This document shows, piece after piece, positions 1 to 32,629 of a DNA stretch of 32,629 nt. The number at the start of each line of letters is the position of its first letter. The first letter of the stretch is position 1. This DNA comes from Crocinitomicaceae bacterium (GTDB taxonomy: Bacteria > Bacteroidota > Bacteroidia > Flavobacteriales_D > Crocinitomicaceae). The notes under the pieces are model-generated. The model ran no database searches and was not told the DNA's origin. It worked only from the letters and a program-made list of their open reading frames with translations. The DNA lies in contig JAQWYK010000009.1 of the NCBI GenBank assembly GCA_029254025.1, positions 1-32,629 on the forward strand, read 5' to 3'. A program made the position numbers and the translations under genes.

Positions 1-159
1 GAAATCCTTTTTGAATCAAATAATGCCAACGTTGGGTGGGATGGAACATACGGTGGTAAGATAGTCAAAGACGGTACATATATCTGGAAAATTGAGTTCA
101 AAACCAAATACACGGATGAGCGTCAAGTTCATGTTGGACATGTTAATATACTTAGGTAA
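1..159 (+). CDS. 3' end of a secreted protein with a T9SS type B (gliding-motility CHU_C-like) sorting domain
   Basis: The open frame enters from the left edge and stops with TAA at 157-159, leaving the last 52 residues. They contain GWDGTYGGK, then DGTYIWKIEF, and end in GHVNILR. This is the typical end of the type B C-terminal domain (CHU_C / TIGR04131 family), which directs export through the type IX secretion system and usually sits on very large, repeat-rich surface proteins. The catalytic or adhesive part lies outside the window, so its role cannot be given. A hairpin terminator follows directly. Sorting-domain assignment is from recognised family motifs; the fragment is too short for anything else. 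Confidence 0.8.
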   Translation, partial: EILFESNNANVGWDGTYGGKIVKDGTYIWKIEFKTKYTDERQVHVGHVNILR

Positions 160-166
160 ATTATAA

Positions 167-215
167 ATACATAAAAAAGCTGGCTAGTTAATAACAAGGT
201 GGCTTTTTTATGTAT
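167..215 (+). terminator. Hairpin terminator after the T9SS type B gene
   Basis: A perfect 14-bp inverted repeat (167-180 with 202-215) surrounds a 21-nt loop. The 3' arm contains the run GCTTTTTTAT, so the T-tract is part of the stem, and the matching A-tract lies in the 5' arm. It begins 8 nt after the stop codon at 159 and could work in both directions. Confidence 0.7.
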
Positions 216-863
216 AATCATGCAGATTACTGCGACATGCTCGCTTATGATAATGGAGTTCATTGATGTATGCCATTGTTAATAACAAGAACCGTAAAAC
301 TGTGAACAATAACATTCTTCTCTGGTAAAACAATCATAAAAATAAAAATCAAAGATAACGGGACGGTAGTAAAGTAAATAATCTGCGATATACAGAAATA
401 TATCATATTAGAAAGAACATGAAATAATAAGAAACTCATGCAGGTAGAGGTTATAATTAGAACTACTGTTCAAATATCTCCAACAAAACTTCCCTCTTCA
501 AGTAATACTTGTTGAAATTCAAAACACAATCCAAAAAAAGAATTGATTTGCGCTAATCAATTATCTTCAGTCTATCATCATCCATAAAGAAATTAGGCAA
601 AAATTGGTGTTTTCAGAACTTATTAGTTTCTGCAGATTGCATGTGTTCTAATACATTAGTTTGAGTAAATTCCTTGAAACTCAAGAGAGTGATTGGCTCA
701 GAAAATATAACACTCAACTTCAAATATAAATTTAGCTATTCTTCCCGTAGGAAGGTTTACTTTAGATTTCAGTGATCTATATCGGTGAGGTTAATGCTTG
801 GGAGTAAAATGTCTTATTTACACTTCAAAGTACTCTAATGATGATAATTTATTATTAAATAAA
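216..863. other. Long intergenic stretch without a supported gene
   Basis: About 650 bp, strongly AT-rich. I found no reading frame of useful length with a recognisable product on either strand. The longest minus-strand stretch near 600-725 gives only about 40 codons with no family motif. No tRNA, insertion-sequence end or direct repeat was seen. It lies between a T9SS type B gene and a T9SS type A gene, so it may be decayed former coding DNA or an upstream region of a gene outside the window, but nothing here proves that. Confidence 0.5.
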
Positions 864-891
864 AAAATGGAGCTGATGACAACTCCATTTT
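864..891 (-). terminator. Rho-independent terminator of the subtilisin-like protease gene
   Basis: The stem AAAATGGAG / CTCCATTTT (864-872 with 883-891) has a 10-nt loop. On the minus strand it is followed by a run of T, completing the classic hairpin plus T-tract shape. It lies 20 nt beyond the protease stop codon. Confidence 0.8.
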
Positions 892-911
892 ATAAACTAA
901 TTAATCCATTA

Positions 912-2909
912 TCAAACTACAATAATCTTGATACTTAACTTTTCTCCTTCAATAAGAGCTGTAACTATATAAAAACCAGGATCTAAATCAAGTAATTCTA
1001 TTTTAGTTTCCGCCTCACTTGGACGGATTTTTTTAACAAGCTCTCCTGCTTGATCATATACTCTAATTTCTTCTGCATAATTTGTCCATTTGATATTTAC
1101 ATCTCCTTCCGAAGGATTTGGATATGCTGTCAAAAGGTTACCTTTAGCTCCAAAATTCACCGAAATTGGTTGGTAAATTGTTTTGTCCCCATTGTAATTA
1201 ACTTGAGTAAGCCTATAATACTGTACTCCTACCTTAGGATTAAAATCTAACTCAGAATAAGTTGTTTCTTCAGAAGTAGTCCCTTGGCCTTGAGTTATTG
1301 TCAATCCATACCAGAATCTTCCATCATAAGTTTTGTCTGTGACAAAATGTGAGTTATTGTTCTCAGAACCTGTAATCCACTCGATTTCAATCTTCTCACG
1401 AACAGGTTTTGCAGTAAAATCAATTAGCTCCACAGGCAAGATAACTAAATTTGAATCTGCAAACACATTGAATTCACATTCTTCTACAATGTATTCTGCG
1501 GTTGACTTACATCCATAAATACTTTGGTATTCAACATCATAAACTCTGGCTTCTTGACCAGTTCCGAGAAAAACATAATCCTTAAATGTATATTTCAGAC
1601 TATCATACTCCATCGTTCCGGTTCCATTTAGTACAAGCTGAGGATCACCTCCATCTTTTATTACTTCATGTCGCAAACTGAACAATTCAAACTCTCGAGT
1701 TAAATTAAGTGCTGATCCAGCATCTAATCTCCCTTCACCAAGAAGCCCCTGATAATTTGTATTTAACGAATCTATATTAACTGCTGACTTCTTTAAAATA
1801 TAGTCAACCTCGCAGTTTGACAAATTCGGCTCTTCAGTTATCATTAGACCAATCGTCCCGGTAACAATTGGACTCGCGAACGATGTCCCGTTGCCATAAC
1901 CATAAGTGTTGTTAGGGAAGGCTAAGGGAACATTATATCCGGGAGCAACAATATCTACCTTGTCATTGTGTTGATGTGTAGTATTTGGGTTTCCTACTGT
2001 TTTTTCATGATTATCGTTCGCACCAATGCTTGACACGGAAATCACACCATCATATGATGCTGGGTATACATAATTACTAGGGCCTCCGCAGGTACTTCCA
2101 TTTCCGGCAGAAGCAACGATAATCATCCCTGTACTCAAAGCCTCATCAATGGCTTGTTGCTGATAAATATTAAAATTACATCCTGAAGCCCAGCTTAAAT
2201 TAATAACATCCACCCCTGAATACGCGGCTTGTAAGATAGAATTATAACTCATTGGGTACAACATTAAATCACAGTTATAACCAATAGAACTTTTCCCAAG
2301 TGAGTTATTAGTATTTCCAGCTGCAGCAGTCGCCACTGCTGTACCGTGTAGGTAGTCAGAATTATTACTCGGTACTACAGTAGAATATTTGCCAACTAAT
2401 TCTTCATGATCTAAGTCAAAATTAGAGTCGGAAATTCCTATTTTCACCGTTCTTGAACCAGTGTTAATCTTCCAGGCCTCTTTAGCACCGATTAAGTCTA
2501 GTGCGTAATCCGTTGAGAACACCTTATCATAATCGTTTGTTTCTTCAGTTAACGGTGAAGGCTTCGCAACCAATTCTGCATTAGAAATTCCAATTAAGGC
2601 TAATTTGGATAAAACTGATTGTATATCACAATTATCACAACTAAATTCATATAGTGACTTTAATTCTGGATTTCTAGAATAGGAAAATGGCCGAGAAACA
2701 ATTAGACCATTTACTTCAATTAAGCTATCCAAAAGAGGGTTATCATTTGGTAAATCACCATTAATTGTTCCCCATACCGCCGTTACTTCTGTATGGGTAT
2801 TTGGTTCCTCGAGCTCAACAGTTTCCCCTTGACTAGGTACTTTTTGAGAAATCGCTGCAAATCCTAGTAATAAGGCCGCAATCGTTGAGAGTGTTTTAAA
2901 TGTTTTCAT
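912..2909 (-). CDS. Secreted subtilisin-like (S8 family) serine protease with T9SS type A sorting domain
   Basis: Extracellular serine endopeptidase, predicted to pass the inner membrane by Sec and the outer membrane by the type IX system. Numbering from the start chosen here (665 aa): signal peptide 1-22 (MKTFKTLSTIAALLLGFAA), a pro-region to about 125, then the S8 domain with Asp161 (GISDSNFD), His188 (DYLHGTAVA), oxyanion Asn270 (ASAGNG) and nucleophile Ser343 (GNGTSFASP). The last about 75 residues start with the YPNPSEGDV motif and form a type A sorting domain. An open frame continues 17 codons upstream, but the signal peptide begins at 2909 and a promoter-like site lies inside the extension, so the shorter start is better. 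The cleavage target is unknown. The Asp motif differs from the common DTG form, but all four active-site residues are present. Confidence 0.92.
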   Translation of the reverse strand: MKTFKTLSTIAALLLGFAAISQKVPSQGETVELEEPNTHTEVTAVWGTINGDLPNDNPLLDSLIEVNGLIVSRPFSYSRNPELKSLYEFSCDNCDIQSVLSKLALIGISNAELVAKPSPLTEETNDYDKVFSTDYALDLIGAKEAWKINTGSRTVKIGISDSNFDLDHEELVGKYSTVVPSNNSDYLHGTAVATAAAGNTNNSLGKSSIGYNCDLMLYPMSYNSILQAAYSGVDVINLSWASGCNFNIYQQQAIDEALSTGMIIVASAGNGSTCGGPSNYVYPASYDGVISVSSIGANDNHEKTVGNPNTTHQHNDKVDIVAPGYNVPLAFPNNTYGYGNGTSFASPIVTGTIGLMITEEPNLSNCEVDYILKKSAVNIDSLNTNYQGLLGEGRLDAGSALNLTREFELFSLRHEVIKDGGDPQLVLNGTGTMEYDSLKYTFKDYVFLGTGQEARVYDVEYQSIYGCKSTAEYIVEECEFNVFADSNLVILPVELIDFTAKPVREKIEIEWITGSENNNSHFVTDKTYDGRFWYGLTITQGQGTTSEETTYSELDFNPKVGVQYYRLTQVNYNGDKTIYQPISVNFGAKGNLLTAYPNPSEGDVNIKWTNYAEEIRVYDQAGELVKKIRPSEAETKIELLDLDPGFYIVTALIEGEKLSIKIIVV

Positions 2910-2933
2910 AACTATTGATTTAATATTATTATC

Positions 2934-2960
2934 CAAAATTAAGGATAATTCATGCTGCAA
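2934..2960 (-). promoter_or_regulatory. Bacteroidetes-type promoter of the protease gene
   Basis: On the minus strand, TAATTTTG (2934-2941) matches the -7 consensus TAnnTTTG exactly, with TTG (2958-2960) 16 nt upstream. This is slightly shorter than the usual 17-19 nt spacing. Transcription from here would start after the longer ATG at 2960, which supports the start at 2909. Confidence 0.45.
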
Positions 2961-3018
2961 AATTTAAACGATTAACTTTCAATAAAAAAAGTTACAAAAG
3001 TCATTTTTATAATGTTGA

Positions 3019-3046
3019 AAGGTCGAATTCTGTTGAATTCGACCTT
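3019..3046 (-). terminator. Strong hairpin after the MORN-repeat gene
   Basis: A perfect 12-bp inverted repeat (3019-3030 with 3035-3046) with a 4-nt loop sits 22 nt beyond the stop of the upstream minus-strand gene. The T-tract on the minus strand is weak (CTTTCAACATTAT), so termination is likely but may be partial. Each arm contains GAATTC. Confidence 0.5.
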
Positions 3047-3068
3047 CATATAAATTAAATGGAATTAT

Positions 3069-3938
3069 TTATAATTGACCATCAGATATGTAAACACCCT
3101 TCTTATAAACCTCAACTTTCAAAAGAAGTCCGTCTTCATCATAAATGTATAACCTACCATCCCACAATAAACCGTTTTTAAATTCGCCTTCCATCCACAT
3201 TTCCTTGTTTTCATTCAAGACTTTGTTATATGCATTTGGCTTAAAATCGGAGAGTACAATTGGTTTAGGGGCTTTTTTCGCTGATGCAGTTTTTACGACA
3301 TCAGCGGCTGGATGTATCATTGCAATTTCTCCTGAAGTTTCTTGTACCGAGCCATCTGCTCCATAGACCAACCGCTCTTTCACATCGCCATTCGGCCAGT
3401 AACGTGTAGCTGCCCCTGAAGGAACACCATTGTTAGCTTCGTATTCAAATTCAACTTTACCATTGTCATAACGATAAACAACCTTGCCAGACTCTTTTCC
3501 CGCCTCATTGTAAGAAGATTCATACACTTTGACACCTTTTTCATTGAACCGTACTAAGGAATCACTGTAACGTTGCTTAGAAAATGTACCTTTTTCTTTA
3601 ATAGTCCCATTCGGATGATAATGAATAAATGGTCCATTAGGACGGTTATTCTTGTACTCCCCCTCAGTGCGTGGAGTCATACCATCTTTGAAATAAAGAA
3701 CCCATCTGCCATCTTTTCGGTCGTTTAAATAGGTGCCTTCAGAAATCTTTCCGTCTTCTGGATACCCTTTATCTGGTTGCTCTTTACCAAAATGAATCCA
3801 TTCCCCCTGTTTACGACCATTTTCATCAACGAAGTTCTTCGGGTCTTCCTGATCATCATCCCCTTGAATAGAGAAAGAGGTTGTAGCCCAACTTTCAAAA
3901 CCAATTAGAAGTAAACTAATAAATAATAATAATTTCAT
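3069..3938 (-). CDS. Exported MORN-repeat protein (YwqK/COG2849-like)
   Basis: Predicted exported protein of 289 aa from the start used here. A signal peptide (MKLLLFISLLLIGFESWA) begins at 3938, after a GGTGAA stretch that may aid initiation. The reading frame is open 69 codons further upstream, but that part overlaps the next gene and resembles no exported sequence. The body has repeated units of the MORN_2/YwqK type, such as GRKQGEWIHF, GRWVLYFKDG, NGPFIHYHPNGTIKEKGTF and SGAATRYWPNGDVKERLVY, each with a turn glycine and aromatic residues. Databases often label such proteins 'toxin-antitoxin system YwqK family antitoxin', but no toxin lies nearby and the repeats alone do not show that role. 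Function unknown; the repeats suggest an extended beta-sheet surface in the periplasm or on the outer membrane. Confidence 0.8.
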   Translation of the reverse strand: MKLLLFISLLLIGFESWATTSFSIQGDDDQEDPKNFVDENGRKQGEWIHFGKEQPDKGYPEDGKISEGTYLNDRKDGRWVLYFKDGMTPRTEGEYKNNRPNGPFIHYHPNGTIKEKGTFSKQRYSDSLVRFNEKGVKVYESSYNEAGKESGKVVYRYDNGKVEFEYEANNGVPSGAATRYWPNGDVKERLVYGADGSVQETSGEIAMIHPAADVVKTASAKKAPKPIVLSDFKPNAYNKVLNENKEMWMEGEFKNGLLWDGRLYIYDEDGLLLKVEVYKKGVYISDGQL

Positions 3939-4066
3939 TTCACCAACTTTTAGGTCATTATAGCAAGAGTAATTTATCAAAAATTTTAATAAAATCTTAC
4001 AAAAGTGTAAAAAATTAGACAAATACACTAAAACCTTAGACGAACAAAAAAATAACAGGTTCTCTT

Positions 4067-5014
4067 TTACATCAAAGATTCGTCGGTATTCTCTAACATA
4101 ACTTTTACCATTGCAGATAAATCGTAACTCATACTCCATCCCCAATCATTCTTAGCATCTCGATCATCAATAGAGTTTGGCCAACTATCTGCAATTTTTT
4201 GTCGGAAATCTGGAGCATAATTAATGCCAAATCCTGGAAGTCTTTCTGTTATGGCCTCTGCGAGTAATTTGGGAGTAAAACTCATACCTGCAAGATTATA
4301 GGATGTACGGATCTTGATATTTTCCGTAGGGGATTGCATAATCTGAATCGTTGCACGAATAGCATCCTCCATATACATCATTGGAAGGGCTGTGTTTTCC
4401 GATAAATAACAAGTATAACTATTTGATTTCTTGGCATGATAAAAAATATCCACAGCATAATCAGTGGTTCCTCCACCCGGAAGAGAAGTGTAAGAAATGA
4501 GTCCTGGGTAACGTATGCTACGCACGTCAACACCATATTTACAATGATAATAATTACACCATTGCTCCCCAGATTGTTTAGAAATTCCGTAAACAGTCGT
4601 AGGCTCCATAATTGTGCTTTGGGGCGTCATATCTTTAGGAGTCGTGGGGCCGAATACTGCAATTGAACTCGGCCAAAAAACCTTTTCAATTTTCTTATAT
4701 CTAGCTAGGTTTAATACATTAAATAGACCATCCATATTAAGTTTCCACGCGAAATCAGGATTCTTCTCTGCTGTAGCAGATAACAACGCTGCTAATAAAT
4801 AAATTTCAGATACACCGTATTCTTTAACAACTCCATCCAATGCTTCTGCATTCATTACATCAAGAGCAAGGTAATTACTTTCCCTTAATGCGAATGTTGG
4901 CTCTGGCTTCACATCACTCGCTATAACGTTAGATTTTCCATATTCCTTCTCTAAAGCAAGAACCAATTCCGTCCCAATTTGCCCTGCTGATCCAATTACA
5001 AGTATTTTCCCCAT
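4067..5014 (-). CDS. tdh: L-threonine 3-dehydrogenase, SDR (epimerase-like) type
   Basis: Cytoplasmic NAD-dependent oxidation of L-threonine to 2-amino-3-ketobutyrate, normally followed by cleavage to glycine and acetyl-CoA. The 315-aa protein is an extended short-chain dehydrogenase: Rossmann motif GSAGQIG at 8-14, active-site Ser117 (WPSSIAVFGP), and Tyr142-x3-Lys146 (YGISK). The motifs LLSATAEKNP, RYPGLISY and YMEDAIRAT are those of the UDP-galactose epimerase-like threonine dehydrogenases known from Flavobacterium and Cupriavidus, not the zinc-dependent family. The frame is open 54 codons further upstream, but homologues start at MGKILVIGSAG (5014), and a -7-like TATATTCG (5039-5046, minus strand, one mismatch) lies just before it. 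It stands divergent from the tyrosine-degradation pair. A generic sugar epimerase is the main alternative and is less likely. Confidence 0.88.
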   Translation of the reverse strand: MGKILVIGSAGQIGTELVLALEKEYGKSNVIASDVKPEPTFALRESNYLALDVMNAEALDGVVKEYGVSEIYLLAALLSATAEKNPDFAWKLNMDGLFNVLNLARYKKIEKVFWPSSIAVFGPTTPKDMTPQSTIMEPTTVYGISKQSGEQWCNYYHCKYGVDVRSIRYPGLISYTSLPGGGTTDYAVDIFYHAKKSNSYTCYLSENTALPMMYMEDAIRATIQIMQSPTENIKIRTSYNLAGMSFTPKLLAEAITERLPGFGINYAPDFRQKIADSWPNSIDDRDAKNDWGWSMSYDLSAMVKVMLENTDESLM

Positions 5015-5340
5015 TGCGTTGTACAGTATATTTGGAAGCGAATATAAGCACTTCATAGTAGAATGCATTCGATAACATAAGATTTTATATTCGTTTGGCC
5101 GCCGATGAGAAAAGGTAAGTAACTTACATCTGATTTTCGTCAGTATTCGATTGCTTCCAAACACATTTTTTAACATCCTAGATTCTTTTTATATATTTGT
5201 GTAATAGAAAATAGTGAATATGTACAATTGGGTGACTCTTCAAGAATTTAAAAAATTATTGCTGAAACGCAATCCGGAATGAGTGTCCGAGACCTATCTC
5301 TGACAACCAGTTTTACATTTACTCATTAAAATTTCGAAAT
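5015..5340. other. Divergent intergenic region between tdh and hmgA
   Basis: 326 bp separate two genes read in opposite directions, so promoters for both should lie here. On the tdh side there is a -7-like site at 5039-5046. On the hmgA side I see no convincing TAnnTTTG element. No gene, repeat or RNA structure was recognised. Confidence 0.5.
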
Positions 5341-6498
5341 ATGCCCTTTTATCATAAAATGGGTGAGATTCCTCACAAAAGACACACAGTATTTCAGTCT
5401 GAAGAGGGAGCTTACTACTACGAAGAACTTTTTGGAACAGAAGGTTTTAGTAGCATGTCTTCGCTTCTCTATCATGTACATCGTCCAACAATGGTGAAAT
5501 CGGTTAGTGATCCAAAAGACATGACACCAGTTGCTGCAGTGGCAAAAAACATTAAGTCTCAAATGCTAAATGGATTTAATGTGCCAGCAGTTAATGACTT
5601 TTTGGAAAGTCGCAAGACAGTCTTGTTCAACAACGACTTAAACATAGTACTTGCAGCTCCCAAACAATCGTTGCGTTCCTATTTCTATAAAAATGCGGAT
5701 GCAGACGAAATGATATTCGTCCACAAAGGAAAAGGAACTTTGCGAACGATGCTAGGGAATCTCCCTTTTAGCTATGGTGACTATTTGATTATTCCAAGAG
5801 GAATAACCTACCAAATTGATTTTGATAGTGCAGACAATCGTTTATTTATTGTTGAATCATTTTCTCCAATATTAACACCGCGCACGTATCGCAATAAATT
5901 CGGACAATTACTAGAACATTCTCCATTTTGTGAGCGAGATATTCGTACACCTGAAACGTTAGAAACGCACAGGGAAAAAGGTGATTTCACGGTAAAAATC
6001 AAAAAAGAAAATGTATTACATGAATTAGTCTATGCATCTCATCCATTTGATGTAGTCGGCTATGACGGATATAATTTCCCATACGCTTTTTCTATACATG
6101 ATTTCGAACCTATAACAGGCCGTGTCCACATGCCACCGCCAATCCACCAGACGTTTGAAGCGCACAACTTCGTGGTATGTTCTTTCTGTCCTAGGTTATA
6201 CGACTATCATCCTAAAGCTATTCCAGCACCTTACAATCATAGTAACATTGATTCTGATGAAGTGTTGTATTACATCGATGGTGACTTCATGAGTAGAAAT
6301 CACGTGGACAAAGGATATATATCGTTGCATCCTGCGGGAATTCCTCACGGTCCACATCCTGGAGCAATGGAACGATCAATTGGTCAAAAAGAAACCTTAG
6401 AACTAGCTGTGATGGTGGATACGTTTAAACCATTACGATTAACACAAACTGCAGTAGATATTGCAGACAAAGATTATTTTATATCCTGGTTGGAATAA
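5341..6498 (+). CDS. hmgA: Homogentisate 1,2-dioxygenase
   Basis: Iron(II) enzyme that opens the homogentisate ring to give maleylacetoacetate in tyrosine and phenylalanine breakdown; cytoplasmic. The 385-aa protein begins MPFYHKMGEIPHKRHTVF, typical of the Bacteroidetes members of this family. By alignment from memory with the human enzyme (ligands His335, Glu341, His371), the iron ligands here are His300 (PYNHSN), Glu307 (DSDEVLYYIDG) and His336 (GIPHGPHPG); the segment HMPPPIHQTFEAHNF (263-277) is also conserved. Length is shorter than the roughly 430-445 aa of proteobacterial and animal enzymes, as usual for this lineage. The next gene, 34 nt downstream, makes the substrate, so the two form an operon. 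The following pathway steps (isomerase, fumarylacetoacetase) are not in the window. Confidence 0.93.
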   Translation: MPFYHKMGEIPHKRHTVFQSEEGAYYYEELFGTEGFSSMSSLLYHVHRPTMVKSVSDPKDMTPVAAVAKNIKSQMLNGFNVPAVNDFLESRKTVLFNNDLNIVLAAPKQSLRSYFYKNADADEMIFVHKGKGTLRTMLGNLPFSYGDYLIIPRGITYQIDFDSADNRLFIVESFSPILTPRTYRNKFGQLLEHSPFCERDIRTPETLETHREKGDFTVKIKKENVLHELVYASHPFDVVGYDGYNFPYAFSIHDFEPITGRVHMPPPIHQTFEAHNFVVCSFCPRLYDYHPKAIPAPYNHSNIDSDEVLYYIDGDFMSRNHVDKGYISLHPAGIPHGPHPGAMERSIGQKETLELAVMVDTFKPLRLTQTAVDIADKDYFISWLE

Positions 6499-6532
6499 AG
6501 AAACCAGATTACTCATTATTAAAGATTAAATT

Positions 6533-7693
6533 ATGGCAAAAGAAGTAAAGAGCGTTAATTATGGCCTCGAAAAAATATTTGAAGGAGCACAGGATTTTCT
6601 TCCTCTTTTAGGAACAGATTACATAGAATTTTATGTGGGTAACGCCAAGCAGGCCGCTCATTTCTATAAAACTGCATTCGGATTTCAATCGCATGCATAT
6701 GCTGGATTAGAAACAGGTGTCACAGATAGAGCTTCCTATGTATTGAAACAAGATAAAATTCGGTTAGTACTAACAACTGCATTAACCAGCGATTCACCTA
6801 TCGGAGAACATGTGAAAAAACATGGAGACGGTGTGAAAGTTGTTGCATTGTGGGTAGAAGATGCGAAAAGTGCTTGGGAGGAGACGACTAAACGTGGCGC
6901 CAAATCTTATATGGAACCAACTGTAGAAAAAGATGAGCACGGAGAAGTGGTTCGATCAGGAATTTATACCTACGGTGAAACTATTCACATGTTTGTGGAG
7001 CGCAAAAATTATACAGGAGCGTTTTTGCCAGGTTACAAGAATTGGGAATCCGATTACAATCCAACACCAACTGGACTTAAGTACATTGACCACATGGTAG
7101 GTAATGTAGGATGGGGTGAAATGAATACATGGGTGAAATGGTACGAAGATGTAATGGGATTTGAAAATTTCCTATCATTCGATGATAAACAAATTCATAC
7201 AGAATATTCTGCATTGATGTCTAAAGTAATGTCTAATGGTAATGGACGCGTAAAATTCCCAATCAACGAGCCCGCTGAAGGTAAAAAGAGATCTCAAATT
7301 GAAGAATATCTTGATTTTTATGAAGGACCAGGCGTTCAACATATAGCGGTTGCTACAGATAATATTCTACAAACAGTTGCAGAACTAAGAAATAGAGGAA
7401 TTGAGTTTTTATCTACTCCTCCTCAAATTTATTACGATGCCATTCCAGAGCGTTTAGGTCGCTTTGACCACAATATGAAGGAAGATATTGAAGCCATCAA
7501 AAAGCTAGGTATCATGGTGGATGCTGATGAGGAAGGTTACTTATTGCAAATCTTCACCAAACCAGTTGAAGATCGTCCTACTCTTTTCTTCGAAATCATC
7601 CAACGAATGGGGGCTCGAGGATTTGGTGCTGGTAACTTTAAAGCGTTGTTTGAGTCTATTGAACGAGAACAAGAAAAAAGAGGGACTTTATAA
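6533..7693 (+). CDS. hppD: 4-hydroxyphenylpyruvate dioxygenase
   Basis: Iron(II)-dependent enzyme that converts 4-hydroxyphenylpyruvate to homogentisate with oxygen and release of carbon dioxide. The 386-aa protein has the two vicinal-oxygen-chelate domains of the family: the N-terminal one from about 25 to 155 (TDYIEFYVGNAKQAAHFYK), and the catalytic one from about 180 to 360. The iron ligands are visible: His187 (YIDHMVGNV), His270 (GVQHIAVAT) and Glu354 (LFFEIIQRMG). The C-terminal GFGAGNFKALFESIE is the conserved gate helix. It is cotranscribed with hmgA just upstream and ends at a terminator, so this is a two-gene unit for the middle of tyrosine catabolism. Confidence is high because all ligands and the helix are present and full length. 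Confidence 0.95.
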   Translation: MAKEVKSVNYGLEKIFEGAQDFLPLLGTDYIEFYVGNAKQAAHFYKTAFGFQSHAYAGLETGVTDRASYVLKQDKIRLVLTTALTSDSPIGEHVKKHGDGVKVVALWVEDAKSAWEETTKRGAKSYMEPTVEKDEHGEVVRSGIYTYGETIHMFVERKNYTGAFLPGYKNWESDYNPTPTGLKYIDHMVGNVGWGEMNTWVKWYEDVMGFENFLSFDDKQIHTEYSALMSKVMSNGNGRVKFPINEPAEGKKRSQIEEYLDFYEGPGVQHIAVATDNILQTVAELRNRGIEFLSTPPQIYYDAIPERLGRFDHNMKEDIEAIKKLGIMVDADEEGYLLQIFTKPVEDRPTLFFEIIQRMGARGFGAGNFKALFESIEREQEKRGTL

Positions 7694-7720
7694 GTTCAGA
7701 GTTGAAAAATTGGAGTTTAA
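7693..7720. repeat. 7-bp-periodic intergenic repeat (AGTTNAA-like heptads)
   Basis: Directly after hppD four 7-mers run in phase: AGTTCAG, AGTTGAA, AAATTGG, AGTTTAA. They merge into the 5' arm of the terminator. Related tracts are seen at 7881-7901 and 13684-13711. Confidence 0.45.
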
Positions 7721-7754
7721 AAAGCGAGTTAACATAGTTTAGCTCGCTTTTTTT
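7719..7754 (+). terminator. Rho-independent terminator after hppD
   Basis: The stem AAAAAGCGAG / CTCGCTTTTT (7719-7728 with 7743-7752) has a 14-nt loop and ends in seven T. It closes the hmgA-hppD operon; with the A-run on the other side it could also act on the minus strand. Confidence 0.85.
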
Positions 7755-7906
7755 GTTGTTAATACTTTAGACTCTAGAATGGGACTAAGTTTCACGAGAA
7801 GGAACAAAATTCACAATTAAAAACAAGTGCCAATTAAGGTAACACTTCTCGCAGTACGAAGCTGAGCATTAAGAATTTTCAGTTCAGAGTACTAAACTCA
7901 AACTTA

Positions 7907-9901
7907 TCACACAATAATCCGATTTAGCTCTTTAGCAAATACACTCTGAATTTTCTGCAGCTGCATTTGCTCACGCAATAGACTTTCCATTTTGCTTTCG
8001 TCAAACTCTGCATGGTCCGGCTTCAGGCGTTCACGGATGTATTCGATTCGCTGCTTAATTTTAGAATTTTTAAACGTATATAAAGACTCATGCAAAGCTT
8101 GCGACAACCGCTGTAGTTCGTCGTTGGTGTAGATTTTAAAATCTTTTAACCAACTTGCACTAAGTTCATATTTATTGGTTAGAAAATCAGAGACTAATTG
8201 AACTATTTCTTGATTTTCATTTCGTAAAAAGTAGGTTGGTGAGTATAATATATCTTCTTCTAATCCTTTTTTACAAATTTCATAAATCTCTTGAAAAACT
8301 GGATTTGAAAATACAAGGTCATCCCGATCAATTTCATGTACCACAAGTTCAGCTAAACTCACATCAACGGTCATAGGAGGCTCACCTATTGGGGCCTGAT
8401 TTAATTCAATCGCACGAGAACCGTACAAAACGAGTATGCGAATTAAATCGAGTTCCTTTGCCTTATCCCCTTCATTCGGATCAATTGTTACCGACTGTTT
8501 AGCAGGTTGCTGAGGCATCTGAAAACTAGATAAATCTTCTCGTTGTTGCTCAGGAGACACATTTAGATGTTGACTGACCCGAATGCTTCGCTTGTTACGG
8601 CGAATTTTGTTCATTTCATTGAGCAAAGTTTGCTCGTCCAACTCAAACTGTTCGGAGGTCTCTTTTAAATACACTGAACGCGTTATATCATCAGGAATCA
8701 ACGCAATGGACTCCACAATATCTTTGATTAATCCAGCGCGTTTAATTGGATCGTTGTCGGAATCCTTTAAAAGAATGTCCGTTTTAAATCCGACAAAATC
8801 ACGTTGATTCTCTTCGATGTAACGCTTGACTTCATCAGAACCATGACGCTTTGAGAACGAATCTGGATCCTCTCCTTCTGGAAACAAAACCACTTTTACG
8901 TTCATTCCTTCTTCTAAAATCAAATCAATTCCCCGAAACGACGCACGAATTCCAGCGGCATCACCATCATATAAAATGGTGATATTGTTGGAATACCGCT
9001 TCATCAATTTAATTTGATCCTTAGTCAATGCGGTTCCGGACGATGCAACAACATTCTCCACTCCGGCTTGATGCATGCTAATCACATCTGTGTAGCCCTC
9101 TACCAAATAAGAGTTATCATACTTTATTATGCTAGATTTAGCAAAGTAAAGTCCGTATAAGATTTTACTCTTATTATAAATGATGCTTTCAGGAGAATTA
9201 AAATACTTAGCAACTTTCTTTCCTGATTGAAGTGTTCTACCCCCAAAACCAAGTACATTCCCAGAAATACTGTGTATAGGAAACATCACACGACCACTAA
9301 AGAAGTCAAAATGTCGATCGTCTTTCGTTCTCGAAAGACCAAGGGCTTCCAAATATTTTAACTTATACCCTTTCTTGAGCGCCGCATCCGTAAGTGAACC
9401 TTCGTTTTGCGGACAATAACCCAACTGAAAACGTTCTATGATTTCCGGTCGAAAACCACGTTCAATAAAATAGGATAATCCGATAGCCTTCCCTTCTTCA
9501 CCTTTATGCATGCGGTCCACAAAAAAATCCCTCGCATATTCATTGATAATCTGTAAGCTTTCTCGTTCGGTTATCTGTTCCTGCTCTTCTGGCGTTAATG
9601 GCCTTTCTTCCGGGATTTCAATATTGTAGCGGTTTGCCAACCATTTTAGTGCCTCTGGATAACTAAAATGTTCATGTTCCATAATAAATGAAACCACTGT
9701 ACCCCCCTTACCACTGGAAAAACATTTAAAAATTTGTTTAGCCGGACTAACCATGAACGAAGGCGACTTCTCATCCGTAAATGGACTCAACCCCTTTAGA
9801 TTTGAACCAGAACGTTTTAAGGCCACAAAATCTCCAATTACCTCCTCGATTCGGGCGGTATTCATAATGTCTTCAATAATATGTGGTGGTATCCTTGCCA
9901 T
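7907..9901 (-). CDS. dnaG: DNA primase
   Basis: Makes RNA primers for DNA replication at the fork. The 664-aa protein has an N-terminal CHC2-type domain (to about 100), the catalytic TOPRIM region with Glu268 (YLVEGYTDV) and Asp312/Asp314 (ILYDGDAAG), and a C-terminal helicase-binding region from about 430 onward. Odd point: the N-terminal zinc ligands, normally Cys-His-Cys-Cys, read Ser39 (GLSPF), Thr42 (PFTDE), Cys60 (FKCFS) and Ser63 (FSSGK), so only one ligand remains, although the fold motif KSPSFMVSP is kept. From memory, other Flavobacteria also lack these ligands. The gene lies 3 nt after the stop of a MORN-repeat lipoprotein gene, so the two are probably cotranscribed. Confidence 0.95.
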   Translation of the reverse strand: MARIPPHIIEDIMNTARIEEVIGDFVALKRSGSNLKGLSPFTDEKSPSFMVSPAKQIFKCFSSGKGGTVVSFIMEHEHFSYPEALKWLANRYNIEIPEERPLTPEEQEQITERESLQIINEYARDFFVDRMHKGEEGKAIGLSYFIERGFRPEIIERFQLGYCPQNEGSLTDAALKKGYKLKYLEALGLSRTKDDRHFDFFSGRVMFPIHSISGNVLGFGGRTLQSGKKVAKYFNSPESIIYNKSKILYGLYFAKSSIIKYDNSYLVEGYTDVISMHQAGVENVVASSGTALTKDQIKLMKRYSNNITILYDGDAAGIRASFRGIDLILEEGMNVKVVLFPEGEDPDSFSKRHGSDEVKRYIEENQRDFVGFKTDILLKDSDNDPIKRAGLIKDIVESIALIPDDITRSVYLKETSEQFELDEQTLLNEMNKIRRNKRSIRVSQHLNVSPEQQREDLSSFQMPQQPAKQSVTIDPNEGDKAKELDLIRILVLYGSRAIELNQAPIGEPPMTVDVSLAELVVHEIDRDDLVFSNPVFQEIYEICKKGLEEDILYSPTYFLRNENQEIVQLVSDFLTNKYELSASWLKDFKIYTNDELQRLSQALHESLYTFKNSKIKQRIEYIRERLKPDHAEFDESKMESLLREQMQLQKIQSVFAKELNRIIV

Positions 9902-9904
9902 AGC

Positions 9905-10351
9905 CTAATTGGTAGCTCCTGATTCCTTGGTTGATTGATCGTAATTGATGGTTTCTAGAAGCTCACCCGTTTCTGCATAAAATCTCCATTCACCTATCCT
10001 TTCATCCATTACGTATTCACCCACATAATTGGGTATTCCATTAGGATGGCGCACTACTATATGTCCGTCTTTTTTTCCTTTGGTATACACAGTAACCGAT
10101 AACTCTACTCCTTGGGGTGAATATAATTTCCAAATACCCATTCTATTTCCATTCGCGTCTTCTCGACCTTTCATCTTAATTTGTTTATGCCCCGGATAAT
10201 ATTCAATATATTGACCATCCTTACGCACAATTAATGGTCTAAATTCATCTTTTTGGTCGACTTCAACTGAAGCTGCATCTTCACACCCAACAAGAATTAG
10301 AAGTCCTAAAACCATCAAAACCGCACTATTTAATCGAAAATATCTGTTCAT
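9905..10351 (-). CDS. MORN-repeat (YwqK-like) lipoprotein
   Basis: Predicted lipoprotein of 148 aa. The start at 10351 gives a signal peptide with hydrophobic core VLMVLGLLIL and lipobox LVGC, lipidated at Cys23. The open frame reaches 21 codons further upstream, but only the chosen start gives a proper signal. The mature part has short beta repeats such as NRMGIWKLYSPQG, KDGHIVVRHPNG and ERIGEWRFYAETG, which match the MORN_2/YwqK pattern also seen in the gene at 3069-3938. It ends 3 nt before dnaG, an unexpected operon partner. Position at the inner face of the outer membrane or on the surface is inferred; function is unknown. An antitoxin role, as in some database labels, is not supported here. 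Confidence 0.78.
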   Translation of the reverse strand: MNRYFRLNSAVLMVLGLLILVGCEDAASVEVDQKDEFRPLIVRKDGQYIEYYPGHKQIKMKGREDANGNRMGIWKLYSPQGVELSVTVYTKGKKDGHIVVRHPNGIPNYVGEYVMDERIGEWRFYAETGELLETINYDQSTKESGATN

Positions 10352-10488
10352 TTTTGATTCCGTTAGAAGAGTTACAAATTTAATGAAATCTGAGTCAATA
10401 TGAGAATATTCCATATCCTTTCGCGCAGCAATTAATTTGTATTAACGGAAATTGATTTGTGTCACATTCGATAATATACCAAAAGAAC

Positions 10489-10496
10489 TATCTTCG
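10489..10496 (+). promoter_or_regulatory. Possible -7 element for the arsC-like gene
   Basis: TATCTTCG differs from TAnnTTTG at one base and lies 16 nt before the ATG at 10513. No clear TTG box is found at the expected distance. It supports the shorter start, because the upstream ATG at 10459 would precede transcription. Confidence 0.3.
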
Positions 10497-10512
10497 CAAG
10501 AAACCAAAGGTT

Positions 10513-10866
10513 ATGAAAAAAATATTTCATCTATCTACGTGTAGCACCAATCAGCGAATTTTAAAAGAACTCCATTTTGGTAACGACGTTGAATTACAAG
10601 ATATAAAAAGTCAAAATATTGATGAACAAACATTAGATTTTATCAAAGCTAGAATTGGATCCTACGAAGAATTATTTAGTAAGAGAGCTATGAAATTTCG
10701 ATCAATGGGCTTGAATGAAATGACACTATCTGAGGCTGACTACAAAAAATACTTACTCGAAGAATACACCTTTTTAAAGCGTCCTTTTATCGTTTTAGAG
10801 GATCAAGTTTTTGTAGGGAATGCCGCAAAAACTGTTGCCGCCGCTAAACAAGCATATCATGGGTAA
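10513..10866 (+). CDS. ArsC/Spx-family thioredoxin-fold protein
   Basis: Small cytoplasmic protein of 117 aa from the start at 10513 (MKKIFHLSTCSTNQRILKEL). The family has a thioredoxin-like fold and includes glutaredoxin-dependent arsenate reductases, the YffB group and Spx regulators. One N-terminal cysteine, Cys10 in STCSTNQR, sits where the catalytic cysteine of E. coli ArsC is; there is no CxxC pair. The C-terminal KRPFIVLEDQVFVG matches the conserved KRP...G stretch of the family. The next gene starts on the base after its stop, so the pair is an operon. True arsenate reduction is not shown: no arsenic resistance genes are nearby. An 18-codon upstream extension of the frame is possible but lacks family similarity. 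Confidence 0.75.
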   Translation: MKKIFHLSTCSTNQRILKELHFGNDVELQDIKSQNIDEQTLDFIKARIGSYEELFSKRAMKFRSMGLNEMTLSEADYKKYLLEEYTFLKRPFIVLEDQVFVGNAAKTVAAAKQAYHG

Positions 10867-11790
10867 ATGAGTAAGATTCTTGGAGCGCACCTTGCCTTAC
10901 TTGGCGTAAACATCTTCTATGGCGCGAATCATTTGCTGGCCAAAGGAGTGATGCCGGATTATATGGGGCCCAACGCGTTTATCTTCTTTCGCGTGGTGGT
11001 TACCACAGGTCTATTTTGGTTGCTTCACGCCTTATTCATTCGAGAAAAAGTAGCACGAAAAGATTTATTGCGCTTAGCAACTTGTGGTTTTTTTGGTGTG
11101 GCAATGAATCAACTCTTCTTTTTTAATGGTCTAGAACTCACCTCTGCAATAAATGCAGGGATTATTATGACATCTACCCCAATATTAGTTGTTATTTTGG
11201 CCTTTTTCATTCTAAAAGAACCGATTACACGGTTAAAAATAATTGGGGTTTTACTCGGTGCAGTTGGTGCTATTTCACTGACCCTCGCTGGAAGAATGCC
11301 CGGTTTTGATTCTTCACTTGGAGACCTATTCATATTCATTAATGCTCTTTCTTTCGGAATTTACCTTGTGATTGTTAAGCCGCTCATGAATAAGTACAAC
11401 CCACTCACAGTTATTAGTTACAACTTCCTTTTCGGACTTATATTTGTCCTATCATATCCGAGTGTGTTGGACGAAGTATTAACAACAAATTATGTAAGTT
11501 TCCCAATAGAAATCTGGTTAAAAATTGGGTTTGTAATTATTGGCGCTACATTTTTAACTTACCTTTTAAACATCTACGCATTAAAACATGTGAGTCCCAG
11601 TGTGAGTGGAAGTTATATCTACACGCAACCTGTTCTTGTGATGTTATTCACCCTACTTTTTGGATACATTGGTTGGTCGAAAGATTATAGTGGCGCCATA
11701 ACCTTAGAGAAAATCGCCTATATGCTTATGATTTTTACTGGAGTTTATCTGATTTCTTTGGCTAGCAGAAGGTCAAGAAAGAAACTATGA
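10867..11790 (+). CDS. EamA/DMT-family inner-membrane transporter
   Basis: Integral membrane protein of 307 aa with about ten hydrophobic helices, arranged as two EamA repeats (about 5-140 and 150-300). The first repeat starts with ALLGVNIFYGANHLLAKG and contains ITSTPILVVIL-like helix residues around 95-115 (AINAGIIMTSTPILVVILA) followed by LKEPITRLKIIGVLLG, the common DMT hinge pattern; the second has HVSPSVSGSYIYTQPVLVMLF. Members export or import amino acids, nucleotide sugars or other metabolites; the substrate cannot be read from sequence. It starts on the base following the arsC-like stop and converges on lepA with only 11 nt between the stop codons. Confidence 0.88.
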   Translation: MSKILGAHLALLGVNIFYGANHLLAKGVMPDYMGPNAFIFFRVVVTTGLFWLLHALFIREKVARKDLLRLATCGFFGVAMNQLFFFNGLELTSAINAGIIMTSTPILVVILAFFILKEPITRLKIIGVLLGAVGAISLTLAGRMPGFDSSLGDLFIFINALSFGIYLVIVKPLMNKYNPLTVISYNFLFGLIFVLSYPSVLDEVLTTNYVSFPIEIWLKIGFVIIGATFLTYLLNIYALKHVSPSVSGSYIYTQPVLVMLFTLLFGYIGWSKDYSGAITLEKIAYMLMIFTGVYLISLASRRSRKKL

Positions 11791-11801
11791 TGAATCAAGT
11801 A

Positions 11802-13598
11802 TTAATCATTCAACTTCAACACTGCCAAAAACGCTTCCTGCGGAACTTCAACTCGTCCTACTTGACGCATTCTTTTCTTACCTTGTTTCTGCTTTTCAAG
11901 TAGTTTACGTTTACGAGAGATATCTCCACCGTAACATTTCGCTGTCACGTCTTTTCTCAACGCTTTAATAGTTTCCCTTGCTACAACCTTAGCCCCAATT
12001 GCCGCTTGAATAGGAATTTCGAACTGTTGTCTCGGAATTAATTCACGCAATTTTACACAGATTTTCTTCCCTAAGTCGAATGCATTACTCCGGTGAACAA
12101 GCGCCGAAAGTGCATCTACCTGTTCGTGATTCAATAAAATATCCAACTTCACTAAATCAGAACGACGATAACCAATCGGGAAGTAATCAAAAGATGCGTA
12201 TCCCTTAGATACCGACTTCAATCGATCATAGAAGTCGAAAACGATTTCCGCAAGCGGCATTTCAAAAGTGATTTCCACTCTGTCTTGCGTTAAATACACT
12301 TGATTCTTAAGTTCCCCACGTTTTTCAACACACAACGTCATAACCTGTCCAACAAAGTCAGATTTTGTGATTACTTGCGCCTTGATATATGGCTCTTCGA
12401 TGAATTCGACAGCTGCTGGATCAGGAAGTTCAGAAGGGTTGTTGATGGTCACAGGCAAATCGGGTGTTTTACGCATGTACGCAAAATAGGAAACGTTGGG
12501 AACAGTGGTAATCACGGTCATATTAAACTCACGCTCCAAGCGTTCTTGAATAATTTCCATGTGGAGCATTCCTAAGAATCCACATCGAAAACCAAATCCC
12601 AATGCTGCTGAAGATTCAGGTTCAAAGACTAACGATGAGTCATTCAACTGAAGCTTTTCCATGGAATAACGCAACTCTTCAAAGTCATCCGTATCTACAG
12701 GATAGATTCCCGCAAATACCATAGGCTTCACATCCTCAAACCCTTTTACAGCCCCTTTACATGGGTTTGCCACATTGGTAATCGTATCTCCTACCTTTAC
12801 TTCTTTAGCCTGTTTAATACCAGAAATGATGTAGCCCACATCTCCTGCAGAAACAAACTGTTTAGGAACCAAGTCCATTTTCAAAATTCCAATTTCGTCG
12901 GCATGATAGTCCTTCCCGGTATTAAAAAATCGTATTTTCTCCCCTTTCTTAAGAGTACCATTTAAAATCCTGTAATAAGCTATGATTCCACGAAATGGAT
13001 TAAATACAGAGTCAAAAATCATTGCCTGAAGCGGCGCATTTGGGTCTCCAACCGGAGCCGGAATACGAGAAATAATAGCCTCCAGAATTTTATCCACGCC
13101 CAACCCTGTTTTCCCTGAAGCGGGAATTACGTCATCTGGACTACAACCAATCAATTCTACAATTTGATCTGTAACAGCTTCTGGTTCAGCCCCAGGAAGG
13201 TCCATTTTATTTAGAATAGGAATTATCTCTAGATCATGCTCTAATGCCAAGTATAAATTTGAAATTGTTTGAGCTTCAATACCTTGTGAAGCATCTACAA
13301 TCAACAATGCTCCTTCACAAGATGCTATAGAACGAGATACTTCATAAGAAAAGTCTACGTGGCCTGGAGTATCAATTAAATTTAAAATATACTCCTCACC
13401 ACCCTGCTTGTAATTCATCTGTATTGCGTGACTTTTAATGGTAATCCCGCGTTCGCGTTCGATATCCATATCATCCAACGCTTGCTCCTTCATATCACGA
13501 TCAGAAATTGTTCCTGTCGTTTGCAATAAACGGTCCGCCAATGTACTCTTACCGTGGTCAATGTGGGCTATTATACAGAAGTTACGTATGTTTCTCAT
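11802..13598 (-). CDS. lepA: Elongation factor 4 (LepA), ribosome-associated GTPase
   Basis: GTPase that binds the ribosome and assists translation initiation or back-translocation under stress, and 30S assembly. The 598 aa are the normal length. G motifs are intact: AHIDHGKST (11-19, P-loop), [19 protein letters not shown] and NKMDLPGA. The LepA-specific C-terminal domain is complete and ends with the basic [16 protein letters not shown] and [14 protein letters not shown]. Histidine in GHVDF is the catalytic histidine of translational GTPases. The gene stands alone on the minus strand, with its own -7 element 36 nt upstream. Confidence 0.97.
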
Positions 13599-13634
13599 TC
13601 AAATTCTATTATTTCCTTTGAAGTAAAAGGTGTG

Positions 13635-13642
13635 CAAATTTA
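13635..13642 (-). promoter_or_regulatory. -7 promoter element of lepA
   Basis: The minus strand reads TAAATTTG, an exact TAnnTTTG match, 36 nt before the lepA ATG. No clear TTG box was found at -33, so only the -7 part is called. Confidence 0.5.
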
Positions 13643-13683
13643 AGTGAAAATTAGAAGAATAGAACGTTAGTGACAGATTAAAT

Positions 13684-13711
13684 GTTCGAGCTTCGAAGTT
13701 TGAAGTTCTGA
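13684..13711. repeat. 7-bp-periodic intergenic repeat
   Basis: Four consecutive 7-mers, GTTCGAG, CTTCGAA, GTTTGAA and GTTCTGA, share a TTCGAA-like core. The tract lies between lepA and the tRNA gene and resembles those around 7693 and 7881. Confidence 0.45.
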
Positions 13712-13787
13712 GTAACAAACCGCGAACTTAATACCTTCAGCCAACCATTCCATGTTAAACAAATATTAAGTTCATCATCCGAAAAAG

Positions 13788-13816
13788 TTGAGAATATAGA
13801 TTTTTTATTACTTTAG
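13788..13816 (+). promoter_or_regulatory. Promoter of tRNA-Ser
   Basis: TTG at 13788-13790 and TACTTTAG at 13809-13816 are 18 nt apart, the normal spacing for the Bacteroidetes -33/-7 promoter (TTG / TAnnTTTG, one mismatch). The tRNA starts 28 nt further on. Confidence 0.5.
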
Positions 13817-13844
13817 CAATCCGAAAGTGTAACAAGCTTGAAGA

Positions 13845-13931
13845 GGAGAGGTGTCCGAGTGGCTGAAGGAGCACGCCTGGAAAGTGTGTATATGTGCAAG
13901 CGTATCGAGGGTTCGAATCCCTCTCTCTCCG
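13845..13931 (+). tRNA. tRNA-Ser, anticodon GGA
   Basis: An 87-nt cloverleaf with a long variable arm, as in class II tRNAs. The acceptor GGAGAGG (13845-13851) pairs with TCTCTCC (13924-13930, one G-T pair), followed by discriminator G13931. The T arm is GAGGG-TTCGAAT-CCCTC. The anticodon loop CTGGAAA (13877-13883) gives anticodon GGA at 13879-13881, reading UCC/UCU. The body is nearly identical to E. coli tRNA-Ser(GGA). The CCA tail is not encoded and must be added. Confidence 0.97.
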
Positions 13932-14009
13932 CTGTTGGACTTGTAAACTTTCAATAATTTTTAGTGTAAACAAATAAAAAAAGAACGATTAAAATTTAAT
14001 CTTTGGAAC

Positions 14010-14867
14010 ATGAAAAAAGTAATTAGTTCAATGATGATTGCCGGAATGTTGATTTTCGGTATGACGACAGCAAACGCACAGGAAACTGCTGCAAATGATT
14101 CAGTAGATACTGAAATGGTAGCTGCTGACACCAATGGTATGGAAGAGGTAATGTCTTCAGCTACTGAAGAAGTTGAAGAGACTACAGTTGCAACAACTGA
14201 TTCTGATGAAGAGGCAGAGCAAGAGCCATTGGGGTTTGCTTCTGTATTAAAGCAAAAATTCATCGAGGGTGATGCATTTTGGATGGGTATCGTATTAATC
14301 GCTTTGATTATCGGTCTCGCTTTGTGTATCGAGCGTATCGTTTACTTAAACCTTTCTTCTATCAACACAAAGAATTTTTTGAATGACGTAGAGGCTGCGT
14401 TACAATCAGGTGGTGTAGAGGAAGCAAAAGAATTGTGTCGTAATACAAGAGGACCAATTGCATCTATTTACTACCAAGGTTTTGATCGTTCTGGAGAAGG
14501 AATTGAGGCTGTTGAGAAATCAGTTGTTTCTTACGGTGGAGTTCAAATGGGACTTTTAGAAAAAGGTATTCCATGGATCTCATTATTTATCGCCTTGGCT
14601 CCAATGCTTGGGTTCATGGGAACAGTAATCGGGATGATTCAAGCCTTCGATAAAATCGTATCTGACGGTCAAGTATCTCCAACAACAGTTGCGGGTGGTA
14701 TTAAAGTGGCACTTTTAACAACCGTATTTGGGTTGATTGCAGCTATTTTCCTACAAATTTTCTATAACTATATCGTATCTAAAGTTGACGCTATCGTAAA
14801 TGAAATGGAAAATGCGTCTATCACATTGGTTGATATGATGTTGAAGTACAAAGTGACTTCTAAATAA
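14010..14867 (+). CDS. MotA/TolQ/ExbB-family proton channel with signal peptide and acidic periplasmic extension
   Basis: Inner-membrane subunit that, with ExbD-type partners, turns proton flow into force, for TonB-dependent uptake, Tol-type envelope work or another output. The 285 aa show a signal-peptide-like start (1-23, ending ANA), then residues 24-73 with 17 acidic and no basic residues, TM1 about 90-112 (FWMGIVLIALIIGLALCIER), a cytoplasmic stretch, and TM2 and TM3 (about 186-212 and 231-256) with PMLGFMGTVIGMIQAF and GGIKVALLTTVFGLIAA, the typical ExbB/TolQ pattern. Most ExbB proteins lack the long acidic lead. Three genes follow (46, 2 and 4 nt gaps) that include two ExbD-like proteins. 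No TonB gene is in the cluster. Confidence 0.9.
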   Translation: MKKVISSMMIAGMLIFGMTTANAQETAANDSVDTEMVAADTNGMEEVMSSATEEVEETTVATTDSDEEAEQEPLGFASVLKQKFIEGDAFWMGIVLIALIIGLALCIERIVYLNLSSINTKNFLNDVEAALQSGGVEEAKELCRNTRGPIASIYYQGFDRSGEGIEAVEKSVVSYGGVQMGLLEKGIPWISLFIALAPMLGFMGTVIGMIQAFDKIVSDGQVSPTTVAGGIKVALLTTVFGLIAAIFLQIFYNYIVSKVDAIVNEMENASITLVDMMLKYKVTSK

Positions 14868-14913
14868 TCATTGTTTCACCTCGTTCGTTCTCGAACATAA
14901 AATATCCATTATT

Positions 14914-15399
14914 ATGGAACAAGAAAAGAAATTGAATTTAATTGGGTTGATTATTCGTATCGCGATTATCGCTCCTGCGATCATATTCGGAATCATGGTT
15001 ATGGGTTCAGGAGTAAATGCAGAAAGCGCGTCAACTGATATTGAAGCGCTTAAAGAAAGTGTACATTTCAACGCTGTATTCGGTATAAGTTTTATCGCAT
15101 TGCTCGGTTGTGCTGCCCTTGTATTAATTTTCTTCGGAATATTATTGGTAACACGTCCAGCATCTGCTGTGAAATCTATCTTAGGAATCATTATCGCTAC
15201 ATTGTTTTTCTTTATAGCTTACGGTATTGGGTCTACAGATACTGCTGAGTCGTTACGCGTTGATAGCTCCATCATGGTGAATCAAGCGACCATCGATTTT
15301 GCAACGGCGGGAATCTGGACGGCATTAGTTGCACTGGTACTTGCTTCCGTAGCAGCATTAGGACTTGGATTTGTACTTAGACTAGTAAGAAAAAATTAA
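14914..15399 (+). CDS. Unknown four-helix membrane protein within the exbB-exbD cluster
   Basis: I do not recognise a family. The 161-aa protein has about four hydrophobic segments: 9-30 (LIGLIIRIAIIAPAIIFGIM), 53-79, 87-104 and 132-156. The loop 31-52 and the segment 105-131 (containing GSTDTAESLRVDSS) would then lie on the periplasmic side. It ends in the basic LRLVRKN, suggesting the C-terminus is in the cytoplasm. It lies between the ExbB-like gene (46 nt upstream) and the first ExbD-like gene (2 nt downstream), so it is very likely made together with them and may be a lineage-specific part of the motor. No conserved catalytic residues are visible. Confidence 0.75.
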   Translation: MEQEKKLNLIGLIIRIAIIAPAIIFGIMVMGSGVNAESASTDIEALKESVHFNAVFGISFIALLGCAALVLIFFGILLVTRPASAVKSILGIIIATLFFFIAYGIGSTDTAESLRVDSSIMVNQATIDFATAGIWTALVALVLASVAALGLGFVLRLVRKN

Positions 15400-15401
15400 T
15401 T

Positions 15402-16202
15402 ATGGCAAAGCGAGAAGCACCGGAAATAAACGCGGGATCGATGGCTGACATCGCTTTCTTGCTGTTGATTTTCTTCTTGGTGACGACAACAATGGATAAG
15501 GATACCGCATATGCGCGGAAAATCCCGAAAAAAGTAGAAGTGATTGATCCTGAACCGGTTCAAAAGAAGAACATTTACAAAATCAGCATCAATAATAAGC
15601 AGAATATTCAAGCGCGTGACTCAATTATTAAACCGGAAGACATTGAGCAATTAAATAGTCGTATAAAACATTACTATCTAATTAATCGCGAGAAAGTGGA
15701 GGATAGAAATGTGGACTATCCATATTACTCGATGGTGACTAAGGCATTCATTGACCAGCGTATCGCAGAAGCATATAATAAGCAAGAAAACTATGAGAAA
15801 CTCTTGGAAACAGACTCAAAGTATGAAAAGTTTATTGAGCAAATGGATAATGAAATTGCCGAATGGAATAGAAAGAAGCGTATACTTGATTTGTACACAA
15901 AAGCTTCTGGTAAAAAAGAAATGCCAGAAATTGCGTTTCAAGCTCACGTTCGTTTAGAATCATTTATTGATACTGATTACAGCGCCTATGTAGCTGTGCA
16001 ATCTGAGGTTGAAAAAGCGGTTACTGAAATGCGTGATGAAGAAGCTCAAGAGCTTTTTGGAATCACCTACACTTCAATGCGTCAGTACTACCAAACTAAC
16101 CTTTTGGAGAAAACTCCAAAAGTTCAAGAGTACAAGGATAAAATGGACTTGATTGAATTGTTATTTCCACTTCGAATTATTGAGGTAAAACCAAAACGTT
16201 AA
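15402..16202 (+). CDS. ExbD/TolR-family protein with a large insert in the periplasmic domain
   Basis: Force-transmitting partner of the ExbB-like channel. The 266-aa protein has the ExbD N-terminus: NAGSMADIAFLLLIFFLVTTTM, a single TM helix (about 15-30) with the proton-coupling Asp16. The periplasmic part starts like other ExbD domains (NIYKISINNKQNIQARD, 57-73, then a helix to about 95). An insert of about 75 residues (about 97-173, charged, tyrosine-rich and probably helical) follows before the rest of the fold resumes at PEIAFQAHVRLESFIDTDYS with the helix SEVEKAVTEM. ExbD proteins usually have about 130-150 aa, so this one is almost double. It is separated by 2 nt from the gene before and 4 nt from the gene after. 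Confidence 0.87.
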   Translation: MAKREAPEINAGSMADIAFLLLIFFLVTTTMDKDTAYARKIPKKVEVIDPEPVQKKNIYKISINNKQNIQARDSIIKPEDIEQLNSRIKHYYLINREKVEDRNVDYPYYSMVTKAFIDQRIAEAYNKQENYEKLLETDSKYEKFIEQMDNEIAEWNRKKRILDLYTKASGKKEMPEIAFQAHVRLESFIDTDYSAYVAVQSEVEKAVTEMRDEEAQELFGITYTSMRQYYQTNLLEKTPKVQEYKDKMDLIELLFPLRIIEVKPKR

Positions 16203-16206
16203 GAGT

Positions 16207-16725
16207 ATGTCTAAATTTAAGAAAAATGATGGAAAAAAAGCGCCAGGTATCAATACTTCGTCGCTTCCAGATATTGTCTTCATGCTCCTTTTCTTTTTCA
16301 TGGTAGCTACCACGACAAAAGAAATCGACCCAATGGTTAAGGTTCGCCCTGCTACAGGAATTGGAATGACTGATTTAACGCCATTCAAACAGCGAAGTGA
16401 GGTGGATTTCGTATACCTTGGTCAACCTTTGAAAGGAGATGTAGATAAATTTGAAAAAGGAATTGCAGTGCAATACGACGGTATACTTCACAAAGATGGC
16501 ATCCGACATATTGGCAAATGGAAACAAGATAAATTTGCTACCAAACCTGCAGAATATACTGCTCCTCGTGAAGAAACAATGACTTGTTTCAAAGCGGATG
16601 AGCAAGTACCTATGGGTATTCTTTTTGAAGCGCGAGAAATTTTGGGAGATGCAAGCTTTTATACAATTGGTTATGCAGCTTCTGAGAAAGCAAACAACAA
16701 AGGATACAACATTCGTACACAATAA
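16207..16725 (+). CDS. Second ExbD/TolR-family protein
   Basis: 172-aa partner in the same operon. The N-terminus KKAPGINTSSLPDIVFMLLFFFMVATTT has the family TM helix and the coupling residue Asp22. The periplasmic domain carries an insert around 65-110 (containing GDVDKFEKGIAVQYDG and HIGKWKQDKF) before TMTCFKADEQVPMGILFEARE, which matches the usual helix-strand part (aspartate of 'kaD', 'vpmg.lfe'). It is less enlarged than the first ExbD. Two different ExbD proteins beside one ExbB are common in Bacteroidetes and may form a mixed dimer. The operon ends right after it at a strong terminator. Confidence 0.87.
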   Translation: MSKFKKNDGKKAPGINTSSLPDIVFMLLFFFMVATTTKEIDPMVKVRPATGIGMTDLTPFKQRSEVDFVYLGQPLKGDVDKFEKGIAVQYDGILHKDGIRHIGKWKQDKFATKPAEYTAPREETMTCFKADEQVPMGILFEAREILGDASFYTIGYAASEKANNKGYNIRTQ

Positions 16726-16757
16726 GACAATTTGAGGATCTAATTGATTTTTGTTCC

Positions 16758-16801
16758 AAACAACAAGCCCGTCAACATTAAAATTGACGGGCTTGTTGTT
16801 T
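16758..16801 (+). terminator. Strong terminator ending the exbB-exbD cluster
   Basis: A perfect 18-bp inverted repeat (16758-16775 with 16784-16801) has an 8-nt loop and is followed by further T. The stem core is CAACAAGCCCGTCAA. Confidence 0.95.
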
Positions 16802-16983
16802 TTTGGAAACATCTTAAAAGAATAACTGAACAATCCACATCCCAAAGTGCTATTTGAACTAGCAGAAAGAACGACGGTACATTTAGTCGACATCATTGAT
16901 CAATTATTTGAAGTACTGGATTGTCATATTAGAAATTTGTTCTTCTGACAGTGAGTAACCTAGTCAGGTTTATAAAACTATTC

Positions 16984-17856
16984 CTAGGAAAAATGAATCG
17001 ATTTACGCTTCCAATAGAGAAGAACACCTAACAATAATAGCGCGGGAAGTGTAATAACCAAGGTAATATTCTCCATCCAATTAGGAAAATCGTCCTGGTG
17101 TAACCATGTAATATTTATGAGATTGTTCGTAGTATGCAATACTACTCCAAGCCAAACACTTTTGGTAACAACAAAAATGATTCCCAATGCAATACCAAAA
17201 GCAATTAATGGAAGCAATTGAATATAATTAAAATGCAATAGGGCAAACACCAACCCACTTGTGATGATTGCCAGCCATTTCTTTCCTGTAGTTCGAATGA
17301 GATGGCGTAAAAGGAATGCTCGAAAAGCAAATTCCTCAGCGATACCCGTTAATACACCAATAATTAGAAGTGCACAAATATAGTTAAGAGTAGGGGCCTC
17401 TTTACCAAATAAGGTAATCAATGTATTGTCTGCATTTTGTTTTGTTACACTTAATGCATCATATACCCCCAACCATTTAGTCACTTCCATATTAACCTCA
17501 GCAAATAATGGTAAGAGTAAAAACAGACATAAAAACAACAATGTGCCCCACAAAACTATCCCCCAATAATTCTTTAAACGAAATACAGACCAATCAAAAG
17601 ATGAAGGCTCTAAATAGTAATAAAATATACCTGGAACCAAAAATAAACCAACCTGAAAAGGAAGGTAGAATAGTACCATAAAGGCAACAGCATGATTTTC
17701 CATGAGCAACTGAATATTATTCAATGGAAGCTCTGGGAATAGTGCCCCTACAATAGTTGAAAAGAGCATGGATAACACAGCGAACGTTACAAATCCTACT
17801 ACCACTAGGAATAATACTTGGGCAAACGGCGAGTAATTATTAAAAGTAGTTCTCAT
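16984..17856 (-). CDS. CPBP-family intramembrane glutamic protease coupled to rodA
   Basis: Polytopic membrane protein of 290 aa of the CAAX-protease/Rce1-like (CPBP, 'Abi') family. The family signature is complete: EEFAFR with Glu174, Glu175 and Arg179; FALLH with His208; and HTTNN with His241 and Asn245. Eight or so hydrophobic helices surround it. Bacterial members cleave membrane-embedded substrates or modify peptides; in this case the substrate is unknown. The start codon overlaps the rodA stop by 4 nt (ATGA type), so it is translated with the rod-shape genes as the last member of that operon. That position suggests, but does not prove, a role in envelope growth. Confidence 0.88.
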   Translation of the reverse strand: MRTTFNNYSPFAQVLFLVVVGFVTFAVLSMLFSTIVGALFPELPLNNIQLLMENHAVAFMVLFYLPFQVGLFLVPGIFYYYLEPSSFDWSVFRLKNYWGIVLWGTLLFLCLFLLLPLFAEVNMEVTKWLGVYDALSVTKQNADNTLITLFGKEAPTLNYICALLIIGVLTGIAEEFAFRAFLLRHLIRTTGKKWLAIITSGLVFALLHFNYIQLLPLIAFGIALGIIFVVTKSVWLGVVLHTTNNLINITWLHQDDFPNWMENITLVITLPALLLLGVLLYWKRKSIHFS

Positions 17857-19259
17857 GTTGCTAGCACATCTTTTCGTTGACTATCCAGTTTTAATAAAAT
17901 AAAGAACATTACACTAAACGCCATCATGGCTGAACCACCGTAACTAAAAAAAGGCAAAGGAATCCCAATGACGGGCAACAATCCTACATTCATTCCGATA
18001 TTTATGGCAAAATGGTAAAAGATAATCATGGCAACGGAATACGCATATACTCGGGCAAAACGGCTTCGCTGGCGTTCTGCAATAACAATTAACCGAATGA
18101 GTAACGTTGTAAAAAGAAACACAAGTAACAGGGAACCCATAAATCCCCATTCCTCCGCATACACACAAAAGATAAAATCTGTTTCACTTTCCGGAACGTG
18201 ATTACTTTGAGGACTGGCTAAAACGGCTTGTTGATAACCGTTTCCCGAAAACCCTCCAGAGCCAACGGCTGCAAGTGCACGATTTCGATTATAATCCTTC
18301 CCATCTTTATCTTCAATTTTTCCTAACCATAAATCAATACGATCTTTTTGGTGGGACTGCAACACTTGCAAATAACCGAAAGAAACCGAACCAATTAGAA
18401 GAATACTGCCCAAATAGGATATTAAAACAACCGACAAAACTCTGCGCTTCGTACGCGCTGTTGATAACTGATTAACAAGCATTGCTATACACAAACCCAG
18501 TACAGTCATAATAGTAACCAAAACGGCCCATCCAGGGACATCAATGGACGGTAAAAAATAAAAACTATGCTTCGATTCAGCGAAATATAAAGTAATTATA
18601 CTGAAGAAAATAACCCCAAACAATACTGGGATAAAGTGAACCCCTACCCATGTACTCTTATATCGAAGGCCTAAAAGTTTATTCAAGAAATATAAAATAA
18701 TTGGGTCAAATGTAATTCCCTCTCGATACATTACAAAAAAGAATGCAGTGAAAACTAGAAAAGTACCAGTATCATTTTGAGCCAATATAAGTGACATCGT
18801 TCCAAACACTAATATTAAAACTTGAAAGACCTTTTTCTTGGTAATTTGCTTTATCCTTCCTTGCCCTATAAGAAAAGCTAACATTAATGCGGTTGTTACC
18901 TTAGCAAATTCAGAGGGTTGTATTCCAAAGGAACCGAACCCCAACCATGACCGTGCACCATGGATAGGACGTGAGAACAAAACGACAACCAACAAAACAG
19001 TTACCACCAAGAAGGCGGCAGGGGTCAATTTTCGTATAAACTCAGAATCAATTAATGAAATAACGACTCCTAGAAAAATACCGATACCCATCCACATAAT
19101 CTGTTTACCATATAGTGCTCGTATATCAAAAAGAAACGTCCGTTCAGGATTGTAGGCGGCAGAATACAAATTAACCAGACCCAAAAGCATCAATGCAAGA
19201 ATGATGGAAGTCAACCACCAATCCCAATTACTTCTAACGCTATTTAGATTTCGACTCAT
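17853..19259 (-). CDS. rodA: Rod shape-determining SEDS glycosyltransferase RodA
   Basis: Membrane peptidoglycan polymerase of the elongasome, working with PBP2 (mrdA, just upstream with a 4-nt overlap). The 468 aa carry the SEDS signature: GARSWLGFGSFGIQPSEFAK (101-120), LAAVGSGGFSGNGYQ (329-343), ESETDFIFCVYAEEWGF with the catalytic Asp361, and the C-terminal GIPLPFFSYGGSAMM. It is about 100 aa longer than E. coli RodA (370 aa); the extra part lies mainly about 185-275, a stretch of extra hydrophobic segments between the N- and C-terminal halves. Length differences of this kind are known in Bacteroidetes RodA, so it is not a fusion. The gene start overlaps the mrdA stop. Confidence 0.95.
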   Translation of the reverse strand: MSRNLNSVRSNWDWWLTSIILALMLLGLVNLYSAAYNPERTFLFDIRALYGKQIMWMGIGIFLGVVISLIDSEFIRKLTPAAFLVVTVLLVVVLFSRPIHGARSWLGFGSFGIQPSEFAKVTTALMLAFLIGQGRIKQITKKKVFQVLILVFGTMSLILAQNDTGTFLVFTAFFFVMYREGITFDPIILYFLNKLLGLRYKSTWVGVHFIPVLFGVIFFSIITLYFAESKHSFYFLPSIDVPGWAVLVTIMTVLGLCIAMLVNQLSTARTKRRVLSVVLISYLGSILLIGSVSFGYLQVLQSHQKDRIDLWLGKIEDKDGKDYNRNRALAAVGSGGFSGNGYQQAVLASPQSNHVPESETDFIFCVYAEEWGFMGSLLLVFLFTTLLIRLIVIAERQRSRFARVYAYSVAMIIFYHFAINIGMNVGLLPVIGIPLPFFSYGGSAMMAFSVMFFILLKLDSQRKDVLAT

Positions 19260-21124
19260 TTCATAATTAAATTAGCATCAAGAATTCTGCGTTCTTTAAT
19301 CGTATCAGATACTTCTCCTTTCAAATATTTCTCAATCATTAAACTTGCTATTGGGGCAGCCCAGGTACCACCAAAACCAGCATTCTCAATGAACACAGAA
19401 ATGGCTATTTTTGGCTTTTCGAATGGGGCATATGCGATAAATATAGAATGATCTTCTCCATGCGGGTTCTGCGCTGTACCCGTTTTTCCAGCTACAATTA
19501 TATCTTCTATAATTGCTCGTCTCGCCGTTCCGCCAGGTTCATTAACGGCTCTGCGCATCCCCTCTTGGACTGCAGAATAATGAATGCTGTCAACTAATGT
19601 AGTATGTTTGATAGAAAATTCAGATCGAAATCCATTCTCCCCTATATTTTTAACAAAGTGAGGTGTATAATACCATCCACTATTAGCCATTATCACGGCA
19701 ATATTCGCCATTTGAAGAGGGGTCAGTTTGACTTCTCCCTGACCAATGCTAATAGACCTTATCGTAGACCACGCCCAGCGATGCTCCCCATACCAATTGT
19801 TATAAAAAGCAACATTTGGAATAACACCTGGACGGATTCCGAAAATATCCGTTTCCATTTTAATGCCCAATCCAAAACTATGCATATAGTTTTCCCACAC
19901 ATTCAACCCGACCTGTGCATCTCGAAAAATACTCGGTTGTTTTCCCTGCTGAATAATTCTTCTCACACAAAAATAAAAATATGGATTACACGAATATTGA
20001 AGGGCATCTGAAACTGAATTCGCTTGAGGATGCGAATGACAACCTACCAATCCCTTAGTACAAGGGAAGGAAGTATTTTCAGTTATAACCCCTTCTTGCA
20101 TTCCAACTAAGGATTGAACTAACTTTAAAATTGATCCAGGTGGGTACTCTGCTTGAATTCCTCGGTTAAACAGTGGCAAAAGTTTGTTGGTATCAAGTAA
20201 TGGATAATTCACACGAATATTTCGTGAACCAACAAGTTGGTTTGGATCAAAAGATGGTGAACTTACCATAGCTAATATTTCACCTGTAGCTGGTTCAATG
20301 GCAACTATACAGCCTAATTTATTCTTCATAAGCTCCTCACCATAAGCTTGAAGCTCTATATCCAAACCTAACTGCAACGATGGCCCTTGGAGTGCAAATG
20401 TATCCAGCTTTCCATCAGCGAAATTGTCCACCGCCTTTCCGCGAGCAGATGTTATAAGAAACTTTGTTCCCTTAAGACCACGTAATTCTTTCTCATACTC
20501 CCTTTCAAGTCCAGCTCGACCAATAAAATCTCCCATCTTATAGAAATATCGATCTTTCTCTAACTCGTGAGGACGAATCTCGTTTAAGTAGCCAAAAATA
20601 TGCCCCCCATTGGGATAAGGATAATCGCGCATACTCACTGTTTCCTCATAAAAACCCGGGAAATAAAATAATTCAGAAGCGATTCCAGCAATTTCTTCGG
20701 CAGTGAGTTCGCTCATGAACGCGTACGGCATATAACTTCGGTAATCATTCACAACCGTATCATTCCCAGTCTTTTTACTACGGGTTTTTCTGTCTAAACT
20801 AACGCGTATTTCCTCAAAACGTTCACCAATTTCGTGATACTCTAGACCCAATAATTTGGCCAAGGCAGCCGTATCCAAATCCTTAATTATATCCTCAACG
20901 AACATTAAATTATAGTACGTTTTATTGCCAACCACCTTATTCCCATAACGATCTAACAATATTCCGCGAGGTGGTTTTACATCAATTCGTTTTTGAGAAA
21001 CTTCAGCAGCACGGGTCATCCAGCGATCATCGATAACCTGCATATAAAAAAGACGCACTGAATAGATAATACTCACTAAAATGAACAGCACAAGAAATAC
21101 GATACGTCTTCCTTCGAGATTCAT
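19256..21124 (-). CDS. mrdA: Penicillin-binding protein 2 (peptidoglycan transpeptidase)
   Basis: Class B penicillin-binding protein that crosslinks new glycan strands during cell elongation, with RodA. The 622 aa consist of an N-terminal membrane anchor (8-27, IVFLVLFILVSIIYSVRLF), a pedestal domain (about 40-250) and the transpeptidase with nucleophile Ser331 in SILK (331-334), the SCN motif at 378-380, and KTG at 547-549 (VAGKTGTAQNP). The YPPGS context and the GQGEVKLTPLQMA segment are typical of PBP2. The first motif has Ile-Leu instead of the usual Thr-Val, a conservative change. Its ends overlap the mreD and rodA frames by 4 nt on each side, showing translational coupling. Confidence 0.95.
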   Translation of the reverse strand: MNLEGRRIVFLVLFILVSIIYSVRLFYMQVIDDRWMTRAAEVSQKRIDVKPPRGILLDRYGNKVVGNKTYYNLMFVEDIIKDLDTAALAKLLGLEYHEIGERFEEIRVSLDRKTRSKKTGNDTVVNDYRSYMPYAFMSELTAEEIAGIASELFYFPGFYEETVSMRDYPYPNGGHIFGYLNEIRPHELEKDRYFYKMGDFIGRAGLEREYEKELRGLKGTKFLITSARGKAVDNFADGKLDTFALQGPSLQLGLDIELQAYGEELMKNKLGCIVAIEPATGEILAMVSSPSFDPNQLVGSRNIRVNYPLLDTNKLLPLFNRGIQAEYPPGSILKLVQSLVGMQEGVITENTSFPCTKGLVGCHSHPQANSVSDALQYSCNPYFYFCVRRIIQQGKQPSIFRDAQVGLNVWENYMHSFGLGIKMETDIFGIRPGVIPNVAFYNNWYGEHRWAWSTIRSISIGQGEVKLTPLQMANIAVIMANSGWYYTPHFVKNIGENGFRSEFSIKHTTLVDSIHYSAVQEGMRRAVNEPGGTARRAIIEDIIVAGKTGTAQNPHGEDHSIFIAYAPFEKPKIAISVFIENAGFGGTWAAPIASLMIEKYLKGEVSDTIKERRILDANLIMK

Positions 21125-21636
21125 GACATGCGTTGATTTTTGAAGAAAATGATTTGAATCAGTACAAAAATTAGTAACGTAAGTGCTCCACTTAAAAAGG
21201 TTTTCTGAAAAATGTATAGCACATCGGATAACCTAAAATACTCGAGAAAGAAAAACCACACATGATGAATCAGCACCATTAGACTAGATACCGAAATAAA
21301 CCATTTATAACCAAGGTCTACAACACTCGGTTGGCGGAAACTCTCGTACCCATCTCTAGGTGAAAATAACTTGAATAATTCTGGGCGAAAATAAGCCGCG
21401 ATTACAGCTGCACTTGCATGGAGTCCAAATGTATTCATAAAAAAATCAACCGAAACTCCTGTTACAAAAGCGATAATCATTAATGCAATTGCGCTCATAT
21501 CAAAAGGCAGCAATAATATGAATAATGGGTATATCATGGGGTGAATTCCAAAACCGAAATCTAGCTGACCAACTATTAATCCTTGCGCTAGCACAAAAAG
21601 AAAAAACCGAATAATATGTATGTATATGCCAATCAT
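21121..21636 (-). CDS. mreD: Rod shape-determining protein MreD
   Basis: Membrane protein of the elongasome that links MreC with MreB and the PBP2-RodA pair. The 171 aa hold about five hydrophobic helices (7-24, 32-48, 51-70, 113-133 and 146-167). Sequence is weakly conserved across the family, so the assignment rests on size, topology, VTGVSVDFFMNTFGLHASA (a common MreD loop pattern) and position between mreC and mrdA. It starts on the base following the mreC stop and overlaps mrdA by 4 nt. Confidence 0.9.
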   Translation of the reverse strand: MIGIYIHIIRFFLFVLAQGLIVGQLDFGFGIHPMIYPLFILLLPFDMSAIALMIIAFVTGVSVDFFMNTFGLHASAAVIAAYFRPELFKLFSPRDGYESFRQPSVVDLGYKWFISVSSLMVLIHHVWFFFLEYFRLSDVLYIFQKTFLSGALTLLIFVLIQIIFFKNQRMS

Positions 21637-22470
21637 TTAGTTCAATTCTTCAATGTCTCCCTGTAATTGTGTTAACTCTTCATCCAAAATATTATCAACA
21701 ACAAAAACGGAATGAAGCTTGCGCATATCTTGCGAAAGATACACTTGTATATCCCACAAAGGCTTCCCTTCTATTAATTCAACAACATCAACTTTTCCTA
21801 TTGTTAAGCCTTTTGGAAAATATCCACTACTTCCTCGGGTTTTTATGAGAGCCCCTCGCTTGATGGGAATATCATTTGATACTCCTGTTAATGAAACTCT
21901 TCGTGGATCATTTTCAAGGTATTTAAGAATTCCAAATGCCTCGTTCCCTTCTACATAAGCGCTAAGTTTGATGTTCTCAGTAAGTATCGATTTAACCACG
22001 GAGAAATGGTCGGATACATCGTAAACAGTTCCAACAACACCAACTGAAGAAACCACACCCATTTTCGGCTTGATTCCCTTTAATCGTCCAGCATCTATCG
22101 TAAAATAATTATTCTTATGTTGATGGGAAGAATTTATAACAGTAGCAGGAATATACCGATAAACTTGCTCATAGAGTGTATCATTTATCAGTGTGGTCTT
22201 ACCATCGATACTCATGTAGGATTCCGGTAAATCCTCCATCATGTTTGCTATCTTAGCCTGTAATACTTCATTAGCCTGTGACAATGACAGATATTTGGTA
22301 ATCTCATATTTCCATGAGAGTATATTTCCTGTAATGGAAGACGATGTATTAAAAAACTTAGTGCGAGGATAGCTCATCCAAGAAAAAAAGGACCCCAACG
22401 CAACCAATTGTAAGACGAGGAACACCAGGAATACTCGAAATCGTTGAAAAAAAGCAATTAAATTACGCAT
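21637..22470 (-). CDS. mreC: Rod shape-determining protein MreC
   Basis: Periplasmic scaffold of the elongasome that activates the PBP2-RodA pair. The 277 aa have a single N-terminal membrane anchor (about 12-30, FLVFLVLQLVALGSFFSWM), a short coiled-coil stretch (about 55-80) and two beta-barrel subdomains with the conserved family motifs NYFTIDAGRLKGIKPKMGVVSSVGVVGTV and KRGALIKTRGSSGYFPKGLTIGKV. It is about 90 residues shorter than E. coli MreC (367 aa), as usual in Bacteroidetes. 80 nt separate it from mreB. Confidence 0.94.
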   Translation of the reverse strand: MRNLIAFFQRFRVFLVFLVLQLVALGSFFSWMSYPRTKFFNTSSSITGNILSWKYEITKYLSLSQANEVLQAKIANMMEDLPESYMSIDGKTTLINDTLYEQVYRYIPATVINSSHQHKNNYFTIDAGRLKGIKPKMGVVSSVGVVGTVYDVSDHFSVVKSILTENIKLSAYVEGNEAFGILKYLENDPRRVSLTGVSNDIPIKRGALIKTRGSSGYFPKGLTIGKVDVVELIEGKPLWDIQVYLSQDMRKLHSVFVVDNILDEELTQLQGDIEELN

Positions 22471-22550
22471 GAATATACTAACCCGGTTTTATTCCACTCC
22501 AGACGAAGCTTCATCAATCTATTAATTCAAAAGAAATAAGCGCCTAACCT

Positions 22551-23576
22551 CTAATCCCGAATCAAGAACTGGAAACGATCGATGTTTTTCAACGCTATAC
22601 TCGTTCCACGTGCAACAGCTCTCAAAGGATCTTCGGCAATGTGCACAGGCAATTTCGTTTTGATAGAGATTCGCTTGTCTAATCCACGCAGCATAGATCC
22701 TCCACCCGCCAAGTAAATACCTGTCTTGTAAATATCAGCAGATAATTCCGGCGGGGTCATCTCTAATGCACTAAGAATTGCCTCCTCTATTTTCGAAATT
22801 GTTTTATCCAATGCATGAGAAATTTCAGAATATGTAACAACTATCTCTTTAGGAATACCTGTCATCAAATCTCGTCCTCGCACAGCATATTCAGCTGGTG
22901 GATTGTCTAACTCTGGAAGGGCTGCACCTATTTCAATTTTAATTTGCTCCGCTGTTCGCTCTCCTACCAAAATATTGTGTTGACGACGCATATACTCCTC
23001 GATATCTGCTGTGAAGTCATCCCCCGCAACACGGATTGATTTATCACAAACGATACCACCAAGGGCTATCACCGCAATTTCAGAAGTGCCACCGCCGATA
23101 TCAATAATCATATTCCCCATGGGTTCTTCCACGTCGATTCCAATACCGATAGCTGCTGCCATCGGTTCATGAATCAGATATACCTCTTTTGCGCCTGCGT
23201 GTTCAGCAGAATCCCGAACAGCTCGCTTCTCTACTTCTGTAATACCCGATGGGATACAAATCACCATTCGCAATGAAGGATTAATGAGGCTTTTTCCTCC
23301 TTTAATCATTTTAATCATTCCACGGATCATTTGTTCCGCACTTTGAAAATCTGCAATAACACCATCTTTCAGTGGTCTCACTGTCTCAATCAACTTATGC
23401 GTTTTTCCGTGCATTTGTTGCGCTTTCTTTCCGATAGCCACAATCTTTCCACTCTGAATGTCCTTTGCGACAATCGACGGCTCATCTACAACAACCTTGT
23501 CATTCATGATGATGAGCGTGTTTGCAGTTCCCAAATCAATGGCAATTTCCTGCGTTAAAAAACTAAATAATCCCAT
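22551..23576 (-). CDS. mreB: Rod shape-determining actin homologue MreB
   Basis: Cytoplasmic ATP-binding actin-like protein that forms membrane-bound filaments and orients cell-wall synthesis. The 341 aa are full length. Nucleotide-binding motifs are intact: IAIDLGTANTLI (11-22, phosphate 1), IIDIGGGTSEIAVIALGG (phosphate 2) and IYLAGGGSMLRGLD (adenosine). The N-terminal MGLFSFLTQ is amphipathic, as expected for membrane contact. It heads the mreBCD-mrdA-rodA series, has its own -7-like site and an unusually strong Shine-Dalgarno sequence. The upstream neighbour is purH, a gene order that is widespread in Bacteroidetes. Confidence 0.97.
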   Translation of the reverse strand: MGLFSFLTQEIAIDLGTANTLIIMNDKVVVDEPSIVAKDIQSGKIVAIGKKAQQMHGKTHKLIETVRPLKDGVIADFQSAEQMIRGMIKMIKGGKSLINPSLRMVICIPSGITEVEKRAVRDSAEHAGAKEVYLIHEPMAAAIGIGIDVEEPMGNMIIDIGGGTSEIAVIALGGIVCDKSIRVAGDDFTADIEEYMRRQHNILVGERTAEQIKIEIGAALPELDNPPAEYAVRGRDLMTGIPKEIVVTYSEISHALDKTISKIEEAILSALEMTPPELSADIYKTGIYLAGGGSMLRGLDKRISIKTKLPVHIAEDPLRAVARGTSIALKNIDRFQFLIRD

Positions 23577-23584
23577 GTGTATTT

Positions 23585-23591
23585 ACCTCCC
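23585..23591 (-). promoter_or_regulatory. Strong Shine-Dalgarno site of mreB
   Basis: The minus strand reads GGGAGGT 8 nt before the mreB ATG, a near-perfect anti-16S match. Most genes in this window have no such site, as typical of Bacteroidetes, whose ribosomes largely ignore it. Confidence 0.75.
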
Positions 23592-23616
23592 AATTCACTA
23601 TTGTGTTCGACCCGAA

Positions 23617-23624
23617 TAAAAGTA
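23617..23624 (-). promoter_or_regulatory. -7-like promoter element of mreB
   Basis: The minus strand reads TACTTTTA, one mismatch from TAnnTTTG, 40 nt before the ATG. No -33 TTG was found. It would give mreB an own promoter besides readthrough from purH. Confidence 0.35.
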
Positions 23625-23669
23625 CGACTAATATAATTAAAAAACTGTTTTAAAATTTAAACTCTTGAA

Positions 23670-25196
23670 TTAATGTTTAAAATGTCTGTTCCCCGTCATT
23701 ACCATTGCCAATCCGTGGTTGTTACAATAATCAATTGACAATTGGTCCTTGATGGAACCACCCGGTTGTACGACAGCTTTTATTCCTGCATCATCAGCGA
23801 TTTCCACGCAATCTGGAAAAGGAAAAAATGCATCTGAAGCCATCACTGCACCTGTCAAGTCAAAATTAAATGACTGTGCCTTGTGAATAGCTTGTCTCAG
23901 TGCGTCAACCCGAGAAGTTTGTCCTGTTCCACTGGCCAATAATTGCCCGTTCTTAGCTAAAACAATCGTATTTGATTTAGTATGCTTTACCAGCTTATTC
24001 GCAAATTCCAAATCCTCTAATTGTTGCTCAGTTGGTTTCACATTCGTAACAGACTGAAAGTCCTCCTTCTTATCGGTAATCATGTCCTTATCTTGCTCCA
24101 AGACCCCGTTTAAGATGGTTCTAAATTGTTTTCCAGGCAACTCAACAGGCTTCTGAAGGAGAATCATCCTGTTCTTCTTGTTTTTCAAGGTTTCGACAGC
24201 TTCTGCTGCAAAAGCAGGCGCAATAACTACTTCACAAAAAAGCTCGTCAATCAAACTAGCTGTATCATTATCTATGGTTGTATTCGCAATTAAAATCCCT
24301 CCAAAAGCAGAAACAGGATCACCCGCTAAGGCAGCTTCATAGGCTTCTTTAATTGTCGTGCGTGTAGCAAAGCCACATGCATTGTTATGTTTTAAAATCG
24401 CAAAAGTTGGTGCATCGTCTTTAAACTCGGCAATTAAATTAACCGCAGCATCCACATCCAATAAATTATTGTAGGAAAGCTCCTTTCCATGTAGCTTTTC
24501 GAACATTGCTTCTAAATCACCATAAAAAACTCCTTTTTGATGTGGGTTCTCACCGTATCGCAAAGTCTGAGCTTCCTGGATACTTTGCTTGAAAAGGTCC
24601 AACTCATCATTATTAAAGTAATTAAAAATATGTGTGTCGTAGTGCGATGAAACGTTAAATGCATCCCGAGCAAAAGCTCTTCGTTGATCAATAGACGTTT
24701 CAGCGCCTTGACTTTCTAGCAATTCTAAAAATGCAGGATACTGATTTTTTGAAGGGACAATAACTACGTCTTCGTAATTTTTAGCTGCCGCTCGAATCAA
24801 CGCAATTCCTCCAATGTCTATTTTCTCGATAATATCTGAATAACTCGCTCCTGATGCAACCGTCGCTTCGAATGGATATAAATCCACCATGACTAAATCC
24901 ATATTCGGAATTTCGTACTCGGCTACTTGGGCTTTATCCGTCTCGTGGTTTCGGCGATTCAAAATCCCTCCAAAAATTTTTGGGTGAAGTGTCTTAACTC
25001 TACCTCCTAAAATTGATGGATAGGAAGTTAAATCCTCAACACGTTCTACCGAAATCCCAAGATCTTCAATAAAACTTTGAGTTCCACCCGTGCTATAGAT
25101 AGTTACTCCGTTCTTAATCAATGCCCTAACTATCGGTTCGAGGCCATCTTTGTCAAAAACTGAAATTAGCGCATTCGCTATTTTTTTTTTCGCCAT
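23670..25196 (-). CDS. purH: Bifunctional AICAR formyltransferase / IMP cyclohydrolase
   Basis: Catalyses the last two steps of IMP synthesis: formyl transfer to AICAR from 10-formyl-tetrahydrofolate, then ring closure. The 508 aa show the N-terminal cyclohydrolase (MGS-like) domain with STGGTQSFIEDLGI, GGRVKTLHPKIFGGIL and IDIGGIALIRAAAKN, then the transferase with LRYGENPHQKGVFY, SYNNLLDVDAA and the catalytic Lys269-His270-Asn271 (ILKHNNACG). The C-terminus ending in VMTGNRHFKH is typical. Placement just upstream of mreB is conserved in Bacteroidetes. A -7 element lies 24 nt before the ATG. All active-site parts are present. Confidence 0.97.
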   Translation of the reverse strand: MAKKKIANALISVFDKDGLEPIVRALIKNGVTIYSTGGTQSFIEDLGISVERVEDLTSYPSILGGRVKTLHPKIFGGILNRRNHETDKAQVAEYEIPNMDLVMVDLYPFEATVASGASYSDIIEKIDIGGIALIRAAAKNYEDVVIVPSKNQYPAFLELLESQGAETSIDQRRAFARDAFNVSSHYDTHIFNYFNNDELDLFKQSIQEAQTLRYGENPHQKGVFYGDLEAMFEKLHGKELSYNNLLDVDAAVNLIAEFKDDAPTFAILKHNNACGFATRTTIKEAYEAALAGDPVSAFGGILIANTTIDNDTASLIDELFCEVVIAPAFAAEAVETLKNKKNRMILLQKPVELPGKQFRTILNGVLEQDKDMITDKKEDFQSVTNVKPTEQQLEDLEFANKLVKHTKSNTIVLAKNGQLLASGTGQTSRVDALRQAIHKAQSFNFDLTGAVMASDAFFPFPDCVEIADDAGIKAVVQPGGSIKDQLSIDYCNNHGLAMVMTGNRHFKH

Positions 25197-25219
25197 ATCA
25201 TTATATCAATTGAAAGGTG

Positions 25220-25227
25220 CAAAAGTA
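25220..25227 (-). promoter_or_regulatory. -7 promoter element of purH
   Basis: The minus strand reads TACTTTTG, an exact TAnnTTTG match, 24 nt before the ATG. A TTG exists further upstream but at 28 nt spacing, which is too far to be the -33 box. Confidence 0.5.
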
Positions 25228-25371
25228 CAGAGTTTGAATTTTATACGCATACTTTCAAGTGGATAATTGTTCTGTTTTTTTGATTTTTTGAATCAATTCT
25301 AAAAATCCCAGATAAAATCCTCCGATTTTTATTGAAATCGCCAAAGAAACTTTAAAGAAAGTGTTGAACTC

Positions 25372-26589
25372 TTATTTAACCACGCTCAAGGTAAGCGTTT
25401 CAAGTCCTGAGGTTAAGATCCGAACATAGTAGACACCTTCTTGCCAATCCGAAGTGTTCAACTGCAATACAGACACTCCATCAAAGTGTGTGGCGAAAAC
25501 AGTTCTTCCCATGACATCTAGCACCAAGATTTCTGCACTGGATACGCGTGAAAAAGAAACCTGTAATTCATCCTTGACCGGGTTAGGATAAGCATCAACC
25601 TGAAGGCTGTACTCTTCCTCTAATCCAACATTGCAGCCAGACACACAAGAAGTGACCCCTGGTTCAATCGTCCCCCAGTTCACATCAAAATGAGTAGCCG
25701 TTGGTGTATTGTCACAAATATCCAATGTACCTTTTACAAAACCAAAGTTGGTCGTTGATTCACCCAAGCAAAACTCACCTGTACCCTTTAGCGTATCGCT
25801 ATTGGTAAAATCACGCAGGACATGAAACACTCCATTATTCTCAACAATTGCATCAAAAGTAGATAGGTTTCCAGAAGCAAAATCACGTCCAACGGACACA
25901 TCCCTTCCTTGGGCAACAACTACTTGATTTAAATTGAGAAAATCATTTTCCACGAAGAAAGAACCTGTTCCAGTGATGTTCAAAATCCCATCATTACCCA
26001 CATCGAAAGAGCTGACATTTCCAGCGGAAACATTATATGTCCCTAAATTATAGAGCGAGTCAGACACGACAAATCCTGTATTCATAACTGTTCCCTCATT
26101 TAAAAAGTCACCATTAAAGAGCGTGCCTTCATTCATGAATATCCCTTGATTATAAATACTGTCTGTGCCATTCAGTAATCCATGATTCATAAATGTTGAA
26201 TTCATGCTCACGTATAATGCAGTATCAAGCACTAAATTCGCATGATTATGACCAACAGCACCTGTTGTAAACGCTAAATTAGTTAGTGTAGTCTGACCGT
26301 GATTAGAAAATGTCGTGGATGTTCCGTCAAACAAAATACTTATTCCACTAGTACTCTCACCAAAAGAACCCGTTGCATGAACAGTAATTGAACCACCGGA
26401 ATTAACCAACCAATCAACATCCATCGTGATAGCGTGATAAATATTGATGTCATCAGTAGTCGATGGGATGCACGAACAGTCCCACACAAAAGGATTGCTT
26501 GCAGTTCCGTTCATTACTGAGCTAATGGTTTGTTGACCAAACACAATGCTGAAAAGGAGTAAAAAGAAGAGTGTAGTAGTCGTTCTCAT
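25372..26589 (-). CDS. Secreted N-x-G ladder (beta-solenoid-like) protein with T9SS type A sorting domain
   Basis: Function unknown. The 405-aa protein has a signal peptide (1-18, TTLFFLLLFSIVFG), a beta-rich body and a type A sorting domain from about 330 (VDAYPNPVKDEL ... GRTVF ... EGVYYVRILT ... LSVVK). The body contains a ladder of N-x-G steps at Asn135, 147, 153, 164, 170 and 181, spaced alternately about 11-12 and 6 residues. This makes a repeat of about 17 residues and suggests a right-handed parallel beta-helix. Two pairs of nearby cysteines (Cys38/Cys40, Cys315/Cys319) may form disulphides. It would be exported by Sec, moved out by T9SS and placed on the surface or in the medium. Related Bacteroidetes proteins are usually called hypothetical. 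It converges on nothing: the next gene lies divergent beyond the riboswitch. Confidence 0.82.
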   Translation of the reverse strand: MRTTTTLFFLLLFSIVFGQQTISSVMNGTASNPFVWDCSCIPSTTDDINIYHAITMDVDWLVNSGGSITVHATGSFGESTSGISILFDGTSTTFSNHGQTTLTNLAFTTGAVGHNHANLVLDTALYVSMNSTFMNHGLLNGTDSIYNQGIFMNEGTLFNGDFLNEGTVMNTGFVVSDSLYNLGTYNVSAGNVSSFDVGNDGILNITGTGSFFVENDFLNLNQVVVAQGRDVSVGRDFASGNLSTFDAIVENNGVFHVLRDFTNSDTLKGTGEFCLGESTTNFGFVKGTLDICDNTPTATHFDVNWGTIEPGVTSCVSGCNVGLEEEYSLQVDAYPNPVKDELQVSFSRVSSAEILVLDVMGRTVFATHFDGVSVLQLNTSDWQEGVYYVRILTSGLETLTLSVVK

Positions 26590-26720
26590 GTTGTTTTTAT
26601 TTTCAAATATAACGGAAGGAATTCAGTTCGCCAAAACAAAATTTATGTGTTTCAGGCTACAATTTGAACATATCAACATCTAAGATTCGAGAAAAACCAC
26701 CTATGTTCAACTTTTCATAT

Positions 26721-26728
26721 TACATTTG
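26721..26728 (+). promoter_or_regulatory. -7 promoter element of the riboswitch transcript
   Basis: TACATTTG is an exact TAnnTTTG match and ends 5 nt before the riboswitch, so the RNA would begin about at its first helix. No TTG box was found at -33. Confidence 0.5.
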
Positions 26729-26820
26729 CATCGTCTCTAAGGGGTGTCTGCCAGCTGGTGGACTGAGATTATACCCATTGAACCGGATCAGGTTAGTACC
26801 TGCGGCGGGAAGATGACTTT
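26729..26820 (+). ncRNA. TPP (THI-element) riboswitch
   Basis: The conserved core is clearly legible: GGGGTG (26741-26746), CTGAGATT (26763-26770), ACCC (26773-26776), GAACCGGATCAGGTTAGTACCTGC (24 nt from 26780) and CGGGAAGATG near the 3' end. The outer P1 helix pairs GTCTCT (26733-26738) with AGATGAC (26811-26817, one bulge). It binds thiamine pyrophosphate and normally switches off the gene downstream. The receptor ATG lies 68 nt after P1, so control is probably at translation or by a terminator form; no obvious T-tract hairpin is seen between. Confidence 0.96.
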
Positions 26821-26884
26821 TTAATGCTAGTGTTGATTCTAATTATTTATTAATTCCAAGAATTAGCCCCTTATTCTTGTTAAA

Positions 26885-29380
26885 ATGTTTAAAGACATGA
26901 AAACAAGAAATGTTTTAAAAGCCTTGGCAGTGGTATTTATACTGTCGTCTAGTGCGCAAGCACAATTCTCCATTTCAGGAACAGTGAAAGATACAGAAGG
27001 TGAACTCCTCACTGGTGTTATGGTGGTCCTCAACGACAAATCGCGGGGAACAAATACCCGGATTAACGGGACATACACTTTATCCAATCTTGCTCCAGGA
27101 AACTACACGGTCGTAGCTCGATTCTTCGGTTACGAGCAACAATCAAAATCCATTGAGCTTATTGAGGGAGATGAAGTACTCGACTTCTCCCTGAAACTAT
27201 CTTTCTTCATGCAAGAGGGAATAGAAGTGCGTGGAATTCGCGCTACCGAAAAAACGCCAACGACCTACACCAACCTAGATCGCGAAGAAATCGAACGACA
27301 AAACTTTGGTCAGGACTTACCGTTCTTACTACAATCTACACCATCCACTGTAGTTACATCTGACGCAGGTGCTGGAGTTGGATATACCGGTGTAAGTATT
27401 CGAGGAGTTGATCCAACACGAACGAACGTCACCATAAATGGAATTCCCATCAACGACTCCGAATCACAGGGTGTGTTTTGGGTGAACATGCCTGACTTCA
27501 CCTCCTCCATTGAGGACATGCAAGTTCAACGAGGTGTAGGAACCTCTTCGAATGGTGGAGCAGCATTTGGAGCAAGTATTAATATCAATTCTAACCAAAT
27601 CAACAAAGAAGCCTATGGTGAACTCGACAACTCATACGGAACATTCAATACGTGGCGCAATACTGTAAAAGCTGGAACAGGATTGATCAATGATAAATTT
27701 ACTTTGGACGCCCGGCTTTCCAGAATTTCATCGGATGGATTTGTAGACCGTGGAACATCTAATTTGCGCTCCTACTATTTATCAGGAGCTTGGTTGGGCA
27801 AAAAGTCTTCACTGCGCGCTATTATTTTTGGTGGACACGAAGTCACCTATCAAGCTTGGTATGGCACCCCTGAAAGTCGCATTAAAAATGACGAACAAGG
27901 AATGCTAGATTACGCCGCACGAAATGGATTAACACCAGAACAAACTGATAACCTACTTAGCTCCGGAAGAACTTATAACTTTTACGAATACGAAAACGAA
28001 GTGGATAACTATAAGCAAGATCATTATCAATTGCACTTCGCGCATCAGTTCAATAAAAAGTGGAATGCCAATGTAGCTGCTCACTACACTTATGGACGCG
28101 GATATTATGAACAATTCCGAGAAAATGATCGTTTTTCCACGTATGATTATGACCCAATTGCAGTAAATGGAGACACATTGAATCGTATGGATTTAATTCG
28201 AAGAAGATGGTTAGATAATCACTTTGGAGGAGGAGTGTTCAATATTAACTACACAAACTATAACGGACTAGAGCTCACTTTAGGCGGTGGTGCTAACGCA
28301 TACGATGGTGATCACTTCGGAGAAGTAATCTGGGCGCAATATCTTCCTGATAGCGATATTCGCGATCGCTATTATGACAACAATGCCTTTAAAATTGATG
28401 CAAATAGCTACCTCAAAGGAACATATGAATGGAGCAACTTAACATTCTTCGCGGATGCCCAATTGCGACACATTGATTACACTTTCTTAGGAATCGATGA
28501 CGTGAGCGGTATTCTGACAGAAGTAGAACAAAACGTAAAGTATAACTTCTTTAATCCGAAAGCTGGACTTTCGTACAAATTAAAAGAGAATCAAACGCTT
28601 TACGCCTCTTATGCAGTAGCTAACAGAGAACCCGTTCGGAGAGATTTCCGTGAAAGTTCGCCGGAAAGTAGACCACAACATGAAACATTAAACAACCTAG
28701 AAGCGGGCTACAGATGGCACGGTAAAAAAGGATTTGTGAATGCGAACTTTTATTTCATGGATTATGACAATCAACTCGTTCTTACTGGTCAAATTAATGA
28801 TGTAGGGGGATATACTCGTACCAATGTAAAAGACAGCTACCGCGCTGGAATCGAGCTAGAAGGAGGGTATAAAATCCTAGATAATATAGGGATAACAGGA
28901 AACTTAACGCTGAGTCAAAATAAAATTGTTGAATTCACAGAATACATGGATGCGTATGATGTCAATTTCGACTATTTAGGTCAAGTGGAAACAGTTCATC
29001 AAAATACAGATTTGGCTTTTTCACCCAACATCATTGCAGGTGCAACAATTAATTTCGAGCCCATTAAAAACCTTCGCCTAAACTGGATGTTCAAACATGT
29101 GGGGGCTCAGTTTTTGGATAATACTTCAAATGAGACTCGCATGTTAGATAGCTACTTCATATCTCATCTAAATATAGCGTATACCATCAAAGACAAACTC
29201 TTCAAAGAAACTACGATAGGATTGCGTATAAATAACCTTTTCAACGGATACTTCAATAGTGAGTTTGAGAATAATGGATATACTTGGGGTTATATCTACG
29301 ACAATAAGAGGATAGATGAGAACTTCTATTACCCTCAAGCAGGGGCACATTTTCTGTTACGATTAACTATAAAACTATAG
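26885..29380 (+). CDS. TonB-dependent outer-membrane receptor under TPP control, predicted thiamine or precursor uptake
   Basis: Outer-membrane beta-barrel that takes up a substrate with energy from TonB. The 831 aa comprise a signal peptide (to about 27; a second ATG at 26897 gives the cleaner MKTRNVLKAL start), a carboxypeptidase-regulatory-like domain (about 28-105, ISGTVKDTEGELLTGVMV), a plug (about 120-236, GVSIRGVDPTRTNVTINGIPI and SSNGGAAFGASININ) and a barrel to the final strand ending LRLTIKL. Function is inferred from the TPP riboswitch upstream: when thiamine pyrophosphate is scarce, the receptor is made. Such riboswitch-linked receptors were predicted as thiamine transporters in Bacteroidetes. 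No inner-membrane transporter (PnuT-like) or thiamine kinase gene is next to it. A terminator follows. Confidence 0.88.
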   Translation: MFKDMKTRNVLKALAVVFILSSSAQAQFSISGTVKDTEGELLTGVMVVLNDKSRGTNTRINGTYTLSNLAPGNYTVVARFFGYEQQSKSIELIEGDEVLDFSLKLSFFMQEGIEVRGIRATEKTPTTYTNLDREEIERQNFGQDLPFLLQSTPSTVVTSDAGAGVGYTGVSIRGVDPTRTNVTINGIPINDSESQGVFWVNMPDFTSSIEDMQVQRGVGTSSNGGAAFGASININSNQINKEAYGELDNSYGTFNTWRNTVKAGTGLINDKFTLDARLSRISSDGFVDRGTSNLRSYYLSGAWLGKKSSLRAIIFGGHEVTYQAWYGTPESRIKNDEQGMLDYAARNGLTPEQTDNLLSSGRTYNFYEYENEVDNYKQDHYQLHFAHQFNKKWNANVAAHYTYGRGYYEQFRENDRFSTYDYDPIAVNGDTLNRMDLIRRRWLDNHFGGGVFNINYTNYNGLELTLGGGANAYDGDHFGEVIWAQYLPDSDIRDRYYDNNAFKIDANSYLKGTYEWSNLTFFADAQLRHIDYTFLGIDDVSGILTEVEQNVKYNFFNPKAGLSYKLKENQTLYASYAVANREPVRRDFRESSPESRPQHETLNNLEAGYRWHGKKGFVNANFYFMDYDNQLVLTGQINDVGGYTRTNVKDSYRAGIELEGGYKILDNIGITGNLTLSQNKIVEFTEYMDAYDVNFDYLGQVETVHQNTDLAFSPNIIAGATINFEPIKNLRLNWMFKHVGAQFLDNTSNETRMLDSYFISHLNIAYTIKDKLFKETTIGLRINNLFNGYFNSEFENNGYTWGYIYDNKRIDENFYYPQAGAHFLLRLTIKL

Positions 29381-29396
29381 ATTATTCAATTGTTTT

Positions 29397-29424
29397 AAGG
29401 CTCCGGATATTTCTGGAGCCTTTT
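29397..29424 (+). terminator. Terminator after the TPP-controlled receptor
   Basis: The stem AAGGCTCCGG / CTGGAGCCTT (29397-29406 with 29413-29422, one G-T pair) has a 6-nt loop and continues into TTTT. It starts 16 nt after the stop codon. Confidence 0.85.
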
Positions 29425-29605
29425 ATTTTTATGATTGTACCATTGAAATCGCTCTCCTAAAACAATTTCATACGTATTCATTAATCCCTGCCGGCCATTT
29501 GACAAAACATCAAAGGCTACGGACTTAAGATGTGCCTATTTCCTGTCTCCTCGAACAAATTTATTTTTCGCGTGTTTTTGACTTTTAAATAACATAATTT
29601 GGCTC

Positions 29606-32050
29606 ATGAAAATTTTAGCAACTATTCCTTTGGTGCTTTTCGCTCTGCTAACTGTTGCTCAAATCGAAGGAACAATAGTGGGCGAAGTGCGAGATGCCAA
29701 TACCGACGAACCCTTAGCATTTGCGAAGGTATTCATCGAAGGTATGCAATTGGGTGCCTCAACGGAATTAGACGGAACGTATCGCTTAGAGGTGCCTACT
29801 GGAACATATACTATCAAAGTAACCTATCAAGGGTATAACGATGTAAAAAAATACAACATTGCCGTGAACTCGGGAAGCCCCCAGGTTCTGAATTTTCGTA
29901 TGTCAAGCATGACCACCGAATTAGAAGAAGTTCAAATTGTCTATGACAAAAATGCCATGGTGAAAACAACGGATATGGTGACGCCTTTATCCGTTCAAAA
30001 GCTTACTGCTGAGGAAATAAAATCCAATCCTGGAGGTAATTTTGATGTTTCAAAAGTGGTACAAACCCTTCCAGGAGTTGGTGGATCCGCTGGCGGGGCA
30101 CAACGCAACGACATCACCATTCGAGGGGGAGCCCCGAACGAAAATGTTTACTACCTCGATGGAATAGAAATACCTGTATTGAATCACTTTCAAACACAAG
30201 GCTCCTCTGGCGGTGCCCAAGGAATTCTAAATGTTTCGTTTATTGAAGAATTGAAACTTACCTCTTCCGCTTTTGATGCCCGCTATGACAATGCACTTGC
30301 CTCGACATTCGTCATCACCCAAAGACAAGGAAATTCTGAAAAAATCTCTGGAAATATTCGGAGTAGTCTAACGGAATCTGCTCTTACGCTAGAAGGCCCA
30401 TTAGGCAAGAATAAGAAAACAGACTTCTTGGCTTCATCGCGTCTTTCGTATTTGGACCTTTTGTTTACCTTGATTGATTTACCGATTCGCCCAAATTTCT
30501 CTGACTATCAACTGAAGGTCTCGCACAAAATCGATGATAAATCAAGTCTTACCTTTATAGGGTTAGGAGCAATAGACCGCTTTAATTTTGCCGAAACACG
30601 TGATGAAACGCTTGAAACAGCTTTCTTGAGAAGATCGCTGCCTTTTATATCCCAATGGACATACACCACAGGGGTTGCCTATAAAAAACGATTTGAAGGC
30701 GGGTTTTACAACATTGCTGTCAGCCGGAATATGTTTAATAATCAATTAGATCAATTTGAGGATGCGCAGAACGGCAATGAAAATTTCCGCAACTTGAAAT
30801 TACGTTCTCAAGAAATTGAGAATAAATTCCGCTTCGATTATAACAAATATCAAAATGGGTGGAAATATTCTTATGGAGTGATGGGGCAATACGTAAAATA
30901 TAATACCAGCATCTTCAATCGCATTTCAGCAGGAGTTTTCGATACTAGCGGTGTGCTAATTATGCCCCCAATTGTTATCAATGCCAACAGCGCGATTGAT
31001 TTCTTCCGGTATGGAGCGTTTGGACAACTATCGAAGAATGTATTGAAAGACCGTTTATTGGTGTCGTTCGGTTTGAGAACTGATATGAATACCTTCACAA
31101 CTGGAGGAAACAATCCACTGGAAACTGCTTCTCCTCGTTTGTCCTTTGCATATAGCTTAAGTAAGAAATGGGACTTAACAGCATCCGTTGGACGCTATTT
31201 TAAACTCCCACCATATACCTCTCTCGGGTTCCGTGATGAAAATGATGTTTTAGTTAATATCGATGCCGAATATATCCAATCGAACCATTATGTTTTGGGC
31301 ACACAATTTCTTCCAAATGACGGCCTTCGGCTTACGTTAGAAGGGTTTTTCAAGACATATGCAAACTACCCAGTTTCCTTGGTTAATGGAATCTCATTAG
31401 CCAATCAAGGTCAAGAGTTTGGAGCAATTGGGAACGAGCCAATAACAAGTATCGGTGATGGAGTTACCTATGGCGCAGAAATATTCATTCAACAAAAGTT
31501 AGTCAAGAATATCTTTTACGTGGTAAGTTACACCTATGTACGTAGTTTATTTTCGGGATTAGTCAATGACCTCATCCCCTCTGCATGGGATGCTCAACAT
31601 CTTTTATCTGGGACATTAGGCTGGAAATTTGGAAAGAAAAAAGACTGGCAATTAGGATTGAAATACCGTTTTGCAGGTGGCGTTCCTTACACCCCTTGGG
31701 ATCTTCAGGCTTCGCAAATGAACTATGCGGTGCTAGGTAATGGAGTGTTGGATTTTGACGACGTGAATGGCGAACGTTTATCGAATTTTCAGCAACTCGA
31801 TTTTAGACTCGATAAAATCGTAAACCTAAAAAAGCTAAGTTTTACCTTTTACATCGATATTCAAAACTTACTAGGGTTTGAAAATCAGTCACCAGATTAC
31901 TATACATTTCAACGAAAACCAGATGATAGCGGATTTGAGACGACAGATGGGCAGCCTTTAAAACCAGATGGATCCAATGCTGTTCCAGTAATCCTGCCAA
32001 ATTCGTCAGCATTGGTTACACCAACATTGGGTATTATTTTTGAATTTTAG
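29606..32050 (+). CDS. TonB-dependent outer-membrane receptor, substrate unknown
   Basis: Second outer-membrane receptor, 814 aa. A signal peptide (1-19, MKILATIPLVLFALLTVA), a carboxypeptidase-regulatory-like domain (about 22-100, IVGEVRDANTDEPLAFAKV and PTGTYTIKVTYQGY) and a plug (about 120-245, TLPGVGGSAGGAQRNDI, IRGGAPNENVYYLDGIEIP and SSAFDARYDNALAS) precede the barrel, which ends in GIIFEF with the aromatic last residue needed for assembly. A terminator separates it from the riboswitch-controlled receptor, and no riboswitch or similar control element is seen, so it is not obviously a thiamine transporter. No SusD-like gene follows, so it is not a SusCD polysaccharide pair. The cargo could be a siderophore, vitamin, peptide or sugar. 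Confidence 0.88.
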   Translation: MKILATIPLVLFALLTVAQIEGTIVGEVRDANTDEPLAFAKVFIEGMQLGASTELDGTYRLEVPTGTYTIKVTYQGYNDVKKYNIAVNSGSPQVLNFRMSSMTTELEEVQIVYDKNAMVKTTDMVTPLSVQKLTAEEIKSNPGGNFDVSKVVQTLPGVGGSAGGAQRNDITIRGGAPNENVYYLDGIEIPVLNHFQTQGSSGGAQGILNVSFIEELKLTSSAFDARYDNALASTFVITQRQGNSEKISGNIRSSLTESALTLEGPLGKNKKTDFLASSRLSYLDLLFTLIDLPIRPNFSDYQLKVSHKIDDKSSLTFIGLGAIDRFNFAETRDETLETAFLRRSLPFISQWTYTTGVAYKKRFEGGFYNIAVSRNMFNNQLDQFEDAQNGNENFRNLKLRSQEIENKFRFDYNKYQNGWKYSYGVMGQYVKYNTSIFNRISAGVFDTSGVLIMPPIVINANSAIDFFRYGAFGQLSKNVLKDRLLVSFGLRTDMNTFTTGGNNPLETASPRLSFAYSLSKKWDLTASVGRYFKLPPYTSLGFRDENDVLVNIDAEYIQSNHYVLGTQFLPNDGLRLTLEGFFKTYANYPVSLVNGISLANQGQEFGAIGNEPITSIGDGVTYGAEIFIQQKLVKNIFYVVSYTYVRSLFSGLVNDLIPSAWDAQHLLSGTLGWKFGKKKDWQLGLKYRFAGGVPYTPWDLQASQMNYAVLGNGVLDFDDVNGERLSNFQQLDFRLDKIVNLKKLSFTFYIDIQNLLGFENQSPDYYTFQRKPDDSGFETTDGQPLKPDGSNAVPVILPNSSALVTPTLGIIFEF

Positions 32051-32514
32051 TCCCACAAACAGCTCACTGTCAGATATAGTTTTTCATTAGGATAAAGCAA
32101 TGTGTTAATTTGCTCCAGCATAGTTCTCTCGTTGAAAAAGGGACTGAGTTACCCTTGAATTGTGCCAGTTGAATTATAGAATATTTGAACATTAATAGTA
32201 GGTAGTAATCGTGGATTCCTTCTTGAACTCCTGTAAGTAATTTATACTGAACATCCTTTTTAAAGGCTCTACACTAGTAAAAATCGATTTACTATTTCAA
32301 AAAACATCTGATTTTTCTAAAATTTCTTATCGCAATAGTCCTTGTTATTTAGGGTGTATATATGGTTTTTACCAATTACAAACGACTATTTTTCGACAAC
32401 AATCGTTTAATACCCGAATGCAGGAAATTGGTCGCCGCAACTTTGCATCGTCAATCGCTGAAAGTCAGCACAACGACAGTAAAACGTTCAAATTATTCAT
32501 TAAAATTCAGAGAC
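32051..32514. other. Intergenic region before ssb
   Basis: 464 bp without a frame I can support. I see no strong terminator after the receptor; the only hairpin, AAGGG/CCCTT around 32138-32157, is short. A possible -7 element for ssb lies at 32438-32445. Nothing else is recognised. Confidence 0.5.
32438..32445 (+). promoter_or_regulatory. Possible -7 promoter element of ssb
   Basis: CAACTTTG is one base away from TAnnTTTG and would give a leader of about 60 nt. A TTG is present but only 7 nt upstream, so it is not the -33 box. Confidence 0.3.
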
Positions 32515-32629
32515 ATGAACACGTTAAAAAACACAGTTAGTTTAATCGGACGCTTAGGGCAAGATCCGAAAATCAACGCAGTTGGAAAAGACAACAAGGT
32601 TGCAAAGTTTTCGGTGGCTACAAATGAAG
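32515..32629 (+). CDS. ssb: Single-stranded DNA-binding protein, 5' part
   Basis: Binds single-stranded DNA during replication, recombination and repair. Only the first 38 residues lie in the window, beginning MNTLKNTVSLIGRLGQDPKI and continuing to VAKFSVATNE. This is the start of the OB-fold: the first beta strand, the LIGRLGQDP motif and the KVAKFSVATN strand are the strongest SSB signature. The gene continues past the right edge. The start was chosen because SSB proteins begin a few residues before this motif. Confidence 0.93.
   Translation, partial: MNTLKNTVSLIGRLGQDPKINAVGKDNKVAKFSVATNE

Follow-up and report, generated by a model that had tools for sequence, protein, structure and literature searches.

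A TPP riboswitch before a single TonB-dependent receptor gene, and a candidate thiamine kinase related to NadR, in a Crocinitomicaceae bacterium

Riboswitch and receptor gene

The window, by which we mean the whole stretch of 32,629 nucleotides that was analysed, carries a TPP riboswitch aptamer with a promoter box at its edge, followed on the same strand by a single gene for a TonB-dependent receptor and by a terminator-like site (Table 1). In a covariance-model search the Rfam model RF00059 matched this element from end to end, just above its gathering score of 54.3 bits, the score being borderline because the Rfam alignment renders most P1 pairs non-standard; read by eye, P1 (26731-26736 with 26811-26816) consists of six pairs, one of them G-U, and the GGGG of the aptamer lies at 26741-26744. 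A chance match is ruled out by the genome-wide E-value of 7.0e-10, at which this is the sole match in 2.7 Mb, together with the presence of the element in relatives and in another genome of the same genus (G012; 57.1 bits). The complete THI element described in the first-pass annotation is thereby confirmed, and the -7 promoter that it placed at the edge of the element holds as well. The box TACATTTG fits TAnnTTTG, which we take to be the Bacteroidota -7 consensus, and in 95 of 136 distinct elements this motif falls within the stretch from 40 bases upstream to 8 bases inside, compared with 2.8% of shuffled segments; by eye, no -33 TTG was seen upstream of TACATTTG.

Table 1. Coordinates of the features discussed (window positions, except for the last line)
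Feature	Position	Strand	Details
-7 promoter box TACATTTG (TAnnTTTG)	26721-26728	+	sequence reading; adjoins aptamer
TPP riboswitch aptamer (RF00059)	26730-26827	+	54.4 bits, E 3.5e-8 (window-wide)
Aptamer 5' strand UAAGGGGU	26738-26745	+	complements 26866-26873; proposed to form an anti-aptamer pairing when TPP is absent
CUAAUU, 5' helix arm	26839-26844	+	pairs with AAUUAG, 26861-26866
Hairpin CAAGAA / UUCUUG	26857-26879	+	CCCC in loop (26867-26870)
Start-codon hairpin	26874-26909	+	outer stem 26874-26881 / 26902-26909; inner stem 26885-26889 / 26894-26898
TonB-dependent receptor, OMthi/omr1 type	26897-29380	+	827 aa; Pfam Plug, TonB barrel, CarbopepD_reg_2
Intrinsic-terminator-like site, 3' of receptor gene	29397-29422	+	11-pair stem, 6 GC, T-rich tail
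PnuC/PnuT-family permease gene	contig 8, 44471-45001		PF04973, E 5.5e-47

The three receptor domains scored over cut-off in a Pfam scan, in agreement with the earlier reading of a single receptor gene with its own terminator, although the scan for terminator-like sites found two in the region against 1.9 expected by chance. The open reading frame spans 26885-29380 and would encode 831 aa from an in-frame ATG at 26885, but the ATG at 26897 (MKTR...) is the more likely start because relatives that lack the upstream ATG begin there. The upstream neighbour (25372-26589) is divergent and encodes a protein with a Por secretion tail domain; the downstream neighbour (29606-32050), past the terminator-like site, encodes another TonB receptor. 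Besides the receptor, no thiamine gene was found among the nine window proteins scanned with Pfam (between 16984 and 32050, apart from the ORF 21121-21636). That no permease or thiamine pyrophosphokinase (TPK) gene is linked to the receptor, as first annotated, is therefore correct for the scanned neighbourhood but not for the genome as a whole, where contig 8 carries a PnuC/PnuT-family gene.

In all 80 named relatives (the best 80 of 572; weakest best match E 2e-4), a TPP element, called with the model R1, precedes the receptor, and for this reason the unit is assigned to the known OMthi/omr1 type. Its standing alone, previously presented as unusual, is not: passages of PMC5613172 describe the OMthi gene BT2390 of Bacteroides thetaiotaomicron as split from pnuT-tnr3, and state that the riboswitch is mostly kept when an operon splits, while PMC10881298 reports, for two Flavobacteriales clusters and two of SAR86, an omr1 gene close to a riboswitch. 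The likeness to BT2390 and omr1, namely a single TonB receptor gene behind a TPP element with the permease gene elsewhere in the genome, is, as regards BT2390, one of description and gene context. In contrast to B. thetaiotaomicron, for which the same passages report a biosynthesis operon as well as three riboswitch-bearing operons (PMC5613172), the present bacterium is likely an auxotroph with one riboswitch.

Thiamine genes elsewhere in the genome and a candidate kinase

The survey of biosynthesis genes covered ThiC, ThiE/TenI, TPK, ThiK and ThiL, with YjbQ (named in part of PMC5613172 as a ThiE alternative), ThiD, ThiM and ThiG outside it. ThiL is present; genome-wide profile searches gave no match to ThiC, to ThiE/TenI, to the TPK catalytic domain PF04263 or to the ThiK profile TIGR02721, the last of which exceeded its cut-off in 0 of 60 family genomes, with one weak match (G008). 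This member of the Crocinitomicaceae is thus a probable thiamine auxotroph, to judge from its gene content, and the genome search proposed in the first-pass annotation, run in part, yielded a PnuC-family gene alongside these absences.

The receptor, controlled by a TPP element, is most likely one for thiamine, one of the two kinds of substrate originally suggested; the other, a pyrimidine or thiazole precursor, appears unlikely because neither ThiC nor ThiE/TenI was matched, so that joining of the halves by ThiE would be impossible. TPP control by itself cannot distinguish vitamers, and one genome (G002) has an almost identical leader upstream of a receptor other than this one, with an NMT1/THI5-like protein encoded after it; even so, with PnuC and the kinase preceding receptor orthologues in relatives, we consider it very improbable that a precursor or breakdown product is imported and completed inside. 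The earlier statement that the unit "shows" active uptake was too strong, transport being a reading of the sequence.

The permease gene on contig 8 adjoins a gene for a 166-aa AAA_28 kinase, and no riboswitch accompanies the pair according to the genome-wide RF00059 search. We take tnr3 of Bacteroides to be a thiamine pyrophosphokinase, and transport by PnuT is reportedly a facilitated diffusion, as a reference title has it. The arrangement resembles PnuT-tnr3 of Bacteroides, as described in passages of PMC5613172, in that a PnuC-family permease gene is directly followed by a kinase gene, but differs in that the kinase is AAA_28 and not TPK. Across the family, PnuC is present in 34 of 38 ThiC-negative and 1 of 22 ThiC-positive genomes (Fisher 3e-11, an overstatement, since genomes share descent). 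It lies directly upstream of the riboswitch and receptor, on the same strand, in 12 of the 60 family genomes; the kinase intervenes in 11 of these, and the remaining one, the TPK genome G018, lacks it there. A TPP element stands upstream of PnuC itself in two loci (L128 and L146), in the second with a PF01910 thiamine-binding protein between the two. Neither PnuC nor the kinase was found in the 84% complete genome of the same genus (G012).

The kinase is adjacent to PnuC in 28 of the 35 PnuC-bearing genomes among the 60 of the family, and TPK was found in none of these 28 as opposed to six of the other seven (p 4e-6, likewise overstated through shared descent). As these six also retain ThiL, the presence of ThiL is no proof of a kinase forming thiamine monophosphate (TMP). 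PnuC without TPK and without an adjacent or profile-matching kinase occurs in G071 (81% complete) and in G021 (59% complete), where PnuC is a fragment and the sole full AAA_28 match does not adjoin it. In a sample of 120 genomes of the order, taken to be Flavobacteriales, the kinase profile matched in 91, including 90 of the 95 that bear PnuC, TPK was present in four, spread over four genera, and both in none. The exclusion holds for the kinase profile and not for Pfam AAA_28 as such, because one TPK genome (G019) encodes an unlinked AAA_28 protein (123.5 bits) with no kinase-profile match at 1e-8. TPK-like matches in 10 of the 80 loci (best 80 of 572), obtained with a profile built from just two plus-strand TPK proteins, do not amount to a break in it: the four that bear the kinase (L126, L155, L167, L170) lack PF04263, as does L151, and TIGR01378 is without a match in L126, L155 and L167, whereas L173 has a true TPK beside PnuC and no kinase; L166, L171, L172 and L175 lay outside this PF04263 follow-up.

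The predicted structure of the kinase (pLDDT 95.4) has the kinase domain of NadR as its nearest solved fold (TM 0.85 to 8x7f), and a sequence-profile comparison matches the two with an E-value of about 1e-20. It shares the P-loop kinase fold with the ribosylnicotinamide kinase domain of NadR (PDB 1lw7, 8x7f, 6gye), but the consensus reads PWExDPLREN where NadR chains have DGLR or DGFR, and, unlike NadR, it stands alone and is tied to thiamine genes. TIGR01526 (NadR) covers it at profile positions 164-319 only, at 67 bits against a cut-off of 341, and the NMN adenylyltransferase domain is absent, so it is not a bifunctional NadR. Given that no genome of the order sample has both TPK and a match to the kinase profile, the AAA_28 protein is probably the missing thiamine kinase.

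The pair could instead be an ordinary nicotinamide riboside system (PnuC with an RNK kinase) unrelated to the receptor, thiamine entering through another inner-membrane carrier and TMP or TPP being imported ready-made for ThiL or direct use. The permease does exceed the cut-off of the NCBIfam equivalog TIGR01528, named nicotinamide riboside transporter, the kinase is nearest to NadR, and the pair is unlinked both to the receptor and to the sole TPP element. Such a system would not lead one to expect that PnuC tracks the loss of ThiC and the kinase the absence of TPK, that in relatives both are found next to or downstream of TPP elements, or that the contig-8 PnuC clusters with riboswitch-linked PnuC while PnuC beside full-length NadR forms a separate clade, and we regard it as rather unlikely.

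We therefore favour, with good though not full confidence, a stand-alone thiamine-uptake gene in a probable auxotroph, with the receptor, the contig-8 permease, the AAA_28 kinase and ThiL forming one route. The riboswitch would sense TPP and lower receptor production; the receptor, with TonB energy, would take up intact thiamine, or thiamine phosphates, into the periplasm; the PnuT-type permease would carry thiamine across the inner membrane; the kinase would phosphorylate and trap it, most likely as TMP; and ThiL would convert this to TPP. It seems likely, with slightly less assurance, that most PnuC-bearing Flavobacteriales form TPP from imported thiamine by this PnuT-AAA_28-ThiL route. No report of a NadR-like thiamine kinase was found in the open-licence literature searched, mostly titles and passages.

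Leader hairpins and the possible expression platform

How TPP riboswitches function in Bacteroidetes is called uncertain in part of PMC5613172, and control here might be exerted at translation or at termination. The following pairings of the leader were compared with shuffles. Complementarity of the UAAGGGGU type scored 6.87, compared with 6.13 (sd 0.08) in shuffles of 121 elements, with a mean pairing probability of 0.88 in 44 selected leaders. The CUAAUU/AAUUAG helix reached the score threshold in 39 of 45 selected leaders, against 13.5 expected from shuffles, with varying pair sets (GCUAAUU/AAUUAGC, GUUAAUU/AAUUAAC, GCUAAUU/AAUUGGC). A hairpin of at least 5 pairs with a CCC[CU] loop was found in 66 of 78 unselected leaders (shuffles: mean 16.1, maximum 25), these being the 80 loci minus L153 and L163, with leaders under 20 bases; the 45 selected leaders were picked by a CCCC-containing pattern, and their CCCC is no evidence. 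The stem sequence of this hairpin differs among lineages, and its loop CCCC is complementary to the aptamer GGGG. In the selected leaders 91.4% of cells pair, with one double-sided change, not above shuffles; in L050, L102 and L103, folding the segment on its own favours the CCCC hairpin over the start-codon hairpin.

The start-codon hairpin, the inner stem of which pairs the AU of AUG, has a mean z of -2.55 in the 45 selected leaders versus -0.10 at 131 other ORF starts, and an alignment-free test on 38 distinct spacers gave an inner-stem score of 4.39 against 3.05 (sd 0.20); its outer stem displays no covariation, with 0 pairs changed on both sides in the selected leaders. AUG pairing is mildly above controls (0.66 vs 0.54), and a pair with probability over 0.5 encloses the start in 41 of 45 leaders versus 86 of 131 control starts. 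A role of this hairpin as a simple TPP switch is not supported, as it persists in both folding states: across 44 leaders its mean predicted probability is 0.89 with P2 enforced and 0.96 with P2 free, and the AUG is unpaired with a probability of 0.32 and 0.31, respectively.

The CCCC-loop hairpin may work the switch. It might serve as an intrinsic terminator with the aptamer strand as antiterminator, and 23 of the 66 hairpins do have a T-rich stretch (at least 5 T in 8) after the stem; the other 43 lack one, as does, by eye, the window's own, where the stem is A-U-rich, and minimal differences with thiamine are reported for the OMthi and pnuT transcripts of B. thetaiotaomicron (PMC5613172, in part), which makes termination a doubtful mechanism. 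Alternatively, the hairpin could dock on the GGGG in the absence of TPP and so control how accessible the start codon is, with no Shine-Dalgarno sequence involved; such docking would be a pseudoknot, which the nested folding used cannot model. We put forward the conjunction of this docking with the AAA_28 thiamine-kinase route in most PnuC-bearing Flavobacteriales as a tentative proposal, the odds being somewhat against both parts holding together. The open-licence literature searched, mostly titles and passages, yielded no report of a CCCC-loop TPP expression platform.

Implications for thiamine salvage

The unit itself is of a known kind, and the new leads are the kinase and the CCCC-loop hairpin. 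De novo synthesis of thiamine is said to be beyond most bacterioplankton, and Bacteroidota clusters without described B1 synthesis or transport systems are reported (both in passages of PMC10881298). The leader hairpins make the mechanism of TPP riboswitches in Bacteroidetes testable. If the AAA_28 protein, presently named after NAD metabolism, is a thiamine kinase, the 90 of 95 PnuC-bearing genomes in the order sample that match its profile would gain their missing salvage enzyme.

The receptor locus and its relatives

The complete THI element claimed in the first-pass annotation reaches the gathering score of Rfam RF00059, and its claims of a -7 promoter at the edge of the element and of a single receptor gene with its own terminator agree with the box, receptor domains and terminator-like site listed in the table. 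The riboswitch score is low because Rfam's alignment pairs P1 badly; by eye, this helix has six pairs, CGUCU (26732-26736) with AGAUG (26811-26815) and U26731-A26816. The element is the sole match in the window's genome, and the family sample contains TPP matches at E 0.001 or better in 57 of 60 genomes and over the cut-off in 52. Of 136 distinct elements, 95 carry the -7 motif between 40 bases upstream and 8 bases inside their 5' edge, as compared with 2.8% of shuffles. Since the methionine of MKTR is the first residue of the receptor in relatives, translation probably starts at this codon, the in-frame ATG at 26885 being less likely.

Features of the receptor locus and of the thiamine-related genes in the same genome
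Feature	Position	Strand	Remarks
-7 box	end one base 5' of aptamer match		TACATTTG
TPP riboswitch	26730-26827	+	54.4 bits; gathering score 54.3
TonB receptor	start probably 26897		domains Plug, TonB barrel, CarbopepD_reg_2
Terminator-like site	29397-29422		3' of receptor gene
PnuC-family gene	contig 8, 44471-45001		the one in this genome; AAA_28 gene directly 3'
AAA_28 protein	contig 8, directly behind PnuC-family gene		166 aa
ThiL	contig 8, 93444-94439		

The receptor of Crocinitomicaceae bacterium DAH.14 is 99% identical to that of the window across the 412 residues present, and further close named relatives are found in Fluviicola, Brumimicrobium and Lishizhenia. A TPP element precedes the receptor in all 80 named relatives analysed, the best 80 of 572 (weakest best hit, E 2e-4), the element of L112 being truncated by the contig end and the mechanical ORF extending 5' into the element in six loci. 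In the family sample, receptor orthologues behind TPP elements occur chiefly where ThiC is absent; G020 carries both. The window receptor is of the OMthi/omr1 type of known TPP-riboswitch-linked TonB receptors. PMC5613172 describes a Bacteroides thetaiotaomicron receptor split from permease and kinase, and a riboswitch mostly retained upon operon splitting; the window unit is similar to this OMthi, with its receptor locus apart from the permease and kinase genes. The lone-receptor unit of the first-pass annotation is a good reading of an OMthi-type split locus, of a kind already known.

In locus L034 (G002:C294:7000-19000; 5044-8576), a leader almost the same as that of the window, MKTRNVL start included, leads into another TonB receptor, 30% identical to the window receptor, and then an NMT1/THI5-like protein; either the gene downstream of the riboswitch was exchanged or this is a paralogue for another vitamer. 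Marivirga (L128) has two full-length TPP-element matches in tandem 5' of the receptor (9661-9755 and 9826-9922) and a third at 8315-8409, 5' of PnuC. Two weak matches 81-128 bases apart 5' of the receptor, mostly in Pedobacter (L151, L166, L167, L168, L170, L171, L172), would seem to be the halves of a single element interrupted by a long insertion, and not separate elements.

Permease and kinase

The search for pnuT and synthesis genes suggested in the first-pass annotation gave no match in the window's genome to ThiC, ThiE/TenI, thiamine pyrophosphokinase (TPK) or ThiK, but did find a PnuC-family gene, on contig 8. Upstream of this PnuC-kinase pair (L060) is a second TonB receptor (1153-3537); the pair has no TPP riboswitch, the genome's only match being elsewhere. 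The order PnuC, AAA_28, TPP element, receptor is found on one strand in G001, G004, G020, G026, G037, G040, G050, G051, G053, G054 and G059, and without AAA_28 in G018; in G044, the contig ends with the TPP element that follows PnuC and AAA_28, and any receptor behind it is out of view. Within the stretch examined for each of the 80 named loci, the kinase is present in 30, PnuC in 30 and both in 27. PnuC is itself preceded by a TPP element in L128 and L146, the latter with a PF01910 thiamine-binding protein in between.

PnuC is present in 34 of 38 ThiC-negative family genomes as compared with 1 of 22 ThiC-positive ones; the four ThiC-negative genomes without it are G012, G016 and G056 (79-84% complete) and G031 (98%). 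G012, which belongs to the window's genus, does carry a TPP element. A rapidly built tree, many of whose forks stay open, places the window genome's PnuC with riboswitch-linked PnuC (SH-aLRT 97), separate from PnuC adjoining full-length NadR. Context and tree point to thiamine, rather than nicotinamide riboside, as the likely substrate of this permease. G031 has no match to the TPP riboswitch, ThiC, PnuC or TPK, none over the cut-off to ThiL, and one TMP-TENI match over its cut-off. In G055, a PnuC remnant with two in-frame stops (G055:C78:106560-107235) adjoins an intact AAA_28 kinase, and another PnuC, on C23, is directly 3' of a weak TPP match (38.9 bits).

AAA_28 adjoins PnuC in 28 of 35 PnuC-bearing family genomes (including G055, whose intact PnuC is elsewhere), and TPK is absent from all 28. 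The remaining seven comprise six TPK genomes and G021 (59% complete), whose PnuC lies at a contig end and whose AAA_28 match is in another place. The order sample (120 genomes, overlapping the family set; kinase profile threshold 1e-8) yielded the kinase profile in 91 genomes, TPK in 4, both in 0 and PnuC in 95, all four TPK genomes having PnuC and no kinase-profile match. G071 (81% completeness) has PnuC with neither enzyme, and G100 has the kinase without PnuC. Because genus g22 includes both types (TPK in G127, the kinase in eleven genomes), there was apparently more than one replacement event. Pfam AAA_28 is wider than the kinase profile, with strong matches away from PnuC in G019, G021, G023 and G041, the first of them a TPK genome; outside the family, the kinase is not always beside PnuC (e.g. 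G061, G062, G068). An AlphaFold2 model of the kinase (pLDDT 95.4) has NadR as its nearest fold (TM 0.85), with thymidylate kinases next. From this fold, transfer of a single phosphate would be predicted, supplying TMP to ThiL, although ThiL is kept also in the six TPK genomes of the family. The AAA_28 protein is a probable non-orthologous thiamine kinase.

TPK-resembling proteins without a PF04263 match lie a few kb 3' of the receptor in L155 (13843-14487), L167 (13367-13924), L126, L170 and L151; the two sequences inspected start with MSSHHIV...QEPAL, and these proteins are possibly decayed or repurposed TPK. In L071 (5254-6204; G013), the AAA_28 kinase is fused with a GNAT acetyltransferase domain.

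The leader and its proposed switching

Counted without regard to shared descent, a CCCC-loop hairpin 3' of the aptamer with a stem of at least 5 is present in 66 of 78 unselected leaders (30 shuffles: mean 16.1, maximum 25), and CCCC itself in 65 (23 in shuffles); leader complementarity to the aptamer 5' strand averages 6.87 against 6.13 (sd 0.08) in shuffles and 5.4-6.0 for other aptamer segments (121 elements); a helix CUAAUU/AAUUAG 3' of the aptamer, with several alternative pair sets, occurs in 39 of 45 selected leaders (13.5 in shuffles); and the start-codon hairpin has a mean z of -2.55 (45 leaders) as compared with -0.10 for a set of 131 other ORF starts, with an inner stem of 4.39 against 3.05 (sd 0.20; 0 of 300 shuffles as high) and a smaller contrast in AUG pairing probability (0.66 against 0.54). 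The stem sequence of the CCCC hairpin varies among Crocinitomicaceae, Algoriphagus, Pontibacter and Pedobacter. Within the family, several elements of biosynthesis type follow the same logic in other letters, with ACUUUAGG of the aptamer opposite CCUAAAGU and, by eye, UCAUUCC opposite GGAAUGA at the start codon.

In the proposed switch, the AGGGG strand of the aptamer would pair with the CCCCU loop as long as TPP is absent, and would be reclaimed by the aptamer once TPP is present. Nested folding retains the start hairpin in both states, so that either outcome may be the one that hides the start codon; repression by TPP is presumed, in line with how thiamine control is known to work. Control at the level of translation is favoured, because 43 of the 66 CCCC hairpins, and that of the window, have no T-rich tail and because, according to PMC5613172, thiamine changes B. 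thetaiotaomicron OMthi mRNA little. The same observations speak against termination, which may nevertheless operate in lineages where such a tail follows the hairpin, as it does in 23 of the 66. We found no description of the conserved platform hairpin in the open-licence literature searched. What is new in this system comes from the relatives, namely a probable non-orthologous thiamine kinase and this hairpin.
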